From Labilithrix sp. (GTDB lineage Bacteria > Myxococcota_A > Polyangia > Polyangiales > Polyangiaceae): a DNA stretch of 64,000 nucleotides. Numbering within the stretch: the stretch's first letter is position 1; every line of letters begins with the position of its first letter. Positions 1 to 64,000 of the stretch are shown here, one piece after another. The DNA lies in the NCBI GenBank assembly GCA_019637175.1, contig JAHBWD010000045.1, positions 1 to 64,000 on the forward strand, read 5' to 3'. The position numbers were made by a program, and so were the translations under genes. The notes beneath the pieces are model-generated. The model did no database searches. It saw nothing but the letters and a program-made list of their open reading frames with translations, and was not told where the DNA came from.

Positions 1-262
1 CTGTCGTAGCCGCCGCCGCTGTCGTAGCCGCCGCCGCTGTCGTAGCCGCCGCCGCCGTCATAGCCGCCCGTGTCGTATCCACCGGCGTCGGCGCCGCCGT
101 CATAGCCGCCCGTGTCGTATCCGCCAGCGTCAGCTCCGGTGTCATAGCCGCCCGCATCGCCGGTGTCGTAGCCGCCGGCTTCGGCGCCCGCGTCGTCGTA
201 GCCGCCGGCGTCGTCGTAGCCGCCGGCTTCGGCGCCCGTGTCGTCATAGCCGCCGCTCTCGT
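1..262. repeat. Degenerate tandem repeats encoding GGYD[S/T/D/A] units
   Basis: Short 15-21 bp units of the type cgtagccgccg/ctgtcgtagccgcc are repeated across the left edge. On the minus strand they encode Gly-Gly-Tyr-Asp units with variable spacers (GAEA, AGG, TGD). Such arrays change length easily, so copy number may differ between strains or assemblies. Confidence 0.85.
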
Positions 263-995
263 CGCCGGCTTCCGCGTTCGCTTCCCCGCCCGTCTCGCCG
301 CCCGCGTTCGCTTCCACGTCCGCTTCCGCTTTCGCTTCCCCGCCCGTCTCGCCGCCCGCGTTCGCTTCCACGTCCGCTTCCGCGTTCGCTTCCCCGCCGG
401 CCTCGCCGCCCGCGTTCGCGTCGCTCCCGGCTTCCGTGTTCGCCTCCCCTTCCGACTCCGCGCCCGCGTTCGCTTCGCTGCCCGCCTCCGCGTTCGCTTC
501 CCCGCTCGTCTCGCCGCCCGCGTTCGCCTCGCTACTCGATTCCGTGTTCGAGCCGCTCTCTCCGTTCGTCTCGTTCGACGTATCCCCCGCGGTGCTGCCC
601 GCCTCGCCCGTGTTGCTCGCCTCTCCGGTGTTCTCGTTCCCCGCGCTCGGCGGCGTCGGCACGCTCGGCGTCGTCGACTGCGGCGCCTCGAAGCGCCCGG
701 GACTGATCGACCCGTCGGGGTTCACCGACGCAGGGATGTACGTATCGCCCGGCGCGCCGTTGCCCGGCGTCGGGTTCAGATACGAGTCGACGCGGTTGTA
801 GATGCTGTTGAGCGTCTCGATCGCCTGCGTCCCGCGCGCCACGAGCAGCGCCGGGTTCTGCGCGAGCACCATCGCCATGGGCGCAGCCATCGCCCCGACG
901 ACGAGCGGTAGAAAGAAGAGCCCTCCCTGTACGTTCTCGAGCTCTGCCTCATCGAGCTCGATCCAAGTCGGCTGCGGCGCGTCCATGTCCTTCAT
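1..995 (-). CDS. Double-glycine-leader secreted repeat protein (partial, 3' end beyond window)
   Basis: The frame reads leftward from an ATG at 995 and stays open to the window edge (at least 331 codons). A GGAGG lies 5 nt upstream of that ATG. The N-terminus carries LDEAELENVQGG, which matches the bacteriocin/ComC-type double-glycine leader (E at -8, L at -7, V at -4, GG at -2/-1); it is followed by a hydrophobic stretch of about 20 residues (LFFLPLVVGAMAAPMAMVLA). The next part (about residues 45-110) is Pro/Ser/Thr-rich. From about residue 110 the protein becomes Glu/Asn/Ala/Gly repeats with an 18-residue period, then GGYDx repeats up to the edge. Family knowledge: such leaders are cleaved by C39-peptidase ABC exporters, none of which is visible here. 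The inference is an exported, surface or extracellular repeat protein or an unusual RiPP-like precursor. It is divergent from the RCC1 lipoprotein gene. The true C-terminus is unknown. Confidence 0.8.
   Translation of the reverse strand, partial: MKDMDAPQPTWIELDEAELENVQGGLFFLPLVVGAMAAPMAMVLAQNPALLVARGTQAIETLNSIYNRVDSYLNPTPGNGAPGDTYIPASVNPDGSISPGRFEAPQSTTPSVPTPPSAGNENTGEASNTGEAGSTAGDTSNETNGESGSNTESSSEANAGGETSGEANAEAGSEANAGAESEGEANTEAGSDANAGGEAGGEANAEADVEANAGGETGGEAKAEADVEANAGGETGGEANAEAGDESGGYDDTGAEAGGYDDAGGYDDAGAEAGGYDTGDAGGYDTGADAGGYDTGGYDGGADAGGYDTGGYDGGGGYDSGGGYDSGGGYD
277..434. repeat. 54-bp tandem repeat inside the double-glycine-leader gene
   Basis: The motif TTCGCTTCCCC recurs at 277, 331 and 385, a 54-bp (18-residue) period; the first two copies are nearly identical over their whole length and the third is partial and diverged. 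The minus-strand translation is a Glu/Ala/Gly/Asn-rich unit. The period is a multiple of three, so copy changes would keep frame. Confidence 0.8.
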
Positions 996-1000
996 CGGTG

Positions 1001-1005
1001 CCTCC
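1001..1005 (-). promoter_or_regulatory. Shine-Dalgarno GGAGG deciding the start at 995
   Basis: GGAGG sits 5 nt before the ATG at 995. It favours this start over the internal ATG at 986, which would shorten the leader by three residues. Confidence 0.7.
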
Positions 1006-1202
1006 GGGCACGAGGAACAGCAACGCGCATTCCATCGGCGAGCGCGCCGCTCACCGCCGGCCCCGCGCGTCGATTCCTTCGAAAAACACCGCACTTCAGA
1101 GAGACCGGAGAATGTGCGTCGACGTGTGCAAGACGTGAGGGTGATCGACATTCAAGCGTTGCGCCCTTGGGGATCCAGCCTCCGCGAGATGCCTCGTCGC
1201 GA

Positions 1203-1208
1203 TAGATT
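1203..1208 (+). promoter_or_regulatory. TAGATT -10-like hexamer, 6 nt before the RCC1 start
   Basis: TAGATT occupies -12 to -7 relative to the ATG at 1215, with no Shine-Dalgarno between. This spacing fits a leaderless transcript and favours 1215 over the alternative ATG at 1227. No convincing -35 is visible. Confidence 0.5.
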
Positions 1209-1214
1209 CGAACG

Positions 1215-2474
1215 ATGCGGGGGATCATGGCCGCGGGTCTCGCGAGCGTCGCGCTGGCGATCGGCGGCTGCACGCTGCTCGTCTCGACCTCGGGTCTACG
1301 CGAAGACGACCCGGCAGCGTCGAGCCCCGACGCAAACGACGGCGCATCGAACGCCGACGTCGCGACGCCGGCCGACGGTCCAACGTCCACGCGAACGGTC
1401 CGCCTCGCAGCCGGCCGCTTCCACACCTGCGCGGCGATCGACGGCGACGCGTGGTGCTGGGGTCGGAACACGAGCGGCGAGCTCGGCGACGGATCGAACG
1501 CCGACGCGCGCGCGCCCGTGCGCGTCGCCGGTCTGCCCGGACCGGTGACCGCGATCACCGCGGGCTACGGCAACACGTGCGCGGTGGTCGCGGGCGACGT
1601 CTACTGCTGGGGAAGCGCCGACGGCGGCGCCCTCGGGACCGGCTCGAACGGCAACAGCAGCAAGCCGGTCAAGATCAACGGCCTCCCCGCGGGCGCGACG
1701 ACCGTGGGCTCCGCCGAACGATTCGCGTGCGCGCTCGTGGGGACGCGGACGTACTGCTGGGGCGCGAACGACAAGGGCCAGCTCGGCGACGGAACGTTCA
1801 CGCCGCACAAGGCCCCGAGCGCCGTGATCGACGAGAGCGGGATCGTCGACGACTTCGCGCAGCTCGTGATCGAGGGCGATCACGGGTGCGGGACGCGAAC
1901 GGGCGGCGAGGCTTTCTGCTGGGGCCACAACGACGACCAGGTCGCGCTCGGCAACGCCGCCGCGGGCACGTCATCGCCTCGCGCCGTGAAGGTGAGCGGG
2001 CTTCCTGCGCCGGTCGACCGGATCCGCCTCGGCGGCTGGCACGGGTGCGCGACGGTCGGCGGCGCGCTCTGGTGCTGGGGCCGAGGCACCTCCGGCGAGC
2101 TCGGCAACGGGAACGACGACAACAGCGCGACGGCGGTGCGCGTCGACGGGCACGCCGACGGCGTGACGTTCTTCGAGGTCGCCGGCGGCCCCGACGACGG
2201 CGACGCGACGTGCGCGGTGCGCAGCGGTGCCCTCTCGTGTTGGGGCAACGGCCGCTTCGGCAGGCTCGGCAACAACCAGACCGGGTCGCGCTCGAGCCCG
2301 GTCCCGATGACGACGTTGCCCGCCGCCGTCGTCGACCTCGCCGGCGGCGACAACCACTGGTGCGCGTACCTCGCGAACGACGAGATCCGCTGCTGGGGTC
2401 AGGGCGACTCCGGTCAGCTGGGCGACGGCGCGGGCGTCGACCGCTTCACTCCGGTGAAGGTGAGCGGCCTCTGA
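1215..2474 (+). CDS. RCC1-repeat beta-propeller lipoprotein
   Basis: The 419-residue product begins with a signal peptide ending in a lipobox-like AIGGC, so it is probably lipid-anchored after export. A short Asp/Ala/Pro-rich linker leads to seven RCC1-type repeats, each marked by CWG followed by a variant of xxxGxLGxG (for example CWGRNTSGELGDG); seven repeats are the right number for a closed RCC1 propeller. Each repeat also carries a conserved Cys that could form disulfides outside the cytoplasm. Family knowledge: RCC1 propellers are protein-interaction scaffolds, and secreted versions with no known ligand are common in Myxococcota. A -10-like hexamer 6 nt before the ATG supports this start. 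The gene converges on the DUF1552 gene, with 4 nt between the stops. Confidence 0.9.
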   Translation: MRGIMAAGLASVALAIGGCTLLVSTSGLREDDPAASSPDANDGASNADVATPADGPTSTRTVRLAAGRFHTCAAIDGDAWCWGRNTSGELGDGSNADARAPVRVAGLPGPVTAITAGYGNTCAVVAGDVYCWGSADGGALGTGSNGNSSKPVKINGLPAGATTVGSAERFACALVGTRTYCWGANDKGQLGDGTFTPHKAPSAVIDESGIVDDFAQLVIEGDHGCGTRTGGEAFCWGHNDDQVALGNAAAGTSSPRAVKVSGLPAPVDRIRLGGWHGCATVGGALWCWGRGTSGELGNGNDDNSATAVRVDGHADGVTFFEVAGGPDDGDATCAVRSGALSCWGNGRFGRLGNNQTGSRSSPVPMTTLPAAVVDLAGGDNHWCAYLANDEIRCWGQGDSGQLGDGAGVDRFTPVKVSGL

Positions 2475-2478
2475 CGCG

Positions 2479-4005
2479 CTACTCGTTGCCGATGAGCGCG
2501 GCGTAGCGACCGGTGATCGGCGGCTTGCCCGCGGTCGGGTTCCCCGGCCAAGGCACGTCGTAGTAGTGATTGCAGTAGAGATCGGTGCGGTAGTTGTTGT
2601 TGTCGGCGTTGAAGTCGTCGAGCGGTCCGTTGCCCGCCGCGTTCTTGAGGCCGAGCGCCGCGCCGATGTTGTTGAGGAAGCGCACGAGGTATCCCTTGTG
2701 GAAGTACTCTGCGTCCGCGTCGACGTACTTGCCAGTGACGAGCCGCCCGTCGACGCCGCCGACGTAGAGATACGGCAGCCGCGTGACGATGTGCTGACCC
2801 GAGCCGATGTCGGAGTAGTGCACGGAGACGCCGAGATCGAGGAGCGTCTTGCCGCCGCCCATGTCGTAAGCGCTGAGGCGGTCGAGGATGCTCTTGAACC
2901 GCTTGAGGTGGAAGCGGTCGATGGCGTGGTGGAGGTCGCGCGCCGCGGCGAACGGGTTGGTGTTCTGCTCGTTGGCCTGGCGGTGCGAGAGCGCGTGGAA
3001 CTCGTAGGCGCCGGCGCCCGGCACCTCGTCGTAGGTGACGATGTCTTGCGGCGTGCCGACGTTGATGAGGACCGAGCGTCGCGCGCCGCAAGCGATCGCG
3101 AGGGCCGCGAGGCGCCCGATGACGTCGACCTTCTGGATGATCGAGTTGTTGTTGTAGGTCTTGACGTGGTTCTCCAGATCGCCCGGAACCACACAGTTCG
3201 TGAGCGCGACCTCCATGTCGCGAATGCCGTCGAAGTGGACCGCGAGGCGATCGCGATCCGCGCCCGAGAGGCGGGGATCGTTCTTCAGCGACTCGAGATC
3301 GTCGCGCACGAGGTCGTTGACGCTCTTGCGCCGGCTGATGAGCAGCTCGCGCGCCGCCTGATCGGCCGCGAGTGGGAGGAAGAGCTCGTTGTAGATCGAG
3401 AGGAGGTTCTCCTGCGCCGAGCGAGGAAAGAGCGTTCCTCCGCTCTTGAACCACGAGACGCCCGAGACGTTCGAGGTCTTCGCGCCCATGTAGAGCGACT
3501 GCGGGGCGAGCGGCGTCAGCTCGCGCGCGAGGCGGTTGTCGAGCGTCTCTCCGAGCGGCGAGCACTGCGTGAAGCTCGGTTGGTTGTTGACGTAGAGGAC
3601 GCCGGCGCCGCTCAGGCCCTGGATGAAGCCTTCGGGGTGACCGTTCTCCGTGCCGTAGGGGTGGCGGAGGTTCTTGATGACCGTCGTCTTCGAGACGTAC
3701 GCCTCGAGCTCGTTCAGCGCGCTGATCGGGCCGAACGTCGCGAGGTTGCCGAACGAGATCGGCGTGGTCGCGCTCTGCATCGGCCACCAGCGCTCGACCT
3801 CTTGGTTCTGCTGGTAGGCCGGGAGGTAGTCGTCTTTCGTGAAGATCCCCTGCTGGACGCCGTTGCCGCGCCGATAGAAGAGCGCGAACGACTGCGCCGG
3901 AGGGTCAGCGCCCTTCGCCGTCTTGGGCGCGAGGCCTTCCAGGAACGGAAGACCGACCACTGCACCGCCGATGCCGATGAGGAACTTTCGTCGACTGAAG
4001 GCCAT
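2479..4005 (-). CDS. DUF1552 family Tat-exported protein
   Basis: The 508-residue protein starts with a twin-arginine signal (SRRKFLIGIGG followed by a hydrophobic core), so it should be exported folded. The body matches DUF1552, a family with unknown activity found next to DUF1592 proteins in Myxococcota and Planctomycetes. Its ATG lies only 5 nt downstream of the stop of the DUF1592 gene, so the two are almost certainly cotranscribed and probably act together in the periplasm. A Tat signal suggests a cofactor or metal, but none is evident from motifs. Length is normal for the family. Confidence 0.9.
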   Translation of the reverse strand: MAFSRRKFLIGIGGAVVGLPFLEGLAPKTAKGADPPAQSFALFYRRGNGVQQGIFTKDDYLPAYQQNQEVERWWPMQSATTPISFGNLATFGPISALNELEAYVSKTTVIKNLRHPYGTENGHPEGFIQGLSGAGVLYVNNQPSFTQCSPLGETLDNRLARELTPLAPQSLYMGAKTSNVSGVSWFKSGGTLFPRSAQENLLSIYNELFLPLAADQAARELLISRRKSVNDLVRDDLESLKNDPRLSGADRDRLAVHFDGIRDMEVALTNCVVPGDLENHVKTYNNNSIIQKVDVIGRLAALAIACGARRSVLINVGTPQDIVTYDEVPGAGAYEFHALSHRQANEQNTNPFAAARDLHHAIDRFHLKRFKSILDRLSAYDMGGGKTLLDLGVSVHYSDIGSGQHIVTRLPYLYVGGVDGRLVTGKYVDADAEYFHKGYLVRFLNNIGAALGLKNAAGNGPLDDFNADNNNYRTDLYCNHYYDVPWPGNPTAGKPPITGRYAALIGNE

Positions 4006-4010
4006 GGGTC

Positions 4011-5822
4011 TTACCTGGAGACGGTGAGGAACGCGTCGCTCTGGACGAGCGCAGTGACGAGATCGCGAACGGAGCCGCCCGCGAGCGACTGGCCGACGAC
4101 GGGCGAGAGCCACTTCGCCGTGGCCTCGATGTGCTGCGTTCCGTTGAGGTACGCCGACCAGTGAGCGGCGTAACAAGCGTGGGCGCGGCCGTTGGATCCG
4201 AGGTTGCCGAACAGCTCCACCGCGTCCTTGAACGTGCCGACGTCTTCGACGTGACCGCTGGGATCGACCAGCTCGTCTTGACGGAACATGAGGAGCGGGT
4301 CGTCGTCTTTCGGTTTCTGCGGGACCGACACCGACGCGCCGTCGTACATGCGAAACTGACCGAGCGAGTCGAAGCGCTCGAAGGCGAAGCCCAGCGGGTT
4401 GATGATGCCGAACTGCCCGCCGTGGCAACCGTCGCCGCAGCCCTTGGTCGTGGCCTCGACGCGGCGGCGGTTCGTCTTCTCGGAGCTGTTGTTGGGATCG
4501 GCGCCGGCCGCGGCGGCGGGCGGGCCCTTGACCTTGAGGCACACGACGTGGCGCGCCATGAACGCGCCGCGCCGGATGATCGAAGGGTCCTTCGGGCTGC
4601 CCTGGAACGCGAGCCAGCCGGGGTGCATCAGGAGGCCGATGCGCTGCGTCTTGTCCATCTCGATGCGCGTGAACTGCGTCGGGTTGGCCTTGAGCGCCGG
4701 GATCGTGTCGGGGTCGATGCCGTAGACCCTCGCCATGTCGGCGTTCGCGTACGCGGTCGTCGACGTGTGGATGTCCTTCACGCCGCCGTTCTTCGTGATG
4801 ACGATCTCGCGGACGGAGCGCCGCAGATCTTCCACGGCGTCGCTCGCGAACGTCCCGTAGTAGAGCGGGAAGTTCCTCGGGTTGCGGATGATGGTGTTGA
4901 AGTACTCGGTGAGCAGGAACTTGTCGTGGAAGTCGACGAGCACCGCGTCGGCGCGCGGATCGGCGAGCATCTCCTTGGCGACGGCGCCGACGCCGGCCCT
5001 CGTGGAGAGCTTTCCGTCGCGCGCGTAGCCGATGAGCGTCGCGTCGGGCATCGTGCCCCAGAGCGCGTACGAGAGCTTCGTCGCGATCTCGTAGTTGCCG
5101 AGGCGAACGCGGCCGCCCGTGACGGGACCTTCGCCGAGCTCGACGCGATAGAGGAGCTTCGACGACTGGAGGACGGCCGTGAGGATCCACTTCACCCGGA
5201 GGACGAACTCGTCGGGCTCGCTCTGGACGATCGACTGACCGAGCGCGACGACCTCGGCGATCTCGGTCGGCGTGACCGCGCGCCGATACGCCCGCGGGAG
5301 GAAGTCGGTGACGAACGCCGTGACGCGCTGGTCGATCGGCCCCGTCTTCGCGGCCTCGGGGAGGATCTTGTCGAGGTTCGCCGGCGTCTCGGCGACGAGG
5401 ACGGCGAGCTGCTCGGCCGCGTTCTGGAACGCCCGCCAGTGCGAGCTCGTGACGACGAGGTCGCCGGCCTCGGTGCCGAAGTGCTCGGTGTCGCCGCCGG
5501 GATCGGGCGGGAAGTCGACCGAGCTGCCCGGCTCGGCGGGGAGCTTCAGGAGATCGCGCATCGTGCGCTCCCAGTGCGCCTTCGTGAGGCGTAGGGCGTG
5601 ATGCGACCTCTGGAGCGGCACGCTCTCGCACGCCGGCTCGATGCAGCGGTTCGCCGGCGAGAGATCGACGTCGTCGGCGGTGACGCCGTCGGCTGGCCCC
5701 TGCGGATCGGGGGGCACTGTGTCGGTCGCGCCTCCGGCGCTGGGGTTCGCCGAGCTACCGAGGCCGCATGCTGCGGCGAGGCTCACGACCATGAGACCGA
5801 GCAGGTGGAGTCCTCTCCTCAT
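4011..5822 (-). CDS. DUF1592/DUF1588-type lipoprotein with atypical CX3CH motif
   Basis: The 603-residue protein starts at the ATG at 5822 with a GAGG 6 nt upstream; an in-frame ATG at 5828 has no spacing for a ribosome site. A signal peptide with lipobox-like AAAC is followed by the tandem DUF1587/1592/1588/1585 arrangement seen in Planctomycetes and Myxococcota. The DUF1588-like part contains GCGDGCHGG followed by NPLGFAFERFD. Most relatives have CxxCH there, the c-type haem signature; this copy has three residues between the cysteines. It heads the operon with the DUF1552 gene. The enzymatic role is unknown; a redox or haem role is plausible by family only. Confidence 0.88.
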   Translation of the reverse strand: MRRGLHLLGLMVVSLAAACGLGSSANPSAGGATDTVPPDPQGPADGVTADDVDLSPANRCIEPACESVPLQRSHHALRLTKAHWERTMRDLLKLPAEPGSSVDFPPDPGGDTEHFGTEAGDLVVTSSHWRAFQNAAEQLAVLVAETPANLDKILPEAAKTGPIDQRVTAFVTDFLPRAYRRAVTPTEIAEVVALGQSIVQSEPDEFVLRVKWILTAVLQSSKLLYRVELGEGPVTGGRVRLGNYEIATKLSYALWGTMPDATLIGYARDGKLSTRAGVGAVAKEMLADPRADAVLVDFHDKFLLTEYFNTIIRNPRNFPLYYGTFASDAVEDLRRSVREIVITKNGGVKDIHTSTTAYANADMARVYGIDPDTIPALKANPTQFTRIEMDKTQRIGLLMHPGWLAFQGSPKDPSIIRRGAFMARHVVCLKVKGPPAAAAGADPNNSSEKTNRRRVEATTKGCGDGCHGGQFGIINPLGFAFERFDSLGQFRMYDGASVSVPQKPKDDDPLLMFRQDELVDPSGHVEDVGTFKDAVELFGNLGSNGRAHACYAAHWSAYLNGTQHIEATAKWLSPVVGQSLAGGSVRDLVTALVQSDAFLTVSR

Positions 5823-5966
5823 TCTCATCCTCTGCAGGGGGTCGCCGCCGCGTACATGACACCCCCGGCGCACGAACCCACCCTTCTTCGTACGAGACCC
5901 TCCATAGCCCAGCAAGGGGGTAAACGATGATCCACGCTTGTTCCGCTTGCATGCCACAGCGTGCGC

Positions 5967-5972
5967 TAAGCT
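5967..5972 (+). promoter_or_regulatory. TAAGCT -10-like hexamer upstream of ettA
   Basis: TAAGCT lies 9 nt before the ettA ATG with no Shine-Dalgarno between them. If used as a -10 it would leave a leader of about three bases. It is the loosest fit of the series, together with the site before 14938. Confidence 0.35.
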
Positions 5973-5981
5973 GCCGCCGCC

Positions 5982-7655
5982 ATGCCGGAGTTCATCTTCA
6001 CGATGCAGGGGGTCACGAAGGTGCACCCCCCGGACAAGAAAGTCCTCGACAACATTCACCTCGCCTTCTTCCCCGGGGCCAAGATCGGCGTCATCGGCGC
6101 CAACGGCTCGGGCAAGAGCTCGCTCATGCGAATCATGGCCGGCGTCGACAAGACGTTCGGGGGCGAAGCCAAGCCGCACCCGGGTACGAGGATCGGCTAC
6201 TTCGCGCAGGAGCCCGACATGGGATCGGCGAAGACCGTCGCCGAGGCGGTCGCCGAGGGCGTGGCCGAGACGCGGGCGCTCCTCACGCGCTTCGAAGACA
6301 TCAGCACGAAGCTCGGAGAGCCGATGTCCGACGACGCGATGGCGCAGCTCCTCGAAGAGCAGGCGCAGCTCCAAGACAAGATCGACGCCGCCGACGCGTG
6401 GAACCTCGATCGGCACGTCGAGCTCGCGATGGATGCGCTCCGCGTGCCGCCGCCCGAGGCGGAGATCGAGAAGCTCTCCGGCGGTGAGAAGCGGCGCGTG
6501 GCGCTCTGCCGCCTCCTCCTCTCGCGCCCCGACATGCTGATCCTCGACGAGCCGACCAACCACCTCGACGCCGAGTCGGTCGCGTGGCTCGAGCACTTCC
6601 TCCACGAGTACACGGGCACCGTCGTCGCCGTGACCCACGACCGGTACTTCCTCGACAACGTCGCCGGATGGATCCTCGAGCTCGATCGCGGCCGCGGTTA
6701 TCCGTTCAAGGGAAACTACACGGGTTGGCTCGAGCAGAAGTCGACGCGCCTGTCGCAAGAAGAGAAGGCCGAGTCGGCGCGCCAGCGGAAGCTGAAGCAA
6801 GAGCTCGAGTGGGTGCAGGCCTCGCCGCGCGCGCGTCAGGCCAAGAGCAAGGCGCGCCTCGCGGCGTACGAGGAGCTCGCGGCGGCCGCGGCGAAGGGGC
6901 CGAGCGATCCCACCGAGATCTCGATCCCGCCGGGCCCGCGCCTCGGCGACGTGGTCATCGAGGCCAAGGGCCTCACCAAGGGCTTCGGCGACAAGCTGCT
7001 CTTCGACGATCTCAGCTTCATCCTCCCGCGCGCGGGGATCGTCGGCGTCATCGGGCCGAACGGCGCCGGCAAGACGACGCTCTTCAAGATGCTCGTCGAC
7101 CAGGAGAAGCCCGACGGCGGAGAGCTGAAGCTCGGCGAGACCGTGAAGATCTCGTACGTCGATCAGTCGCGCGACGCGCTCGCGGGCGACAAGAGCGTCT
7201 GGGAGGTCATCACGGGCGGCGAGCCGACGCTCACGCTCGGCAAGCGCGAGGTGAACAGCCGCGCGTACTGCTCGTGGTTCAACTTCAAGGGCTCGGACCA
7301 GCAGAAGAAGGTGAAGGACCTCTCCGGCGGCGAGCGCAATCGCGTGCATCTTGCACGCTTGCTGAAAGACGGCGGAAACCTCATCCTCCTCGACGAGCCG
7401 ACGAACGATCTCGACGTCGAGACGCTCCAGGCGCTCGAGAACGCGCTCCTCGGCTTCCCCGGCTGCGTCGTCGTCATCTCCCACGATCGCTGGTTTCTCG
7501 ATCGCATCGCGACGCACATGCTCGCCTTCGAGGGCGACAGCAAGGTCGTGTGGTTCGCCGGCAACTACCAGGCGTACGAGGAAGACCGCAAGAAGCGCCT
7601 CGGCGACGACGCCGCGCAGCCGCACCGCGTGAAGTTCCGCAAGCTCGCGCACTGA
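5982..7655 (+). CDS. ettA: Energy-dependent translational throttle protein EttA (ABC-F)
   Basis: The 557-residue product has the ABC-F layout: two ATP-binding cassettes with Walker A motifs GANGSGKSS and GPNGAGKTT, signatures [11 protein letters not shown] and [11 protein letters not shown], and Walker B segments [11 protein letters not shown] and [12 protein letters not shown], joined by a charged linker. The N-terminus ([14 protein letters not shown], then FFPGAKIGV) and the length are those of the EttA subgroup rather than Uup or antibiotic-resistance ABC-F proteins. Family knowledge: EttA binds the ribosomal E site and gates the first elongation step according to ADP/ATP ratio. It is a cytoplasmic housekeeping gene, divergent from the DUF1592 operon and convergent with the LuxR-type regulator. 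Confidence 0.96.
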
Positions 7656-7664
7656 GCGCGAGTC

Positions 7665-7680
7665 TGACCGCGGGCGGTCA
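7665..7680. terminator. Short perfect hairpin between convergent genes
   Basis: TGACCG-cggg-CGGTCA forms a 6-bp perfect stem with a 4-nt loop between ettA and the convergent LuxR gene, and its right arm includes the LuxR stop codon. There is no T-run, so it would at best be a weak bidirectional transcription or RNA-end structure. Confidence 0.35.
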
Positions 7681-8961
7681 CGGCGCGCCGCGCGGCTCGT
7701 TCCCCGCGACGGCCCTCGCGAGCTGGCTCCGATTGGAGACGCCGAGCTTGTCGTAGATCGTCTGGAGCTGCTTCGCGACCGTGCTCGTCGCCACGCCGCG
7801 CGCAGCCGCGATCCGCGCGTTGCTGACGCCTCGAGCCACGTACTCGGCGACCTCGTGCTCCGCGACGGTGAGTCGCTCGGCGATCGCCTTGCCGGCGCCG
7901 ACGTCGACGGAGATCACCTCCAGCCGATCTTCGGCGAACGACAAGTCGAGCGACACCGCGCGAGGCGCGTCGAGCATGACCGCCAGATCGACGCGCGTCC
8001 GAAAGCGCAGCTTCTTCATGATCTGCGTCACGCACCCGGAGACGGTCTTCTCGGAGAGGCCGAGCGCGTAGCTCGCCTCCTTGTTCGTCGCGCCGAGCGC
8101 GACATAGCGCAAGACGCTCTGCTCGCTCGCCGTGAGCGCGCGTGGATCGCGCGAACCCGGCTGGTTCGCGTACGCCGCGATGTAACGGCGGCCGCCTTGC
8201 TCCCAGTGGTCCACCAGCGACCACTGGCCGGCGACGAGCCCTCGCCAGAGCTCGAGCGCTCGTTCCGGCGACGCGCGGACCTGCGCGCTCCGCGCCTGCT
8301 CCATCGCGCGCACGGCGTCGCCGAGCGCCCTCCGCGCGGTGTCGTCGTCCGCGACCGTCGCGCTCGCGTCCTCGAGCTTGCCGGACGGAGAGAGCAAGGC
8401 GTCGCGGCGGGTCGCCCGCGCCGCGAGCTTGCGCCGAAGCCGCAGGCCAGCGACGACGTGCAAGCCGACGCGCTGCCAGATCCCGCGCACGCGCGGCGAC
8501 GGCTTGACCGGCGCGGGCGCGGGCGACGCGACGGTGACGCTCCCGCCCTGCGCGTCCTGCGCGAACATGCAGAACCCGTCGACGACGCCGGCGACCGCCA
8601 TGACCTGACGGAACTGCGCGACCGTCGGAGACCCGGCGCCGAGCACCTGCTCGAGGCCTCCGCACGTCACGTGCCGCTTGCGGAGGACGTCGAAGAGCGC
8701 GGTCGGGGCCGTCTCGTTCAGCTCCAAGAGGCGCGCGCGGAACGCAGGCACGAGGGCGCGCTCCGCGAACACCTGGCTCCGCTCGGGATCGGCGTTCGTC
8801 GCGTCTCCCGTGAATGCGTAGAGTCCGCTTCCGACGTCGAGATCGGAGCGCGCGACGTCGAGCAACGCCCGGAGCCACGCGGCTTCCGAACCCGAAAGAT
8901 CGTAGGCGGCCTCGACGATCTCGACGGCGGACGCCGCGCGGATGACGTTCGTGCGTCCCAT
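7678..8961 (-). CDS. LuxR-family regulator with two C-terminal HTH domains
   Basis: The 427-residue protein has an N-terminal region of about 250 residues without a clear motif, then two separate LuxR/GerE-type helix-turn-helix domains. The first is around residues 262-318 (LTASEQSVLRYVALGATNKE onward) and the second around 358-415 (LTVAEHEVAEYVARGVSNAR onward). LuxR proteins normally carry one such domain. The first copy keeps the usual EKTV recognition-helix entry; the second has TSTVAKQLQTIYDKLGV. It is presumably a cytoplasmic transcription factor; the N-terminal signal and targets are unknown. A TATGCT hexamer 14 nt before the ATG could be its -10. It is divergent from the ZU5-like lipoprotein gene. 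Confidence 0.85.
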   Translation of the reverse strand: MGRTNVIRAASAVEIVEAAYDLSGSEAAWLRALLDVARSDLDVGSGLYAFTGDATNADPERSQVFAERALVPAFRARLLELNETAPTALFDVLRKRHVTCGGLEQVLGAGSPTVAQFRQVMAVAGVVDGFCMFAQDAQGGSVTVASPAPAPVKPSPRVRGIWQRVGLHVVAGLRLRRKLAARATRRDALLSPSGKLEDASATVADDDTARRALGDAVRAMEQARSAQVRASPERALELWRGLVAGQWSLVDHWEQGGRRYIAAYANQPGSRDPRALTASEQSVLRYVALGATNKEASYALGLSEKTVSGCVTQIMKKLRFRTRVDLAVMLDAPRAVSLDLSFAEDRLEVISVDVGAGKAIAERLTVAEHEVAEYVARGVSNARIAAARGVATSTVAKQLQTIYDKLGVSNRSQLARAVAGNEPRGAP

Positions 8962-9135
8962 GAATGACGGGCACGAGCATAGCTCGTCGTCCGAACGGGC
9001 GACGGCGATCGGCCAATGCGCCCGGTGAATTGAGTATGGCGAGCGCGGGACCGCGGCTCGAAGATGTCGACGAGTCGGCGGCCCTGTCGCTCGCTCATCC
9101 CGTTCGCATCGTCGTGCACACTGGAGGATCGCCCA

Positions 9136-10455
9136 ATGAACGCCACGAGGTTGGTTCCTGCGTTGATGTCGCTACTCGTCGCGCTCGCGTCTTGTGGCGA
9201 CGGTGAGTCGTCGGCCGACAGGTCCCTCTCGTTGAGGAGCGAGCCCGCCGTCACCGACGTGGGCACGCCGACGGGGCAGGCCGTCACGCGGACGATCGGC
9301 CCCTCGGGAGGGACGCTCTCGAGCGCGGACGGAAAGCTCGAGATCGTCGTCCCGCCGGGCGCGCTCACCGTCGACACGGAGCTCAGCATCACGCCCATCT
9401 CCGCGACCGCGCCGGGCGCGCTCGCGGCGTGGCGGCTCGGCCCCGAAGGCACGACGTTCGGCGCGCCGGTGAGCCTGCGGTTCTCCGCGAGCGACGCCGA
9501 CCTCGCCGGATCCGAGAGCGAAGCGCTGCGCCTCGGCACGCAGCGCGCCGACCGGACGTGGGCGATCCTCACCGCCGCGGAGCGCGACGGAAAGACCCTC
9601 ACGGTCCGAACGACGCACTTCTCCGACTGGAGCGCGCTGCTCGGATGGCAGCTGCGCCCAGGCTCTGCGAAGGTCAAGACCGGCCAGAGCGTGAAGCTCG
9701 ACGTTCGGTACTGCCATCTCGTCGAGGACGAGAGCGAAGAGCTCGCGGGGATCGCGGCCGAGTGCCAGGAGCAAGACCTCCAGCCGATCCTCGGCGCGTG
9801 GGCGGTCAACGGCGTCGCGGGCGGCGACGCCTCTTCCGGGACGATCACCAACGCCGACGCGAGCGCGACGTACACGGCGCCGTCGTCGACTCCGTCTTCG
9901 AATCCGGTGGCCGTGAGCGTCGAGTTCGACCCTACGAGCCGCCGAAAGACGCTCCTCGTCTCGAACATCGACGTCGTCGGCGCGAGCGGCTACTCAGGCA
10001 CGTTCTCGTTCTCGACGAAGGCAGCGAACTACGAGATCGAGGCGACCGAAGGCTTCGTGGAGTGGACCGTCGACCACGAGAGCTCGGATCGGCGCGAATA
10101 TGCGCCTTCGGGGACGGTGCGGCTCAAGTTCACGAGCTCGAGCCCCGCGTGCGATCCGGTCGAGGGCACGTACCCCATCGAAGAGGGAGACCTCGTCGTT
10201 CACGCCGCGAGCGCGCCGATGTTCGCGAGCCAGTACACGTTCAACGTGCGACTCACGCCGAGCGTCACGCTCTCGTGCCGCGGCTACGACGGACAGCCGT
10301 TCACGACGAGCTTTCAGATCCCCGCGTACTTGCAGGTCGGGCTCTGCGACGGCGCGACCCTCCCCGGGTACGTCGACGAACGTCAGCTGACGGGCAGCGG
10401 AGCGTGTCCCGTCGTCGGTGTCGTCGCCTCGTCGTGGAGCTTCACGATGCCGTGA
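9136..10455 (+). CDS. ZU5-like domain lipoprotein
   Basis: I start this 439-residue protein at the ATG at 9136 because a GGAGG lies 8 nt upstream and a clear lipoprotein signal follows (LVALASC). Residues about 45-150 resemble a ZU5 domain: a GGTL start, a VPPGAL core, a GPEGTTF...PVSLRF segment, and a THFSDW end. The rest is beta-rich and unassigned, with several cysteines late in the sequence. Family knowledge: secreted ZU5 domains are interaction modules, sometimes in autoproteolytic ZU5-UPA arrangements; no such cleavage site is evident here. The role is unknown, with location inferred as an outer surface lipoprotein. Confidence 0.8.
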   Translation: MNATRLVPALMSLLVALASCGDGESSADRSLSLRSEPAVTDVGTPTGQAVTRTIGPSGGTLSSADGKLEIVVPPGALTVDTELSITPISATAPGALAAWRLGPEGTTFGAPVSLRFSASDADLAGSESEALRLGTQRADRTWAILTAAERDGKTLTVRTTHFSDWSALLGWQLRPGSAKVKTGQSVKLDVRYCHLVEDESEELAGIAAECQEQDLQPILGAWAVNGVAGGDASSGTITNADASATYTAPSSTPSSNPVAVSVEFDPTSRRKTLLVSNIDVVGASGYSGTFSFSTKAANYEIEATEGFVEWTVDHESSDRREYAPSGTVRLKFTSSSPACDPVEGTYPIEEGDLVVHAASAPMFASQYTFNVRLTPSVTLSCRGYDGQPFTTSFQIPAYLQVGLCDGATLPGYVDERQLTGSGACPVVGVVASSWSFTMP

Positions 10456-10494
10456 CGCGGGCCTTTCGAGCGCGCCGCGGCCAGGCTAAATCGA

Positions 10495-10516
10495 CGGCTC
10501 ATCCAAAAAGGAGCCG
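10495..10516 (+). promoter_or_regulatory. Hairpin embedding the Shine-Dalgarno of the DUF1993 gene
   Basis: CGGCTC, a 10-nt loop and GAGCCG form a 6-bp stem ending 2 nt before the ATG at 10519. The ribosome site AAAAAGGAG spans the loop and the right arm, so its GAG would be paired in the folded RNA. This could tune translation, or be chance in GC-rich DNA. Confidence 0.35.
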
Positions 10517-10518
10517 CG

Positions 10519-11031
10519 ATGAGCCTCTATCCGCACACGGTCCCGCAGTTCGACAAGACGCTCCAGAACCTCGAGCGCTGGATCGACAAGACGATCGCGC
10601 ACGCGAAGGCGCACGGGTTCGAAGCGAACGATCTGCTCACCGCGCGCCTCGCGCCGACGCAGTTCACGCTCGTGCGTCAGATCCAGAGCGTCTGCGACAA
10701 CGCGAAGCTCGCGACCGCGCGCCTCTCGGGCAAGGAAGCGCCCTCGCACCCGGACACGGAGAAGACGTGGGACGAGATCCGCGCGCGCATCCGCAGCGTC
10801 CGCGAGTGGCTGGGCCAGCTCGCGCCTGCCGACTTCGAGGGCGCGGAGACGCGCGCGATCACGCTCCCCTGGGCGAAGGAGAAGACGCTCTCGGGCCGCG
10901 ACTACGCGATCGAGTTCGCCGTCCCGAACTTCTACTTCCACGTGACGACCGCGTACTCGATCCTCCGCCACAACGGCGTCGAGCTCGGCAAGATCGACTT
11001 CATCGGCTCGCTTCCGTTCCGCGACGCGTGA
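10519..11031 (+). CDS. DUF1993 (DinB-like) family protein
   Basis: The 170-residue protein matches DUF1993 along its full length, including the YPHTVPQFDKTLQNLERWIDK start and the late YFHVTTAYSILRHNGVELGK segment. Family knowledge: DUF1993 proteins are four-helix-bundle relatives of DinB/YfiT, soluble and possibly metal-binding, with no firm function. A strong ribosome site (AAAAAGGAG, 5 nt before the ATG) defines the start. It stands alone between the ZU5-like lipoprotein and the convergent OmpA-like gene. Confidence 0.88.
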   Translation: MSLYPHTVPQFDKTLQNLERWIDKTIAHAKAHGFEANDLLTARLAPTQFTLVRQIQSVCDNAKLATARLSGKEAPSHPDTEKTWDEIRARIRSVREWLGQLAPADFEGAETRAITLPWAKEKTLSGRDYAIEFAVPNFYFHVTTAYSILRHNGVELGKIDFIGSLPFRDA

Positions 11032-11040
11032 TCGCCGTCG

Positions 11041-11565
11041 TCAGCGCAGGGGCTCGGGCCGCATGGCGTCGAGCCTCTCGGCCGGCACGCCGCGAGCCTG
11101 GAGCGCACGATGCACCGTCGAGAGCCGCGCGAGCGTGATGGCGTCGTTCTCGCCGGCGGAGATGTTCGCATCGCTGCTCGGCTCGATCGCCAGCCGCGGA
11201 TCGCGGTGGGCCTTGAGGCATCGCGCCGCGCGCTCGATCTCCACGTCCGCCGACGGGGAGAGATCGGCCACGCCCTCGGCGAAGCGAACCTCAACGCTGC
11301 CGCAGTCGGGGGTAGCTTCGGTGATGGGCTCGCATCGGCCTCGCGCGCACAGCGAACCTTCGGCGCAGCTCGCGTGCGTCGCGCACGCCGCGCCCGCCGG
11401 CGCTTGCGCGTGACGCTCGACGTCCGCGCCGGTGAGCGTCGTCTCGCGGCTCGCGCCTTCGGGCCGCCGGGCCTTCATCCAGAGCACGATCAGCGCGACG
11501 CCCGCGACGACGGCGACGAGCCCGACCAACCACACGATCCCTCTCTTCGAACGGTTCGGCTCCAT
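11041..11565 (-). CDS. Membrane-anchored protein with divergent OmpA-like domain
   Basis: The 174-residue protein has a single N-terminal membrane helix (about residues 10-29, IVWLVGLVAVVAGVALIVLW), a linker with a Cys-rich patch (CATHASCAEGSLCARGRC), and a C-terminal region resembling an OmpA/MotB peptidoglycan-binding domain (VEVRFAEGVADLSPSADVEI..., then LARLSTVHRALQARGVPAERLD). The usual NxxLSxxRA motif is degenerate, so peptidoglycan binding is an inference. It lies 71 nt downstream of the beta-propeller gene on the same strand and may be cotranscribed. Confidence 0.7.
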   Translation of the reverse strand: MEPNRSKRGIVWLVGLVAVVAGVALIVLWMKARRPEGASRETTLTGADVERHAQAPAGAACATHASCAEGSLCARGRCEPITEATPDCGSVEVRFAEGVADLSPSADVEIERAARCLKAHRDPRLAIEPSSDANISAGENDAITLARLSTVHRALQARGVPAERLDAMRPEPLR

Positions 11566-11636
11566 GACCGGCACGCGGTGCAGACCACGTGCCGGTCGAA
11601 CGGAGGCGCGATCGAGGCGCTCGAAGACTCGCGCCT

Positions 11637-14600
11637 TCAGTACTTGATCGTCTGGAGGCCCCACTCGCCGAGCGACGCGATCGCGCGATCGGGGCCGAGC
11701 AAGACGTGCGAGCTGTAGCCCCAGCCGCGGAGGTTCGTCTCGCTCACGAGCGCCGGCTGCTGAGACGCGGTGTCGTAGATCGCGAGGCCACCCTGCGTGT
11801 ACAGCGCGACCTTCGTGCCGTGCGCCGCGAGCGGCCACTCGGCGTCACCGATCATCTCGCTCACGATCGAGAGCTGGCCGGCGCGCACGCCGCCGATCGC
11901 CCAGAGCCCTCCGTCTTCGAGGACCCTCGGCTCGACGTAGCTGCCGTCGTGCGAGGGGGCGCTGCTCGCGTAGTCGTAGCGCTTGTAGCGCGTGACGTAG
12001 ACGCGATCGTCGGCGACCTGCACGCCCGCGATGTTCTGCGACGGCGGGTCGAACGTCTGCCGGAGGGTCACGCGCGTCCCCGCGATGTCCGCGAGCTTGA
12101 AGGTGCGCGAGACGACGGTGCACGCCTTCGTGTCGTAGTCGAAGCGCGCGCGCCAGCCGTGCGTGCCCTGGCAGGACTGGTAGTCGGGCGCCGAGGTGCG
12201 CGCCGCGGCGTAGTCGACCGTCACGAGGCGCTGCGACGCCTCGTCGGCGAGGATGAGCGAGCCCGGCGTGTTGATCGAGGGAAGCCGCTGCGGCGCGCCG
12301 TTGATGTCGACGCGATCGATGAAGAAGCGAACCTTGTCGGCGTTCTTCGTCGATCGGATCCAGCGCGACGTCATCACGACGCCGTTCTGGATGTGGAGCG
12401 GCGAGGCGCCGTAGCTCTCGCCGAGATCGATCGGCGCGTGCACGAGCGGCGCGCTCGGGTTCGAGAAGTCGGCGACGTGGAGCTTGCGGTGGATCTTCGC
12501 CTCGTAGCGCCACGTTCCGCCGCCGAGATCGATCTTGATCGGCTCGTGATCGACCTCGATGTACGCGAGCTTCGCGCCCATCTGAACGACGCCTTGGCCC
12601 GATCCGACGAGCGAGCCGCTCATGCCGCCCCAGTACGAGTAGTAGCCGTACCCGTCCCAGAAGCCGTCGCCGTACCAGCCGCCGTAGCCGTCGCGATTGA
12701 CGTGCTCGGTGAGCTTCATCACCGACTTGCCGGCGATGACGGGCGCGAGCGGGTTCGACACGTCGATCGCGGCGACGACGACCTTGCCGCTGCGGCTCGA
12801 GCTCTGACCGCTCGGGTCGTAGCTGTAGCCGTACACCGGCACGGTCAGGTAGACGAAGTTGCCCTCGGCGAAGAGGCGCGCCTGGTACCACGCCGTCCAG
12901 CCGTAGCGGCCCGCGCTCGAGCAGTACGTCGGATCGGGATCGGCGAGAGACGCGAGCGAGAGCTTGCCGCTGATCTCCGCGTCGTCGGCGTTGTGCTTCG
13001 GCGTGAGCGAGAGGAGGGCCTCGCCCGTCCACCAGTCGTTCGTGATGCTCGCGATGTGATCGTTGATCTCGACGAGGCGATACGCCGGGTTCGACAGATC
13101 GAGCTCGCCCTTCTTCACCGGCGCGTCGCGCGACGCGATGTCGAAGCTCGTCACGTTGCGGTCGGAAATGGCGAGCAGCCGGTCGTTCGCGAGCAGCGCG
13201 CGGCGGGGCATGCCGTACTGCGGGGCGATGCCGCGAAGCACCAGATCGTCACGCGAGAAGTCGATGAGCTGGATGCCGCTCTGACCCTTGCCGCAGTCGG
13301 TGCCGTCCCAGCGGCCGTAGCTCGCGAACGGCACGAGCACGAGGTTCTGATCGTCGAGCACGCGGACCGACTTGTGGATGCGATCTTGATCTTCGGCGAA
13401 ATTGCCCCAGCCGGCTCCGAACGACACGCGCTTCAGCATCGTCGGATGGGCGAGATCGGAGACGTCGAAGAGCGAGACCGCCAGGTGCGCGTTGCCCGGC
13501 GCCGTGTCGTCCCAGCCGAAGCCGATGAGGCGATCGCCGCGCGGCTCCATGTGGAAGATCCAGCCGGGCATCTCGAGCTCGCCCATCTGCTTGGGCAGCG
13601 CCGGGTTCGACAGATCGATCGTGAAGAGCGGGTCGGTGCGCTCGGCGGTGATCGCGTAGCCGCGCTGGCCGTCGAAGCGCACGCTCCGGAGCGACTCGGG
13701 CTTCGGGAGGACGAGCTCGGTCGATCCGAGCGGCGTGATGACCGACGCGCTCGTGACGCTGAACGTCTGAACTTGAGGGTTGATCGTGCCGTTGGGGCCG
13801 AACCAGCCGTTGCCGTACTGGCTCACGACGCGCAGCACGCCGGCGTGCTCGTCCATCTGCCAGCGGCTGTTGATCTGCCCGGCGACGGGGATCTCGGCGC
13901 CCTTGGCGAGGTGGCCGTCGGGGTTGCCGATGTCGACGACCTGGATGATCGAGTGCGCGTTCGTGTCGCCCGAGCGCCACGTCCACTCCGGGCCGGCGAT
14001 GTAGAGGCGCTTGTCGGTCGCGCTCACGCTGCGCTTCCACGCGCTGTAGCTCTTGTCGAGCGCGGTGTACGCGAGCTGATCGACCTTCGCGATGCCGCCC
14101 TGGGCGACGTTGAACGACGTGACGATCGTCCCCGGCTTGTCGTTGCACTTCCAGCAGTAGCCGTTCTCGTTCGTCACGAGGTAGAGCACCTCGCCCACGA
14201 GGCGCGAGTCGGAGATGCTGCCGGGCACGTCGTAGTGGTTCTCTTCGACGATCTGCGCGGGGTTCCGCACGTCGTAGGAGACGATCTCGCTCCCCTGCTC
14301 CCAACGACCGTAGGGGCGGCCTTCGCTGCGGACCCAGCGGCCGAACTCGTTCAGCATCACGTACGCGCGCCCGTCGCGCACGTACATCTCGAAGGGCATG
14401 CCGTCGGTGCGCTTGCGCCCGAGGAGCTTCATGTGATCCGGATCGGTGATGTCGACGATCGCGAGGCCGCCGTAGCGCGAGAGCGCGAAGAGGCGATTTC
14501 CGTCCTGCTTGATGATGTCGGCCTCTTCGATCGCGCGCTGGGCTTCGTCTTTGCCGCCGCTCGCGTCGGCCGGCGGCTCGCTCCCGGCGCTCCCGGGGCT

Positions 14601-14774
14601 GGCGTTCGAAGAAGACTCGCCGCGGCTCGCGGCGGTGCGCCCCGCCGGATCGTCGGACTCGAAGCCGTTGTCGATCTCGAAGTCGTTGTCGTTGCCGCTC
14701 CCGCAGCCGGCGACGAGCTGCGCGCCGGTGAGGACGGTTGCGGAGAGGAGCCAGCCGAGCGTCGAACGTGCCAT
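11637..14774 (-). CDS. Large secreted beta-propeller lipoprotein
   Basis: The 1045-residue protein starts at the ATG at 14774 with AAGGA about 8 nt upstream and carries a lipoprotein signal (QLVAGC). After a linker rich in Ser/Gly/Asp comes EEADIIKQDGNRLFALSRYGGLAIVDI, the hallmark entry of secreted proteins with a C-terminal beta-propeller domain. The remainder is a long series of propeller-like blades (GYAITAERTDPLFTIDLS, AYIEVDHEPIKIDLG and similar), longer than most family members and possibly two propellers. A CWKC motif lies near residue 210. Substrate and partner are unknown; an outer-surface scaffold is the best guess. Confidence 0.85.
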   Translation of the reverse strand: MARSTLGWLLSATVLTGAQLVAGCGSGNDNDFEIDNGFESDDPAGRTAASRGESSSNASPGSAGSEPPADASGGKDEAQRAIEEADIIKQDGNRLFALSRYGGLAIVDITDPDHMKLLGRKRTDGMPFEMYVRDGRAYVMLNEFGRWVRSEGRPYGRWEQGSEIVSYDVRNPAQIVEENHYDVPGSISDSRLVGEVLYLVTNENGYCWKCNDKPGTIVTSFNVAQGGIAKVDQLAYTALDKSYSAWKRSVSATDKRLYIAGPEWTWRSGDTNAHSIIQVVDIGNPDGHLAKGAEIPVAGQINSRWQMDEHAGVLRVVSQYGNGWFGPNGTINPQVQTFSVTSASVITPLGSTELVLPKPESLRSVRFDGQRGYAITAERTDPLFTIDLSNPALPKQMGELEMPGWIFHMEPRGDRLIGFGWDDTAPGNAHLAVSLFDVSDLAHPTMLKRVSFGAGWGNFAEDQDRIHKSVRVLDDQNLVLVPFASYGRWDGTDCGKGQSGIQLIDFSRDDLVLRGIAPQYGMPRRALLANDRLLAISDRNVTSFDIASRDAPVKKGELDLSNPAYRLVEINDHIASITNDWWTGEALLSLTPKHNADDAEISGKLSLASLADPDPTYCSSAGRYGWTAWYQARLFAEGNFVYLTVPVYGYSYDPSGQSSSRSGKVVVAAIDVSNPLAPVIAGKSVMKLTEHVNRDGYGGWYGDGFWDGYGYYSYWGGMSGSLVGSGQGVVQMGAKLAYIEVDHEPIKIDLGGGTWRYEAKIHRKLHVADFSNPSAPLVHAPIDLGESYGASPLHIQNGVVMTSRWIRSTKNADKVRFFIDRVDINGAPQRLPSINTPGSLILADEASQRLVTVDYAAARTSAPDYQSCQGTHGWRARFDYDTKACTVVSRTFKLADIAGTRVTLRQTFDPPSQNIAGVQVADDRVYVTRYKRYDYASSAPSHDGSYVEPRVLEDGGLWAIGGVRAGQLSIVSEMIGDAEWPLAAHGTKVALYTQGGLAIYDTASQQPALVSETNLRGWGYSSHVLLGPDRAIASLGEWGLQTIKY

Positions 14775-14922
14775 CGGGAGTGTCCTTGGGTGAGAAAGAG
14801 AAGCGGGCACGCCTTCGCTTGCAGAGACGATGCCGCGGCGCAGGCGCTCGAAATCATTCGCGACATCATCGAGGAGCCCGCGTGCCCAGCTGTGCCACGA
14901 GCGGCGCGCCGATCAGGCGCGC

Positions 14923-14928
14923 TAGGAT
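14923..14928 (+). promoter_or_regulatory. TAGGAT -10-like hexamer, 9 nt before the start at 14938
   Basis: TAGGAT precedes the ATG by 9 nt with no Shine-Dalgarno. If it is the -10, the leader would be only a few bases. Confidence 0.35.
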
Positions 14929-14937
14929 CGAGCGCAC

Positions 14938-16569
14938 ATGATCCGTCGCTCTGCCGCCGTGCTCGTCGCGCTCTCCGCCTGCGCAGGGCCGCAGGCGCCG
15001 AGCCCCGAGGCGTATGGGCCGCCTCCGCCGGGATGGGCGCCGCATCCGCCCGAGCCTCCGCCGCCGGTCACGGAGGTGACGCCGATCGCGTACGCCGACG
15101 CCGGCGCGCCCGCGACCACGCCTCCCTTCGTGTTTCCCGACAAGGAGCCGCTCCCGATCGCGGAGCTCGTGCTGAAGCCCGGCGAGCCGATGCCGAAGAA
15201 GCCGCTGCCGGCGCCGAAGCGGATCGGACGCGGCGGCGTCGTGATGCCGGGCATCCCCTCGCCCGATCGCGTCGCGATCGCGACCGACAAGAAGGGCTCG
15301 CTGGTCGACGCGCGCACGGGCAAGGTGCTCGCCGCGCTCCCGGCGGAGCCGCAGTACGTCTCACCGCGCGCGGGCGTGGTCACGCTCGAGGGAAAGCCTC
15401 CGCGCCTCGTGCGGCTCTACGACGCCAAGGTCGTCACGCCCAACGTCGACGCGCGAGGGAGGACGATCCGGGCGACGTGGCTCGCCGCCGCGCCAGGGCA
15501 CGCGAAGGCGCTCGCCCTCGCCGAGACGACGACCGGAGAGATGCTCGCCGGCGTCGCGAGCGAGGATCTCGAGTCGTTCACGCTGGACGTCGCGCCGTTC
15601 GGTCCGAACATGGTCGGTTTCTCGGCGACGCTCAACGCGATCGACTGGCAGCTCAGTGCTTCGGTGAAGCGATTCGGAGAGCGCACGGGCACACCGTTCA
15701 CCTTGCCTCACGAGCCCGAGTGCGTGCGCGCGAAGATCGACGACGACGGCGCGATCCGCTGCATCGAGCACTTGCCGGTGCTGTCGCTCGGCGAAGACAT
15801 CCGATGGATGGAAGACGGCTGGCTCTCCGGCGGCACGATGCTGACCCACGTCTCGTGGGGCGCGAGGAAGATCTTGCTGGCCGATCAGTGGTGCTCGAGC
15901 CGCGGCCAGCGCACGTCGCCGCCCCGCGTCGTCGTGACGTGCCACAAGAACCCCACGGCGATGCTCTGGGCGCCGGGCAAGCTCTTCACGTTCCCCGGGC
16001 CCGCCGACTCGAACGACGTCGGCGGCCTCGTCGGCGCCGACTCGGGCCCCGTGCTCCCGATCCGCGAGGGCGGCACGCGCAACGACGACAGCGCGTCGCG
16101 CACCGTCGCGCGCTGGATCGACATGCCGCGCACGCGCATCCTCACGACGCCGCATCTTCGTCCGATGGCGATCGCGTCGTTCGCAGGCGTCGAGTCGCTC
16201 ACCCTCGCCGAAGACAAGGCGAAGAGCCCGTCGGTCTATCTGCTCGACTTCGAGAAGGGCACGCGCGAGCTCGTCGTCAAGATCAACGACTGCCCCGGCA
16301 CGATCGGCGAGCTCCGCCAAGATCGCGTGCGCGGGAGGCAGCGCCTGCTGATCCTCGCGTGCATGACGCCGGAGACGAAGCACACGATCGGGCAGGATCT
16401 GATCTGGGCGGAGATCATCGACACGGAGAGGCGCGTGCGCTTCCGCACGCCGCTCATGCCGGAGATCTTCTTCCCCGACGGCCTCGTCGTCCTCTCGACG
16501 CGAAGGCGCATGGCCGCGGAGTCGAAGACCGCGCCGGGCGAGCTCTTCTCCGTGGAGCTGCCGCCGTAG
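14938..16569 (+). CDS. Lipoprotein of unknown function
   Basis: I do not recognise this 543-residue protein. It has a lipoprotein-type signal (VLVALSACAG) followed by about 35 residues very rich in Pro, then a region with repeated beta-strand-like segments (DRVAIATDKKGSLVDARTGKVLAALP and the like) that could be a WD/PQQ-type propeller reading, though no full repeat signature is clear. Several cysteines are spread through the C-terminal half. It is divergent from the beta-propeller gene and converges on the L,D-transpeptidase gene with only 6 nt between. The reading frame and codon bias are convincingly coding. Confidence 0.8.
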   Translation: MIRRSAAVLVALSACAGPQAPSPEAYGPPPPGWAPHPPEPPPPVTEVTPIAYADAGAPATTPPFVFPDKEPLPIAELVLKPGEPMPKKPLPAPKRIGRGGVVMPGIPSPDRVAIATDKKGSLVDARTGKVLAALPAEPQYVSPRAGVVTLEGKPPRLVRLYDAKVVTPNVDARGRTIRATWLAAAPGHAKALALAETTTGEMLAGVASEDLESFTLDVAPFGPNMVGFSATLNAIDWQLSASVKRFGERTGTPFTLPHEPECVRAKIDDDGAIRCIEHLPVLSLGEDIRWMEDGWLSGGTMLTHVSWGARKILLADQWCSSRGQRTSPPRVVVTCHKNPTAMLWAPGKLFTFPGPADSNDVGGLVGADSGPVLPIREGGTRNDDSASRTVARWIDMPRTRILTTPHLRPMAIASFAGVESLTLAEDKAKSPSVYLLDFEKGTRELVVKINDCPGTIGELRQDRVRGRQRLLILACMTPETKHTIGQDLIWAEIIDTERRVRFRTPLMPEIFFPDGLVVLSTRRRMAAESKTAPGELFSVELPP

Positions 16570-16575
16570 CCGCGA

Positions 16576-18165
16576 TCAGCGGTGCGTGACGATGCGCGTG
16601 CCGGGGTTTTCCTTCGTGGCGCGCACGCCGTGCCAGCCCGGAGGCAGCTTCGGGCCGGCCCACTGGAAGATGCGTCGCGCGTCGTGCGGCGTGAGGTTCA
16701 CGCAGCCGTGGCTCCGCTCGCGCCCGAAGCTCGAGTGCCAGAACGCGCCGTGCAGCGCGAGGCTCTTCTCGAAGTACATCACCCAGGGCACGTCTTCGAT
16801 GCGATACGTGCCGTCGGAGGCGCCGTCGTCGTCCATCGTCGTCGCGACGTGCTTCTCGCGGATGCGGAAGGTGCCCTCCACCGTGCGGTGATCCTTCTCC
16901 GCGTCGACGTCACGACGCCCCGTCGAGACCACGGTCGCGTAGACGGGCTTTTCGCCCTCGAACGCGACGAGCGCCTGCGAATACGGGCGGAGATCGACGT
17001 CGATCCATTTCTCGCCGGGCGCGAGGTCGGCCGGCACGTTCGGCAGCGCGGCCACGGCGACGTCGAGATCGCGCACCCAGTAGCCTTTGTCGGTCTCGTG
17101 GTACGTGCGCTTGTCGCGCTTCTCGCGCTTGCCGGTGAGCTGGAGGATCGAGAAGCGCTCGATCGAGGCGCCGCGCGTGGGATCGCCCTCGGCGCCGACG
17201 GCGAACTGCGTGGCCTTCGTGCTGGTGACGAACGCGAGCGGGAGCTTGCGCTTCTCGTCGGGGTTCGAGAGGTCGACGCCTTCGAACTCGGTCTTCGCTT
17301 CGTGGAGGAGGAGGTGATCCTTCGGCGCGAGGAAGCCCGAGGTGGTGTGCCAGAGGAGCCCCGAGCGCCCGTTGACCTTCTTGTCGAGCGAGAGGTAGAA
17401 GCCCTTGAGCATGCGCTGGGCGACGAGATCGGAGTCGCCCTTGAGGTCGTCGAAGGCGACCTTCGGCTTCGCCGACGTGTCTTTGAGGTACGCCGGGAGC
17501 GTCTCGCCGTTCTCCTTCATGCGCTTGGCGATGTCGCTCGACTTCGCGCCCTTGCCGAGGGCGAGTGACCTCTCGTTCTCCTTGCGCTCGGCCTTCGAGG
17601 GGATGCGGCGGTAGAGCGGCGTGCCCGGCGTGATGTTCAGCCCGTATTCGTAGGGCAGGTTGCGATCCATGTAAGGTGCATGCGGTGCGAAACGCAGCTC
17701 CTTGTGGCGCGGATCGGTCGTCACGTACTTGCCGCACACGTAGCCGCCGCCTTGGAGGTGGTACCAACCCTCGGCGCAGCTCGCCTTCGTGACGACGCCG
17801 CCCTTGATCGCGGCGCGCCCGCCGCGACGGAGGTAGCCGAGGCGGACGACGCCGGCCTTGTCGGCCTTGTCGGCCGCGCTCGCGTCGCGCGCGGGCCACT
17901 CGGGGGCGCTGAAGATCGGCGCCTGCGGGCCGAACGAGATCACGAACGGCCCGTCGGGCTCGGCCGCCTCGGGCAGCGCGAACGAGACCGAGCCGCGCTT
18001 CGCCGCCGGCGTCGGGGCGGCGCTCTCCGACGAGGCGGCGGAGGTCGTCGTGACCGCAGCGTCCGCGACGTCGGGATCCGGCTGCGCGCGCGCGCACGAC
18101 GCCGCGGGCACGCAGAAGAGCGACATCACGACGAGGAATGCCGAGTGGAACCGCAAGGCTGGCAT
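16576..18165 (-). CDS. YkuD-type L,D-transpeptidase lipoprotein
   Basis: The 529-residue protein begins at the ATG at 18165 with a signal ending in PAASC, so it is likely a periplasmic or outer-membrane lipoprotein. The C-terminal catalytic domain carries the YkuD signature: HGAFWHSSFGRERSHGCVNL, with the nucleophile Cys at about residue 488 and the conserved His upstream. Family knowledge: these enzymes make 3-3 peptidoglycan crosslinks or attach proteins to peptidoglycan. The roughly 350 residues before it include an SH3-like Cys-containing segment (YHLQGGGYVCGKYV) and a long unassigned region. A longer reading from a GTG at 18222 is possible, but the signal peptide argues for 18165. Confidence 0.92.
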   Translation of the reverse strand: MPALRFHSAFLVVMSLFCVPAASCARAQPDPDVADAAVTTTSAASSESAAPTPAAKRGSVSFALPEAAEPDGPFVISFGPQAPIFSAPEWPARDASAADKADKAGVVRLGYLRRGGRAAIKGGVVTKASCAEGWYHLQGGGYVCGKYVTTDPRHKELRFAPHAPYMDRNLPYEYGLNITPGTPLYRRIPSKAERKENERSLALGKGAKSSDIAKRMKENGETLPAYLKDTSAKPKVAFDDLKGDSDLVAQRMLKGFYLSLDKKVNGRSGLLWHTTSGFLAPKDHLLLHEAKTEFEGVDLSNPDEKRKLPLAFVTSTKATQFAVGAEGDPTRGASIERFSILQLTGKREKRDKRTYHETDKGYWVRDLDVAVAALPNVPADLAPGEKWIDVDLRPYSQALVAFEGEKPVYATVVSTGRRDVDAEKDHRTVEGTFRIREKHVATTMDDDGASDGTYRIEDVPWVMYFEKSLALHGAFWHSSFGRERSHGCVNLTPHDARRIFQWAGPKLPPGWHGVRATKENPGTRIVTHR

Positions 18166-18228
18166 CCCTCGCCCAGCCTCGCGGAGGACGCAAGGGTCGA
18201 CGCTAAATCTGCGACATGCCACCGCTCT

Positions 18229-18888
18229 TCAGGTTCGACCCCGCTCCGCGGGGACCCCGGTGACCTCGTAGGTCAACGCGGAGTCGATGTGCCCGCGGAG
18301 CTTGTCGACCTCTCCGGCGAGCGCCTCCGCGAGCATTCCCATGCGGGTCGCTCCCTCGGGCGCGCCGTCCATCTTCGTCATCGCTTCTTTGCCTGCGCGC
18401 GCGAGCGCCTCGAGCGGGCCCGAGCCGATGCGTGCGAGCGCGCGATGGATCGCGGCGCCGAGCGGCTTGGCCCGAGCGTGGTCGATCCAGGCGCGCTCCG
18501 CCGCGATGTCGAGCGCGAGGGCGAACGCGATCGCGCGCCCGAAGACGTCGTGACTCTTCAGCACGTCGAGGACGACGGCGACCTTGCGCACCACGAAGCG
18601 CGCAGCGCCGACGACGATCGACTTGGCGAGCGGCGGCGAGCCCGCCTCGACGTAGGCGTCGGCGATCGTCTTCGCGAGGATCTCGCGGGTGACGCCGTCC
18701 TCGCGGGGATGATGCCAGGGCTCGAGGGCCTTGCTCGCGATCCGCCGGAGGACGCGCGCGTGCATCCAGTCGTCGACGAACGGCACCGGGACGAACGGCG
18801 TGGCGCTCGCGCCGAACGCTTCGATCAGCACGTCACGGCAAAGGGAACGAGAACGACTCACGCGCTCGGGCGCCTGCTCCTCGGCCAT
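18229..18888 (-). CDS. Conserved hypothetical protein (219 aa)
   Basis: I do not recognise a family. The product is mostly helical, Ala-rich and has no signal peptide; a moderately hydrophobic stretch (LAKSIVVGAARFVVRKVAVVLDVLKSHDVFGRAIAFALAL) could associate with the membrane. The start at 18888 is supported by a TAGGCT hexamer 7 nt upstream. It is divergent from the 282-residue gene at 18947, with 58 nt between the two start codons, so the pair may be co-regulated. Confidence 0.7.
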   Translation of the reverse strand: MAEEQAPERVSRSRSLCRDVLIEAFGASATPFVPVPFVDDWMHARVLRRIASKALEPWHHPREDGVTREILAKTIADAYVEAGSPPLAKSIVVGAARFVVRKVAVVLDVLKSHDVFGRAIAFALALDIAAERAWIDHARAKPLGAAIHRALARIGSGPLEALARAGKEAMTKMDGAPEGATRMGMLAEALAGEVDKLRGHIDSALTYEVTGVPAERGRT

Positions 18889-18895
18889 GAAAAGG

Positions 18896-18901
18896 AGCCT
18901 A
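18896..18901 (-). promoter_or_regulatory. TAGGCT -10-like hexamer, 7 nt before the start at 18888
   Basis: TAGGCT on the minus strand sits at -13 to -8 of the ATG. It faces the TATCCT of the divergent gene across 33 bp. No purine-rich ribosome site lies between it and the start. Confidence 0.5.
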
Positions 18902-18934
18902 TCAAGCCGCCTTCCCACGAAGAATCTCGATCGG

Positions 18935-18940
18935 TATCCT
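18935..18940 (+). promoter_or_regulatory. TATCCT -10-like hexamer, 6 nt before the start at 18947
   Basis: TATCCT occupies -12 to -7 of the ATG, the leaderless spacing. No -35 is evident. Confidence 0.5.
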
Positions 18941-18946
18941 TGGGCC

Positions 18947-19795
18947 ATGCCGACGACGCCCAAGAACGACAGGAAGAACGCCGTCACGCGCTTCTGCCTG
19001 GCCATGGAGCAGCACCGCCGAACGACGGCGGGCCGCGTGCGCAGCGCGAAGGAGATGCTCGACACGTTCTTTCCCCGCACGGCCGAGGGCGCGACCGACA
19101 AGCTCTTCGTCCACATCCCGCAGGAGATCCGCGGTCCGGTCATCTCGGGGTGGGGCATCCGCGGTCAGAAGTCGGCGCTCCGCGACGACGACGACAAGGT
19201 CCGCCGCGTGGTCGAAGACGCGCTCGCCTCGAGCGACATCGACGAGAACGCGTTCGAAGAAGGGCTCACGTCGGAGATCTTGATCGACTGGATCCCGCTC
19301 CCCGAGTGGTGGACGTTCTGGCGCACCGGCCGGCTCACCGGCGTCGCGATCCAGACCGCGCTCCAGACGGCGCGCGACCTCGCGCTCTTCGACGACAAGT
19401 GGTTCCTCGAGAACGTCGAGGGCCGCGGCGGCAAGCTGAAGGGCACCGACACGCTCTGCGACACGCTGAGCAAGGATCAGATCGTCTCGTGGCTCCGCAA
19501 CATGCACCAGTCGGGCGACGGGACGCCCTCCGGCGTCGTCGGCGCGATCGGCTGGGAGGTGATCCTCGCGAAGACGGCGCAAGACGCGCTGCTCTTCTCG
19601 CTCGACGCGTTCGCGAAGAAGGTCGGGCTCGCGGCGCCGCCCAAGCCTGCCGCGGTCGAAGGGCTCGACTTCCCGAGCGACATGGAGCCTCCGAGCTACG
19701 ACAGCTCCGTGAGCGCGGCCTCGACCTCGGCGGCGCTCAGCGAGGCGCGCGCGCAGATGCAGAGCAGCATCGACGAGGAAAAGCCGCGCCGCTGA
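18947..19795 (+). CDS. Conserved hypothetical protein (282 aa)
   Basis: I do not recognise a family for this soluble-looking protein. It has no signal peptide. The central region contains an aromatic-rich segment (LPEWWTFWRTGRLTGVAIQTALQTA) and the C-terminal 50 residues are Ser/Ala/Pro-rich and probably disordered. Basic residues dominate the first 35 positions. It is followed after 18 nt by the radical SAM gene on the same strand, which suggests an operon and perhaps a link to that enzyme, but nothing in the sequence shows the function. Confidence 0.72.
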   Translation: MPTTPKNDRKNAVTRFCLAMEQHRRTTAGRVRSAKEMLDTFFPRTAEGATDKLFVHIPQEIRGPVISGWGIRGQKSALRDDDDKVRRVVEDALASSDIDENAFEEGLTSEILIDWIPLPEWWTFWRTGRLTGVAIQTALQTARDLALFDDKWFLENVEGRGGKLKGTDTLCDTLSKDQIVSWLRNMHQSGDGTPSGVVGAIGWEVILAKTAQDALLFSLDAFAKKVGLAAPPKPAAVEGLDFPSDMEPPSYDSSVSAASTSAALSEARAQMQSSIDEEKPRR

Positions 19796-19813
19796 GCGCG
19801 CTCCCGGGTCGCC

Positions 19814-21172
19814 TTGCACGTCCACCTCATCGCCCCCTCGAACGAAGACTCGACGTACATCAAGCCGTTGTGGGTCGGCTCGCTCGCCGCGCACACGCCC
19901 GACGACGTCGAGCTCACCTTCCGCGACGACGGGATCTCGCCGATCGATCTCGACAAGGAGTCGGACGCGCCCGATCTCGTCGGCATCAGCGTGAGCTCGA
20001 AGACCGCCGCGCGCGCGTACGCGATCGCCGACGCGTATCGCAAGCGGGGCAGCAGGGTGATCCTCGGCGGCATCCACGTGACGGCGCTGCCGGAAGAGGG
20101 TCTCGCGCACGCCGACGCGGTGCTCTCGGGCGAAGCCGAGTGGCTCTGGGAGAAGGTGCTCGAAGACGCCAAGGCCGGCAAGCTCGGTCGCTCGACCTCG
20201 CTCCTCTCGCGCGGGATCTACAAGCACAAGGAGTGGCCGAGCCTCGAGGGTCTGCCTCGCCCGCGCCGTCACCTCACGACGTCGAAGATGTACGTGCCCT
20301 TCGACGTCGTGCAGACCACGCGCGGGTGCCCGTTCCCGTGCGAGTTCTGCAGCGTCTCGACCTACAACGGCACGACCTTCCGCTTCCGGCCCGTGCGTGA
20401 GGTGATCGCCGAGCTCGAGACGGTCGGGCCGCGCGTCCTCTTCGGCGACGACAACGTGATGATCCACACGAAGTACAGCCGCGAGCTGTTCGAGGCGATG
20501 GTGCCCCTGAACAAGCACTGGGTCGCGCAGGCCTCGCTCGCCGCGCTCCACCGCGTCGAGAACGTCGAGGTGATGGCGCGCGCCGGGTGCAAGGCGCTCT
20601 TCATCGGCTTCGAATCGGTCGACGTCGAGACGGTGCGCGCCTCGGGCAAGAAGCAGAACAAGCCCTCGAAGTACCGCGAGATCGTGCGCACGCTCGCCGA
20701 CCACGGCATCGCCGTCTGGGGGAGCTTCGTCTTCGGCCTCGACGAAGACACCGGCGCCGCCTTCGATCGCACGGTCGAGTTCTGCATCGACGCCAAGATC
20801 ACGATGGCGCTCTTCGCGCTGCTCACGCCGTACCCGGGCACGCGCCTCTACAAGCGCCTCAAAGAAGAGGGGCGGCTCACGCGCGACGCCTGGTGGCTCT
20901 CGCAGGATCACGACACGGGCGCGCCCTTCTACCAGCCGAAGCAGCTCACGCGCGACGAGCTCCGCAGCGGCTGGGTCCGCGCGTGGCGGAACATGTACTC
21001 GTACCCGTCGATCATGAAGCGCTACGACTTCGCGCTCGATCACTCGTGGGTGCAGAACGTCGCCTACTGGCCGCTGAACCTCCTCATGCATCAGCTCGCG
21101 GAGCGAAAGATCGCCAAGGGCGATCGCAGCTTCCGCAAGCACCGCGCGATCGAGCTGCCGTTCGGCCTGTGA
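19814..21172 (+). CDS. Radical SAM protein with N-terminal B12-binding-like domain
   Basis: The 452-residue product uses a TTG start. Residues 1-115 look like a cobalamin-binding Rossmann domain (DLVGISVSSKTAARAYAIADAYRKRG, then VILGGIHVTALPEE) but lack the DxHxxG histidine motif, so cobalamin would bind base-off or not at all. The radical SAM core follows with CPFPCEFC (CxxxCxxC, binding the 4Fe-4S cluster), then FGDDNVM and IGFESVD segments typical of the family, and a C-terminal DUF4070-like tail. Family knowledge: relatives act in hopanoid, lipid or pigment modification. The substrate is unknown. It is probably cotranscribed with the upstream unknown gene; a strong hairpin follows it. Confidence 0.9.
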   Translation: MHVHLIAPSNEDSTYIKPLWVGSLAAHTPDDVELTFRDDGISPIDLDKESDAPDLVGISVSSKTAARAYAIADAYRKRGSRVILGGIHVTALPEEGLAHADAVLSGEAEWLWEKVLEDAKAGKLGRSTSLLSRGIYKHKEWPSLEGLPRPRRHLTTSKMYVPFDVVQTTRGCPFPCEFCSVSTYNGTTFRFRPVREVIAELETVGPRVLFGDDNVMIHTKYSRELFEAMVPLNKHWVAQASLAALHRVENVEVMARAGCKALFIGFESVDVETVRASGKKQNKPSKYREIVRTLADHGIAVWGSFVFGLDEDTGAAFDRTVEFCIDAKITMALFALLTPYPGTRLYKRLKEEGRLTRDAWWLSQDHDTGAPFYQPKQLTRDELRSGWVRAWRNMYSYPSIMKRYDFALDHSWVQNVAYWPLNLLMHQLAERKIAKGDRSFRKHRAIELPFGL

Positions 21173-21182
21173 GCGCGCCGTG

Positions 21183-21225
21183 AGCGCTATGGATCGCGCG
21201 TCCCACGCGCGTGGATCCATGCGCT
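21183..21225 (+). terminator. Long bulged hairpin after the radical SAM gene
   Basis: The left arm AGCGC-t-ATGGAT-CGCGCGT pairs with ACGCGCG-tgg-ATCCAT-GCGCT around a CCC loop, giving 18 bp with two small bulges. It starts 10 nt after the radical SAM stop. There is no T-tract, so it may act as a Rho-associated terminator, an RNA-stabilising 3' end, or a DNA site. Confidence 0.5.
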
Positions 21226-21386
21226 GCGTCGGTTCGCCCTCAGGTCCATCTCACCTGGTGGGAGCAAAAACTCGGTTTCGTCGTCTCCGTCCGCTCCGGC
21301 GCGACGGATCGCGCCGATTTTCGCGAGCGGCGGGCCCTGACGCATAAAAACGTCTTTGGCCCTTTCGGTGCAAAGTCCCTCGCGGG

Positions 21387-22496
21387 ATGACTCGAACGGG
21401 ACGCCGCGCCGGCACACGCGCTCGCGGCGCGAGCGCCGTGCAGTACATGGTGATCGTCGCGCTGGTGCTCGGCGCGATCGCCGGCGCCGTGAGGGTCTAC
21501 GGAGCCTCGATCGAGTCGGGCTCGGGCAAGCTCGCCACCCACGTGAAGACGCAGGGCGGCGGCGGCGCGATGCCGGCGCACGATCTGACGTCCGCGCTGA
21601 ACGGCCTCGGCGAGGGATCGCCGACCGATCCCGTCCCGTCGTCGAACCCGGACGATCCGGTCGAGGCCGATCCGGCGGCGCTGCTCGATCGCGTCCCGAC
21701 GCTCGGCGACGACGAGGAGCCTCCGCCGGCCGAGCAGGAGGAGCCGCCGGTCGACTACGACGCGCCCCGGCGCGCGCTCATCCGCGGCGTGCCCTTCGTG
21801 CGCGGCGAGGGGCATCGAACGCCGGTGCACCCGGCGGACGTCTCGCAAGGCGCGATCGCGAACTGCTATTTCATCGCGCCGCTCGCGTCGATCGCGCATC
21901 GCGTGCCCGGGCTGCTCCAGTCGGGCATCATCCGCAACCCGCGAGGCAACGGCTACCTCGTGCGCCTCTTCGTCGACGGCCGCGCGCGGTGGGTGCCGGT
22001 CGACAGTCGGTTCCCGGTCAACGACGACGGCCAGCCGATCTACGCGCAGCCCGGTCAATCCTCACCAAGGGGCCAGGAGCTCTGGGTGATGCTCTACGAG
22101 CGCGCCTTCGCGAGCGTCGGCGGCGGCTACAACGGCATCGGCCACGGCGGAAACGCCGCCGCGGCGCTCGAGATGCTCACGGGCCAGCCGTCGACGAGCC
22201 ACGATCCCGCCCGCATGTCGTTCCGGACCTTCGCCGCGTACGTGAACCACGGCTACGCCGTCGTCGCGGGGACGCCGGAGAAGAGCGATCACGAGCTCTT
22301 CAAGAACGACACGCTCGCGACGTGGCATGCTTACTGGGTGGAGAGCGTCGACGTCAGGCGCGGCACGGTCACGCTGCGCAACCCCTGGGGCTGGCAGGAG
22401 GCCCCCATCACCCTCACCTGGGCGGAGTTCCGCCAGGTCTTCGGCTCGGTCATGACGAACCCCATCACCCCACGCGCCCCGGCGAGGCAACGATGA
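21387..22496 (+). CDS. Flp/TadE-pilin-like N-terminus fused to calpain-type cysteine protease
   Basis: The 369-residue protein opens with a basic segment followed by GASAVQYMVIVALVLGAIAG, which closely resembles the processed start of Flp/Fap pilins (GAxxxEY plus hydrophobic helix), except that Q replaces the usual E. A Pro/Asp/Glu-rich linker (about 75-125) leads to a C2 calpain catalytic core. The nucleophile Cys160 lies in QGAIANCYFIAPLAS, His314 in WHAYWVESV and Asn332 in LRNPWGW, so the triad is complete. No calcium-binding C2L or EF-hand region is present. Its stop overlaps the ATG of the next gene. It is inferred to be a membrane-tethered or pilus-exported protease. Confidence 0.85.
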   Translation: MTRTGRRAGTRARGASAVQYMVIVALVLGAIAGAVRVYGASIESGSGKLATHVKTQGGGGAMPAHDLTSALNGLGEGSPTDPVPSSNPDDPVEADPAALLDRVPTLGDDEEPPPAEQEEPPVDYDAPRRALIRGVPFVRGEGHRTPVHPADVSQGAIANCYFIAPLASIAHRVPGLLQSGIIRNPRGNGYLVRLFVDGRARWVPVDSRFPVNDDGQPIYAQPGQSSPRGQELWVMLYERAFASVGGGYNGIGHGGNAAAALEMLTGQPSTSHDPARMSFRTFAAYVNHGYAVVAGTPEKSDHELFKNDTLATWHAYWVESVDVRRGTVTLRNPWGWQEAPITLTWAEFRQVFGSVMTNPITPRAPARQR

Positions 22497-22858
22497 AGAC
22501 CCGCGCTACGATCCTCGCGCTCGCCCTCGCGCTCGCCGGCGTCACCGTCGCTCCCGCCGCGATCGCCGACGCCAGCGCCCCCGCCCAGGCAGCCCACGTG
22601 ATCACCATCAGCACGAACAGCCAGGTGACCCTCGACGATCTCCGGATCGCGGCGTTCAACGTCCGCGAGGAGACCTACAAGGACGACAAGGGCGCGGACG
22701 CCAAAGGCCTCACCGCGGCGCTCCACGTCTTCGTGCGCGACGACGCGGCGAAGAACCAGAAGCTGCGCGTTCACGCCGGTCAGACGTTCTCCGCGAGCGG
22801 CAAGACCTTCGAGGTCGTGTCGATCGAGAAGACCGGCGTGAAGCTGCAGGTGAAGTGA
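22493..22858 (+). CDS. Small secreted protein coupled to the calpain gene
   Basis: The 121-residue protein has a classical signal peptide (ILALALALAGVTVAPAAIA, cleavage near ADA) and a mature domain of about 95 residues with alternating beta-strand character and no cysteines. Its ATG overlaps the calpain stop codon (ATGA), so the two are translationally coupled and should be made in fixed ratio. By position it is a candidate inhibitor, chaperone or substrate of the calpain, but no family is recognised, so this is inference from context only. Confidence 0.8.
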   Translation: MKTRATILALALALAGVTVAPAAIADASAPAQAAHVITISTNSQVTLDDLRIAAFNVREETYKDDKGADAKGLTAALHVFVRDDAAKNQKLRVHAGQTFSASGKTFEVVSIEKTGVKLQVK

Positions 22859-22871
22859 AGCGCGTCGGCGA

Positions 22872-24014
22872 TCAGGGCCCGACGGCGAGCGTCTGGACGT
22901 TGAGCTTCACCTTGCCGGTCGACTCCGCCGGCTTGGTCGCGTCGTACGCCGAGAACGCGCCGACGTAGACGGTGACCGTCGCGCCCGGCGCGAGCGTGAC
23001 CTGCCGCGTCGCGCTGTCGAGCGAGGCGAACTTGCTGTCGCCCGTGAGCGACGCGGTGCCGAGCGTGCTCACGCCCTTCAGGCAAGCCTTGCGCGCCGCT
23101 TCGGTCGTGGGCACGGCCGCGCCTTCGTACGCCGCCATGTACGTCTTGATGACGGTGCCTCCGGGCGCGAGCGAGTTGTAGATGGCGACCGTCGCCGGCT
23201 TCGTGAGCGGGTTGTGCACCTGGAGGTGCACCGCCGGCGTGATCGCCGTCGCCGCGGTGCCGACCGTGGCGTTGGGGCAGGTGCCGCTGAGGCGGCCCAT
23301 CACGTTGTTCGCGTCGAGGAAGGCGATCGTCGACGTGACGCTGCCGACCGTCGGCCCGACCGGCACCGTCGTGGGCGGCGCGGTGCACGTGCCGCCGAAC
23401 GAGTTGTAGGTGCAGTTCGCCTGGCAGGTGCGCTGCCGATACGTGTCGGCGACGCCGCAGCCTGCGTTCGAGAGATCGACGTTGCCGGGGACGCACGAGC
23501 TCGCGGGCTGCCCGGTGCACGCCGCGGTCGTGAAGGCGCAGTACGCCGTGCACGTCTTCTTGCGCGTGCCGCAGTTGCCGCACGCCTCGTCGACGACGGT
23601 GCCCGGGATGCATCCTCCGGCGAGCTCGTTCTCGCACGCCGAGTACTCCGACCACGTCGCCGCGCCGCCGTCGGCGCCCGCGAGGCAGATCGCGCCCTGC
23701 TCGCCGCACGCGCCGCACTTCTTCTTGCGGACCTCGTCGGGGACGGTGCACGGCGTTCCTGGAACCGGCGGAGGCGGACCGGCGTCGACCGAGCCGTCCT
23801 TGCCCGCGTCGGTCTTCGGCTTGCCGCCGTCGTCCGACGGAGCGGCGTCGCCGCCGCCGCTCGGCGGCGGGAGCTGCGCCTGCGGCTCGGGATCGGTCGG
23901 CGTTTGATCGTCGTCGATCGCTCCCGAGCCATCCGCGCTGCATCCGGCGACGAGCGCAAACAAGAGACCAGTACCAACCGAAAGGGCCGCGAGCCCCGAA
24001 CGTAAGCCACTCAT
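22872..24014 (-). CDS. Cys-rich lipoprotein with repeated CGxCG modules
   Basis: The 380-residue protein starts at the ATG at 24014 (AAGGAG about 9 nt upstream) and has a lipoprotein signal (FALVAGC). A disordered Pro/Asp/Gly linker is followed by a Cys-rich region (about residues 105-230) built from related modules such as KKKCGACGEQGAIC, CGNCGTRKKTCTAYC and CGVADTYRQRTCQANC, plausibly disulfide-knotted after export. The C-terminal 140 residues form a beta-rich domain with few cysteines. Similar Cys-module lipoproteins recur in Polyangia genomes, but I know of no function. It converges on the calpain operon. Confidence 0.82.
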   Translation of the reverse strand: MSGLRSGLAALSVGTGLLFALVAGCSADGSGAIDDDQTPTDPEPQAQLPPPSGGGDAAPSDDGGKPKTDAGKDGSVDAGPPPPVPGTPCTVPDEVRKKKCGACGEQGAICLAGADGGAATWSEYSACENELAGGCIPGTVVDEACGNCGTRKKTCTAYCAFTTAACTGQPASSCVPGNVDLSNAGCGVADTYRQRTCQANCTYNSFGGTCTAPPTTVPVGPTVGSVTSTIAFLDANNVMGRLSGTCPNATVGTAATAITPAVHLQVHNPLTKPATVAIYNSLAPGGTVIKTYMAAYEGAAVPTTEAARKACLKGVSTLGTASLTGDSKFASLDSATRQVTLAPGATVTVYVGAFSAYDATKPAESTGKVKLNVQTLAVGP

Positions 24015-24147
24015 CACGGGCCACTCCTTCCCGTGCCCGCACTCCACGGCGAGCGACGAGGTCTCTAGCACTCACACCTTCACTCGCAATGTCATCGGAC
24101 GCACTTCAGCCCTATTTTTCCCGGGTGGATCGCTGCGCGAGGGTGTG

Positions 24148-24239
24148 CCCAATTCGTTCACCCCCGCGCCCAATTCGTTCACCTGCGCGCGCAACGCGCC
24201 TCCTCGCGGCGCATCACCGCGCGCCCATTTCGTTCACCC
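24148..24239 (+). repeat. Three direct repeats CCCAATTCGTTCACC upstream of the hydrolase lipoprotein
   Basis: CCCAATTCGTTCACC occurs at 24148 and 24169 (21 bp apart, two helical turns) and a one-mismatch copy, CCCATTTCGTTCACC, at 24224 (55 bp further). They lie in the 262-bp region between divergent genes, and are AT-richer than their surroundings. This is the arrangement expected of activator or repressor binding sites. Confidence 0.6.
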
Positions 24240-24276
24240 TCGTCACGCTTTGGTCCCGTCGCGCGACGGAGAGGTC

Positions 24277-25044
24277 ATGCAGGCTCGCGCGAAAATGACA
24301 ACGCTCTTCGCCTTCCTCTGCTCCCTCGCCGCCTGCGCGCCCGCGCCCGCTCCCGCTCCCGCGCCCGCGCCCGCTCCCGCTCCCGCTCCCGCGCCCGCCC
24401 CCGCACCTCCGGAGCCCGAGCCTCCTCCCGCGTCCGTCGAGCACTTCCCCGTGCCCGACGATCTCCCCGCCTCGATCGTGCGCCCTCTCTCCGCTTCTTC
24501 TCCTCCGACGACGATCTTCCTGCCGGGCCTCTGCTCCAACGCGAGCGCGTACCTGCACGCGTTCCCGGAGGCCGCGCGCCGCCAAGGCGGCGTCGTCGCG
24601 ATCGAAGGCGATCAGCCCTGCGTCCCCGGCTATCGATCCTTCAGCTGGGACGCCGCGCGCCTTCACGCGCGCATCCAAGCGGCCGCGTCCGCCGCGGGCC
24701 TCACGTCGATCCCCGCCGCGGGCCTCACCCTCGTCGGCTACTCGCAAGGCGCCGCGCTCGCCGAGCAGCTCGTCCAGAGGTGGCCCTCGCACTACGCGCG
24801 CATCGTCTTGATCGGCGCGCCCACGGATCCGTCCGCCGCCAAGCTCGGCACGGCGCGCGCGATCGTGACGATGTCGTGCGCGCGCGACGTGCCTTGGCGG
24901 ATGAAGGCCGCGGTGAGCCGCTTCACGCGCGCGGGCATCCCGAGCACGTACGTCGAGATGCCCGGCTGCACGCACGGCAACATCACGGACGGCGATCGCG
25001 TCTTCGACGAAGCGTTCGATTGGATCCGAGCGAACGCGCGTTGA
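24277..25044 (+). CDS. Alpha/beta-hydrolase lipoprotein
   Basis: The 255-residue protein has a ribosome site (GGAGAGG) just before the ATG at 24277 and a short lipoprotein signal (FLCSLAAC). About 15 Pro-Ala dipeptides form a rigid spacer (residues 22-45). The domain that follows carries the hydrolase fold: TIFLPGLCSNASAYLHAF at the start, nucleophile elbow GYSQG, and a late His in GCTHGN. Asp candidates lie before it (CARDVP). Paired cysteines suggest it functions outside the cytoplasm. The substrate is unknown; an esterase or peptidase activity would be typical. Three direct repeats upstream suggest specific regulation. Confidence 0.82.
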   Translation: MQARAKMTTLFAFLCSLAACAPAPAPAPAPAPAPAPAPAPAPAPPEPEPPPASVEHFPVPDDLPASIVRPLSASSPPTTIFLPGLCSNASAYLHAFPEAARRQGGVVAIEGDQPCVPGYRSFSWDAARLHARIQAAASAAGLTSIPAAGLTLVGYSQGAALAEQLVQRWPSHYARIVLIGAPTDPSAAKLGTARAIVTMSCARDVPWRMKAAVSRFTRAGIPSTYVEMPGCTHGNITDGDRVFDEAFDWIRANAR

Positions 25045-25081
25045 CCGTCGTGCCGCATCGACCTCCTGTACGATGGGCGCG

Positions 25082-25087
25082 TACGGT
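25082..25087 (+). promoter_or_regulatory. TACGGT -10-like hexamer, 6 nt before crcB
   Basis: TACGGT lies at -12 to -7 of the ATG at 25094. It supports this start rather than the in-frame ATG at 25073, which would put the hexamer inside the coding region. Confidence 0.45.
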
Positions 25088-25093
25088 GAGCGA

Positions 25094-25477
25094 ATGGAAA
25101 GGTTCTTGTGGATCGGACTCTGCGGAGCGCTCGGGACGTGGGTCCGTTACCTCGTCGCCCAAGCGACGGCGCGCCTCTTCGGGACGGCCTTCCCCTACGG
25201 AACGTTGATCGTCAACCTGGTCGGCTGCTTCTTGATGGCCGCCGTGATGCACGTCGCGCTGACGACGACGCGCATCTCCGAGACGATGCGCTTCGCGCTC
25301 GCCACCGGCTTCCTCGGCGGCCTCACGACGTACTCGGCGTTCAACTTCGAAACGACGAAGCTCGCCAGCGACGGCTTCTCCGCGCGCGCCGCGCTCTACT
25401 TTGGCCTGACCGTCGTGGGCTGTCTCGTGGCCGGCTTCGCAGGCCTCGTCGTCGCGCGGCGGATCGTCGGAGCCTGA
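25094..25477 (+). CDS. crcB: CrcB fluoride exporter
   Basis: The 127-residue membrane protein has four predicted helices and the Fluc/CrcB signatures: GALGTWVRYL at the start, PYGTLIVNLVGCF with the pore-lining Asn, and GFLGGLTTYSAFNFE carrying the Thr/Ser/Phe residues of the fluoride path. Family knowledge: dual-topology dimers export fluoride across the inner membrane. The length is typical. I see no fluoride riboswitch in the short upstream gap. The downstream GNAT gene starts 3 nt after the stop, so the two form an operon. Confidence 0.92.
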   Translation: MERFLWIGLCGALGTWVRYLVAQATARLFGTAFPYGTLIVNLVGCFLMAAVMHVALTTTRISETMRFALATGFLGGLTTYSAFNFETTKLASDGFSARAALYFGLTVVGCLVAGFAGLVVARRIVGA

Positions 25478-25479
25478 CC

Positions 25480-26349
25480 GTGCTCACGATTCGCAAGCTG
25501 ACCCGACATGACGAAGCGGTCACCGAGTCGTTCCTCGCGGCGAACGCGGGCACGACGATGTTCCTGCGCTCGAACCTCGCGCGCGCGGGGTTCGAAGGCG
25601 ACGCAGGCGCACCTTTCACCGGGGACTACTTCGGCGCCTTCGACGGTGAAGCGCTCGTCGGCGTCGTCGCGCATGGCTGGAACGACAACCTCATGCTCGC
25701 GTCGTTCGAGCGCACCGTGCTCATGGTGCGCGCGGCCGTCGAAGCGACGAAGCGCCCTGTTCGCGGGCTCTTCGGAAGCTGGCGCGAGGTCGCGACCGCG
25801 CGGACCGCGCTCGATCTCGACGGGCTCGAGGCTCGCGTCGTGAGCCGGGAGATCCTCTTCGACCTCTCCTCGTCCGATCTCGTCGTCCCGTCGGCCCTCG
25901 TCGAGCGCGACGTGATCGCACGCCTACCGCGAGACGACGAGATCGACCTCCTCATGGACTGGCGGATGGCCTACTGCGCGGAGACGACGAACACGCCCGA
26001 CACGCCCTCCGAGCGCGCGAGCCAGCGCCAGTACCTCGACGCCTACCAGCGCCGCGGCCACCACTTCGTCGTCGAGAGAGCCGGCGCGCTCGTCGCCTAC
26101 GCGGCGTTCAACGCGGCCTTGCCGACGATGGTGCAGATCGGCGGCGTCTTCACGCCCCGGCCCCTGCGGGGCAGAGGTCACGCTCGCTGCGCCGTCGCGG
26201 GATCGTTGCAATATGCACGCGATCGCGGCGTCACGCGAGCCATCCTCTTCACGGGCGAAGAGAACGCCCCCGCCCGCGCGGCCTACGAGGCCATCGGCTT
26301 TCGCCGGATCGGCGACTACGGCATCGTCATGTTCACCGCTCCCCGCTGA
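25480..26349 (+). CDS. GNAT family N-acetyltransferase (two-lobed)
   Basis: The 289-residue protein uses a GTG start 3 nt after crcB, with GGAG 7 nt upstream. The C-terminal half is a GNAT domain: GGVFTPRPLRGRGHARCAV contains the acetyl-CoA pyrophosphate loop (RGRGHA), followed by AILFTGEENAPARAAYEAIGFRRIGDYGIV. The N-terminal half looks like a second, degenerate acetyltransferase lobe, as in larger FR47-like proteins. It is cytoplasmic; the acetyl acceptor is unknown. It converges on the SPFH gene. Confidence 0.88.
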   Translation: MLTIRKLTRHDEAVTESFLAANAGTTMFLRSNLARAGFEGDAGAPFTGDYFGAFDGEALVGVVAHGWNDNLMLASFERTVLMVRAAVEATKRPVRGLFGSWREVATARTALDLDGLEARVVSREILFDLSSSDLVVPSALVERDVIARLPRDDEIDLLMDWRMAYCAETTNTPDTPSERASQRQYLDAYQRRGHHFVVERAGALVAYAAFNAALPTMVQIGGVFTPRPLRGRGHARCAVAGSLQYARDRGVTRAILFTGEENAPARAAYEAIGFRRIGDYGIVMFTAPR

Positions 26350-26387
26350 CGAGCGTCGGAAGGGTCGGCGCGCGGACCTCGGCGTCG

Positions 26388-27350
26388 CTATTTCGTATGT
26401 CGTCCGAGCGCGAGCACGTGATCGAGACCGGCCGAGAGGAAGCCGAACACGTCGTCGGCGTTGGTCGACGTGACGTGGACCCGATCGAACGACCCTCGGA
26501 AAGCGCGCGCAATCTCGGGCATCGTCTCGGTGATCATGACCTCCCGCAGGCGCGCTTCGGTCAGGTCTTCGTAGGCGCCGCGCTCCGCGCGGACGAGCGC
26601 GGCGTCGGCTTCGCCCGCCTCGCGCTTGGCCTCGAGCTCGATCGCCGCGCGCTCGCGATCGGCCTCGGCCTTGCGCCGCGCGCGGGCGAGCTCCGCTTCG
26701 AGGCGCTCGCGCGCGAGCTCGTCTTCGGCGCGCTGGCGCTCGGCCTCGACGCGCGCGCGCTCCTGGCGCACGCGGTCTTCCGCGACGAGCGCTTCGAGCG
26801 CGAGCCTCTCTCGGAACGGCGCCTGGAGACGCGCGAACACCTCGGCCGAGAGCACCCTCACGTCTTGGATCTCGATCGTGTCGAGCACGACGCCCCAGCC
26901 GCTCGCGTTCTCGTCGAGCGCGCTCCCCTCGCCCGCGAGGATCGGACGGATCTCGCCCATGAGCGCCTCGGCGACGCGATCCTTGCGGTGGGTGATGCAC
27001 TCGTCGAGCGTGAGGCGCGAGACGATCCGGCGCGTCGCGCCCACGAACATGTCGCGAAGGATCTCGGTCAACGTCGAGCGCTCGACGTCGATCATGCGGA
27101 ACGCCACGAGCGGGTCGGCGATGCGGTAGACGGCGAGGCCGCGCACCTCGACGCCGACCTTCTCGGTCGTGACCTGATCGGCCGCGAACGACAGCTTGGC
27201 GATCGACGTCGGGACGACGGCCACGCTGTCCCATGGCCACTTGAAACAGGAGAGGCCTTGGCCCGAGCGGATCACGCGACCTCGGCGCATCTGGATCAAG
27301 TGCTCGTTTGCGTTGGCCGTCACCCGGCCCCATCGAGGGATTTCTCTCAT
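26388..27350 (-). CDS. SPFH/band-7 domain protein
   Basis: The 320-residue protein contains an SPFH (prohibitin/flotillin-type) domain around residues 15-190 (GLSCFKWPWDSVAVVPTSIAKL, VEVRGLAVYRIADP, LRDMFVGATRRIVSRLTLDECI) followed by a long charged Ala/Glu/Arg-rich coiled coil (about 190-265) and a short C-terminal domain. No obvious N-terminal membrane helix is present, unlike classic flotillin or HflK, so it may be a peripheral scaffold. I use the ATG at 27350; a TTG at 27368 is an in-frame alternative. It is divergent from the MshEN-PilZ gene, 113 bp between starts. Confidence 0.85.
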   Translation of the reverse strand: MREIPRWGRVTANANEHLIQMRRGRVIRSGQGLSCFKWPWDSVAVVPTSIAKLSFAADQVTTEKVGVEVRGLAVYRIADPLVAFRMIDVERSTLTEILRDMFVGATRRIVSRLTLDECITHRKDRVAEALMGEIRPILAGEGSALDENASGWGVVLDTIEIQDVRVLSAEVFARLQAPFRERLALEALVAEDRVRQERARVEAERQRAEDELARERLEAELARARRKAEADRERAAIELEAKREAGEADAALVRAERGAYEDLTEARLREVMITETMPEIARAFRGSFDRVHVTSTNADDVFGFLSAGLDHVLALGRHTK

Positions 27351-27463
27351 CGCAGGCGTTTCCTGCAAGCCGAGCGCCGCGCCGGCGCGGGCCCGAATCC
27401 TCGACCGATCGCGCGATCACGGGCTACCAGACCTCACCAGAATGGTGCGACCATCCGTCATCC

Positions 27464-29566
27464 ATGCTCCATTCGGTACCGCTCGGCCGCCTCCTCATCG
27501 AAACGGGAAGCATCACCCAAGCAGCGCTCGACGAAGTCCTCGCCTTGCAGAAGACGGATCGTCGCCGGCTCGGCGTGCTCCTCGTCGAGCGTGGGCACGT
27601 GCAGCCGCAGCAGCTCGCGCAGCTGCTCTCGCGCCAGCTGAGCTGTCCGTGGATCTCGCTCGACAAGATCGAGATCGCGCCCGACGTCGTCGCGCTCTTG
27701 CCACGCGAGGCCGCGGTCGCGTTCAACGTCGTCCCCGTCCATCTCCGCGCGGGGCCCGACGGCAAGCGCGCGCTCTACATCGCGACCGACGATCCGACCA
27801 ACGAAATGGCGCTCGGCGAGTGCGCCCAGTACGCGAAGATGCCGGTGCGGCCGATGGTGGCCGTCACCCACGAGGTCCACGCGGCGCTCACGCGCTTCTA
27901 CGGCGCGCCTCCCGGCGACGCGCCGCCCGCGCCCGCGCCCGCGCCTCCGGCCGCGCGACAGGCGCCTCCTCCGCTGCCGCGGAGGAAGACCGACTACCCC
28001 ACGGCGATCGCGGTCGAAGACGCCGACGTGATCGAGGTCGACGCGCCGAGGCCTGCGCCGAAGCGCGCGCCGACGGTCTTGACCCTCAACGCGCCCGAGC
28101 CGTTCCTCGCGCAGTGCCGCGCGGCGGGCAAGGCGCTCGGCGCGACGGTGATCGACGGCGTCATCATGCGCGCCGGCGAGCTCGTCAAGGAGCATCGACC
28201 TTGCGCCATCGTCGTCACCGACGACGTCTACGCGTTCGATCGATCACGGCTCAACCGCCTCGCGCTCGACAACGACGCGCACCTGGTGGTCTGGGCGGAC
28301 GACGCCGACGGCCATCAGCTCGAGCCGCTCATCGCCGGGGCGATCGATCGATGGGGCCGCTCGTCGTACGAGAAAGGCGCGATCGTCGACGGGCGCTTCG
28401 AGCTCCTGCGCGATCTCGGAGACACGGCGTCGCACACGTCGTCGATGGGCTCCCGCTGGGAGGTGCGCAACGTGCGCACCGCGCGGCGATCCGTCCTCGC
28501 GCTCGCGATCCGAACGGAGGGCGACGACGCAGGCGCGAACGCGATCCGCCGCGAGCAGCTCGCGCTGGCGAAGGTCTCGCATCCCGGCGCCATCGAGCTC
28601 CGCGACGCGGGCACCACCGAGCTCGGCGATCCCTACCTCGTGCTCGAGCCGCTCGAAGGTCGTTCGCTCGACGGTCTCGTGGCCGCGCGCGAGAAGCTCC
28701 AGCCCGACGAGGCCTGCGCCGTGGTGCTCCAGATCGCCGACGTTCTCGTCGCCGCGCACGCGGTCGGCGTCACGCACGGCAACGTCGTCGCCGAACAGAT
28801 CATCGTCGTGCGCGACGGATACGGGGTCGAGCGCGTGAAGCTCACCGGTTGGGGGCGCGCGGCGGTGACGGATCCCGAGAGCGTCGCCCCCGCGGGCGAC
28901 ATTCGCGGGCTCGGGCGCTGCGCGTACGAGGCGCTCACCGGCCGACTGCCGAAGGAGGGCGAGGAGAGCGGCCTCGCCGAGCCGCTGGGCGGCGTCGTCG
29001 CGCGCGCGGTGGCGACGGAGAACGCGTTCGCGACGATGAGAGAGCTTGCGAGCGCGCTCTCCGCCGCCGCGCCGCGCGCGCGAGAACGGACGCAGCTCCT
29101 CGAGCGATCGCTCGGCGCCAGCTCTCGCGAATCGCTGCCCGCCGGCACGAGCCCGCCCCAGAGCGCGGCGGCTCCGGGCCCGGCCGCGGGCGAGGCCACG
29201 GCCACGGGCCCCGAGCAGCGACGCCACGCCCGCGCGCCCTATCGCACGCCGGTGCGCATCGAGGTCCCGGGCCTGGGCGTGCTCGACGGGCGCAGCGAAG
29301 ACATCTCGCGCGGCGGTCTGCTCGTCGTCTCCCGCGGCGGCCTGAGCGCCGGAACGGAGGTGACCGTTCGCTTCGCCCTCCCGCTCGACGGCAAGGTCGT
29401 CGCCGAGGCCGCCGTCGTGAAGTGGTCGCGCGCCGCACGCGCAGACGAGTCATCGGGGCGCGCGCTCGGCGTCGAGCTGACATCGCCGTCGCAGGAGTGC
29501 GTGCGCCAGATCGAGCGCTACGTGTCCTTGATGGGAGACGGCTCCGAATCCACATTCACCCCGTGA
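27464..29566 (+). CDS. MshEN-pseudokinase-PilZ fusion, predicted c-di-GMP receptor
   Basis: The 700-residue cytoplasmic protein has three recognisable parts. Residues about 5-150 are a T2SSE_N/MshEN domain with two tandem copies of the c-di-GMP-binding motif (LGRLLIETGSITQAALDEVL... and LGVLLVERGHVQPQQL...). Residues about 310-545 resemble a Ser/Thr kinase with lost catalysis: HRD is HGN and DFG is GWG, and no VAIK lysine is visible. Residues about 585-690 form a PilZ domain with RRHAR and DISRGG, the two c-di-GMP motifs. A Pro-rich linker and a segment of unknown fold lie between. No ATPase core of the secretion ATPases is present. It is coupled to a small downstream gene by a GTGA overlap. 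Confidence 0.88.
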   Translation: MLHSVPLGRLLIETGSITQAALDEVLALQKTDRRRLGVLLVERGHVQPQQLAQLLSRQLSCPWISLDKIEIAPDVVALLPREAAVAFNVVPVHLRAGPDGKRALYIATDDPTNEMALGECAQYAKMPVRPMVAVTHEVHAALTRFYGAPPGDAPPAPAPAPPAARQAPPPLPRRKTDYPTAIAVEDADVIEVDAPRPAPKRAPTVLTLNAPEPFLAQCRAAGKALGATVIDGVIMRAGELVKEHRPCAIVVTDDVYAFDRSRLNRLALDNDAHLVVWADDADGHQLEPLIAGAIDRWGRSSYEKGAIVDGRFELLRDLGDTASHTSSMGSRWEVRNVRTARRSVLALAIRTEGDDAGANAIRREQLALAKVSHPGAIELRDAGTTELGDPYLVLEPLEGRSLDGLVAAREKLQPDEACAVVLQIADVLVAAHAVGVTHGNVVAEQIIVVRDGYGVERVKLTGWGRAAVTDPESVAPAGDIRGLGRCAYEALTGRLPKEGEESGLAEPLGGVVARAVATENAFATMRELASALSAAAPRARERTQLLERSLGASSRESLPAGTSPPQSAAAPGPAAGEATATGPEQRRHARAPYRTPVRIEVPGLGVLDGRSEDISRGGLLVVSRGGLSAGTEVTVRFALPLDGKVVAEAAVVKWSRAARADESSGRALGVELTSPSQECVRQIERYVSLMGDGSESTFTP

Positions 29567-29820
29567 CCACCGCCGAGACCTCACCGAAGTCGCTCACGCC
29601 GGCGCAGCTCGCGCTCCTCGTCGTCATTCGACGCGCCGACGAGGAAGAAGGCGGCCTCTGGCTCGCCGACATGGACGCGGACGAGCGCGAGGCTCTCGAG
29701 AGGCTCCTCGTGCTCGGTCTCATCGAGACGAAGATCGACGACGACGGCGCGGCCTGGGCGCGCGTGACCTGGCGCGGCGCCGAAGCCGTCCGTGACGCCG
29801 GCGAGTCCGACGAAGCCTGA
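29563..29820 (+). CDS. Small hypothetical protein coupled to the PilZ gene
   Basis: The 85-residue acidic protein starts at a GTG overlapping the upstream stop (GTGA). It reads like a compact winged-helix or hairpin-helix domain (LTPAQLALLVVIRRADEEEG, EALERLLVLGLIETKIDDDG, WARVTWRGAEAV), a pattern seen in MarR-like or DUF winged-helix proteins, but it is too short to assign. Tight coupling suggests it works with the c-di-GMP receptor. Confidence 0.68.
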   Translation: MTTAETSPKSLTPAQLALLVVIRRADEEEGGLWLADMDADEREALERLLVLGLIETKIDDDGAAWARVTWRGAEAVRDAGESDEA

Positions 29821-29857
29821 AGCGATCCGCGCACGACGATTGCATCTTCAATCGCGC

Positions 29858-31213
29858 GTGGAGCGACGCCGAACGGACTGCTGCATCGTGGGCGGAGGTC
29901 CTGCGGGGATGATGCTCGGGCTCCTCTTGGCCCGCGCCGGGGTCGACGTCGTGGTGCTCGAGAAGCACGGCGACTTCCTCCGCGATTTCCGCGGCGACAC
30001 GATTCACCCGTCGACCCTCGAGGTCATCGACGAGCTCGGGCTCCTCGAGGATCTCTCTCGCCGCAACCATGAGGAGGTCGAGCAGGTGCGCGCGCAGATC
30101 GGCAGGACGAGCGTCACCGTCGCGGACTTCCGGTATCTCCCGTCACGCTGCCGCTTCCTCGCGTTCATGCCGCAGTGGGACTTCCTCGACTTCCTCGCGG
30201 AGAACGCCGCGCATGAGCCGACCTTCCACCTGCTCATGAACACGGCGGTGACCGAGCTGCTCTACGAGGGCGAGCGCGTCGCCGGCGTGAGAGCCCGCGG
30301 TCCCGAGGGCGAGCTCGAGGTCCGCGCCCTCGTGACGATCGGCGCCGACGGGCGGCGGTCGATCGTGCGCGAGCGCGCCGATCTCTCGGTGCGCGAGATC
30401 GGCGCGCCGATGGACGTCTTGTGGCTGCGGCTCTCGCGCCGCGACGGCGATCCCGATCTTCCGCTGGGCGGCTTCATCGATCGCGGGCACGTCCTCGCGC
30501 TCATTCGTCGCGATCACTACTGGCAGTGCGGCTACGTGATCCCGAAAGGCGGCATCCGCGAGATCGAGCGCCGGGGTCTCGAGGCGCTTCGCGACGCGCT
30601 CGCCGCGATCGCTCCCTTCCTCCGCGACCGCGTGGGAGAGCTTCGAGGCTGGGACGACGTGCACCTCTTGACCGTGAAGGTCGACCGCCTTCATCGCTGG
30701 TACCGGCCCGGCCTGCTATGCATCGGCGACGCCGCGCACGCGATGTCGCCGATCGGCGGCGTCGGGATCAACCTCGCGATCCAAGACGCCGTCGCCGCGG
30801 CCAACGTGCTCGCGCCGCGGCTGCGCAAGGGCACGGTGCGGACGTCCGACCTTCGACGGATCGAGCGGCGCCGCGCGCCGCCGACGCGCTGGACGCAGGC
30901 GCTCCAGGTCTTCCTCCAGAACCGCGTCATTCGGCCGACCCTCACTTCGCGGCGACGGACCGCCAGGCTCCGCCCGCCGTGGCCGATCCGCGCCCTCGCC
31001 CGCTGGCCGGCGCTCCGTCGCATCCCGGCGCGCATCGTCGGGATGGGCTTTCGCCCCGAGCACGTGCGACCTAAGCTGCGACGTCGTGGGAAACACGTTC
31101 GGAACGATCTTTCGCGTCACGACGTGGGGCGAATCGCACGGAGGCTCCCTCGGAGCCGTCGTGGACGGGTGTCCGGCCGGCCTCGCGCTCGCGGAGTCCG
31201 ACCTCCAACCTGA
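29858..31213 (+). CDS. FAD-dependent monooxygenase/oxidoreductase
   Basis: The protein (451 residues from the GTG at 29858) has the FAD-binding Rossmann motif [29 protein letters not shown], then [16 protein letters not shown], and the second FAD motif [25 protein letters not shown] (GD box), as in aromatic hydroxylase-type flavoproteins. The start is uncertain: a TTG at 29840 and a GTG at 29792 are also in frame. The C-terminus is odd. The family normally ends near GFRPEHV (about position 31066), but this frame runs on for about 47 Arg-rich residues and overlaps aroC by 128 nt. A TAA one base out of frame sits at 31072-31074. Confidence 0.85.
31072..31077 (+). promoter_or_regulatory. TAAGCT -10-like hexamer, 8 nt before aroC
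   Basis: TAAGCT precedes the aroC GTG by 8 nt and lies within the 3' end of the FAD oxidoreductase frame. It suggests aroC has its own, leaderless promoter. Confidence 0.4.
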
Positions 31214-32165
31214 TCTCGATCGCCGGCGCCCGGGGCAAAGCCACATCGTCACGCAGCGCAAGGAGTCGGACACCGTGCGAATCGTGAGCGGTGTCTTCGA
31301 GGGCGTCACGCTGGGCACGCCGATCGGAATGACGATCGCGAACGAAGATCAGAAGTCGGGCGACTACCGCGAGGTGATGGAGAAGTATCGCCCGAGCCAC
31401 GCGGACTACACGTATGACGCCAAGTTCGGCGTGCGCGATTGGCGCGGCGGAGGTCGCACGAGCGCGCGAGAGACGGCAGGCCGCGTCGCCGCGGGCGCGA
31501 TCGCGAGAAAGCTGCTCGCGGTGGGTCACGGCGTGGAGATCGTCGCGTGGGTCTCGAAGATCGGCGCGCTCGTCGCGAGCTGCGACGTCGAGACGGTGAG
31601 CGCCGCGGACGTCGAGCAGACGGCCGTTCGCTGCCCCGATCTCGCGATCGCCGCGAAGATGATCGAGGCCATCGAGGCTGCGCGAAAGGACGGCAACTCG
31701 CTCGGGGGCGTCGTCACGTGCGCCGTGCGCGGCGCGCCCCCGGGTTGGGGAGAGCCGGTGTTCGATCGCCTCGAGGCCGATCTGGCGAAGGCGATGCTGA
31801 GCGTGCCCGCCACGAAGGGCTTCGAGATCGGCTCCGGTTTCGCAGGCACGGATCTCACGGGCGCCGATCACAACGATCCGTTCTACATGGCGGGCGACCG
31901 CGTACGTACGCGCACGAATCACAGCGGCGGCGTCCAGGGCGGGATCACCAACGGCGAGACGATCTACTTCCGCGTCGCCTTCAAGCCGACGGCGACGATC
32001 ATGCGCGAGCAGCAGACCGTCACGCGCGATCACCACGACACGACGCTCCACGGCCGCGGTCGACACGATCCGTGTGTCGTGCCGCGCGCCGTCGTCATCG
32101 TCGAGGCGATGGCGGCCCTGGTCCTCGCCGATCACGCGCTCCGGCATCGCGCCGCGCGGCTCTGA
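31086..32165 (+). CDS. aroC: Chorismate synthase
   Basis: The 359-residue enzyme starts at GTG ([23 protein letters not shown]). It carries the family signatures [43 protein letters not shown] and [10 protein letters not shown]. Family knowledge: it makes chorismate from 5-enolpyruvylshikimate-3-phosphate with reduced FMN, the last common step of aromatic biosynthesis. Length is normal. No other shikimate gene is nearby. A -10-like hexamer just upstream suggests independent transcription despite the overlap with the preceding frame. Confidence 0.96.
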
Positions 32166-32184
32166 TCGGCGGACGCAGGCGATC

Positions 32185-33219
32185 TCAGAGCCGCGCCTTG
32201 CGCCGGCGCGGCTTCGCGGCGTCGAAGACCTCCGCGAGCGTCGAGGCGCGGAGGATGCGCTCCGCCCACCGATCGAGCACCGCCGCGTCGTTCGCCGCAT
32301 CGACGCGCGCGACGGTCTTCGCAGGAACCTCGCCGAATCGCTGGCGAAGGAGGTGGAGCACCAAGTCGCGCCGGCCGCGGATCGCGCCTCGCGCGGCGCC
32401 CATCTCGATTCCCTGCTGAAAGCCCTGGTCGATGAGCTGCTGTCCGATCGTGGCCATCACCTGCTCCGCCTTCTTCGTACTCTTCAGCCCTAAACGTAGC
32501 ACGCTCGTCACGCGCTCTCGGGTGACGTGGGCGCTCACCTCGAGCAGATAGCGCATGATCGCCGTGACGGCCTCGACGCCGTGCGGCGCGGTCGCGACGT
32601 CGACCACGAGATCGGTCCAGCGCGCGAGGCGCGCGTCGATGTCGACGCTGTCGCGCCCGTGCTTGAGGACGAGAAGCACGAGCTTGACCAGCGCCGACCC
32701 CGCACGCGCGCGAAGCTCCTCGTCGGCTTGATCGCTCAGATCGTCCACGCGCAGGCGGAGCTCGGGGAGGTAGGGCGCGGCGGCGGCGAGCACCTCCGGG
32801 GCCGCGTCGAAGACGGCGCCGAGGTCGGTGCCGCCCGTCCACGCTCGCCCGCCGTGGTGCAGAATGACCGTCACGATCGGCGGCACCTTCGTCGCTCGAG
32901 GATGCCGCCGGAGCCACTCCGACCAGATCCTCGACTGATAGACGAGCGCACGCAGCGGCATCAGCGCATCAGGCTCGCTCTGGTGCTCGAACAACAAGTA
33001 AAGGAGGGCTCGCCTGCCTCGGGCGCGTATGGAGAAGAGAAGATCGGTGTGCCGCCCGCGGAGCTCGTCGTCGACGAACTCACCGGGCTCGGGACGCAGC
33101 GTCTCCCATCGAAGGTGCTTCGACAGCTCCGCAGGCAAGACGGAGCGCAGCTCGTCGACCGCGCGTTCTGGCGCGGAGAACGTCCACTTGAAGAGCGCGT
33201 CGTGCGGCGTGCCGGCCAT
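32185..33219 (-). CDS. Rpn-family (PD-(D/E)XK, transposase_31-like) nuclease
   Basis: The 344-residue protein matches the Rpn/YhgA-like family: it starts with PHDALFKWTF, has HTDLLFSIRA and the catalytic-type YLLFEHQSEPDALMPLRALVYQSRIW segment (D...ExQ of the PD-(D/E)XK fold), then helical C-terminal sequence ending in a basic tail. Family knowledge: Rpn proteins promote RecA-independent recombination and act as DNA endonucleases; they often expand in paralogous groups. No inverted repeats or target duplication flank it, so it is not seen as part of an insertion sequence. It converges on aroC. Confidence 0.88.
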   Translation of the reverse strand: MAGTPHDALFKWTFSAPERAVDELRSVLPAELSKHLRWETLRPEPGEFVDDELRGRHTDLLFSIRARGRRALLYLLFEHQSEPDALMPLRALVYQSRIWSEWLRRHPRATKVPPIVTVILHHGGRAWTGGTDLGAVFDAAPEVLAAAAPYLPELRLRVDDLSDQADEELRARAGSALVKLVLLVLKHGRDSVDIDARLARWTDLVVDVATAPHGVEAVTAIMRYLLEVSAHVTRERVTSVLRLGLKSTKKAEQVMATIGQQLIDQGFQQGIEMGAARGAIRGRRDLVLHLLRQRFGEVPAKTVARVDAANDAAVLDRWAERILRASTLAEVFDAAKPRRRKARL

Positions 33220-33337
33220 GCGGGGTCCCCACTCGCCATCGGTCGCGCGAGGAGGAAAGTTGCGCGGAATCGCCGCGAAGGCGCGCGATTTGCGGCGGGG
33301 CGCTCGCCGTCTTCGTTCGCGTGCTACCGCTCGACGC

Positions 33338-33889
33338 TCAAGGGATCGCGCTCCGCAGCATCACGAAGACGAGGACGCCGGTGACGGAGACGTAGAGCCA
33401 GATGGGAAAGAGGATCTTCGTGATCCGCTTGTGCGTCGCGAACCGGCGTCGGAAGGCGAAGTAGAACGCCGCGAGGCACATCGGCACCACCGGGATCGAC
33501 AGGATGACGTGGCTCGCGAGGAGGAGCAGGTACCCGATCCGCATCGGCCCGGTGCCGGGATACTTCGAGTCGCCGTGGACGTAGTGGTACGCGAGGTAGC
33601 CGACGAGGAAGAACGTGCTCGACGCGAACGCCGCGAGCATCAGCATCTGGTGGCGCGCGACGTCGCGATTCTTGATCGCGCGCACCGCGAGGACGAGCAG
33701 GACGGCGGCGAGGGCGTTGAACGAAGCGTTCACCGCCGGCATGAAGGAGAGCGCCGAGGGATCGCCCGAGCCGCGACGGAGCAAGAGGAGGTACGCGAGC
33801 ACCGCGAGCGCCACGACGGAGACGACGCCGTTGACGATCCAGAAGGGGCGATCGCTGCGCTCGCCGGCGACCTCGACCGGGTTCGACAT
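33338..33889 (-). CDS. DUF420 family membrane protein
   Basis: The 183-residue protein has about five transmembrane helices and matches DUF420: NASFNALAAVLLVLAVRAIKN, then RHQMLMLAAFASSTFFLVGYL and YHYVHGD, with conserved His residues that could bind a metal or haem. Family knowledge: related proteins (YozB/CtaM) assist cytochrome oxidase assembly. No cytochrome oxidase genes are nearby in this window. The ATG at 33889 is not preceded by a strong ribosome site. Confidence 0.85.
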   Translation of the reverse strand: MSNPVEVAGERSDRPFWIVNGVVSVVALAVLAYLLLLRRGSGDPSALSFMPAVNASFNALAAVLLVLAVRAIKNRDVARHQMLMLAAFASSTFFLVGYLAYHYVHGDSKYPGTGPMRIGYLLLLASHVILSIPVVPMCLAAFYFAFRRRFATHKRITKILFPIWLYVSVTGVLVFVMLRSAIP

Positions 33890-33948
33890 GCGAGAGGTGA
33901 CATAGACGCGCGCTGCGGGGGCGCCAAGTCTTACCGCGCGCCTTCGGC

Positions 33949-34845
33949 CTATCCCTTCCGCTTCGGCTTCGCCCTCGCGTCCTTCGCGGTCGACGTCTTC
34001 GCGAGGACCAACGCCGGCCTCGCGACCGGCGTCGGGCCCCGGCGACGCTCGCGGATGGCGCCCGGCGTCGTACCGCGACGACTGCGGAAGAGCGTGACGA
34101 GGTGCGACGCCGAGCTCGCGCCCACCTGAGCCGCGATCGCGTCGAGATCGAGCTCGGTGCCCTCGAGGAGGCGCTCGCTCGCGCGCAGCATGTGGTTCTG
34201 GCGCTCGTGCCGAAGCGAGCTGCCCGCCATCGCGAGGTGACGCTGGAGCGTCCGCACGCTCATGCCCACGCTCCGCGCGACCGCAGGGAACCCGGCGCGC
34301 GGCGGCAGCACCTCGAACGCCGTCTGCACGCGCCGCACGATCGCCGGGATGTCGAGCAGCGCGGCGCGCAGCTCTTCGAGCTCGGCGCGCACGTCGGCGG
34401 CCCCCACCGCGTCGTACGCCGCGACGGGATCGTCGAAGAACTTCACGGGGTGCCCTGGGCGCAAGAACTGGAACATCCCGACGACGCTCGCGTGAGCGAA
34501 GCCTCCGCGGTGCAGCACCGCTTGCTGCGAGACGTTCGGCGACCAGTCGTCGCGTCGCTTCTTGAGGTACGCGAGCAAGCGCTCGAACGCGAGGAAGTCG
34601 ACCGCGTCGACGGCGCGGAGATCGACGAGCGACGTGTGCCCGCGAAAGAGCGGGTTCGCGCCGACCTCGTGCGCCGCGCAGATCTCGTCGACGTCGGCCT
34701 CCTCGGGCCGGCCCCAGAGGATGATCCCGAACGCCCGCCGCTCGGCCTGCCAGTAGGCGAACGATCGACGAACCACATACCGTCGTGCCGGCTTGCCGAA
34801 GAACGCAGCGAGCTCGGGGACGAGGACGAAGGGCGAACGCGTCAT
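33949..34845 (-). CDS. AraC-family transcriptional regulator
   Basis: The 298-residue protein has a C-terminal AraC-type HTH pair around residues 185-275: FPAVARSVGMSVRTLQRHLAMAGSS for the first helix-turn-helix and LDAIAAQVGASSASHLVTLFRSRRGTTPGAIRE for the second. The N-terminal 170 residues are not a cupin and resemble no domain I can name. A Lys/Arg-rich tail may aid DNA binding. The start at 34845 has GGGAG upstream, and a TACGTT hexamer 26 nt before it could be the -10. It is divergent from the beta-helix lipoprotein gene. Confidence 0.85.
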   Translation of the reverse strand: MTRSPFVLVPELAAFFGKPARRYVVRRSFAYWQAERRAFGIILWGRPEEADVDEICAAHEVGANPLFRGHTSLVDLRAVDAVDFLAFERLLAYLKKRRDDWSPNVSQQAVLHRGGFAHASVVGMFQFLRPGHPVKFFDDPVAAYDAVGAADVRAELEELRAALLDIPAIVRRVQTAFEVLPPRAGFPAVARSVGMSVRTLQRHLAMAGSSLRHERQNHMLRASERLLEGTELDLDAIAAQVGASSASHLVTLFRSRRGTTPGAIRERRRGPTPVARPALVLAKTSTAKDARAKPKRKG

Positions 34846-34990
34846 GCGACGTCTCCCAGGGGAGCCGAGACAACGTACCAGGAACGCGCCATTGCGTTGT
34901 GTGAACGCGCCACGTCGTCCGTTTGGCCTTCACCGCCGCTCGCGCCGTACCCTTAGCTTGACGAGGGCTCTCGAACCCACGGAGTAAGCG

Positions 34991-36376
34991 ATGTCTCTTC
35001 GGCGCTTTGCCTCGTCTTTGGCGTGCATCTTCGCGACCGTTCTCGGCGCTTGTGACTCGAACAGCCCAGGCGGCGAGCCGCCGGGCCCGGGCGCCGACGG
35101 CGGCCCCGGAGGCGACGACGACGGGAGCGTCGCTTCGACCTGCGCCCCGACGTCGGGGCCGGGCACGACGCACGCTTCGTCGCCGACCGCCGACGAGACG
35201 TGGACGGCGGCGGACAGCCCCCACATCGTCACCGCGGCGTTGTCCATCGCGGCGGGGCGCACGCTCACGCTCGAGCCTTGCGCCGTGGTGAAGATCAAGG
35301 GCTCGATCGGCTTCACCGTCCAGGGAAAGCTCGTCGCCACCGGCGCCGCCGACAAGCGGATCCGCATCGAGCGCGCCGACGACACGGCGTGGACCTCGAT
35401 CGAGACACGCGCGGGCGCCGAGCTGCGCTTCTCGTACGTGACGGTCGAGGGCGGAGGCAACTCCAACGGAGGGCGGCCCACGCAGTTCGGCGCGATCGAC
35501 GTGCGCGGCGATCAAGAGCTCGCGCCGCAGCCGATCTTCTTCGCCGATCACGTCACCGTTCGAGGCTCGGAGTCGCTCGGCGTCTGGGCGCGTGAAGGCG
35601 GCGCGTTCGCGCCAGGCTCGCAGAGCGTGACGGTCACGGGCGGCGCGACCTTCCCCGTCCTCGTCTGGGGCAACGCGGCGGGCACGCTCCCGGCAGGGTC
35701 GTACACGGGAAACGCGGAGGACGAGATCTTCCTCCCGGCCTTCGGCGGCCGCGACGACATCCGGCAGGACATGACGCTCCCGAACCGCGGCGTCCCTTAT
35801 CGCGTCGGCGGATCGACGGGCGGCTCGTCGCTCACCGTCGGCGACAAGGGCGCCGTTCCCCTCCTCACGATCGATCCCGGCGTGACGCTCCGCTTCGCGA
35901 AGAACACGCGCCTCCTCCTCTCGAACGAGGGCGGCACCGCGATCGGGGCGCTCCGCGCCGAAGGCACCGCCGACAAGCCGATCGTCTTCACGTCCGCCGA
36001 GGCCGCTCCCGCCGCCGGCGATTGGACGGGCATCCTGATCGCCGGCACGCCGGATCCGCGCGACAAGATCGCGTTCGCGACGATCGCGTACGCCGGCGGT
36101 ACGTCGGGCGTCTCGAGCTTCGACTGTCCGAGCCCGCTCGTCACGACGTTCGTCAACGAGGGGGCCATCGTCATCCACGGCGGGCGGCCCGGCTCGTCGT
36201 TCGTGACCAACACGACGTTCGACAGCAGCGCGGGCGACGGCGTGGTGCGCGGCTGGACGGGCGACCCGCTCGACTTCCTCGCGACGAACACGTTCACCAA
36301 CATCGCGCGCTGCCATCAGACGTTCCCCAGGCCCAACGTCGGCGTCTGCCCGAACCCGACGGAATGCCCGCAGTGA
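34991..36376 (+). CDS. Parallel beta-helix lipoprotein
   Basis: The 461-residue protein has a lipoprotein signal (ATVLGAC), a Gly/Pro/Asp-rich linker to about residue 55, and a beta-helix body. Two repeats carry the standard start of secreted beta-helix proteins: a GRTLTLEPCAVVKI...LVATGAADKRI unit and a later ITIDPGVTLRF...LRAEGTADKPIVFTS unit, each followed by DW or AWTSI strand turns. Family knowledge: such right-handed helices are surface adhesins or polysaccharide-binding proteins. No catalytic residues stand out. GGAG lies 7 nt before the ATG. Confidence 0.85.
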   Translation: MSLRRFASSLACIFATVLGACDSNSPGGEPPGPGADGGPGGDDDGSVASTCAPTSGPGTTHASSPTADETWTAADSPHIVTAALSIAAGRTLTLEPCAVVKIKGSIGFTVQGKLVATGAADKRIRIERADDTAWTSIETRAGAELRFSYVTVEGGGNSNGGRPTQFGAIDVRGDQELAPQPIFFADHVTVRGSESLGVWAREGGAFAPGSQSVTVTGGATFPVLVWGNAAGTLPAGSYTGNAEDEIFLPAFGGRDDIRQDMTLPNRGVPYRVGGSTGGSSLTVGDKGAVPLLTIDPGVTLRFAKNTRLLLSNEGGTAIGALRAEGTADKPIVFTSAEAAPAAGDWTGILIAGTPDPRDKIAFATIAYAGGTSGVSSFDCPSPLVTTFVNEGAIVIHGGRPGSSFVTNTTFDSSAGDGVVRGWTGDPLDFLATNTFTNIARCHQTFPRPNVGVCPNPTECPQ

Positions 36377-36492
36377 GCTGCACTCCGATCTTCTAGCCTC
36401 CACATCGTCCGCACCGGTTCTCCACAAGTTGCTCTTTCTCGCGCGCGCGGTCGTGGCTGGCGGCGCAGGTGGAGCGTGCTAGACGCGCGCTC

Positions 36493-37146
36493 GTGCCCGC
36501 ACTCCGAGGTTCGCTCACGTACGCCCGCTTCTTCGTCGAAGGCGCGCTCCCCGACGATCACCGCGAACGCTTCATGAAGGCGATTCGCCTCCGCGCGATG
36601 CGACCGCTCGAGCCCGACGACGAGGAGCTCGAGCGAACCGGCTGGACGAAGATCGCCGAGCCGTTCGAGCTCGATCTCACCTACGAAGACGTCTTCTACA
36701 ACGAGTACGTCAACCTCGGCTTCCGGACGGATCGTTGGGTCGCGCCCGGCCCGGAGCTTCGCCTTCGCCTGCGGGAGGCCGAAGCGGCGTATCTCGAGAA
36801 GAAGGGACGCGAGCGGCTCACGCGCAAAGAGAAGGCCGAGCTGAAGCTGCTCGTCGCGAGGAAGCTCCGGCGTACGCACCCTCCGGCCACGCGCGCCGTC
36901 GATCTCTCGTGGTCGCTCGGCGAAGGCGTCGTGCGCTTCTTCTCCCACGCCGACAAGCCGGCGGGCGCGATGACGGAGCTGTTCAAGAAGACGTTCGGGC
37001 TCACGCTCGTCCCCGAGTCGCCGTACACGCTGGCGGCGCGCATCGGCCTCGACAAGGCGCAGAAGCGCGCGTGGAACGAGCTCGAGGTGGTCGCGCTGGG
37101 CGACCGCGAAGCCCTGGATCGCGACGAAGCCGCGGAGGAAGAATGA
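36493..37146 (+). CDS. rdgC: RdgC-family recombination-associated protein
   Basis: The 217-residue protein (GTG at 36493; a GTG at 36469 is also in frame) resembles RdgC, notably around GFRTDRWVAPGPELRLRLREAEAAYLEKKGRERLTRKEKAELKLLVARKL and the following RAVDLSWSLGEGVVRFFSHADKPA. Family knowledge: RdgC forms a DNA-encircling ring dimer that limits RecA access; enterobacterial RdgC has about 300 residues. This copy is shorter at the C-terminus, and a second gene of the same size is coupled to it by ATGA overlap, so the missing part may be supplied separately. Symbol by family similarity only. Confidence 0.78.
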   Translation: MPALRGSLTYARFFVEGALPDDHRERFMKAIRLRAMRPLEPDDEELERTGWTKIAEPFELDLTYEDVFYNEYVNLGFRTDRWVAPGPELRLRLREAEAAYLEKKGRERLTRKEKAELKLLVARKLRRTHPPATRAVDLSWSLGEGVVRFFSHADKPAGAMTELFKKTFGLTLVPESPYTLAARIGLDKAQKRAWNELEVVALGDREALDRDEAAEEE

Positions 37147-37796
37147 GCACCGAGCTCGCCGAAGGGCGCACCAACCTCGCCGACGAGATCGAGCTTCGCC
37201 GCTTCGTGGGGCGCGAGCTGCTCCTCTGGCTCTGGATGGAGAGCGAGCTGTTCGACGCCACGCTCTCGACGAAGCAGCACGGGTCGTTCGGGCTCTGGGT
37301 CGAGGGCAGGCTCGTGCTCGACGAGGGGCGCGAGTCGACGATCCTCAAGGGCAGCGCGCCGGGCAATCACCGCGAGGCGAAGGAGTCTCTCCTCCGAGGG
37401 AAGATGCCCGAGCGCGCGGGGCTCCACCTCTCGTTCGGCGGTCATGAATGCTTGCTCACGCTGCGAGGCGAGACCCTCGGCTTCGCGGGGCTCGTGCCGC
37501 CGAAGAAGGAGAAGGAGCCTCCTCCGGCGATCGAGGCGATCGGATCCGCGCCGCGCCGTCGCGCGAAGAAGCGCGACGACGCTCCCGACGATCTCGCGCA
37601 CGAAGCGTTCTACGAGCGGATGCACTTCGCCCGCGACGTCGAGGCGCTCGTCGAGGCGCTCTATCGCGATTTTCTCGCCCTCCGCCTGTCGCGCGCGTGG
37701 GGCGCGGTCGTGCTGCCGACGCTCGACGCGTGGGTGGCGGAGACCGACATCGACGTCGAGCGCTATCGCGCCGCCCGCGACCGCGCGATCGTGTGA
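37143..37796 (+). CDS. RdgC-coupled conserved protein
   Basis: The 217-residue protein starts at the ATG overlapping the rdgC stop. The N-terminal half (LADEIELRRFVGRELLLWLWMESELFD, then FGLWVEGRLVLDEG and LHLSFGGHECLLTLRG) reads like a domain sometimes found within RdgC-like proteins of Deltaproteobacteria-type genomes; the second half is charged and helical with a Lys/Arg-rich linker. It is inferred to be the partner, or the split-off C-terminal part, of RdgC. No signal peptide. Confidence 0.75.
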   Translation: MSTELAEGRTNLADEIELRRFVGRELLLWLWMESELFDATLSTKQHGSFGLWVEGRLVLDEGRESTILKGSAPGNHREAKESLLRGKMPERAGLHLSFGGHECLLTLRGETLGFAGLVPPKKEKEPPPAIEAIGSAPRRRAKKRDDAPDDLAHEAFYERMHFARDVEALVEALYRDFLALRLSRAWGAVVLPTLDAWVAETDIDVERYRAARDRAIV

Positions 37797-37809
37797 CGTG
37801 AACGTCGGC

Positions 37810-37815
37810 TATACT
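37810..37815 (+). promoter_or_regulatory. TATACT -10-like hexamer, 6 nt before the start at 37822
   Basis: TATACT (one mismatch to TATAAT) is at -12 to -7 of the ATG, with no ribosome site between. It is the clearest leaderless-type promoter in the window. Confidence 0.6.
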
Positions 37816-37821
37816 CGCCCG

Positions 37822-38172
37822 ATGCATCGCTGCTTCGCGCTCGCTCTCTGTCTCACGGTCTTCGCGTGCGACCCCCTCACGACGGTGCAGGGTCGCGTCG
37901 TGCGCGCTCCGACGTCGGAGGCCGTCAGCGGCGCCGAGGTCAATGTGCGCTGCGAGGGCCTCGCGCCCGCCGAGGGCTTGAAGGCCACGACCGACGCGAG
38001 CGGATCTTTCACGATGACCACGGCGGGCGGGGCCCTCGCCGATACATGTACCTTGCATGTATCCGAGGGCGGGGGCAACCCGGTTCGAACCACGATCGGC
38101 GCCACCAAGGCGAAGGGCGACGACCCCGGCAATCGCGTGCGCCAGGTCGAGGTCGCGCTGCCGGCGAAGTGA
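37822..38172 (+). CDS. Small lipoprotein with carboxypeptidase-regulatory-like fold
   Basis: The 116-residue protein has a lipoprotein signal (LTVFAC) and a mature domain of the carboxypeptidase-regulatory/transthyretin type: VQGRVVRAPTSEAVSGAEVNVRC, then ATTDASGSFTMTTAGG, with TCTLHVSEGG after it. Family knowledge: these beta-sandwich domains bind partners or carbohydrate on the cell surface. Codons at 38041-38063 (around TCTLHVS) are AT-rich and contain a perfect inverted repeat, which is unlike the rest of the gene. Confidence 0.75.
   Translation: MHRCFALALCLTVFACDPLTTVQGRVVRAPTSEAVSGAEVNVRCEGLAPAEGLKATTDASGSFTMTTAGGALADTCTLHVSEGGGNPVRTTIGATKAKGDDPGNRVRQVEVALPAK
38041..38063. repeat. AT-rich 8-bp inverted repeat inside a GC-rich gene
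   Basis: GATACATG, a 7-nt spacer and CATGTATC form a perfect inverted repeat within the lipoprotein gene. It uses codons rare in this window (ACA, TGT, TTG, CAT, GTA). It could be an RNA hairpin, an operator-like site or a small insertion scar. Confidence 0.55.
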
Positions 38173-38203
38173 GCAAGCGGCGACCGTAGCGCGAGCGCTT
38201 CCG

Positions 38204-38305
38204 CGCTCGTCCGTATCTCACGCTCGTCCGTATCTCACGCTCGTCCGTATCTCACGCTCGTCCGTATCTCACGCTCGTCCGTATCTCACGCTCGGTCGCG
38301 TCTCG
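38204..38305. repeat. 17-bp tandem repeat array, five perfect copies plus one degenerate
   Basis: CGCTCGTCCGTATCTCA is repeated five times head-to-tail from 38204 to 38288 and followed by a degenerate sixth copy. The array lies in the non-coding stretch between the small lipoprotein gene and the Gly/Trp-rich lipoprotein gene. The unit is not a multiple of three, so it is unlikely to be coding. Confidence 0.85.
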
Positions 38306-38472
38306 CGCGCGTCGCGCGGCTGTCCTTGTGGCGAGGCGACTTCGTCCGTCAGCGCATCGTGCACCGCGACAGAGTCGACGAACACGACGAGCAGCACGGT
38401 TCGAGCGCGCTCATCCGAGAACGGTGACCTCGACACTCGATCGGTGCGCGCCGTGCACGACGTTCAGCTCCG

Positions 38473-38481
38473 AAAGGAGGT
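38473..38481 (+). promoter_or_regulatory. Near-perfect Shine-Dalgarno AAAGGAGGT
   Basis: AAAGGAGGT, fully complementary to the usual 16S 3' end, lies 5 nt before the ATG at 38487. It is the strongest ribosome site in the window and implies high-level translation of the Gly/Trp-rich lipoprotein. Confidence 0.8.
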
Positions 38482-38486
38482 AACTC

Positions 38487-38960
38487 ATGTTTACCCTCGA
38501 ACGATCGATCTGTTTTTCCACCATCGGCCTCGGTCTCATGCTCGGCGGTTGCGCCGGCCCCATCGACGAACCGGATCCGTCTCCCGGTGAAGCGAAGGAG
38601 CAGGTTGCGCCTCCAGCTGATCCGAGCCAAGCGCAAGCCGGCGACGAGAACGTCGCGACCAGCTCGAGCGAGCTCGGCTGGGGCGGCGGGCTCGGATGGG
38701 GCGCCGGATGGGGTGCCTTCCCCATCGGCGCGGGTTTCGCGTACGGAGCAGCTGTCCCCTTCGGATGGGGTGGCGGATGGGGCGCCGGATGGGGCGCCGG
38801 ATGGGGTGGCGGTTGGGGAGGATGGGGATGGGGCGGCGGCGTGAGCACGGCCGCCGTCGCCACCTCGTCCACCGTCGCCGTGGGCGGCCCGTTCCTGGGC
38901 GCCGGATGGGGAGGCGGCGCGTGGGGAGGCTGCGGCTTCGGGTTCGGGTGCGGTTGGTGA
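38487..38960 (+). CDS. Gly/Trp-rich small lipoprotein
   Basis: The 157-residue product has a lipoprotein signal (MLGGCAG), an acidic linker to about residue 62, and a mature region made almost only of Gly, Trp and Ala (GWGGGWGAGWGAGWGGG and similar), ending in GFGCGW. I recognise no family. The DNA repeats ggatgggg/cgcc units. Trp is costly, so selection for this composition together with an optimal ribosome site points to an abundant surface material or matrix protein. An unusual 17-bp repeat array lies upstream. Confidence 0.75.
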   Translation: MFTLERSICFSTIGLGLMLGGCAGPIDEPDPSPGEAKEQVAPPADPSQAQAGDENVATSSSELGWGGGLGWGAGWGAFPIGAGFAYGAAVPFGWGGGWGAGWGAGWGGGWGGWGWGGGVSTAAVATSSTVAVGGPFLGAGWGGGAWGGCGFGFGCGW

Positions 38961-39053
38961 TGCCACGAGCTCGGGCGAGGTCGGTACGCGCGTCGCCCAA
39001 CGGCGATGGACGGCGCGCGTCCGGCCTCGCTCGAGCGCCTCTTCGTCGTGCGC

Positions 39054-39869
39054 TCAGCGATACTTCGGAGGGCGCTTCTCCATGAACGCCTGCATCGCCT
39101 CCGCGAGATCGGCCGACGCGAGGAACGCCGCGTTCCACACCGCGACGAAGCGCTCGGCGTCGGCGACGCTCCGGCCTTCGCCGAAGGCCAGCACCTGCTT
39201 GACGCCCTGCACGACGACCGCGGGGTTGTCGGCGATCTCGCGCGCGAGCGTGCGCGCGGCCGCGAGCAGCTCGTCTTCGTTCTCGTAGACGTCGTTGACG
39301 AGGCCGATGCGCAGCGCGCGAGCGGCGTCGATGTCTTTGCCGGTGAACGCGAGCTCGCGCGTGTGACCGTGGCCGATGATCCGGGGGAGGCGCTGCAAGC
39401 TGCCCATGTCGGCGACGATCGCGACCTTGGCCTCGCGCACGCTGAAGCGCGCGTCGCGCGACGCAATTCGAATGTCGCACGCGGCGACGAGATCCACACC
39501 GCCGCCGATGCACGGCCCCGCGACGGCCGCGATGACCGGCTTGCGGCAGCGCTCGACGGCGTCGAAGCCGCGCTGGAGATCGCCGATGAGATCGAGCAAG
39601 CGCGCGCGCTCGGCCGCGAGGTTGCCCGGCGCGAGGAGCGGCATGAGGTTGCCCGCCATCGCCTTGAGGTCGAGGCCGTAGCTGAAGACGCCGCCGTTTC
39701 CGCGGAGCACGACGGCCCGCACCACTTCGTCGCGATCGAGCGAGGTGAAGATCTCGGGCAGCTCGCGGAAGAACGCGGGCCCCATCGCGTTGCCCTTGCC
39801 CGGGCCGACGAGGCAGACGTCGGCGATTCCGTCGGCGATCTCGACGCGCATCGATTCGTGGTTGCTCAC
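39054..39869 (-). CDS. Enoyl-CoA hydratase/isomerase family, probably dienoyl-CoA isomerase
   Basis: The 271-residue crotonase-fold enzyme has FSYGLDLKAM at the first oxyanion-hole region and CIGGGVDLVAACDIRIASRDARFSVREAKVAIVADMGSLQRLPRIIG. The acidic pair (E in VREAKV, D in VADMG) and LQRLP match the delta3,5-delta2,4-dienoyl-CoA isomerase (ECH1-type) pattern better than a hydratase pair. Family knowledge: it helps beta-oxidation of unsaturated acids. The GTG start at 39869 is supported by TAGGAT 6 nt upstream; an ATG at 39851 is an alternative. It is followed at distance by no lipid-metabolism gene here. Confidence 0.88.
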   Translation of the reverse strand: MSNHESMRVEIADGIADVCLVGPGKGNAMGPAFFRELPEIFTSLDRDEVVRAVVLRGNGGVFSYGLDLKAMAGNLMPLLAPGNLAAERARLLDLIGDLQRGFDAVERCRKPVIAAVAGPCIGGGVDLVAACDIRIASRDARFSVREAKVAIVADMGSLQRLPRIIGHGHTRELAFTGKDIDAARALRIGLVNDVYENEDELLAAARTLAREIADNPAVVVQGVKQVLAFGEGRSVADAERFVAVWNAAFLASADLAEAMQAFMEKRPPKYR

Positions 39870-39875
39870 GCGAGC

Positions 39876-39881
39876 ATCCTA
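39876..39881 (-). promoter_or_regulatory. TAGGAT -10-like hexamer, 6 nt before the start at 39869
   Basis: TAGGAT sits at -12 to -7 of the GTG, inside the 26-bp gap after the GAF-like gene, giving the crotonase gene a possible leaderless promoter of its own. Confidence 0.5.
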
Positions 39882-39895
39882 CACCACGAAGCGAC

Positions 39896-40801
39896 TCAGG
39901 CGGCGGCGCGTTCGGAGAGGAACTCGGCGAGGCGCTCGGCGACGTACGACGCGGAGTCGGCGACGCGCGCGGCGTAGCGATCGTCGGCGTCGATGATCTC
40001 GATCATCGCGACGCACCGGCCCCACGCCATCGCGGGGACGGCGACGAGGGTGCGCGGCGCCCCGACCACGCTGAGGCGGCGAGGCGCGAGGCGCGGGAGC
40101 TCGCCGTCGAACTTCATCGTGACCGGCTTCTCGTTGCACATGACCGCCGACGCGACGAGGTCGTCTTCGGCGCCCTCCGAGGATCCGAGCAGATCGAGCG
40201 CGCCGTGCACGCCGATCGCGCGGAGCTCGCGGCGCTCGAGATCGTGCGCGTGAATGACGACCGCGCGAGCGCGGAGCGCCGCGGCGAGCGCGCCGGCGCA
40301 CACGCTCGCCGCCTGCCACGCCGTGTCGACGAAGTTCAGCTCGTAGACCACGTCGAACAGGAGATCGGTCGGATCGACCAGAGACTCCACGGTCGGCGGC
40401 GCGGGCGGCTCCGTCGGTCGCTCGTCGCGCCTCTGGACGCGCGACTCGGGGATGGGCTCGAGGATCTCGAGGGGCTCGATCGGCGCGAGCGGCTGCGCGG
40501 CGACGATCTTCGGCAGCGGCAACGCGACGATCTTCGGCAGCTCCGCCTTGCGCGCGGGCGGCGGCGGCGGCGGCGTGGAGCGACGGACGGGAGCGGCGTC
40601 GATCACGTCGTCGTCCTCGAGCTCCAGCGTCGGGTAGCGATCGCGAATCACCGGCGGCGCGCTCGCGTAGGCCTTCGGGATCTCCACGACCGGCGACGAC
40701 GGAGCCGGCGACTTTCTCGCGGTCGGCCGGGGAACGACCGGGCGGCTCGCCTGCGGGGCGTTGGAAGACCGAAGGCCGGGTCTGCTGCTCGAAGCGCTCA
40801 T
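39896..40801 (-). CDS. GAF-like domain protein with long disordered N-terminus
   Basis: The 301-residue protein has about 145 residues of Pro/Ser/Arg-rich low-complexity sequence (including a run of Pro) and then a compact C-terminal domain (about 148-295) with GAF character: DLLFDVVYELNFVDTAWQAASVCAGALAAALRARAVVIHAHD, a glycine turn, and TLVAVPAMAWGRCVAMIEIID. Such domains often sense small ligands. The absence of a kinase, cyclase or HTH output is notable. It is divergent from the alpha-2-macroglobulin gene. Confidence 0.72.
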   Translation of the reverse strand: MSASSSRPGLRSSNAPQASRPVVPRPTARKSPAPSSPVVEIPKAYASAPPVIRDRYPTLELEDDDVIDAAPVRRSTPPPPPPARKAELPKIVALPLPKIVAAQPLAPIEPLEILEPIPESRVQRRDERPTEPPAPPTVESLVDPTDLLFDVVYELNFVDTAWQAASVCAGALAAALRARAVVIHAHDLERRELRAIGVHGALDLLGSSEGAEDDLVASAVMCNEKPVTMKFDGELPRLAPRRLSVVGAPRTLVAVPAMAWGRCVAMIEIIDADDRYAARVADSASYVAERLAEFLSERAAA

Positions 40802-41122
40802 GATGACACGCGTCGGAGCAATGAGTGGGCCGTCGGCCTCGTCTCGACGCCGGCGGTGGTCGCCGATCGCATCTCGGTGAAATCGCTGGCGGAGGATCGC
40901 TTCGATCCTCCCGGTCCTTCACTGCGCCATGGATCGCGGCTCCGGCCGCTGCTGCCGTCGAGCCGCAACGCATGCGTCGAGCCCTCGCGTGGAATTTTTC
41001 AGGGCAGAGGGCGCTCTGCGCGTTCGGCGGGGAATCGCTCCCACGTTTCCGGGCGTTTGGCGTGAAACGGCGCCGTCCTCTCGCTCGCCGAGGCGATCGT
41101 GCCCTCCACGCTGGAGAGATCA
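40802..41122. other. Intergenic region (321 bp) between divergent genes
   Basis: No gene, RNA or clear repeat is seen. It must hold the promoters of the GAF-like gene and of the alpha-2-macroglobulin/pbpC operon, but I find no convincing -10/-35 pair. A GGAGAG ribosome site lies at its right end. Confidence 0.6.
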
Positions 41123-44100
41123 ATGAAACGACGCGCGGCAATGTGCGCGCTCGGCGGGCTCGTCGCGATCGTGGCTGCATCTCACGGATGTCATCGCCAC
41201 GCGGCGCCGCCGCTCGGCCTCGTCGTGGGGAGCACTGGCCCCGTCAGCTTTCCGCCGCCCGAGGAGGGCTGGTCGGAGCGTCTCCCGCTGCCGGCGCAGA
41301 CGTCGGACGTGACGCTGAAGGCCGACGCGCAGCTCCGCGTGACCGAGCCCAAGCTCGACGACAAGGGTCACTTCGAGACGAAAGGGCAAGCGATCCGCCT
41401 CTGGTTCAGCGAGCCCGTCGTCGCGATCGACGAAAAGACCGACACGAAGAAGCTCCCCGCGCTCCAAGTGACGCCCAGCGTCGTTGGCCGCACCGTGTGG
41501 ACGCACGGCAGCGAGGTCGAATTTCGCGCGGAGAGGCCGTTCGATCCCGAGACCACCTACGCGATCGCGCTCCCCGAGCTCACCGCGCCGAACGGCAAGA
41601 AGCTCGAAGGCGGCTTCAGGGCGACGTTCAAGGCCGAGCCGATCGTCGAGGTCGCGGGCAAGACGATCTACTACATCCCCAAGCCCGGGCGCGCCCGCGT
41701 CGTGACCATCACGCCGAACGACGCGTCGAAGCTCGGCGGCGCGCAGGAGGTGCTCGTCGTCTACGATCAACCGATCGACATCGGCCTCGCGAGCCGCCTC
41801 GTGAGCATGAAGTCGACGGACGCGAACAAGACGCCGATCCCCGTGGTCGTGCGCCACCCCGAACGGCGCGCATTCGAAGGGCAGAAGATCGATCCGCGCC
41901 TCATCGTCCTCGCGCGCCCGCGGCAAAAGCTGCGCGGGGGCGAGAGCTTCACCGTCGAAGCGAAGAGCCAGAACGCCGACGACGAGACGGAGTCGCGCGA
42001 CTACGGCGTCGCCGAGCCGACGACGCTCGTCGAGGTGGCGTGCGGGAGCGGGAGCGGCGACTGCGAAGCCAAGGGCAACGTCGTCCGCGGATCGTCGAGC
42101 GCGTCGCTCCGCGTGCGCTTCTCGAACCCGCTCGGCCTCGGGTACGACGGCGGCAGAAAGCACGTCAAGATCACGCCGGAGCCGAAGAACCTCTACGTGT
42201 CCGGCTGGGACGAGCTCACGATCTCGGCGAGCTTCTCGCCGTCGACGACGTACGCGATTCGCGCCGAAGGCATGAGAGACGAGTACGGCGGGGCGGTGCC
42301 GCCCGTCGCGATCACGTTCGAGTCGCTGCCGCTCTCGGCGAGCGCGACGATGCCGTCGGGCGTGAGCCTGCTCGACGAGGGCGCGACGCGATCGTTCCCC
42401 GTCACGACGCGCAACGTCGACAAAGCCGAGCTCCTCCTGTGGCCGCTTCCGAAGGGCGACGCGGCCGCGTTCGCCGCCGCGCGCAAGGCGACGCAGGCGT
42501 GGACGACGCCGAGCGGCGATCCGGTCGTCGTCGCGTTCTCGCCGGCGCAGAAGCGCGACGAGACCGTCGAGACGTCGATCGATCTCGGATCGAAGCTCGA
42601 GCGCGGGCGCGCGTACGTCGCGCAGGTCAAGGTCACGCAGACGTCCGCCGGCGCGCGCGCGCCGGCGTTCCCCGCGGGCAGCGAGGCGAGCCGGCCTTCG
42701 CTCGCGATGATCTTCGCCGCCGGGCAGAACGCGCTCTCCGCGCACGTGCACCAGGCAGGCGACAAAGCCGCGGTGCAGGTCACGCGCCTCGCGAGCGGCG
42801 AGCCCGTCGCCGGCGCGCGCGTCTCGATCGGATCGGCGTCGGCGACGACCGACGACATGGGCACCGCGCTCCTCGCCGCGCCGCGACCCTCGCCCGGTGA
42901 AGAGCCGATCCTCTCGGTCACATCGGGCGACGCCGAGCTGATGCTTCCGCTCGGGAGCGCGGGCACGATCGCGTCGCGCGCGCTCTTCCCCGATCTCGCC
43001 GGCGCCGAAGACGCGCCGCCGCCGATCGAGAGCGTCGGAATGATCGTGACCGATCGCGGGCTCTACAGGCCCGGATCGAAGATGTTCGTGAAGGGTTTCG
43101 TCCGCAAGGCGGAGGGCGCCGGCATCCGTCCGATCCCGGGCGCGAAGGTGCGCCTGCGCGTCGTCGATCCGATGAACAAGGACGTCCACGACGAGGCCCT
43201 CGTCACGAGCGCGCGCGGCGCGATCGACAGAGAGGTCGCCTTCGACAAGCGCGGTCACACCGGGCGCTTCCACGTGCTCCTCGAGCTCGACGACGGCAAG
43301 CACACCGTGATCGCCGACGAGACCGTGCGCGTCGCCGACTTCGAGGCGCCTCGCTTCAAGGTCGACGTCGAAGCCGTCGACGCGAGCCCCTCTCCGACGA
43401 ACGTGAAGGCCAAGGTCAGCGCGCGCTACCTCTTCGGCGCGGCGATGGGCGGCGCGCGGGCGACGTGGGTGATCAAGAAGTCGAAGGTTCCGGTCAAGGG
43501 CGGCGCGCTCGCCGACGCCGGCCTCTCGTTCGCGCGTGAGCGCGATTGGTACGAAGACGACGACGCGCCCGCGAGCGAAGCGCAGAGGCCCGTCACCGGC
43601 GAAGGCGTGCTCGCCGAAGACGGCACGATGACGATCGACGCCGTCACCGGACCGCTCGCCGACGGGCCGACGGAGCTGCTCGTCGAGGCCGACGTGTCCG
43701 ACGCGTCGTACCGTCACGTCGCCGGGCAGATGCGCGTCGTCCGCGATCCGCACGCGCGGCACGCAGGGCTCAGGCTCTCGCGCCGCTTCGGCGACGGAGG
43801 TCAGCCGCTCCGCGTGGACCTCGGTGTGGTCGACGCCGCGGGCAACGCCGTCGCGGGCGCGAAGGTCTCGGCGCGCCTCGAGCGGCTCACGTGGAGCCGC
43901 TCGGCGCAGCGAACGGAGAGCGGCGCCTTCGTCGAGCGATGGAGGTACGCCGGCAAGACCGAGGCGGAGTGCAGCGTGACGAGCGCGGCGTCCCCCGTCT
44001 CGTGCGATCTGCCCGTCCCTCACGGCGGAAGCTTCCGCGTCATCGCGCGCGTCGACGGTCGCGACGACGCGTACACGTCGTACTGGGCGTACGGGAGCTG

Positions 44101-46789
44101 GCTCTCCGGTACGTCGAGCGTCGCGCCCTCGCAAGGCAAGAGGGTGCAGGTCGTGCTCGACAAGGGGCGCTACAAGAACGGCGAGACCGCCAAGCTCCTC
44201 GTTCAGAGCCCGTTCGCAAAGGCGATCGCGCTCATGACGCTCGAGCAAGGCGGGATCGTCGCGCACACGTCGAAGCGGATCGAAGGTCCGAGCGCGACGT
44301 TCGACGTCCCGATCTCGTCGGCGAACGCGCCTTGGGTCCACGCCGCGGTCACGCTCCTCCCCGTCGGCGGCGGCGACGCCGACTACCGCGTCGGCGTCGT
44401 GCGCATCCCCGCCTCTTCCGACGACGCGCGCCTCGAGGTCAAGGTCGCGAGCGCCAAGAAGAGCTACGAGATCCGAGACGAAGCCGAGATCACCGTCGAG
44501 GTGAAGAAGGGCGGCGCGCCGGTGAAGAACGCCGACGTGACGCTCGCCGTGGTCGACGAGGGCGTCCTTCGAATGACCGCCTACCACCCGCGCGATCCGG
44601 TCTCCGCGCTCCGCCCGGGACGCGGGCTCGACTTCCTCGTCGGCGACAGCCGCGCGTCGATGCTGCGGCGCCGCGAGAAGGCGCACGTCGCCGGCGGCGG
44701 CGACAGCGAGGGCGAAGAGTCGCTCGACACACGAAAGAGCTTCGTCGAGACGGCCGCGTGGCTCCCGAGCCTCGTGACCGACGGCGAGGGCCGCGTGAAG
44801 GCCAAGGTGAAGCTCCCCGACAACCTCACCGAGTTTCGCATGACCGCCGTCGTCGTCGACGACGCCGGCGGCGGCGGGACGTCGGAGTCGAGCTTCGTCG
44901 TGAGCCGGCCGCTCCTGCTCGAGCCGATCATGCCGCGCTTCGCGCTCCAGGGCGATCGCTTCGAGGCGGCGGCGATGGTCCACAACGACACCGACGCGCC
45001 CGTCGCGGCGAAGGTGACGGTCGCGGGCGAGATCCGCGACGTCACGATCCCCGCGCGCGGCCGCCAGCGCATCTCCGTCTCGATGACCGCCGAGCGCTCG
45101 CGCAAGATGCGCTTCGCGCTCGAGACCTCCGGCGTGGTGCGCGACAAGGTCGAGATCCCGCTCCGCGTCGACGTCCCCGGGATCGACGAGCACCCGATGG
45201 TCTCGGGCGTCTTCGGCGACACGCAGGTGGTCGACCTCGCCATCCCTCCAGACGCCGTGTTCGAGGAAGGCGCGATGCTCTCGATCAAGACGGGATCGGC
45301 GCTCTACCCCGAGCTGGGGCAGCGCCTCTCGTACCTCCTCGACTATCCGCACGGCTGCGTGGAGCAGACGACGTCGAGCACGATCCCGCTCGTCGCCGCG
45401 CGCACCATCCTCCCGTGGACGGGAACGACGAGCCTCGACGACGACGAGCTCCGGCGACGCATCGAGGCGGGCGTCACGCGCCTCGCGACGATGCAGACCG
45501 CGGGCGGAGGCCTCGCGTACTGGCCGGGCGGCAGCGAGCCCAACGTCTACGGCTCGGCGTACGCGATGCGCGTGCTCGTGCGCGCGAAGGAGATGGGCAT
45601 CAGCCGGCCCGAGCTCATCGAAGGCGTCTCCAAATTCCTCCTCTCGCGCCTGCACGACGAAGCGTCGCCCGAGCTGTCGATGTCGATCGCGGAGGTGCTC
45701 GCGCAGGCCAAGGAGCTGCCGGAGAGCGCCGCCGACGGCCTCTACGACCGACGGGAGAAGCTCGACGCCTCCGGGCTCGCGAGCCTCGCGATCGCGCTCT
45801 CGTCGCTGCCGAAGCAAGACGATCGCGTGCGCGACGTGCTCGATCGCCTCGAGAGCGCGTTCGACGAGCAGGGCGCGTCGAAGATTCCCCACGACGCGCG
45901 CGACTGGCACTTCTGGGGCTCCAGCGATCGCGATCGCGCGCAGGCGATGATCGCCCTCACGCGGCTTCGACCGAGCTCGCGCGTCTTGCCGACGCTCGCG
46001 TCGCGCGTGTCGAAGGGGCTCGACCGCTGGTCGACGCAGAGCACCGCGTGGTCGCTGCTCGCGCTCGCCGACTTCATCGGCACACGCACCCCCGACGGAG
46101 GCGTCGACGTCAGCGTGAAGCTCGAGGGAAAGATCCTCGACACCTACGCGAAGCTCGGCGGCGACAACAAAGAGGTGCGCGTGCCGCTCGCGCAGATCGC
46201 GGGGAAGAAGATCACGCTGCTCTTGACCGGCGACGCGAAGACGCCGAGCGCCTTCGCGCTCGAGGCGCGCTACAAGAGGCCGCTCACGGGCGCCGGGACG
46301 AAGATCGCGCGTCGAGGTCCTTCGGGCGTCTCGATCCATCGCGCGTACAGCGACGCCGCGGGCAAGCGCATCGATCTCGACGCGGTGAAGCCGGGGCAGA
46401 TCGTGCGCGTCGCCGTCCGCGTCGATCTGCCGACGCTCGACGACTACCGCCTCGGCTACCTCGCGGTCACCGATCGGCTGCCCGCGGGGCTCGAGCCGCT
46501 CGACACGGACCTCGCGACGACGGGATCGATCGCCGATCTCGCGAAGGATCACCCCTTCTACGAAGGGCTCTCGGCGTACGGCAGGGCGGCTTCGCACGTC
46601 GACCTGCGCGACGACAAGGTGCAGCTCTACTTCGATCGCACCTACGGCGGTCGCGCGGTCTACGCGTCGTACCTCACGCGCGCGACGACGCCGGGGACGT
46701 TCACGCTGCCGCCGGCGATGGGTGAGCTGATGTACGAGGCCGGCAGCGAAGGCTACAGCGACGCGCAGCGCGTGACGGTGAAGCCTTGA
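41123..46789 (+). CDS. Bacterial alpha-2-macroglobulin (thioester type)
   Basis: The 1888-residue protein begins at the ATG at 41123 with GGAGAG upstream and a signal peptide ending near HGC (a weak lipobox). It has Big-like domains, MG domains (SVGMIVTDRGLYRPGSKMFVKGF), a bait-region-like stretch, the A2M core (VEAKLPDNLTEFRMTAVVVDD type segment, here VKLPDNLTEFRMTAV) and the thioester motif GCVEQ with Cys at about residue 1412 and Gln three residues later, then the alpha-helical thioester domain. Family knowledge: it traps proteases that breach the outer membrane, anchored in the periplasm. Its stop overlaps the pbpC start (TTGA), the same gene order as yfhM-pbpC in enterobacteria. Confidence 0.95.
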   Translation: MKRRAAMCALGGLVAIVAASHGCHRHAAPPLGLVVGSTGPVSFPPPEEGWSERLPLPAQTSDVTLKADAQLRVTEPKLDDKGHFETKGQAIRLWFSEPVVAIDEKTDTKKLPALQVTPSVVGRTVWTHGSEVEFRAERPFDPETTYAIALPELTAPNGKKLEGGFRATFKAEPIVEVAGKTIYYIPKPGRARVVTITPNDASKLGGAQEVLVVYDQPIDIGLASRLVSMKSTDANKTPIPVVVRHPERRAFEGQKIDPRLIVLARPRQKLRGGESFTVEAKSQNADDETESRDYGVAEPTTLVEVACGSGSGDCEAKGNVVRGSSSASLRVRFSNPLGLGYDGGRKHVKITPEPKNLYVSGWDELTISASFSPSTTYAIRAEGMRDEYGGAVPPVAITFESLPLSASATMPSGVSLLDEGATRSFPVTTRNVDKAELLLWPLPKGDAAAFAAARKATQAWTTPSGDPVVVAFSPAQKRDETVETSIDLGSKLERGRAYVAQVKVTQTSAGARAPAFPAGSEASRPSLAMIFAAGQNALSAHVHQAGDKAAVQVTRLASGEPVAGARVSIGSASATTDDMGTALLAAPRPSPGEEPILSVTSGDAELMLPLGSAGTIASRALFPDLAGAEDAPPPIESVGMIVTDRGLYRPGSKMFVKGFVRKAEGAGIRPIPGAKVRLRVVDPMNKDVHDEALVTSARGAIDREVAFDKRGHTGRFHVLLELDDGKHTVIADETVRVADFEAPRFKVDVEAVDASPSPTNVKAKVSARYLFGAAMGGARATWVIKKSKVPVKGGALADAGLSFARERDWYEDDDAPASEAQRPVTGEGVLAEDGTMTIDAVTGPLADGPTELLVEADVSDASYRHVAGQMRVVRDPHARHAGLRLSRRFGDGGQPLRVDLGVVDAAGNAVAGAKVSARLERLTWSRSAQRTESGAFVERWRYAGKTEAECSVTSAASPVSCDLPVPHGGSFRVIARVDGRDDAYTSYWAYGSWLSGTSSVAPSQGKRVQVVLDKGRYKNGETAKLLVQSPFAKAIALMTLEQGGIVAHTSKRIEGPSATFDVPISSANAPWVHAAVTLLPVGGGDADYRVGVVRIPASSDDARLEVKVASAKKSYEIRDEAEITVEVKKGGAPVKNADVTLAVVDEGVLRMTAYHPRDPVSALRPGRGLDFLVGDSRASMLRRREKAHVAGGGDSEGEESLDTRKSFVETAAWLPSLVTDGEGRVKAKVKLPDNLTEFRMTAVVVDDAGGGGTSESSFVVSRPLLLEPIMPRFALQGDRFEAAAMVHNDTDAPVAAKVTVAGEIRDVTIPARGRQRISVSMTAERSRKMRFALETSGVVRDKVEIPLRVDVPGIDEHPMVSGVFGDTQVVDLAIPPDAVFEEGAMLSIKTGSALYPELGQRLSYLLDYPHGCVEQTTSSTIPLVAARTILPWTGTTSLDDDELRRRIEAGVTRLATMQTAGGGLAYWPGGSEPNVYGSAYAMRVLVRAKEMGISRPELIEGVSKFLLSRLHDEASPELSMSIAEVLAQAKELPESAADGLYDRREKLDASGLASLAIALSSLPKQDDRVRDVLDRLESAFDEQGASKIPHDARDWHFWGSSDRDRAQAMIALTRLRPSSRVLPTLASRVSKGLDRWSTQSTAWSLLALADFIGTRTPDGGVDVSVKLEGKILDTYAKLGGDNKEVRVPLAQIAGKKITLLLTGDAKTPSAFALEARYKRPLTGAGTKIARRGPSGVSIHRAYSDAAGKRIDLDAVKPGQIVRVAVRVDLPTLDDYRLGYLAVTDRLPAGLEPLDTDLATTGSIADLAKDHPFYEGLSAYGRAASHVDLRDDKVQLYFDRTYGGRAVYASYLTRATTPGTFTLPPAMGELMYEAGSEGYSDAQRVTVKP

Positions 46790-49191
46790 AGAGATCGCGC
46801 AAGCGCGCCGTCGTCGCGTGCGCGGCCATCGCCCTCGCGTGGCTCGGCTGGCGAGGCCTCCGCGCGAGCGCCGGGGCGCCGTACGACGCGCTCGCCGACA
46901 GCTCGTGGACGGAGAGCACGCGCGTCCTCGCGCGCGACGGCCGCCTGCTCGGCGAGCGGCCGAGCCCCGAGGGGCTCCGCGGGCGAACGACGAAGCTCGG
47001 CGACGTGAGCCCGCGCCTCGTCGCCGCGACGATCGTCAGCGAAGATCGGCGCTTTCGCTCGCACGACGGGATCGATCGCCCGTCGCTCGTTCGCGCCTTC
47101 GCGAGCTGGGTGAGGCGCGGTCGCGTGATCTCCGGCGGGAGCACGATCACGCAGCAGCTCGTCAAGCGCCTCGATCACCAGGGCAGGTCGCGCCCGAAGA
47201 CGATCGCGAACAAGCTCCGCGAGATGGCGCGCGCGCAGAACCTCGAGGCGCGCGCCGACAAGGACACGCTCCTCGAGGCCTACTTCAACCACATCGACTA
47301 CGGCCATGGCTGGGTGGGCCCCGAGGCGGCGGCGCGCGGCTACTTCGGCGTCCCCGCGCGCGATCTCTCGCTGGCGCAGGCGGCGCTCCTCGCCGTCTTG
47401 CCGCGGGCGCCGAGCGCGCTCGATCCCTACCGGCACCGCGAGCGCGCGGTGATGCGGCAGCGCGCGCTGCTCGAGAGCATGCGGGCGCACGGCGACGTCT
47501 CGAAGGAAGATCTCGATCGCGCGCTCGGGGAAGAGCTCGTCTTGCGCGATCGCTCTTCGCCGGCGCTGATGGCGCCGCACCTCGTGCTCGCGAGCGCGAA
47601 GGCGATCCGACGCTCCTCGGCGCCGCGCGAGATCGCGACGACGATCGACTTCGATCTCCAGCGCGACGTCGAGGCGCTCGTGAAGTCGCACGCGCTCCGC
47701 CTCGCGCAGCGCGACGCGAGCACCGCGGCCGTCGTGATCGTCGACAACGCGACGGGCGACGTGCTCGCGCGCGTCGGCAGCGCCGACTGGGAGGACGCGA
47801 AGATCGCGGGCGCGGTCGATCTCGTTCGAGCGCGCCGCCAGCCGGGCTCGACCCTCAAGCCCTTCGTCTACGCGAAGGCGTTCGAGCGCGGCGTCTCGCC
47901 GATGGAGATGCTCGCCGACGTTCCCACCGACTACGGCGGATCGAGCGCGACGTGGTCGCCCGAGAACTTCGACGGCACGTTCGTGGGACCGGTATCGGCG
48001 CGCGAAGCGCTCGCGGGCAGCCTCAACGTGCCCGCGGTGCGCCTCGCCGGCGACCTCGGCGCGAAGGAGCTCGTCGCGACGCTGCGCGACGTGGGGCTCG
48101 CGCTTCCCGAAGGTCACGAGCGCTACGGGCTCTCGATCGCGCTCGGGAGCGGCGAGGCCACGCCGCTCGAGCTCGCGGAGGCGTACGTCACGCTCGCGCG
48201 CGGCGGCGAGCACGTCGCGCTTCGCACGCTGTCGACCGATCCTGCGGCGACGCCGCGCGCGGTGCTCGATCCGAGCGCGGTCGCGGCGGTCGCCGACGCG
48301 CTCGCCGATCCGATCGCGCGCGTGCGAGGCCTGCGAACACGCGGCCCCTTCGATCTCGGCTTCCCCGTCGCGGTGAAGACCGGCACGAGCACCGCGTTCC
48401 GCGACGCGTGGACCGCGGGCTTCACGCGCGAGCGCACGGTCGTGGTGTGGGTGGGCAACGCGACCGGCGCGGCGACGAACAGGCTCACCGGCGCGGTCGG
48501 CGCCGGCCCGCTCTTCGCCGACGCGATGAAGCGCGCGATGAGCGCGCTGCCAGCCGGCGCGTCACGCGCGCCGCTCTATGCGCCCGGCTTGCTCGACGAG
48601 GTCGAGGTCTGTCCGCTCTCGGGCCAGAGGTCCGGCCCTGCGTGCACCGATCACGTGCGGCGCATGTTCCCGCACGGACGCGCTCCGAATCACGCGTGCG
48701 CGATCCATCAGCTCGCCTCACCGCGTGAAGCTGCGGGGAGAGAGCCGAGGTGGCGCTGCGACGCCGGCGGCGCGCAGCGGATCGTCGTCCTCCCGGCGCC
48801 CTACCGCGGGTGGCTCGCCGAGCGGCCGCTGGGCGCGCCCGGCGCCGACGTCGGCGGGCTCCCGTGGCTGCTCGCGTCGAGCGTCCCCGGCTGCGCCGCG
48901 CCGATCGCAGAGGAGCCCCGCGTCGTGATCTCCGCGCCGCGCGACGGCAGCGTCCTCGAGGCCGATCGTCACGGACGATCGCACGACGCGGTCGACGTCG
49001 CCGCGGAGACGCGCGGCCTCGCGCCCGACGCGACGCTCGAGGTCGTCGTCGACGGCAAGGTAGCGATGGCGCTCCCCTCTCCCTATCGCGGCCGCGTCGC
49101 CGTCGGGCGCGGCGATCACCTCGTCGAGGTTCGCCCGCGCGACGCGCGAATCGCGGCGATTGTGGGCCGAGCGCAGATCAGCGTGCGATAG
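46786..49191 (+). CDS. pbpC: Penicillin-binding protein 1C
   Basis: The 801-residue protein uses a TTG start overlapping the alpha-2-macroglobulin stop. After a membrane anchor (VVACAAIALAWLGW) comes a GT51 transglycosylase domain with catalytic Glu86 in SEDRRFRSHDGID and GGSTITQQLVK. The transpeptidase domain follows with Ser355 in STLK, SLN and the KTGTS motif near residue 531. The C-terminal about 120 residues form the BiPBP_C domain typical of PBP1C. Family knowledge: it repairs or makes peptidoglycan, and is paired with A2M so that the wall can be mended where attackers' proteases are trapped. TTG and overlap suggest modest, coupled expression. Confidence 0.95.
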   Translation: MKRSRKRAVVACAAIALAWLGWRGLRASAGAPYDALADSSWTESTRVLARDGRLLGERPSPEGLRGRTTKLGDVSPRLVAATIVSEDRRFRSHDGIDRPSLVRAFASWVRRGRVISGGSTITQQLVKRLDHQGRSRPKTIANKLREMARAQNLEARADKDTLLEAYFNHIDYGHGWVGPEAAARGYFGVPARDLSLAQAALLAVLPRAPSALDPYRHRERAVMRQRALLESMRAHGDVSKEDLDRALGEELVLRDRSSPALMAPHLVLASAKAIRRSSAPREIATTIDFDLQRDVEALVKSHALRLAQRDASTAAVVIVDNATGDVLARVGSADWEDAKIAGAVDLVRARRQPGSTLKPFVYAKAFERGVSPMEMLADVPTDYGGSSATWSPENFDGTFVGPVSAREALAGSLNVPAVRLAGDLGAKELVATLRDVGLALPEGHERYGLSIALGSGEATPLELAEAYVTLARGGEHVALRTLSTDPAATPRAVLDPSAVAAVADALADPIARVRGLRTRGPFDLGFPVAVKTGTSTAFRDAWTAGFTRERTVVVWVGNATGAATNRLTGAVGAGPLFADAMKRAMSALPAGASRAPLYAPGLLDEVEVCPLSGQRSGPACTDHVRRMFPHGRAPNHACAIHQLASPREAAGREPRWRCDAGGAQRIVVLPAPYRGWLAERPLGAPGADVGGLPWLLASSVPGCAAPIAEEPRVVISAPRDGSVLEADRHGRSHDAVDVAAETRGLAPDATLEVVVDGKVAMALPSPYRGRVAVGRGDHLVEVRPRDARIAAIVGRAQISVR

Positions 49192-49204
49192 ATTCATCGA
49201 CGGG

Positions 49205-50653
49205 ATGAAGAAGTCGCTCCCCGATCCCGGGCTCGAGCTGCCGATCGCGTTCGTGCCCTGCTCGAACGGCGAGTACGCACCGGCGGCGCCCACCGAGCGC
49301 GATCGCAAGGCGATCGAGATCTTCGCGCGCGCCGCCGAGGAGAACGCGAAGCACACGGGCGTGTCTCGACGCGACTTCGTGCGCTCGGCGTGCGGGCTCG
49401 CGACGGCGCTCGGCGTGATGAACCTCGTGTACGGCTGCCAGCGCGAAGGCGACGGCAACGGCCTCGGCGGCGGCTGGCCGAGCTACGACGTCGATCGCGA
49501 CGCCATGCTCGATCCCGCGCGCGCGTGCGAGAAGCTCGGCGGCGACGAGTTCGTCTTCGACGTGCAGACGCATCACGTCGATCCCAGCGGCGCGTGGCGA
49601 GCGAAGGATCCCAACGCGGCGATCGCCATCGGCACGTTTCCGCAAGCCGCGTGCGGCGAAGACGATCGGCTGACGTGCCTCGGCACGAAGCGCTTCATCC
49701 GCGAGATCTTCGTCAAGAGCGACACGGCGGTCGCGTGCCTCACGGGCCTGCCCTCGGCGCCCGAGGTGGATTCGCTCCCGATGGAGGCGCGCGCCGCCAC
49801 CCGCCGCATCGTCGAGCGACTCTCGGGTTCGCCTCGCCTCCTCATCCACGCGAACGTGCGCCCCGAGGTCGGACCTCGTGAGCTCGACGCGATGAGCCTC
49901 GCGCACGAGCGCTACGCCAACGCCGGGTGGAAGGTCTATCCGGGCGTCGCGTGGCGCTTCGACGACGAGAAGATCGCCGTCCCCTTCCTCGAGCGCGCGC
50001 GCGCCATCGGCGTGAAGGTCGTCTGCGCGCACCGCGGGATCCAGAACGACACCGCGCTCTACGGCGATCTCTCCTCGCCCCGCGAGATGATCAAGATGGC
50101 CAAGCAGTACCCCGATCTCTCGATGCTCGTCTATCACTCGGGCTTCGAGGGCGCGATCACCGAGGGTCCCTACGATCCGGTGAACCCGCGCGGCATCGAT
50201 CGGATGGTCAAGGGCCTCGAAGAATTTCCGACCGACAACGTCTACGCCGAGCTCGGCGCGACGTTCCGCGCGCTGATGACGCGCCCGCTCGAGCTCGCGC
50301 ACGCGCTGGGCAAGCTGCTCAAGAGCGTCGGCGAAGATCGGATCTTGTGGGGCACCGACTGCATCTGGTTCGGCTCACCCGCGGAGCAGCTCGCCGCGTT
50401 CCGCGCGTTCCAGATCCCGGAAGAGCTCCAAGAGAAGCACGGCTACCCCGCGCTAACGCCCGCCATCAAGGCCAAGATCCTCGGCCTCAACGCGGCGAAG
50501 GTCTACGGCGTCGACCCCGGCGCCGTCCGCTGCGCGATCGAGGACGACGACATCGCCAAGATCAAGGAGGCGAAGATCGACGACGGATGGCCGCTCGGCG
50601 GCTACGGGCCGAAGACGCGCCGAGAGCTCTTCGAGATGTTTCGCCGGGGCTGA
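49205..50653 (+). CDS. Tat-exported amidohydrolase-2 family protein
   Basis: The 482-residue protein has a twin-arginine motif (GVSRRDFVRSACG) starting near residue 52, preceded by an unusually long hydrophilic segment of about 50 residues, then the TIM-barrel amidohydrolase-2 domain. Likely metal ligands are VQTHHVD, VCAHRG, VYHSGFEG and LWGTDCIWFG (the late Asp). Family knowledge: decarboxylases and lactonases of this family are metal-dependent. The substrate is unknown. An Arg-Arg motif this far from the start may mean that the real start is later, or that the N-terminal piece is functional. It follows pbpC after 13 nt. Confidence 0.85.
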   Translation: MKKSLPDPGLELPIAFVPCSNGEYAPAAPTERDRKAIEIFARAAEENAKHTGVSRRDFVRSACGLATALGVMNLVYGCQREGDGNGLGGGWPSYDVDRDAMLDPARACEKLGGDEFVFDVQTHHVDPSGAWRAKDPNAAIAIGTFPQAACGEDDRLTCLGTKRFIREIFVKSDTAVACLTGLPSAPEVDSLPMEARAATRRIVERLSGSPRLLIHANVRPEVGPRELDAMSLAHERYANAGWKVYPGVAWRFDDEKIAVPFLERARAIGVKVVCAHRGIQNDTALYGDLSSPREMIKMAKQYPDLSMLVYHSGFEGAITEGPYDPVNPRGIDRMVKGLEEFPTDNVYAELGATFRALMTRPLELAHALGKLLKSVGEDRILWGTDCIWFGSPAEQLAAFRAFQIPEELQEKHGYPALTPAIKAKILGLNAAKVYGVDPGAVRCAIEDDDIAKIKEAKIDDGWPLGGYGPKTRRELFEMFRRG

Positions 50654-50661
50654 ACACGTCC

Positions 50662-50667
50662 TAGGCT
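50662..50667 (+). promoter_or_regulatory. TAGGCT -10-like hexamer, 7 nt before the start at 50675
   Basis: TAGGCT sits at -13 to -8 of the ATG. There is no ribosome site between it and the start. It begins 9 nt after the amidohydrolase stop. Confidence 0.5.
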
Positions 50668-50674
50668 CACGGCC

Positions 50675-51148
50675 ATGTCCCGGATCGAGCGCGCCGTCAT
50701 CGAGCCCGTCGGCTCCGATCTCGTCGCGCTCGCCCAGTGTCACGCGCTCGACGCGACCATCTTCCCCCACACGAGCTTGCCGCCGGTGTTCGCGAGCGAT
50801 CCGCTCGCGCCCGCGATCTGGATCGCGCGCGTCGAGGCAGGAGGGCCGGTGGTCGGCTTCGTCGGAACGCGCGCGCAGCAAGACGTGCTCGAGATCGTCG
50901 GCCTCGCCGTCGATCCCGCGCACCGACGCGCGGGCATCGGTCGCGCGCTCGTCCGCGCGGCCGCTCGGTCGGCGCGCGCGCGCGGCCTCGATCGCATCGC
51001 CCTCCACGTCTCGACGGGGAACCAAGCGGCGATCGAGCTCTACACGCGCGAGGGCTTCCGCAAGGCGGAGCTCTTGCCCGGCTTCTACGCGTCGCGCCGC
51101 TTCCCCGACGAAGGGAACGCCTACGTCATGATCCGTGAGATCGACTGA
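50675..51148 (+). CDS. GNAT family N-acetyltransferase (RimI-like)
   Basis: The 157-residue protein is a single GNAT domain: VGLAVDPAHRRAGIGRALVRAA holds the acetyl-CoA loop (RRAGIG) and ALHVSTGNQAAIELYTREGFRKAELLPGFY the following core, which is typical of RimI-type protein or small-molecule acetyltransferases. It is cytoplasmic; the acceptor is unknown. It converges on the Zn-ribbon-like gene. A -10-like hexamer supports this start. Confidence 0.88.
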   Translation: MSRIERAVIEPVGSDLVALAQCHALDATIFPHTSLPPVFASDPLAPAIWIARVEAGGPVVGFVGTRAQQDVLEIVGLAVDPAHRRAGIGRALVRAAARSARARGLDRIALHVSTGNQAAIELYTREGFRKAELLPGFYASRRFPDEGNAYVMIREID

Positions 51149-51167
51149 GGAGCCGTCAGCGCGCCGC

Positions 51168-51452
51168 TCAGTGCCACGCCGACGCGGTGCGGACGGGCTG
51201 GTTCGTCTCGTCGTGCTCCTTCACGAGCGCGAGGCTCTTCGGCATGCACTTGACGCAGCTCGGGAACACGGAGCCGTGATCGCAGGTGATCGTGGTCGCC
51301 GTCGCCGGCGCCTCGAAGTCTTCTTCGTCGAGGTGCTTGCCGCAGGCGATGCAGTGGATGTGCCCGTGCCCGCTCGGCGCCGCCTGCGCGGGGCGCGGGC
51401 CTCCGGCGAGGGCCTTCTTCTCACGTTTGGTCAGCTTCGGCTTTCGCTTCAT
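51168..51452 (-). CDS. Small Cys/His-rich (zinc-ribbon-like) protein
   Basis: The 94-residue protein has a basic N-terminus (MKRKPKLTKREKKALAGG) and a putative metal site made of HIHCIACGK and, 26 residues on, TCDHGSVFPSCVKC. The CxxC pairs are consistent with a zinc ribbon. No family is recognised with certainty. It starts inside the 3' end of the membrane protein gene upstream on the same strand (32-nt overlap), so it is probably cotranscribed and translationally linked. Confidence 0.7.
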   Translation of the reverse strand: MKRKPKLTKREKKALAGGPRPAQAAPSGHGHIHCIACGKHLDEEDFEAPATATTITCDHGSVFPSCVKCMPKSLALVKEHDETNQPVRTASAWH

Positions 51453-52674
51453 GGGGGAGCGCCCAGCATAGAGCCATCTCGACGAATCTGAACGTCACGA
51501 TCGCGACGGCGAGGAAGGAAAGCGCGCCCCGCGCCAAGAGGAGCTCGGGCACGGGCACGTGGCCCGCGGTGGTGACCGCGACGACGCCGGCCCAACCCCC
51601 TGCGAGCAGCGCGGGCGCGGCCGCCGCGCAGACGACGAAGACGTGCCCCGCGGTCCGCGCGCGCCGCACCGCCGCGACGCCCCCGACCGCGAGGCCCACG
51701 CCGACGAGCGACGCCGCGGCGAGCATCGCCGTCGGATGAAGGCCCCAGTAGCGGATCGAGAGCGAAGGGATGAAGAACAGGATCGTGAACGCGCGCAGCG
51801 ACGCGACGCACGCGGTCATGCTCGGCGAAGGCGCGGCGCCGCCGGGCGCGAGGCGGTCGACGCGCGACGACGCGACCGACGCGCCCGCCGCCACGACGAG
51901 CGCGACCGCGAGGCCGCGCGCGTATGACGGGAGATGCGCGAGGTTGTAGAGGAGGAACGCGTCGTAGATCGCGAGGACGATCCACGCGATCGCGCCCGCG
52001 CCCGCGAGGAACGAGAGGAGCCCGAGGACGCCGTGAGGGCCGCTCGGCGCGGACGCATCGGCGTGCGGCTCGCGTCGCGCGAGCCACGCCACGTAGAACG
52101 GAACCGTGACCGCCGCGAGGGCTCGCAGGAACAGATCGTCGCGCGTCCACGGATTCGGGAGCGACAGCTCGACGAGCGAGAACGTGAAGGAGAACGAGAT
52201 CGACGCGAGCACGAGGAGCGGGAGCCGGCAGAGCGAGCGATACGTCTCGACGCCGAGCAGGCGCGCGACCGCGAGGTACGCGAAGAGCGTGAAGGGCAGC
52301 TCGAGGAACGCCTGGACGCGGAGGACCGACGGCGAGAGCCACGTCACGTCGACGTGCGCCGCGACGAAGCGGACGAGCGCGCCGAGCGAGCCGCTCTTCG
52401 CGACGTGAAACCAGCCGGGCGAGATGTATTGCGCGACGAACCGACTGCTGCCTCCGTGCGCGCCCAGCACGTACGCGCCGAAGAGCACCTGGTTGACGAA
52501 GAGCAGCAGGCACACGACGAGGAGCTGCGTCAGCGGATGAAGCGCCACGTGCCACCACGCGCGATCCTTCGCCGCCGGCCGCGCCGCGCCTCTCGATCGG
52601 AGCCATGCGCCGGCGGCGAACGCCAGCACGGTGGAGATCGTCACGGTCGCCTCGAACGCCGTCGCCCGGTTCAT
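51421..52674 (-). CDS. Multi-pass membrane protein of unknown function
   Basis: The 417-residue protein has roughly ten hydrophobic segments and no soluble domain (for example LLVVCLLLFVNQVLFGAYVLG, LPLLVLASISFSFTF, GGWAGVVAVTTAGHV). I recognise no transporter signature. The end overlaps the start of the Zn-ribbon-like gene by 32 nt. The start is supported by TACCTT 6 nt upstream. A polytopic integral inner-membrane protein is the safe description. Confidence 0.75.
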   Translation of the reverse strand: MNRATAFEATVTISTVLAFAAGAWLRSRGAARPAAKDRAWWHVALHPLTQLLVVCLLLFVNQVLFGAYVLGAHGGSSRFVAQYISPGWFHVAKSGSLGALVRFVAAHVDVTWLSPSVLRVQAFLELPFTLFAYLAVARLLGVETYRSLCRLPLLVLASISFSFTFSLVELSLPNPWTRDDLFLRALAAVTVPFYVAWLARREPHADASAPSGPHGVLGLLSFLAGAGAIAWIVLAIYDAFLLYNLAHLPSYARGLAVALVVAAGASVASSRVDRLAPGGAAPSPSMTACVASLRAFTILFFIPSLSIRYWGLHPTAMLAAASLVGVGLAVGGVAAVRRARTAGHVFVVCAAAAPALLAGGWAGVVAVTTAGHVPVPELLLARGALSFLAVAIVTFRFVEMALCWALPHEAKAEADQT

Positions 52675-52680
52675 GAACGG

Positions 52681-52686
52681 AAGGTA
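52681..52686 (-). promoter_or_regulatory. TACCTT -10-like hexamer, 6 nt before the start at 52674
   Basis: TACCTT occupies -12 to -7 of the ATG on the minus strand, the leaderless spacing. Confidence 0.5.
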
Positions 52687-52841
52687 CGAACGGCGCCCGC
52701 CCGAAACTCCGCCGCTCGACGCCGACTTGCGACCGTTCGCTCGGAAGCTCGGATCGCGCTTTGTCCATGAACGACGGGCTACGTCACCCGATCGGATGGT
52801 TGACGAGGTAGGTGTCGTGCCTCACGCTTGTCGTTCGGACA

Positions 52842-53792
52842 ATGTCGAGGTCCATCTTCGTCGCGCTCTTGGTCGGCACGACCGCCATCGCCGCTTGCAG
52901 TGAATCGCCCGGCCCGCAAGCCAGCGCGCCGCCCGTGCCCGGCGACGACGGCTCGCCGGGCGGTCCGGACACACCGGGGCCCGATCCCGATCCGGCGCCA
53001 GGACCGACCCCGGATCCGCCGTGGCAGTGGGTGCCGCCCGTCGTCCCGACGACGAGCCCGGCGTGCGGCACAGCGCAACCCGCCGCCGTCGGCGCGAGCT
53101 ACGCGACGGCGAGCGGCCGGAGCTTCCACGTGTGGGGCCCGCCGCAATACGATCCCAACGTCAGGTACCCCGTCGTCGTCGCGTATCACGGGTGGTACGC
53201 GGACGGCAAAGGCCACCAGTCGTGGTTCGAGATGGAGAAGTCGGTCAACGGCGAAGCCTTCGTCGTCTATCCCGACTCCGACGGACCGACGTGGGACACC
53301 TCGGGCACGAAGGACCTCGCGTTCTTCGACGACATGATCAAGCAGCTCGGCGAGACGTACTGCATCAACCCGGCGCGCGTCCTCGCCTTCGGCTTCAGCT
53401 ACGGCGGCCGCTTCGTGAGCCACCTCGCGTGCAAGCGCGCGGGCTGGGTGAAGGCCGCGGCCATCGGCGCCGCCGGCTACGGAGGCGACGGCCAGAAGTG
53501 CGGGCGCGTGCCGGTGCTCTTCTCGCATCGCACGAGCGATCCCGACGAGCTCATCGCCTGGGGACGCACCGCGGAGCAGAACTGGACCACGATCAACGGA
53601 TGCAGCGCCGACACCGACGTGAGCGATGCGGCGATGAACTGCGCGACCCACCGGAGCTGCAGCGCGCCCGGCTCGGTCACCTTCTGCGAAGACACCCACG
53701 TCTTCGAGCCGCCCGCGCCCGCCAACTGGAACCACACCGTGCGCGACATCTATCGCGCGTACACCTTCCAGTGGTTCAAAGCGCTCCCCTGA
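52842..53792 (+). CDS. PHB-depolymerase/feruloyl-esterase-like lipoprotein
   Basis: The 316-residue protein has a lipoprotein signal (TTAIAAC), a disordered Pro/Gly/Asp linker to about residue 65, and an esterase domain of the LpqC/polyhydroxybutyrate-depolymerase type: YPVVVAYHGWYADGKGHQ, EGFVVYPDSDG-like EAFVVYPDSDG, and the nucleophile elbow GFSYGG. Asp and His partners would lie in SHRTSDPDE and near the C-terminal NHTVRDIYRAY; these are inferred. Several cysteines suggest disulfides outside the cell. It probably degrades a polymer or ester substrate at the surface. Confidence 0.87.
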   Translation: MSRSIFVALLVGTTAIAACSESPGPQASAPPVPGDDGSPGGPDTPGPDPDPAPGPTPDPPWQWVPPVVPTTSPACGTAQPAAVGASYATASGRSFHVWGPPQYDPNVRYPVVVAYHGWYADGKGHQSWFEMEKSVNGEAFVVYPDSDGPTWDTSGTKDLAFFDDMIKQLGETYCINPARVLAFGFSYGGRFVSHLACKRAGWVKAAAIGAAGYGGDGQKCGRVPVLFSHRTSDPDELIAWGRTAEQNWTTINGCSADTDVSDAAMNCATHRSCSAPGSVTFCEDTHVFEPPAPANWNHTVRDIYRAYTFQWFKALP

Positions 53793-54282
53793 GGGAGATC
53801 CCGGGAACTTTTCCGAACGGGCGCGTACGAAGCCGAAAGTGCACGTCGGAAGGATCCTCCCGCCGCCGATCCGACGCGTGTTCGCGCTCGCCGGCGCCAA
53901 GATCGTCGAGACGCTCCGCGACGCGCCCTACGTCTTCTTCGCCGTCGTGATCGGCGTCGCGCTGAGCTTCCGCGTGGCGATCGGATGGGTGAAGGGCGCG
54001 TCGAGCCCGCAGGACGAGGCGCCGACGTTCACCACGACGCCTGTCCATGCCGCTGCGAGCGGAAATCTCCCCCACGAGCAAGCCCGAGCGGCAGGAGCTG
54101 AAGCGCGCGTCACGCCCGAGCTGCGCAGGGATCCCGAGGCCGTCGACGGGCGGCCCGGCGCCGTGAGGGTCGGGCGCCCCGCGCAGGGTCCAGCGCAGCG
54201 CGGCCAAGGCCAGCGCGGCCACGCACGGCGCGGCCGCTGACGACTTGACGCGTCGCGCTCCGGCTCGTACGCGAAGAGCGTC
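53793..54282. other. Region of 490 bp with weak coding evidence
   Basis: Between the esterase and the DUF2277 gene, only the plus-strand frame at 53839-54240 looks partly coding. The minus-strand frames here are Arg/Ala-rich shadows. I see no repeat, RNA or terminator of note. Confidence 0.5.
53839..54240 (+). CDS. Hypothetical single-pass membrane protein (uncertain)
   Basis: This 133-residue frame starts at a GTG with no good ribosome site. The first 70 codons have the strong G/C third-position bias of real genes here and encode one membrane helix (YVFFAVVIGVALSFRVAIGWV). After about residue 73 the bias falls and the sequence becomes Arg/Gly/Gln-rich, which may mean that the real reading shifts or ends earlier. 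I do not recognise a family. Confidence 0.45.
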   Translation: MHVGRILPPPIRRVFALAGAKIVETLRDAPYVFFAVVIGVALSFRVAIGWVKGASSPQDEAPTFTTTPVHAAASGNLPHEQARAAGAEARVTPELRRDPEAVDGRPGAVRVGRPAQGPAQRGQGQRGHARRGR

Positions 54283-54567
54283 ATGTGCCGGAACATCCGA
54301 GTGCTCCACCACTTCGAGCCGCCGACGACGCCCGAAGAGATCCGCGCGGCCGCGCTCCAGTACGTCCGCAAGGTGAGCGGCGTTCGCGCCCCTGGCGCGC
54401 GCGACGAGGCCGCCTTCGATCGCGCGGTCGACGAGATCGCGAAGGCCACGGCGAAGATCCTCGCGTCGCTCCCCTCACGAGGCGAGCCGCGCACGCGCGA
54501 AGGCGAGCGCGAGAAGGCACGCGCGAAGTGGGGCGCGCGCGTCGCGCGCATCAACGCGGTGAAGTAG
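54283..54567 (+). CDS. DUF2277 family protein
   Basis: The 94-residue protein opens with MCRNIRVLHHFEPPTTPEEIRAAALQYVRKVSG, the diagnostic start of DUF2277, and continues with AFDRAVDEIAKAT. Family knowledge: a small soluble helical protein of unknown function, widespread in bacteria. This copy has an extra basic C-terminal tail of about 25 residues. Confidence 0.9.
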   Translation: MCRNIRVLHHFEPPTTPEEIRAAALQYVRKVSGVRAPGARDEAAFDRAVDEIAKATAKILASLPSRGEPRTREGEREKARAKWGARVARINAVK

Positions 54568-54571
54568 CTCG

Positions 54572-54862
54572 TCAGCGCGCGGCGCGCATCACGAGCCGCA
54601 TGCGCGCTTCATCGAGCCAGGTCGCGTCGCGCCACGCCGAGACGACCCGGTTCGTCGCGAAGAGCACGTGCCCCGCGATCCCCGCGAGGATGCAGCCGAC
54701 GTCCGCGCCGTCCGAGACCGTCACGACGACGAGGAGCGCCGCGGCGTAGAGCGTGAAGAGCGCGAGCAGCGCGCGGAGCCGCTTGAGGCGCGCTTCGTCG
54801 GCGAAGAGCTCCGCCGTCGAGGGGCGGAGGGTCATCGTGGCCGGGTGCAGCGCCTGATTCAT
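54572..54862 (-). CDS. Small two-helix membrane protein
   Basis: The 96-residue protein has two hydrophobic segments (ALLALFTLYAAALLVVVTVS and VGCILAGIAGHVLFATNRVV) and a basic C-terminus. No family is recognised. An ATG at 54835 would be a shorter alternative. It converges with the DUF2277 gene, 4 nt between stops. Confidence 0.6.
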   Translation of the reverse strand: MNQALHPATMTLRPSTAELFADEARLKRLRALLALFTLYAAALLVVVTVSDGADVGCILAGIAGHVLFATNRVVSAWRDATWLDEARMRLVMRAAR

Positions 54863-54975
54863 GCGGTAGGCTCATGTGCGCTGCACGCGCCGAGCCAGGC
54901 TGCAAGCCGGCTACTTCTTCGAGATTTTCAGGGTGATCCGCCGTCTCGGGTGGATCCGCTGGCGCCCACAGTTGC

Positions 54976-55938
54976 CTACACGGCGCCCCGGCGCCTCCTC
55001 AGGAGGAGCGCGACGGCGAGGCCCGCCGCGCCGAGCGTCGCGGCAGGCGAAGACGACGCGCCCGCGGTGACGGCGCATCCCTTGTCGTTGCTGTCGGACG
55101 GCGCCGGGTTCGCGTCGCAGGTGCTGCCGAAGCCGTGACGAGGGGTCGGGTCGCACGCCGTGGCCGCGAGCCTGCCGGTCGCCGCGACCTGCGTCGAGAC
55201 GCTCCGTATCGCGGTGTCGGGATAGATCTCGCAGATCCCCGCGATGTCGTCGCCCGAGAGCGAGCGAAGCGCCGACGAGCCCGGGCGATAGCTCGCGAAC
55301 ATCGTCGAGCTCGCCGACGTCGCGTGCGCGAGCCCGAGGAAGTGGCCGGCCTCGTGGGTGATGACGCTGAGCAAGTCGAAGCCGTTGGGGGGAACGACGT
55401 CGCTGATCGAGAGGTTCCGCCCCGACGCGTTGATCTCCATGTCGGCGTCGTAGATTTCGCCGGTGTCGGCGTTGAACGTCACCGTCGTGAGGCCCAGCGT
55501 GTTGTTGGGATCGCTGTATGGCCAGCGATCGTCGCGGAAGACGATCAGGTTCTGGTTGGGCCCCGTCGGGTTGTAGCGGACCTCGGCGCAGCTCACCGGT
55601 CCGAGGTTCGACGTCGCGGTGCCGACGGCGCCGCCGCTGCCGGGGCACTCGACGTTGTTCCAGGTCGCGAACGCCGCGTCGATGATGCGCGTGGCGTCTT
55701 CGAAGGAGACGTTCTGGCTCGCGGCCTGCTGGATGCTGTAGCCGATGCAAGCGCCCTTCCAGTAGAGGAAGAGCCCCTTGGTGAAACAGCCGCTGCTCGG
55801 GCTGTAGCTCGCGGGGATCGGGCTCGTCGTCGTACGGCAGTATGCCTCGCCCGTCCGCGGCACGAGGGCGAGAGCGCCCATCATCGCGAGCACGGCCACG
55901 TGCCGCCGCGCGCCGCCGCGGCGAGGCGAGAGCATCAT
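54976..55938 (-). CDS. Matrixin-type zinc metalloprotease with MYXO-CTERM-like tail
   Basis: The 320-residue protein has a signal peptide, then a metzincin catalytic domain with the zinc site HEAGHFLGLAH (His195, Glu196, His199, His205) and a Met-turn candidate in SSTMFASYRPG. The C-terminus ends with a Cys-containing linker (GCAVTAGASS), a hydrophobic helix and an Arg cluster (LLRRRRGAV), the MYXO-CTERM sorting-signal layout of Myxococcota secretomes, which is processed for surface anchoring. It therefore probably acts on the cell surface. The start is supported by TACCTT 6 nt upstream. It may digest host or prey protein; the substrate is unknown. Confidence 0.9.
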   Translation of the reverse strand: MMLSPRRGGARRHVAVLAMMGALALVPRTGEAYCRTTTSPIPASYSPSSGCFTKGLFLYWKGACIGYSIQQAASQNVSFEDATRIIDAAFATWNNVECPGSGGAVGTATSNLGPVSCAEVRYNPTGPNQNLIVFRDDRWPYSDPNNTLGLTTVTFNADTGEIYDADMEINASGRNLSISDVVPPNGFDLLSVITHEAGHFLGLAHATSASSTMFASYRPGSSALRSLSGDDIAGICEIYPDTAIRSVSTQVAATGRLAATACDPTPRHGFGSTCDANPAPSDSNDKGCAVTAGASSSPAATLGAAGLAVALLLRRRRGAV

Positions 55939-55944
55939 GCCCCG

Positions 55945-55950
55945 AAGGTA
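55945..55950 (-). promoter_or_regulatory. TACCTT -10-like hexamer, 6 nt before the protease start
   Basis: TACCTT occupies -12 to -7 of the ATG at 55938, with no ribosome site between. Confidence 0.5.
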
Positions 55951-55990
55951 GCACGAACGACGCCGGGCCGGCGTGCGGCGCGCGCGGCCG

Positions 55991-56683
55991 TCAGAGCGGG
56001 CGGCGCGCCATGATCTTCTCCCAGCAGAGCTCTTGCCGCTGCGCGAGCTTCTTCATGATCGAGATGATGAGCACGGCGCAGACGATCGAGACGAATGACG
56101 ACGCGAAGCCGAAGGTCGCCGAGAGCTGGGTGTCGTCGATCTTGCCGCTGATGCGATCGAGGAAGCCGCTCACGATCCACGTGGCCCACCAGGCGCCGAG
56201 GGCGGGCGCGGCCGGCCGCAGCAGCCAGTCCGACGCGCTGCCCGCGGCGTCGGGGTCGCTCGCGCGCCACACCTCCTGCACCGCCTTGAACGGCTTGTAG
56301 AGGTTCGCGAACGGCACGAACCACCAACCGACGCACCAGCCCGGCGTGAACTGCAGCCCCGTGGCGCCGAACGCGCGCACGTTCTTGGCCGCGCGGTTGA
56401 GCCAAACGAGGAAGAAGATCGCGGCGAGGATCGTCGCCCCGACCACGACGACGACGGCGCCGACGAGCGCGAGACCCGCCGCGGGCGAGGCCTCTTCGAG
56501 CGAAGGCCCCGACGCGAGCAGCGCCGCGTTCGCCGCGAGCTGCGCGGGGATCGTGAGCGCGATCGTGATGGCGGCCGCCGTCGTCTTCCAACCGAGCGGC
56601 TCGTAGCCGTGATGGCCGTGCCCGGTGTAGGCGTGCGCCTGATGCGCCGTAGGCGGCGCGTACTGAACGTAGGGGTTGGTCAC
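55991..56683 (-). CDS. DUF4328 family membrane protein
   Basis: The 230-residue protein has a His/Tyr-rich N-terminus, about five membrane helices, and the DUF4328 block FLVWLNRAAKNVRAFGATGLQFTPGWCVGWWFVPFANLYKPFKAVQEVW. It starts at GTG overlapping the stop of the upstream protease-like gene (GTGA), so the two are translationally coupled. The function of DUF4328 is unknown; a membrane role beside the caspase-like lipoprotein is implied by position. Confidence 0.85.
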   Translation of the reverse strand: MTNPYVQYAPPTAHQAHAYTGHGHHGYEPLGWKTTAAAITIALTIPAQLAANAALLASGPSLEEASPAAGLALVGAVVVVVGATILAAIFFLVWLNRAAKNVRAFGATGLQFTPGWCVGWWFVPFANLYKPFKAVQEVWRASDPDAAGSASDWLLRPAAPALGAWWATWIVSGFLDRISGKIDDTQLSATFGFASSFVSIVCAVLIISIMKKLAQRQELCWEKIMARRPL

Positions 56684-58617
56684 TGGCGCCCGGTGAGCTC
56701 GAACTGGGAGCTCGCCGCGTAGCCGCGCACCATCACGTGCACGGTCGCGGGCTCGGTGAGGTTCACCGTGCACGTCTCGCTCGAGCCGCTCTTGAAGGGG
56801 CGGCAGTCGTAGACCGTGCTCGTCGGCGCCGCGCCGCGCTTGACGTAGAGATCGGCGTCACCCGTGCCGGTGATGGCGAACGTGTACGAGCCCGCAGGCA
56901 GCTCCGTCGTCTGGAAGCGCTTCTCTTCGTTGCGCGCCACGGTGCCGCTCTCGTTCATTCCCGCCCACGCGCCGGGGGCCGGCGCCGCGAGCTGCTTGAT
57001 CGAGAGCTTGTACGCGTTCGAGCGGGTCGCGTAGCCGACGACCTTGGCGTAGATCTTCGCCGGCGCCGCGAGCGTCACCGAGCACTCCTCGTTCGATCCG
57101 CCGATGTAAGGGCGGCAGTCGTAGACCGTGCTCGTCGGCGCCGCGCCGACCTTCACGTAGAGATCGGCGTCGCCGCCGGGCGCCGCGGGATCGTGCGTGA
57201 GCGACACCGTGTACTTGCCCGCGGGCAGCTCGGGCGTGTCGAAGAGGTTCTCTTCTCCACGGGTCACCGCGCCGCTCTCCTCGCGCGAGTAGAGCCCGCC
57301 CGCGCCCCCGATGGGCATCCCCGGGCGGAAGACGTTGTCTTCTTCACCCGTGACGAGCACGACCTGCTGCGTGTCGATCGACGTGAACATCTGCTCGAAC
57401 GTCTGCGGCTGCGCGATGCTCATGAGGCCCCTCACGAGGGCCGTCGAGGCGCGCGAGTTCGCGTGGAAGTACGACGGCATCGCGTTCGTCACGATGTCCA
57501 TGTACTTCGTGCCGCCCGGATCGTCGGGGTTGATCGCCGCGCGCTTCTGCGCGAGCGATCCGTCGACGTACGCGAACGTGTCGCAGCCGTTCATGAAGAG
57601 GAGCAGGTACTTGCCCGAGACGAAGCGGCCCTTGTTCGCGAGCGCGCGGACGTTCTGCCCGAGGCCGGCGTGACCGTTGTAGATGATGACGTCGGCGCTC
57701 GTGGAGAGCTGCTCGTAGCGAGCGTCGAACGAAGGGCCGGCGGTGCGGACGTTGTCGACGAGGAGCGCGGTGACCGTGACCTTCTTGCCGTCCGCGAGCG
57801 TCGCGCGGAACGTCGCGTCGGGGCTCGCGATGCCCGGGTTGGTCGGGAGGTTCGCCGGCTCGGTCGTGAGCGAGAGCGCGCCGAGCGTGGAGCGCATCGA
57901 CGCGACGAACGAGTCGTACGCGCTGATGCCCGCGTCGTTCGCCGTCGCGCCGTCTTCGTTCTTGCCGAAGATCGCGACGACCCGGAGCTCGTTGTCTTCC
58001 CAGACCTTGTGGTACTCGGGGTACTTCCCGGTCGTGTTCTCGACCGAGCGCGAGACCGTCGCGTTGAAGCGAACGACGTCGGCCGCGTCGATCGAGCAGC
58101 CGGCGCGGTTCGGGCGGTAGTAGTACCACATCGATCCGGAGTCGACGTCGTGCGCGCTGATGTCGACGCAGCGGTTCATGTACTTCGTCGTGAACGCCTC
58201 GAGGCCGGAGAACGTGATCGTCTTCGGCAGCGCGAACGCGTACGAGGTCGGGACGCTCGCCTTCTTGCCCCACGCGACCGGGATCTTCGCGTGGTAGGTC
58301 ACGCGATAGGTGCCGTCGCCCTGCGCGGCGGTCTGCACGTTCGTGAGCACCAGCCGATCGAGGCGACCGACGCTGCGATCGTGGTTCAAGTGACCGATCG
58401 TGTAGAGGAACTGATCTTGGATCTTCTGCTGCGCGCCCCAGCTCGAGTCGGTGACGAGCTCGCCGTCGAGCTCGAAGTCGAGCTGCACGGCCTCGCGGCT
58501 CGAGAACGCCGAGTCCGACGCTTCGGCGTCTTCGGCGGCCTCGTCGGCGCAGCCGGCGGCTCCGAACGCGGCGACCGAGGCGATGGATAGAAGGAGGGCA
58601 AGGGAGGGACGACGCAT
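56680..58617 (-). CDS. Clan CD (caspase/gingipain-like) lipoprotein with two PPC domains
   Basis: The 645-residue protein starts at the ATG at 58617 with a lipoprotein signal (AAFGAAGC). Its centre has the clan CD layout: VIIYNGHAGLG with His316 and YLLLFMNGCDTFAYVD with Cys345, each after a hydrophobic strand, so a caspase- or C25-type peptidase fold is likely. Two near-identical pre-peptidase C-terminal (PPC) domains follow, each with GDADLYVKxGAAPTSTVYDCRP. Family knowledge: PPC domains end secreted proteases and bind substrate or matrix. The DUF4328 gene is coupled downstream. A TACATT hexamer lies 5 nt before the ATG, with an AT-rich tract upstream. Confidence 0.78.
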   Translation of the reverse strand: MRRPSLALLLSIASVAAFGAAGCADEAAEDAEASDSAFSSREAVQLDFELDGELVTDSSWGAQQKIQDQFLYTIGHLNHDRSVGRLDRLVLTNVQTAAQGDGTYRVTYHAKIPVAWGKKASVPTSYAFALPKTITFSGLEAFTTKYMNRCVDISAHDVDSGSMWYYYRPNRAGCSIDAADVVRFNATVSRSVENTTGKYPEYHKVWEDNELRVVAIFGKNEDGATANDAGISAYDSFVASMRSTLGALSLTTEPANLPTNPGIASPDATFRATLADGKKVTVTALLVDNVRTAGPSFDARYEQLSTSADVIIYNGHAGLGQNVRALANKGRFVSGKYLLLFMNGCDTFAYVDGSLAQKRAAINPDDPGGTKYMDIVTNAMPSYFHANSRASTALVRGLMSIAQPQTFEQMFTSIDTQQVVLVTGEEDNVFRPGMPIGGAGGLYSREESGAVTRGEENLFDTPELPAGKYTVSLTHDPAAPGGDADLYVKVGAAPTSTVYDCRPYIGGSNEECSVTLAAPAKIYAKVVGYATRSNAYKLSIKQLAAPAPGAWAGMNESGTVARNEEKRFQTTELPAGSYTFAITGTGDADLYVKRGAAPTSTVYDCRPFKSGSSETCTVNLTEPATVHVMVRGYAASSQFELTGRQ

Positions 58618-58622
58618 GCGCC

Positions 58623-58628
58623 AATGTA
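58623..58628 (-). promoter_or_regulatory. TACATT -10-like hexamer with upstream AT-rich tract
   Basis: TACATT lies 5 nt before the ATG at 58617. An AT-rich tract (around 58665-58680, including TTGATTTAATTGA) sits about 40-50 bp upstream and could be an UP-like element or regulator site. Confidence 0.45.
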
Positions 58629-58691
58629 CGACGCCGTACGCAAAACCTTCCTTCGCCACCAACACGTTGATTTAATTGACGTCGATCGCGG

Positions 58692-60431
58692 TCACGCCGC
58701 GCGGAGCACGCGCCCGAGGCCGCGGCGAACGCCGAGATCGTGGGCAGGCTGACCGTCGACGACGGCGTCGTGGCCCGCGACGAGCACGTGTCGGACCGCG
58801 CCGCCCCCTTCGTTGACGAGGCGCGCGACGCCGCCGAGGCAGTCGAGCGGGGGCGCCTCGCGAACGACGTCCAGCGCCGGACCGAGCTTCTCGGGATCGA
58901 TCACGACGACGTCGGCGCGCTTGCCGACCGCGAGCGTGCCTGCGTCGATGCCGAGCCAGTCGCCGATCTCTCCGGTGAGCCGATGCACCGCGCGCGCGAT
59001 CGACATGAACGCCTCGCCGCGCATCGACGCGTCGCGCACGAGGCGCAACATCCGAAGCGGGAAGCTGTAGTGCGCCATGTTGCGCAGGTGCGCGCCCGCG
59101 TCGGAGAAGCCGATCAGGACGTCGGGGTGGGCGACGATGCGTTCGAGCTCGCGCGGGCGATCGTTGGCCATGACCGTGTACCAGCGCAGCGCGTCGCCGT
59201 GCTCGCCGACGAGATCGAGGAACGCGTCGACCGAGCTCACGCCGCGCTCGCGCGCGACGTCGGAGAAGGTCTTGCCGACGACGCTCGGATCGGGCGCGTC
59301 GAGGATCGTCGAGCGCCGGAGGTTGCGGTGGAAGATCTTCGGCGCGAGCTTGCTCCGAAATTGACGCCGGAAGGTGGAGCGATAGCGCGGATCGGCGAGC
59401 AGCGCGCGCCGCGCCGCGAGATCTTCGAGGTGGAGCGCCTCGGCGCCGGCGCCGAGCTCTTCGAAGACGACGACGTCCATCCCGTCGGCCCACAGCTCGA
59501 ACGGCTCGGGGAGCGCTTGCCAGCGGAACGCCGCGCCGAAGAGACGGTTGAACGCGCGCGAGAGAACCCCGGCGAAGCGATGGATGCCGCGGCTCGCGAG
59601 CGTGTCCATCATCGAGATGATCGTCGTCTTGAGCGGCTTGCGCACGAGGCCCGCGCTCTCCAGCAAGAAGAGGAAGACGTTGAGCTTCGTCGTGACGTTG
59701 GGCACCCCCTGGAGGATGCGACCGCGCGCGCGGAGCTGCCGGGCGAAGCGACGGTATTCGCTCCAACGCGCGAACGTCGAGGGCAGCGGCCGGCTGCGAA
59801 CGTCGCGGCTTCCGCCGATCTTGTCCCAAGGCAACGTCTGGATCGAGAGACCGAGGTAGCCGGCGTCGAGCCCTTCGGCGACATGACGATCCATCTCGCC
59901 GAGCTCGCGCGCCGTCGGCTTCACGCGGCTGAGCGCGCGCTCCATGCCCATCGCGTGGACGCGAAGCGCGGAGTGGCCGATGAACGACGCGACGTTGGGG
60001 CCGAGCGGGAGCGACGAGAGATGATCGAGGTACCCCGGCAGACAATCCCACGTCTTTCGCTCTTCGAGGATCGCGCGCACGGCGCCGTAGGGGATCGCCT
60101 CGACGCGACAGAACTGGTCGGCGAGATCTTCCGGCGATCCGAGCGCGAGGCTCAGCGAGCAGCTCCCGAGCACGCACGTCGTCACGCCATGACGGACCGA
60201 CTCGACGAGGCCGGGCGCGACCTCGACCTCGGCGTCGTAGTGCGTGTGCATGTCGAGGAAGCCGGGCGTCACCCAGCGCCCGCGGGCGTCGATCGTGCGC
60301 GTGTGGGCCGCCTTCGGCAGCGGCGCGGCGGAGACCGCGACCACGCGCCCGCCCTCGATGCCGACGTTCCTGACCGAAGCGGCGGCGCCCGTGCCGTCGA
60401 AGAAGAGGCCGCCTTCGAGGATCGTGTCCAT
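58692..60431 (-). CDS. N-acyl-D-amino-acid deacylase-like amidohydrolase
   Basis: The 579-residue protein starts at the ATG at 60431. It has the amidohydrolase/D-aminoacylase pattern: ARGRWVTPGFLDMHTHYDAEVE with the HxH metal pair, RHGVTTCVLGSCS with the metal-bridging Cys region, and GFSDAGAHLRNM with the catalytic Asp. It ends with LAVGKRADVVVIDPE. Family knowledge: it hydrolyses N-acyl-D-amino acids, but diverged members act on other amides. No signal peptide is present, so it is cytoplasmic. It stands alone, divergent from the AraC gene. Confidence 0.88.
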   Translation of the reverse strand: MDTILEGGLFFDGTGAAASVRNVGIEGGRVVAVSAAPLPKAAHTRTIDARGRWVTPGFLDMHTHYDAEVEVAPGLVESVRHGVTTCVLGSCSLSLALGSPEDLADQFCRVEAIPYGAVRAILEERKTWDCLPGYLDHLSSLPLGPNVASFIGHSALRVHAMGMERALSRVKPTARELGEMDRHVAEGLDAGYLGLSIQTLPWDKIGGSRDVRSRPLPSTFARWSEYRRFARQLRARGRILQGVPNVTTKLNVFLFLLESAGLVRKPLKTTIISMMDTLASRGIHRFAGVLSRAFNRLFGAAFRWQALPEPFELWADGMDVVVFEELGAGAEALHLEDLAARRALLADPRYRSTFRRQFRSKLAPKIFHRNLRRSTILDAPDPSVVGKTFSDVARERGVSSVDAFLDLVGEHGDALRWYTVMANDRPRELERIVAHPDVLIGFSDAGAHLRNMAHYSFPLRMLRLVRDASMRGEAFMSIARAVHRLTGEIGDWLGIDAGTLAVGKRADVVVIDPEKLGPALDVVREAPPLDCLGGVARLVNEGGGAVRHVLVAGHDAVVDGQPAHDLGVRRGLGRVLRAA

Positions 60432-60523
60432 GCGCTCCGGTCTACGCGATCGGCGTCTCGCCCGCTTCAAGCGCGGCGCCAATCGCTTCACGCGGCGCGC
60501 CAGTCGCGAGGGGCGAAACGCCG

Positions 60524-60529
60524 TAGAAT
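60524..60529 (+). promoter_or_regulatory. TAGAAT -10-like hexamer, 6 nt before the AraC gene
   Basis: TAGAAT is at -12 to -7 of the GTG at 60536 and is one of the best matches to the -10 consensus in the window. Confidence 0.55.
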
Positions 60530-60535
60530 GTCCCG

Positions 60536-61342
60536 GTGCAGACGTGCGCCGAGCTCGCCGAGTTCCTCGCCGATCCGGTGGGCCGGTGCATCGCCGGCCG
60601 CACGTGGCTCTACTTCTACCCGCACCCGGGCTTCTGCGGCTTCATCGTGTGGGGCGCGCCGCGAGAAGACGACCTGAAGCGCCTCGTCGGCGTCCTCGAG
60701 GTCGAGCTCGGGGCCGCCCCTCACGTGTCGCTCGTCGACGCGCGACGAGCCGAAGGCGCCGATCCCCGCGGGTTCGGCGTGCTCGAGCGCTACGTGCGGG
60801 CCCACCACGAGGCGCTCGGGCGCGCGGTGACGAAGCTCGCGATCGTGCGCCCCGACGGGATCGTGGGCGCGATCACGTCGGGGTTCTTCGGCGTGACGCC
60901 GCCGCCGTATCCGGTCTCGATCTTCGAAGATCGCGCGCGCGCGATCGACTGGCTCGGCGTCGCCGATGCCGAGCGCGTCCTCGCAGAGCTGGCGAGAGAA
61001 GAAGAGCGCGCCTCGGGCTCGCCGCCGCTCCTCCGCGATCTGCGCGCGCGGCTCGACGCGCGCCTCGACACCGCGACCCTGGCGCGCGCGGCGAAGGCGC
61101 TCGGCGTCTCGGAGCGATCGCTCCAGCGCAAGCTCGGCGAGATCGGCACGACCTTCCAGCTCGAGGTCAATCGCGCGAGGGTGCGCGCGGCCAAGCGCAT
61201 GCTCGCCGAGACCGACGCGAAGCTCACGCAGGTGGCGCACGACGTCGGCTGCGCGTCGCTCGCGAGCTTCAGCGCGCTCTTCCGCCGCGCGACCGGCGAG
61301 GCGCCGAGCGCGTGGCGCGAGTCGCGCCGGCGGCGTCCGTGA
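60536..61342 (+). CDS. AraC-family transcriptional regulator
   Basis: The 268-residue protein starts at GTG. The N-terminal 140 residues are unassigned (GRTWLYFYPHPGFCGFIVWG). The C-terminal part is an AraC HTH pair: LARAAKALGVSERSLQRKLGEIG and LTQVAHDVGCASLASFSALFRRATGEAPSAWR. It is likely a local regulator, perhaps of the divergent amidohydrolase gene 104 bp away. The TAGAAT hexamer supports the start. Confidence 0.88.
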   Translation: MQTCAELAEFLADPVGRCIAGRTWLYFYPHPGFCGFIVWGAPREDDLKRLVGVLEVELGAAPHVSLVDARRAEGADPRGFGVLERYVRAHHEALGRAVTKLAIVRPDGIVGAITSGFFGVTPPPYPVSIFEDRARAIDWLGVADAERVLAELAREEERASGSPPLLRDLRARLDARLDTATLARAAKALGVSERSLQRKLGEIGTTFQLEVNRARVRAAKRMLAETDAKLTQVAHDVGCASLASFSALFRRATGEAPSAWRESRRRRP

Positions 61343-61472
61343 GCGACGACCCTGGCACCGGCGCCAGAGCGGGCTGGCACACGGCGTTCGGAGGGCGGCG
61401 CGATCGGCGCTGGAAACAGGACACTTCGGCGGTGGACGGCGCCGGCACGGACGATGCACGATGGGGCGTCCC

Positions 61473-62306
61473 ATGCGCGCCCACGCGATCTTCGCTTTCG
61501 CCGCCGTCGTCTTCGCGGTCTCTCCCGCGCTCGCGCAGGAAGCGCCTGGCAGCGAGCCGGAGGCCCCGGCGGCGCCACAGGCCGAGCCGGAGCCGCCGCC
61601 CGCGCCCGAGGCCGCGCCTCCACCCGCGGCGCCCTCCCCGCGCGCGCAGCCCGCACCCGTCGAGCCGCCGGACGACGAGCGTGACGAAGAGATCGAGCCC
61701 GAGCGCGCACCGCAGAAGCTTCGCTCCGAAGGCATGCGGCTCGGCCTCGAGGCCGGCTTCTATCGAGCCTTCGCCGGCGACTTCGACCGTCTCAACGCCG
61801 GATCGCCCTCGCTCATCCCCGTCGGCGCCGACGTGTCGTTCCACACGAGCCCGACGCTCTTGCTCGGCTTTCACGGACACCTCGCGCTCGCCTCGCGCGA
61901 CGACTGCTTGAGCGCCGATCGATGCCGCGGGCGAGCCTACGCCCTCGGCGCGCACATCGAGACGCTCCTCTCGAAGCGCGCGCGCAGCTTCGTTCCTTGG
62001 CTGCGGTACGGCGTCGGGTGGGAGATGATCTACCACGGCGGCCAGGCCAACGACGCGGCCGGACACAAGTATCGGAACGCGATCGACTTCATGGATCTGC
62101 GCGTCGGCGGCGACTTCGTCGTGGCGCGCGGTGAAGCGGGCCGCACGACGCGCATCGGTCCCTTCATCGGTCTCGTCGGCGGGATCTCCACCGGCCAGTC
62201 GGGCGTCCAGCAGCAGGGCGGCGGCTTCCCTCGCAACCTCGACCGCGACGGCGGCAAGGCGCACCTCTGGTTCAACGTCGGCTTCCGCGGAAACCTCGAT
62301 CTCTAA
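61473..62306 (+). CDS. Outer-membrane beta-barrel-type protein with Pro-rich leader segment
   Basis: The 277-residue protein has a cleaved signal peptide (AVVFAVSPALAQ), about 50 Pro/Ala/Glu-rich residues, and a C-terminal half of alternating strands (GMRLGLEAGFYRAF, SLIPVGADVSFH, TLLLGFHGHLALAS, FVPWLRYGVGWEMI) that ends in FNVGFRGNLDL, close to an outer-membrane barrel signature though without terminal Phe. An ATG at 61461 is an equally possible start. The role is unknown. Confidence 0.78.
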   Translation: MRAHAIFAFAAVVFAVSPALAQEAPGSEPEAPAAPQAEPEPPPAPEAAPPPAAPSPRAQPAPVEPPDDERDEEIEPERAPQKLRSEGMRLGLEAGFYRAFAGDFDRLNAGSPSLIPVGADVSFHTSPTLLLGFHGHLALASRDDCLSADRCRGRAYALGAHIETLLSKRARSFVPWLRYGVGWEMIYHGGQANDAAGHKYRNAIDFMDLRVGGDFVVARGEAGRTTRIGPFIGLVGGISTGQSGVQQQGGGFPRNLDRDGGKAHLWFNVGFRGNLDL

Positions 62307-62671
62307 TCGACGAACGCTTCTCGATACGCGCTCTCGTCGAAGCCGACGACGACGCGATCGCGCGTCACGAGCACGGGCCGCTTCACGAGCTTTCCGTCTT
62401 GGGTCAGCCACAACATGATCTCTTCGTCCTTGGCCGATCCGAGCTTCTGCTTGTCGAGCGCGCGGTAGCTCTGACCGCTCGTGTTGAGCCACTTGCGGAG
62501 CGGCCGGCCGCTCTTCGGGATCCACGACGCGAGCTCCTCGGCGGTCGGCGGCGCCTCGACGATCGGCCGCACGTCGACCGCGACGTCGTGCGCGCCGAGC
62601 CATTTCAGCGCCTTCTTGCACGTCCCGCAGCCCGCGTACGACAGCACGAGCGGCCTCTTCTGCTTCGCCAT
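62303..62671 (-). CDS. ArsC/Spx-family thioredoxin-fold protein
   Basis: The 122-residue protein has the ArsC/Spx start LSYAGCGTCKKALKWLGAHDVAVDV with a CxxC redox pair, the family KSGRPLRKWLNTSG segment and a late PVLVTRDRVVVGFD. Family knowledge: members are arsenate reductases, or Spx-like RNA polymerase regulators; the YffB-like subgroup has this length and no ascertained activity. No arsenic genes are nearby. The start is supported by TACACT 7 nt upstream. It shares a 25-bp intergenic space with the divergent DUF829 gene. Confidence 0.88.
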   Translation of the reverse strand: MAKQKRPLVLSYAGCGTCKKALKWLGAHDVAVDVRPIVEAPPTAEELASWIPKSGRPLRKWLNTSGQSYRALDKQKLGSAKDEEIMLWLTQDGKLVKRPVLVTRDRVVVGFDESAYREAFVD

Positions 62672-62678
62672 CGGCCGC

Positions 62679-62684
62679 AGTGTA
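62679..62684 (-). promoter_or_regulatory. TACACT -10-like hexamer of the ArsC-like gene
   Basis: TACACT lies 7 nt before the ATG at 62671. It overlaps by two bases the TACCAT of the divergent gene. Confidence 0.5.
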
Positions 62685-62688
62685 CCAT
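62683..62688 (+). promoter_or_regulatory. TACCAT -10-like hexamer of the DUF829 gene
   Basis: TACCAT lies 8 nt before the ATG at 62697. It overlaps the opposite-strand TACACT by TA at 62683-62684, so the two genes cannot both be initiated at once. Confidence 0.45.
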
Positions 62689-62696
62689 CGGTCGGC

Positions 62697-63458
62697 ATGT
62701 CTCGCGGGCGCGCTCTGCTCCTCGGATGGGGGAACGCGACACGAAGCCAGCTCGCGGTCTACGAGCGGCTCCACACGGCGCTCGATCTCGAGCCGACGAG
62801 CGTGATCCCCGACACCCTGGCGGGCCTCCGCCGCCCCGAGGCCTATCCGCGCGCGCTCGCGCCGATCGCCGCCGATCTCGCGCGTGAAGGAGGCGATCGA
62901 CCGATCGTCGTCCACCTCTTCAGCGACAACGGCTTCGTCGGCTGGGCCGCGCTCCTCGCGGCGCTCGCCGAGACCGATCCCGGACGGCGGGCGCGTGACG
63001 CGATCCGCGCAGTGATCCTCGACTCTTCACCGGGGCTCTGGGCGGTGCGGGGAAAGATGGATTTCGCGCGGCGCTTCGCGCTCGGGATGACGCCCGCCGT
63101 GTCGCGCCTCGCCGGGCGCGGGGCGCTCGAGCGGATGCCGATCGTCACGCCCCTCCTCGGCGTCGGGTTCGTCGCTTACCAGCTCGTGTTCCGGCGCTCC
63201 GTGCGCGCGATGCTCTCTGCGCCGGCGATCGTCGAGCAGCACCAGCCGCGCTGCCCGCACCTCTTCCTCTACGGCGAGGAAGACGTCCTCGTTCCGCCGC
63301 GCGACGTCCGCGCGTGGATCGCGCGCCAGCGCGCCGGCGGCCTCGACGTGTCGGACGAGCCGTTCGCCAACGCCCGTCACGTGGCGCTCTACCCGAACGA
63401 TCCGCGGCGCTATCGTCGAGCCGTGAACGCGTTCATCCTTCGCGCCCTCGACGGCTAG
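62697..63458 (+). CDS. DUF829/TMEM53-like alpha/beta-hydrolase
   Basis: The 253-residue protein matches DUF829 (TMEM53-like): ALLLGWGNATRSQLAVYERL at the start, HLFSDNGFVGWAALL as the nucleophile elbow (FSDNG), then CPHLFLYGEEDVLVPPRDVRAW with the acidic residue and a late His in ANARHVALYPNDPRRY. It is a soluble, cytoplasmic serine hydrolase with unknown substrate. It is followed after 10 nt by the phosphodiester glycosidase gene. Confidence 0.85.
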   Translation: MSRGRALLLGWGNATRSQLAVYERLHTALDLEPTSVIPDTLAGLRRPEAYPRALAPIAADLAREGGDRPIVVHLFSDNGFVGWAALLAALAETDPGRRARDAIRAVILDSSPGLWAVRGKMDFARRFALGMTPAVSRLAGRGALERMPIVTPLLGVGFVAYQLVFRRSVRAMLSAPAIVEQHQPRCPHLFLYGEEDVLVPPRDVRAWIARQRAGGLDVSDEPFANARHVALYPNDPRRYRRAVNAFILRALDG

Positions 63459-63461
63459 GCT
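63456..63461 (+). promoter_or_regulatory. TAGGCT -10-like hexamer, 7 nt before the start at 63469
   Basis: TAGGCT overlaps the stop codon of the hydrolase gene and sits at -13 to -8 of the next ATG. Confidence 0.45.
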
Positions 63462-63468
63462 CGCTCCG

Positions 63469-64000
63469 ATGCGCGCGCAGGTCCTCCTCACCTTGGTCGC
63501 GATGCTCGCGCTCTCGGCGTGCAAGCGCACGAAGGGCGACGCCGATCAGGCGCGGCCCCCTTCGCTCGCGGGCGGCGCGCCGGCGTCGACGGAAGACGCG
63601 GGCGCCGACGCGGGCGACGCGATCGTCGAAGACGCCAGGACCTACGCGGTGCGTGCGTGGACGTTTCCTCTCGATCGCGTGGACCTGCGGATCGAGGACG
63701 TCGCCCTCTCGACCGCGCTCGAGGCGACGCTCGAGCGGACGGGCGCGGAGCTCGTCGTCAACGGCGGGTTCTTCGATCCCGCGGGCAAGGCCGTCGGCCT
63801 CGCGATCTCGGACGGCGCCGTGCTATCGCGCCTCTCGCGCGAGATGTCGGGCGGTGTGCTCACGTACGACGGCGAGCGCGCGCGCCTCTGGGAGACCGAG
63901 ACCTTCGCGATGCCCGAGCACGTGCGCTTCGCGATCCAGTGCAAGCCGAGGCTCGTCGTCGACGGCGCGGTCAACATCAAGCGCGACGACGGCAAACGAT
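63469..64000 (+). CDS. Phosphodiester glycosidase (NAGPA)-type lipoprotein (partial, 3' end missing)
   Basis: The frame starts at the ATG at 63469 and stays open to the window edge (177 codons). A lipoprotein signal (MLALSAC) is followed by a disordered Ala/Gly/Asp linker and a domain with the phosphodiester glycosidase (NAGPA) pattern: ELVVNGGFFDPAGKAVGLAISDG, GGVLTYDG, and RFAIQCKPRLVVDGAVN. Family knowledge: these enzymes remove GlcNAc from phosphodiesters, and bacterial members process exopolysaccharide or phage-type caps. The substrate is unknown. Confidence 0.85.
   Translation, partial: MRAQVLLTLVAMLALSACKRTKGDADQARPPSLAGGAPASTEDAGADAGDAIVEDARTYAVRAWTFPLDRVDLRIEDVALSTALEATLERTGAELVVNGGFFDPAGKAVGLAISDGAVLSRLSREMSGGVLTYDGERARLWETETFAMPEHVRFAIQCKPRLVVDGAVNIKRDDGKR

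Follow-up and report, generated by a model that had tools for sequence, protein, structure and literature searches.

A textbook double-glycine export leader, a "cut and export" tag normally found on short antibiotic peptides, heads a long Gly-Tyr-Asp repeat protein encoded on the minus strand at the left edge of the DNA analyzed here, a stretch of 64,000 nucleotides (the window) from Labilithrix sp., a soil-type bacterium of the Polyangia. Given this tag, the repeat protein probably leaves the cell to serve as surface or matrix material. Our working explanation, which we consider reasonably probable from the sequence evidence, combines export in trans by a C39-peptidase system with such a role at the surface or in the matrix. 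If true, Gram-negative double-glycine export would reach beyond short peptides to disordered repeat proteins of considerable length. Genome mining by leader, with its tendency to drop long open frames, would then be overlooking a class of exported materials. In the literature searched, which covered subscription journals sparsely, no double-glycine leader on a Gly-Tyr-Asp repeat protein is described.

Gene architecture and coding evidence

The coding frame of the repeat protein occupies positions 1–995 of the minus strand, with 331 complete residues within the window and the last 18 on another contig, C145. It opens at the ATG at 995, and a Shine-Dalgarno-like GGAGG, recognized by sequence, lies five bases 5′ of it (1001–1005, minus strand). 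From this start the protein reads, in order and all on the minus strand, as the leader MKDMDAPQPTWIELDEAELENVQGG (residues 1–25, positions 921–995), a hydrophobic segment LFFLPLVVGAMAAPMAMVLAQ (residues 26–46, 858–920), a spacer (residues 47–120, 636–857), a region of EAN/GGE repeats (residues 121–247, 255–635), and a tail of GGYD repeats (residues 248–331, 3–254) that runs on into contig C145 as ...GGGYDSGGGYDGGGGYDAGVGEY followed by the stop. The hydrophobic segment is 21 residues long and uncharged, with a GRAVY of 1.95, and the EAN/GGE region carries 32 acidic residues and a single basic one. The hydrophobic stretch and both repeat types (3–635, minus strand) lie behind the leader much as the earlier note had described them.

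Third-position GC is 0.85–0.90 in each of three segments of the repeat protein, and all differences among the GGYD units in the window (12 of 12) are synonymous and confined to third positions; the repeat is therefore one at the protein level, in the minus-strand frame. A single-sequence AlphaFold2 model places helices at residues 16–46 and 48–73 (pLDDT about 70–80), the second of them a predicted helix at the start of the spacer, which then turns Pro/Thr-rich. Disorder is expected of the charged tail after the hydrophobic helix. NCBIfam models of MSCRAMM adhesins (ClfB/SdrC) reach 24.7 of 999 bits against the repeat protein, a match to repeat composition only.

Within the spacer lies a short motif, PGDTYIPASVNPDGSISPGRF (690–752, minus strand). 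A predicted protein of a relative (G020:C30, 19226–20752, minus strand; L002/L092), in other respects different from the repeat protein, bears two copies of it, GNPGDTYVPASMNPDGTIAPARF and RPGDTYVPAHLNGDGSITPAH, at its C-terminus; no double-glycine leader was seen in that protein.

Contig join and protein length

The host genome comprises 9.1 Mb in 151 contigs, and the first base of the window coincides with a contig edge, that of C92. Only one further close GGYD match was found in this genome, at the right end of C145. The last 31 bases of that contig are the first 31 of the window, and the frame stays open across the overlap. The joined frame stops 18 residues into C145, after ...GGGYDGGGGYDAGVGEY, which gives a protein of 349 amino acids unless the assembler collapsed repeats; because the join sits within the repeat, the copy number may be too low. 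The mature part, computed from the joined frame, comprises 324 residues (30.7 kDa, pI 4.05), with 60 acidic and 4 basic residues and 18 tyrosines. The earlier note had spoken of a large protein with hundreds of residues of repeats running past the left edge. The continuation ends after 18 residues, so that a long repeat protein stands while its size comes down to about 349 residues, if the repeat is uncollapsed.

A double-glycine leader above chance

The structure-based consensus for substrates of C39 exporters, derived from the complex of the peptidase-containing ABC transporter (PCAT) PCAT1 with its substrate CtA, reads L(−12)xxxE(−8)L(−7)xxxxGG, with −4 as a specificity position (PMC6959990). 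The first 25 residues of the repeat protein end in LDEAELENVQGG and fit this consensus exactly, with L−12, E−8, L−7, G−2, and G−1, plus V−4 and W−15. Cleavage is predicted, by analogy with the family, directly C-terminal to the Gly-Gly codons (921–926, minus strand). Scored against a matrix compiled from eleven known leaders, the leader attains 14.3 bits; of the 686 Gly-Gly sites in the window, all frames counted, the next best attains 5.8. Residue-shuffled sites reach 14.3 bits in 1 of 500 trials. The leader, the sole site of its kind among these 686, is thus above chance expectation.

Two curated models come close. TIGR03949 gives 20.9 bits (cut-off 21.5; E 2e-4) on residues 1–75, and is unlisted in a scan of the whole 331-residue frame; TIGR01847 gives 13.8–15.1 bits (cut-off 15.7). 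Because both scores fall just under their cut-offs, no family name is assigned. The leader contains 7 acidic residues and 1 basic residue, and the positively charged start of a Sec- or lipoprotein-type signal is absent; a net charge of −6 directly ahead of that segment speaks against a Sec signal.

Across the whole genome, the pattern L...EL..[VI].GG occurs at 8 places, versus 4 for a reversed control pattern. Three of the 8 are N-terminal, namely the repeat protein and two short precursors; the other five were rejected as leaders, being internal to other proteins or at gene starts that are not credible. One precursor, on contig C62, is a 76-residue member of the mersacidin family (TIGR03898, 27.7 bits, over the cut-off of 23.5) beside a LanM that carries DUF4135 plus LANC_like. 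At this locus (L161, about 6700–10224), the mersacidin-type lanthipeptide precursor, with a SCGTTTGSCLACKRSQTTGACK core, lies directly 5′ of the LanM gene. The other, on contig C83, is a 74-residue double-glycine leader peptide adjoining a radical-SAM protein. There (L060, about 7430–10110) the peptide MSNENEKKDEKNEEGLTEEELADVTGG... is encoded upstream of the radical-SAM gene, and the two probably constitute a RiPP locus without a name. As both genes encode precursor peptides, the other N-terminal matches to the pattern in this genome look like real exporter substrates. No C39 gene was found on either precursor contig.

A homologue in a distant relative

The TIGR03949 model, restricted to the leader and first hydrophobic residues and run on 290 relatives, returned one weak match that is a gene of the same architecture, in a member of the Kofleriaceae (G215; JAGPCO010000060.1). 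Its product begins MSSTRPAPTELIVLDASELEDASGGLVPLL... / MSSTRPAPTELIVLDASELEDASGGLVPLLAAGAAAL... and carries a tail of GGGYDAGGGGDGGG units, in the order leader, helix, spacer, and GYD repeats; a contig edge truncates it, and its spacer shows no clear alignment. The N-termini of the two proteins align with 35% identity. This homologue came from a leader-only model that is blind to the tail. Other TIGR03949 matches, ALKTEELAAVDGGLMLL in several relatives, were dismissed as leaders since they are internal to a longer conserved protein, as were profile matches in G068 and G087, which are internal and lack Gly-Gly.

A strict DNA-level search for the pattern LD..ELE...GG over 317 Polyangia genomes yielded 59 places, all but a few of which were read in context. 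Among those for which a frame was extracted, only the host gene and the Kofleriaceae gene have the leader at the N-terminus, and both are GYD-tailed, although the pattern took no account of the tail; the places read in the 317 genomes held no third such case. In the 11 further genomes examined from the genus, no convincing match turned up, and homologue searches with the first 113–119 residues returned, apart from the protein itself, only low-complexity or composition matches. Matches to the GGYD tail in the 317 genomes were likewise set aside as homologues, being mostly lipoprotein or linker repeats (GGFDSGG, GPGHDAG) without a double-glycine leader.

Elsewhere in the Kofleriaceae genome, a frame of about 184 residues of SSYDSGSSYD repeats runs off a contig end (G215:C201, locus L162, 6056–6610, minus strand). 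This frame may supply the C-terminus that the homologue lacks, or it may encode a separate repeat protein; a comparison of the contig end with the contig of the homologue (C30) found no exact overlap.

Taken together, the leader reading of the earlier note has good support from the consensus positions, from another genome that pairs this leader with a tail of the same type, and from sibling leaders on clear precursor peptides.

Exporters and gene neighborhood

Three C39 ABC exporters are encoded in the host genome, on contigs C13, C64, and C75, and all three retain the catalytic Cys, His, and Asp. The C13 and C64 exporters each lie within a TolC, C39-ABC, and HlyD-like operon, while that on C75 belongs to an NHLM cluster (TIGR03796, 03797, and 03794, all over cut-off). 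This NHLM-type cluster (L027, 2192–9040) comprises two ABC subunits, an HlyD-like protein, and a cyclic-nucleotide-binding-like protein. The listed lengths of two of the exporters, 1142–1188 residues, are probably too long; in the C13 exporter, some 380 residues at the N-terminus look to be an extension in the wrong frame, without which about 800 amino acids remain. The Kofleriaceae genome possesses C39 exporters too.

An exporter gene beside the gene of a PCAT substrate is usual and not obligatory. Beside the repeat gene, on C92/C145, no exporter was found among the recognized neighbors, and export would have to work in trans; the prediction of a neighboring C39 exporter fails, all of them being on other contigs. 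Downstream, on C145, a Ser/Thr protein kinase is followed by an acyl-CoA dehydrogenase-like frame, and upstream lies a divergent RCC1-like lipoprotein (the latter two by sequence). No RiPP modifying enzyme was recognized among the near neighbors scanned, which leaves the suggestion of a new kind of precursor, in the sense of a modified peptide, unsupported. Within the window, the closest radical-SAM gene found, one of the B12-binding type, lies 19 kb off (19814–21172).

Further along the plus strand of the window, this B12-binding radical-SAM gene is followed by one for a calpain-family cysteine protease (19814–22496); bacterial calpains are uncommon. A single frame at 27308–29566 has MshEN, PilZ, and partial protein-kinase matches and is possibly a c-di-GMP-linked kinase. 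At 41099–49191, a gene for a bacterial alpha-2-macroglobulin (1896 amino acids) is followed, with a 4 bp overlap, by one for a PBP1C-like transglycosylase/transpeptidase; this pairing is known.

Proposed export and alternative explanations

In the mechanism we propose, the acidic N-terminal leader would dock on the peptidase domain of a PCAT and be cut by the C39 domain directly after Gly-Gly, whereupon the mature chain, unfolded and about 324 residues long (31 kDa, pI about 4), would be threaded through a type I channel of ABC, HlyD-like, and TolC components encoded elsewhere in the genome. No specific cargo-binding site is reported in PCAT transmembrane domains (PMC6959990), and a long disordered cargo would therefore be acceptable in principle. 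Outside the cell, the hydrophobic helix at the N-terminus would anchor the protein at the envelope or nucleate it there. The Gly-rich Tyr/Asp repeats would form a flexible, acidic, sticky tail capable of Tyr contacts or cross-links and of cation binding, such that the protein would end as surface or matrix material. The composition suggests a tail that is held at the envelope or assembles itself, with contacts through Tyr and charges from Asp. We regard C39-dependent export as likely; the surface or matrix role, which is read from composition only, is plausible, if a shade short of an even bet. More doubtful, though conceivable, is the broader notion that some Polyangia export a silk- or resilin-like acidic polymer by the double-glycine pathway, with glycines as spacers, tyrosines as stickers, and aspartates as charges, which would self-assemble on the cell surface and represent a protein material, rather than a peptide signal or toxin, as PCAT cargo.

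Four other explanations deserve weighing. An ordinary membrane or envelope protein, with a leader-like acidic cytoplasmic tail, a membrane helix, and a disordered tail, would account for the 21-residue hydrophobic stretch directly after the leader and for the nonadjacent exporter. We consider it unlikely, given that the consensus positions recur in two genomes from different families, that the sibling leaders in the genome belong to precursor peptides, and that 7 acidic residues and 1 basic residue before the helix are the wrong charge distribution for a Sec signal anchor. Distinctly unlikely is a contact-dependent, surface-held bacteriocin with Cdz-like C39 export, whose hydrophobic segment would kill and whose repeat tail would display it. 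The N-terminus does resemble the class IIb lactobin A/cerein 7B leaders (20.9 bits versus a cut-off of 21.5), and Cdz proteins go out by type I secretion and stay surface-held (PMC5380434); however, these are mostly hydrophobic proteins of 84–86 residues, while the mature repeat protein is strongly acidic and 324 residues long, its hydrophobic segment lacks GxxxG repeats, and no partner peptide or immunity-like gene was recognized beside its gene.

The two RiPP-like loci that hold the genome's other leaders lend some color to a RiPP precursor, in which the GGYD repeats, in principle possible cores, would be cross-linked or cyclized at Tyr/Asp before export. With a kinase, an RCC1-like lipoprotein, and an acyl-CoA dehydrogenase-like frame as the recognized near neighbors, and the closest radical-SAM gene found in the window 19 kb distant, this is very unlikely. 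Hardly credible, and already disfavored, is the idea that the frame is degenerate, or open by chance, in repetitive DNA: the sequence is of low complexity, sits at a contig edge, and leaves other frames open too, but the third-position GC pattern, the synonymous-only repeat variation, the ribosome-binding site, the in-frame stop on the joining contig C145, and the existence of a homologue all speak against it.

Comparison with known systems

The preferred reading, C39 export followed by a surface or matrix role, has partial parallels among several systems. EbfG1–4 of Synechococcus elongatus are four proteins from one operon, which we take to be small. By their published description they invite likening to the repeat protein: C39-type transporters assist their export, they come to lie on the cell surface and within the biofilm matrix, and some form amyloid (PMC9981879). 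MAM of Faecalibacterium, a 135-residue protein with a double-glycine leader for which PCAT export and an envelope lattice are proposed (PMC12184118), is a whole protein under such a leader as well; unlike the repeat protein, it has a folded helical core, an adjacent PCAT, and no repeats. CdzC/CdzD of Caulobacter are bacteriocin-like proteins that form surface-kept aggregates after type I secretion (PMC5380434); in contrast to the repeat protein, they are small, hydrophobic, glycine-zipper toxins with an immunity gene.

The closest family alignment is with the class IIb lactobin A/cerein 7B peptides (TIGR03949), over the leader and first hydrophobic residues (E 2e-4), at a score below the curated cut-off; the repeat protein departs from this family in length, charge, and tail, and its mature part is not a short peptide. 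With established PCAT substrates (CtA/PCAT1, ComC, and class II bacteriocins; PMC6959990), it shares L−12, E−8, L−7, G−2, G−1, and a hydrophobic −4 residue, whereas their cargoes are short (66 residues in CtA) and here about 324 low-complexity repeat residues follow, with a nonadjacent exporter. EbfG, MAM, and Cdz, for none of which a comparable repeat tail is described, are precedents for the double-glycine or type I export of surface proteins other than diffusible peptides.

What the first reader, a model, noticed from the sequence alone, without database searches (positions are those of the whole stretch)
21387..22858. Flp-pilin-like N-terminus fused to a calpain protease, coupled to a secreted small protein
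The N-terminal GASAVQYMVIVALVLGAIAG segment looks like a processed Flp/TadE pilin helix, followed by a complete C2 calpain triad (Cys160, His314, Asn332). The next gene overlaps by ATGA and encodes a 121-residue secreted protein. A Tad-type pilin anchor would place a cytosolic-type protease on the surface or in the pseudopilus, and the small protein could be its inhibitor or substrate. I know of no described system of this form.
Basis: partly seen in the sequence, partly recalled or inferred. Interest (0 to 1): 0.75.

Follow-up and report, generated by a model that had tools for sequence, protein, structure and literature searches.

The report
Pilin-tethered calpain toxin with immunity candidate
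A soil predatory-type bacterium carries a calpain-family protease whose front end is a complete Tad-pilus pilin, and the same pilin front end turns up on dozens of toxin proteins in its relatives, which suggests that these bacteria load toxins onto their pili to attack other cells.

Summary
ORF 21387-22496 (369 aa) is a Flp-pilin-like leader and helix, an acidic/Pro-rich linker and an intact C2 calpain domain (Cys160/His314/Asn332). An ATGA overlap leads into a 121-aa exported orphan protein.

The pilin match is real: 63.9 bits to a profile built without this protein, against at most 23.5 for ~3,700 shuffled decoys.

The main result lies outside the window. The same Flp-pilin N-terminus heads the genome's only three PT-HINT (pretoxin) proteins, one of them next to a Tad locus. 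In 5 sampled family genomes it heads 25 more Flp::HINT proteins and about 14 HINT-less ones. Their C-termini are unrelated toxin-like domains: barnase, YwqJ deaminase, GH-E nuclease, ADP-ribosyl cyclase, lipase-like. Many are followed by recognised immunity genes (barstar, Imm74, SUKH-3). In G433 one sits inside a complete Tad locus.

Best reading: a polymorphic toxin class that uses a whole Flp pilin as trafficking module. The calpain is a HINT-less protease member; the 121-aa protein is its periplasmic immunity protein. Toxicity, Tad export and inhibition are inferred. One published line notes an Flp-pilin::ARC toxin (PMC12605009); the class and the Flp::calpain fusion appear undescribed. 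The fusion was found only in this genome (0 of 73 other myxococcotal calpains).

The parts
21387..22496 (+). Flp-pilin::calpain fusion gene, 369 aa
21387..21428 (+). Basic prepilin (class III) leader MTRTGRRAGTRARG; predicted cleavage after Gly14
   Evidence: Alignment with Flp pilins and the other fusions, G14 invariant; processing itself inferred
21429..21521 (+). Flp-pilin-like helix, residues 15-45 (ASAVQYMVIVALVLGAIAGAVRVYGASIESG); Gln at +5
   Evidence: AF2 helix 16-45
21522..21767 (+). Flexible Pro/Asp/Glu-rich linker, residues 46-127
   Evidence: AF2 low confidence with only short helical stretches; composition
21768..22460 (+). C2 calpain protease domain, residues 128-358 (Q154, C160, H314, N332)
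22493..22858 (+). 121-aa exported beta-rich orphan protein, candidate periplasmic immunity protein; overlaps the stop codon of the calpain gene by ATGA
   Evidence: no homologue in 184 order genomes

Best explanation
The protein is a protease effector of a polymorphic toxin class whose trafficking module is a whole Flp (Tad) pilin. Proposed working: (1) The basic leader targets the protein to the inner membrane, with the calpain domain in the periplasm [inferred from the class III leader]. (2) A Tad prepilin peptidase (TadV/CpaA) cuts after Gly14, releasing a mature pilin helix that starts ASAVQY [inferred; peptidases present in the genome]. (3) The Tad machine takes up the pilin helix and moves the effector out through the secretin; a tip or minor-pilin position is likely, because the cargo is bulky and position +5 is Gln instead of the Glu that packs inside a filament [inferred]. 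(4) On contact the calpain acts on proteins of the target cell envelope or periplasm. HINT-bearing relatives would be released from the pilin by HINT autoprocessing; the calpain lacks HINT and may release itself by cutting its linker [speculative]. (5) The overlapping 121-aa exported protein inhibits the calpain in the periplasm of producer and kin, as an immunity protein [inferred by analogy]. Shown by sequence: architecture, intact catalytic residues, the shared pilin module on HINT/toxin proteins, immunity genes beside several of them, and Tad linkage in two genomes.
For: Flp-type N-terminus; nearest neighbours are the Flp module of the C5 HINT protein (44%) and the C5 Tad locus's own Flp pilin (35%). 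All three PT-HINT proteins of the genome carry this N-terminus; one lies at the end of the C5 Tad locus. A further 25 Flp::HINT proteins occur in five other genomes of the family; all 378 HINT pairs match, but only 27 pairs of C-termini do, in 16 groups. C-termini: barnase-like Ribonuclease x6, YwqJ deaminase, GH-E nuclease, ADP-ribosyl cyclase; HINT-less ones include lipase-like domains. Downstream genes: Barstar (E to 4e-24), Imm74 (1e-18), SUKH-3 (4e-29). Two orthologous Flp::lipase-like genes are overlapped by 7 bases by a gene for an exported ankyrin lipoprotein, the same layout as calpain plus exported 121 aa; nuclease-type members have leaderless partners. In G433 a Flp::HINT gene and a partner 5 bases downstream sit inside a Tad locus with TadE/G, Flp, prepilin peptidase, RcpC, secretin and ATPase. 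All six genomes with such fusions have RcpC and prepilin peptidases. Model: helix, disordered linker, calpain.
Against: The calpain gene lacks HINT and is not near a Tad locus; no tad gene was recognised among the window's gene calls (no family search of the whole window was run). Glu+5 is Gln. The Flp::calpain fusion is single: 0 of 73 other myxococcotal calpain ORFs has it and no relative was found in genome contigs. The 121-aa protein has no relatives and no clear fold match, so its role rests on position and export only. Whether a folded ~25-kDa domain passes the Tad secretin on a pilin is unknown. The exported-versus-cytosolic partner pattern rests on few cases. Nothing shows toxicity or export.
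Confidence: 0.6

Rival explanations
1. Surface or pilus-borne processing protease: the calpain is displayed by a Tad pilus or pseudopilus for nutrition, predation or maturation of surface proteins, and the 121-aa protein is a regulator or chaperone rather than immunity.
For: Same architecture data. Lipase-like and protease cargo would also suit extracellular digestion by a predator. The model of the small protein gives a weak PilP-like match, Z 4.6, within noise.
Against: The same pilin module is shared with nuclease, deaminase and NADase domains that have barstar, SUKH-3 and Imm74 partners; these make no sense as digestive surface enzymes. The tight overlap with an orphan exported gene fits an effector-immunity pair.
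Confidence: 0.2
2. Plain inner-membrane anchor: the Flp-like helix only tethers a periplasmic calpain used in the cell's own envelope stress or quality control; the Tad machine is not involved.
For: Gln at +5, no nearby Tad genes recognised in the window, HINT absent; Pfam Flp_Fap itself does not match.
Against: The specific Gly14/Ala/Tyr leader-helix signature and its closeness to a Tad locus's own Flp pilin; relatives of the module sit in or beside Tad loci.
Confidence: 0.13
3. Toxin-antitoxin-like or phage-defence cell-suicide module: calpain activation kills the producer, and the small protein keeps it off.
For: Two-gene overlap.
Against: Both gene products bear export signals, whereas abortive defence acts in the cytosol; no PADLOC match.
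Confidence: 0.04

Closest known systems
Flp-pilin::ARC (ADP-ribosyl cyclase) toxin, PMC12605009 Fig. 5 (probably no. 10, Pendulispora albinea WP_394825747; the figure itself is not held)
   Same: Flp pilin fused to a polymorphic toxin domain, probably in a related myxobacterium
   Different: One line and one drawn protein; called an extracellular/anchoring element; no Tad delivery proposed, no class defined, no protease cargo
Kil/Tad pilus with KilLMN tip minor pilins, Myxococcus xanthus (PMC8460266, PMC12075869)
   Same: Tad-type machine with bulky minor pilins used against other bacteria; minor pilins carry extra C-terminal domains
   Different: The KilN4 extra domain is reported to be of unknown function; the Kil toxin was undiscovered at publication; here the cargo is a recognisable enzyme on a Flp-type (one-helix) pilin with an immunity candidate
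Polymorphic toxin systems with PT-HINT (PMC3482391)
   Same: Conserved trafficking part, HINT, variable C-terminal toxin, adjacent immunity gene; same kinds of toxin and immunity families
   Different: The 2012 survey text held here mentions no pilin trafficking module and no calpain
[quoted passage not shown]
   Same: Myxobacterial polymorphic toxin-immunity pairs
   Different: Outer membrane exchange delivery (lipoprotein leader, own knowledge) instead of a pilin module
Bacterial calpains, including WXG::calpain of T7SS (PMC4631099), and the papain-like protease toxin Cpe1 (PMC12136450)
   Same: Cysteine protease domains of the papain/calpain fold used as secreted effectors, with an adjacent immunity gene in the case of Cpe1
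   Different: Other trafficking domains (WXG; T6SS/CDI); no pilin

Membership tests
Calpain family C2 peptidase (PF00648) | Catalytic Cys-His-Asn and oxyanion Gln | tested here: met
Calpain family C2 peptidase (PF00648) | Profile and fold match | tested here: met
   79.5 bits vs cut-off 23.8; calpain-1 core E 4e-15
Calpain family C2 peptidase (PF00648) | Proteolytic activity | not testable with these tools
   needs bench assay
Flp/Tad pilin | Class III leader, Gly at -1, hydrophobic helix right after | tested here: met
Flp/Tad pilin | Glu+5 Tyr+6 | tested here: not met
   Gln+5, Tyr+6 present; most of the other fusions have EY. Hence called pilin-like, not a proven filament subunit
Flp/Tad pilin | Pfam Flp_Fap PF04964 match | tested here: not met
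   no match of P0001 at E<=10; the C5 locus's own Flp pilin is itself below cut-off; 18 of 30 members of the fusion set match at E<=0.05
Flp/Tad pilin | Tad machine and prepilin peptidase in the same genome | tested here: met
   4 RcpC, 6 Peptidase_A24; secretin and ATPase in C69
Flp/Tad pilin | Processing and assembly or export by the Tad machine | not testable with these tools
   bench
Polymorphic toxin system | Conserved N-terminal trafficking module with unrelated C-terminal toxin domains | tested here: met
   For the family. For the calpain: N-terminal module shared
Polymorphic toxin system | Pretoxin processing domain (optional feature) | tested here: not met
   No HINT in P0001; HINT present in 28 relatives
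Polymorphic toxin system | Adjacent cognate immunity gene | tested here: inconclusive
   Overlapping exported orphan gene; inhibition untested; recognised immunity families beside relatives
Polymorphic toxin system | Toxicity to target cells | not testable with these tools
   bench
Kil-type tip minor pilin (KilN/TadG) | KilLMN-type cluster of minor pilin genes next to the gene | tested here: not met
   No other pilin-like gene among the neighbouring gene calls or in a motif scan of the window

The most novel reading that the evidence does not exclude
Tad pili of this group of myxobacteria are toxin-delivery devices in which the effector is covalently part of a pilin subunit. A whole Flp pilin serves as trafficking domain for a polymorphic arsenal of nucleases, deaminases, NADases, lipases and, here, a calpain, paired with cytosolic or periplasmic immunity proteins according to where the toxin acts. 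This would be a pilin-based toxin delivery route not previously described as a class.
Probability: 0.45. Interest if true: 0.88.

Novelty: new variant of a known kind. Interest (0 to 1): 0.75.

Why it matters
How Tad/Kil pili kill prey is open: the 2021 Kil paper says the toxin remains to be discovered and that it is unclear whether Kil secretes toxins (PMC8460266), and the 2025 paper suspects a toxic tip (PMC12075869). Pilin-effector fusions with recognisable toxin and immunity domains, in some cases inside Tad loci, make a direct test possible. They would also add a pilin-type entry to the list of trafficking domains of polymorphic toxins, and a calpain to the protease toxins.

Tried and rejected
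Relatives of the whole fusion: none in genome contigs and none in 58 relatives. Flp N-terminus on other calpains: 73 ORFs from the phylum, none (earlier partial look). Homologues of the 121-aa protein: none in the genome or order; Pfam DUF6406 below cut-off, PHROGs weak, NCBIfam nothing, PADLOC nothing. Fold of the 121-aa protein: model of moderate confidence (pLDDT 63.5); no reliable match (a PilP hit at Z 4.6 is within noise). HINT proteins with the Flp module outside the family: among the 80 best HINT relatives in genome contigs only three, all of one MAG already in the set. Promoter/terminator scan uninformative. RNase-A-like tails (L020, L184, L187, L190) were recognised from memory only; Pfam gave nothing, so they are not counted as evidence.

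Full report
WHAT IS THERE. The window (G000:C92) encodes at 21387-22496 a 369-aa protein and, overlapping its stop codon by ATGA, a 121-aa protein at 22493-22858. The 369-aa protein matches Peptidase_C2 at 79.5 bits, over residues 147-338, and human calpains by sequence. In an alignment with 29 calpain domains from other Myxococcota, Cys160 and His314 are invariant, Asn332 nearly so, and the oxyanion Gln154 is invariant. An AlphaFold2 model shows one helix at residues 16-45, a long low-confidence linker, and a confident calpain domain from 128 on; the best PDB matches are calpain protease cores.

THE PILIN END IS REAL. The protein alone finds, in its own genome, the N-termini of two large proteins and a short Flp pilin at E 2e-4 to 5e-4. 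A profile built from Flp-type N-termini without this protein scores it 63.9 bits; the best of about 3,700 shuffles, about half of them keeping the composition of the hydrophobic segment, reaches 23.5. A profile from other genomes' loci gives 22.6 against 17.4. The leader is basic, Gly14 is the expected -1 residue, and the AF2 helix starts at 16, just after the predicted cleavage at 14|15. One deviation: +5 is Gln, whereas 45 of 49 other fusions have Glu-Tyr there. In type II secretion the tip pseudopilin GspK also lacks Glu+5 (own knowledge), so this may fit a tip position, but it is a failed feature for a plain filament pilin.

THE MODULE BELONGS TO A SERIES OF TOXIN-LIKE PROTEINS. A profile search of the genome with Flp-type N-termini finds, besides Flp pilins, the calpain, proteins of about 870, 910 and 1,280 aa on C5, C64 and C13, a 323-aa protein on C98, and a glycine-rich protein on C20. 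The three long ones carry the Pretoxin HINT domain PF07591, and these are the only three PT-HINT hits of the genome. In the family, 30 of 108 genomes have PT-HINT. Of the loci read, 28 proteins (own 3 included) have the Flp module in front of HINT, in G000, G030, G439, G440, G423 and G433. Their HINT domains all match each other (378 of 378 pairs) while only 27 pairs of C-terminal regions do, falling into 16 groups: the hallmark of polymorphic toxins. C-termini include barnase-type Ribonuclease in six, YwqJ deaminase, GH-E nuclease and ADP-ribosyl cyclase. A further set in G030, G439 and G440 has the Flp module without HINT, in front of lipase-like domains (GHSLGGG motif; Mbeg1-like / Lipase_3, weak Pfam scores), a YwqJ deaminase and an ADP-ribosyl cyclase. 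The calpain is thus one more HINT-less member with its own cargo.

IMMUNITY GENES. Genes directly downstream of these fusions match Barstar (behind barnase-type members; E 4e-24, 3e-8, 2e-6), Imm74 (1e-18) and SUKH-3 (4e-29, behind the HINT-less YwqJ deaminase). Two orthologous Flp::lipase-like genes (L185, L188) are overlapped by 7 bases by a gene for an ankyrin protein with a lipoprotein leader, and a third (L179) is followed after 29 bases by a similar one. So nuclease, deaminase and cyclase members have leaderless partners and these lipase-like members exported ones. The calpain's partner is exported, which points to action in the envelope or periplasm. The pattern is suggestive; the number of independent cases is small, other lipase-like members have no such partner, and leaders were judged by eye.

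LINK TO TAD. The genome has four RcpC genes and six prepilin peptidases, in Tad loci on C5, C98, C69 and C14 and elsewhere. The C5 HINT fusion lies on the same strand at the end of the C5 Tad locus. In G433, a genome of another genus, a Flp::HINT gene and a partner 5 bases downstream lie between TadE/TadG-like genes and Flp pilin, prepilin peptidase, RcpC, secretin and ATPase genes. In G423 one lies on the same contig as a Tad locus, about 6-15 kb away. All six genomes with such fusions have RcpC and prepilin peptidases. The calpain's pilin segment is closest to those of the C5 and C64 HINT proteins and the C5 Flp pilin; the C98 fusion and the C20 protein are close to the C69 Flp pilin. The calpain gene itself is not near a recognised Tad gene.

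MECHANISM. Most likely: prepilin-type insertion, cleavage at Gly14, uptake of the pilin helix by a Tad machine, export at or near the pilus tip, proteolysis in the target envelope, and protection of producer and kin by the exported 121-aa protein. Shown: architecture, catalytic residues, membership of the pilin module in a polymorphic toxin series, immunity families beside relatives, Tad genes in all genomes concerned. Inferred: every step of processing, export, delivery, toxicity and inhibition.

WHAT IS KNOWN. An ARC-toxin paper notes, in one line and one drawn protein, fusion to Flp pilins as anchoring elements (PMC12605009); among the organisms listed, Pendulispora albinea is the myxobacterium, so it is probably that protein. 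Genus g20 (G030, G439, G440; 12-13.6 Mb) is probably Pendulispora, which has three species; this is inference. Kil work shows Tad tips with variable C-terminal domains killing prey, toxin unknown (PMC8460266, PMC12075869). The 2012 survey of trafficking modes does not mention pilin or calpain in the text held. WXG::calpain toxins are mentioned in a calpain review (PMC4631099), and a papain-like protease toxin with an immunity protein is characterised (PMC12136450). Further searches found no description of pilin-fused toxins as a class; preprints and most subscription papers are not held.

LIMITS. The genome is a 151-contig assembly with 6% estimated contamination; composition of the contigs used agrees (67-72% GC). 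The Flp::calpain fusion is a single case and the 121-aa protein an orphan. Gene calls in the window and in relatives come from a simple codon-usage script of mine, so downstream gene starts are approximate.

Noticed in passing
G030:C1:9400190-9411558; G439:C1:3618448-3624392; G440:C1:3661471-3667401: Tandem arrays of many near-identical short Flp pilin genes (about 17 hits in the G030 array), seen in the search.
   Followed up: no
L049:4939-5508 (G000:C20) and L150, L151, L153, L191, L192, L195: A conserved family with a Flp-type N-terminus, a glycine-rich stretch and a second transmembrane helix, in three of the loci next to a Ser/Thr kinase gene; no effector domain, so another use of the pilin module.
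   Followed up: partly
L018 (C5) and L046/L047 (C98): These two Tad loci show RcpC, two T2SSF-type proteins, FHA-like, Flp and prepilin peptidase genes, but no secretin or ATPase gene was seen in them; C69 has both and C14 has the ATPase, so they may share a motor.
   Followed up: partly
L046:3856-5636 (G000:C98), minus strand: Second overlapping pair in the same genome: a Flp-type 323-aa protein with a pretoxin-like linker, overlapped by 4 bases by a 270-aa membrane protein; a second candidate effector-immunity pair, no Pfam match for either.
   Followed up: partly
window 1-995 (-): A protein of 331 aa or more that starts with a double-glycine-type leader (WIELDEAELENVQGG) and ends in a long Gly/Tyr/Asp repeat.
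   Followed up: no
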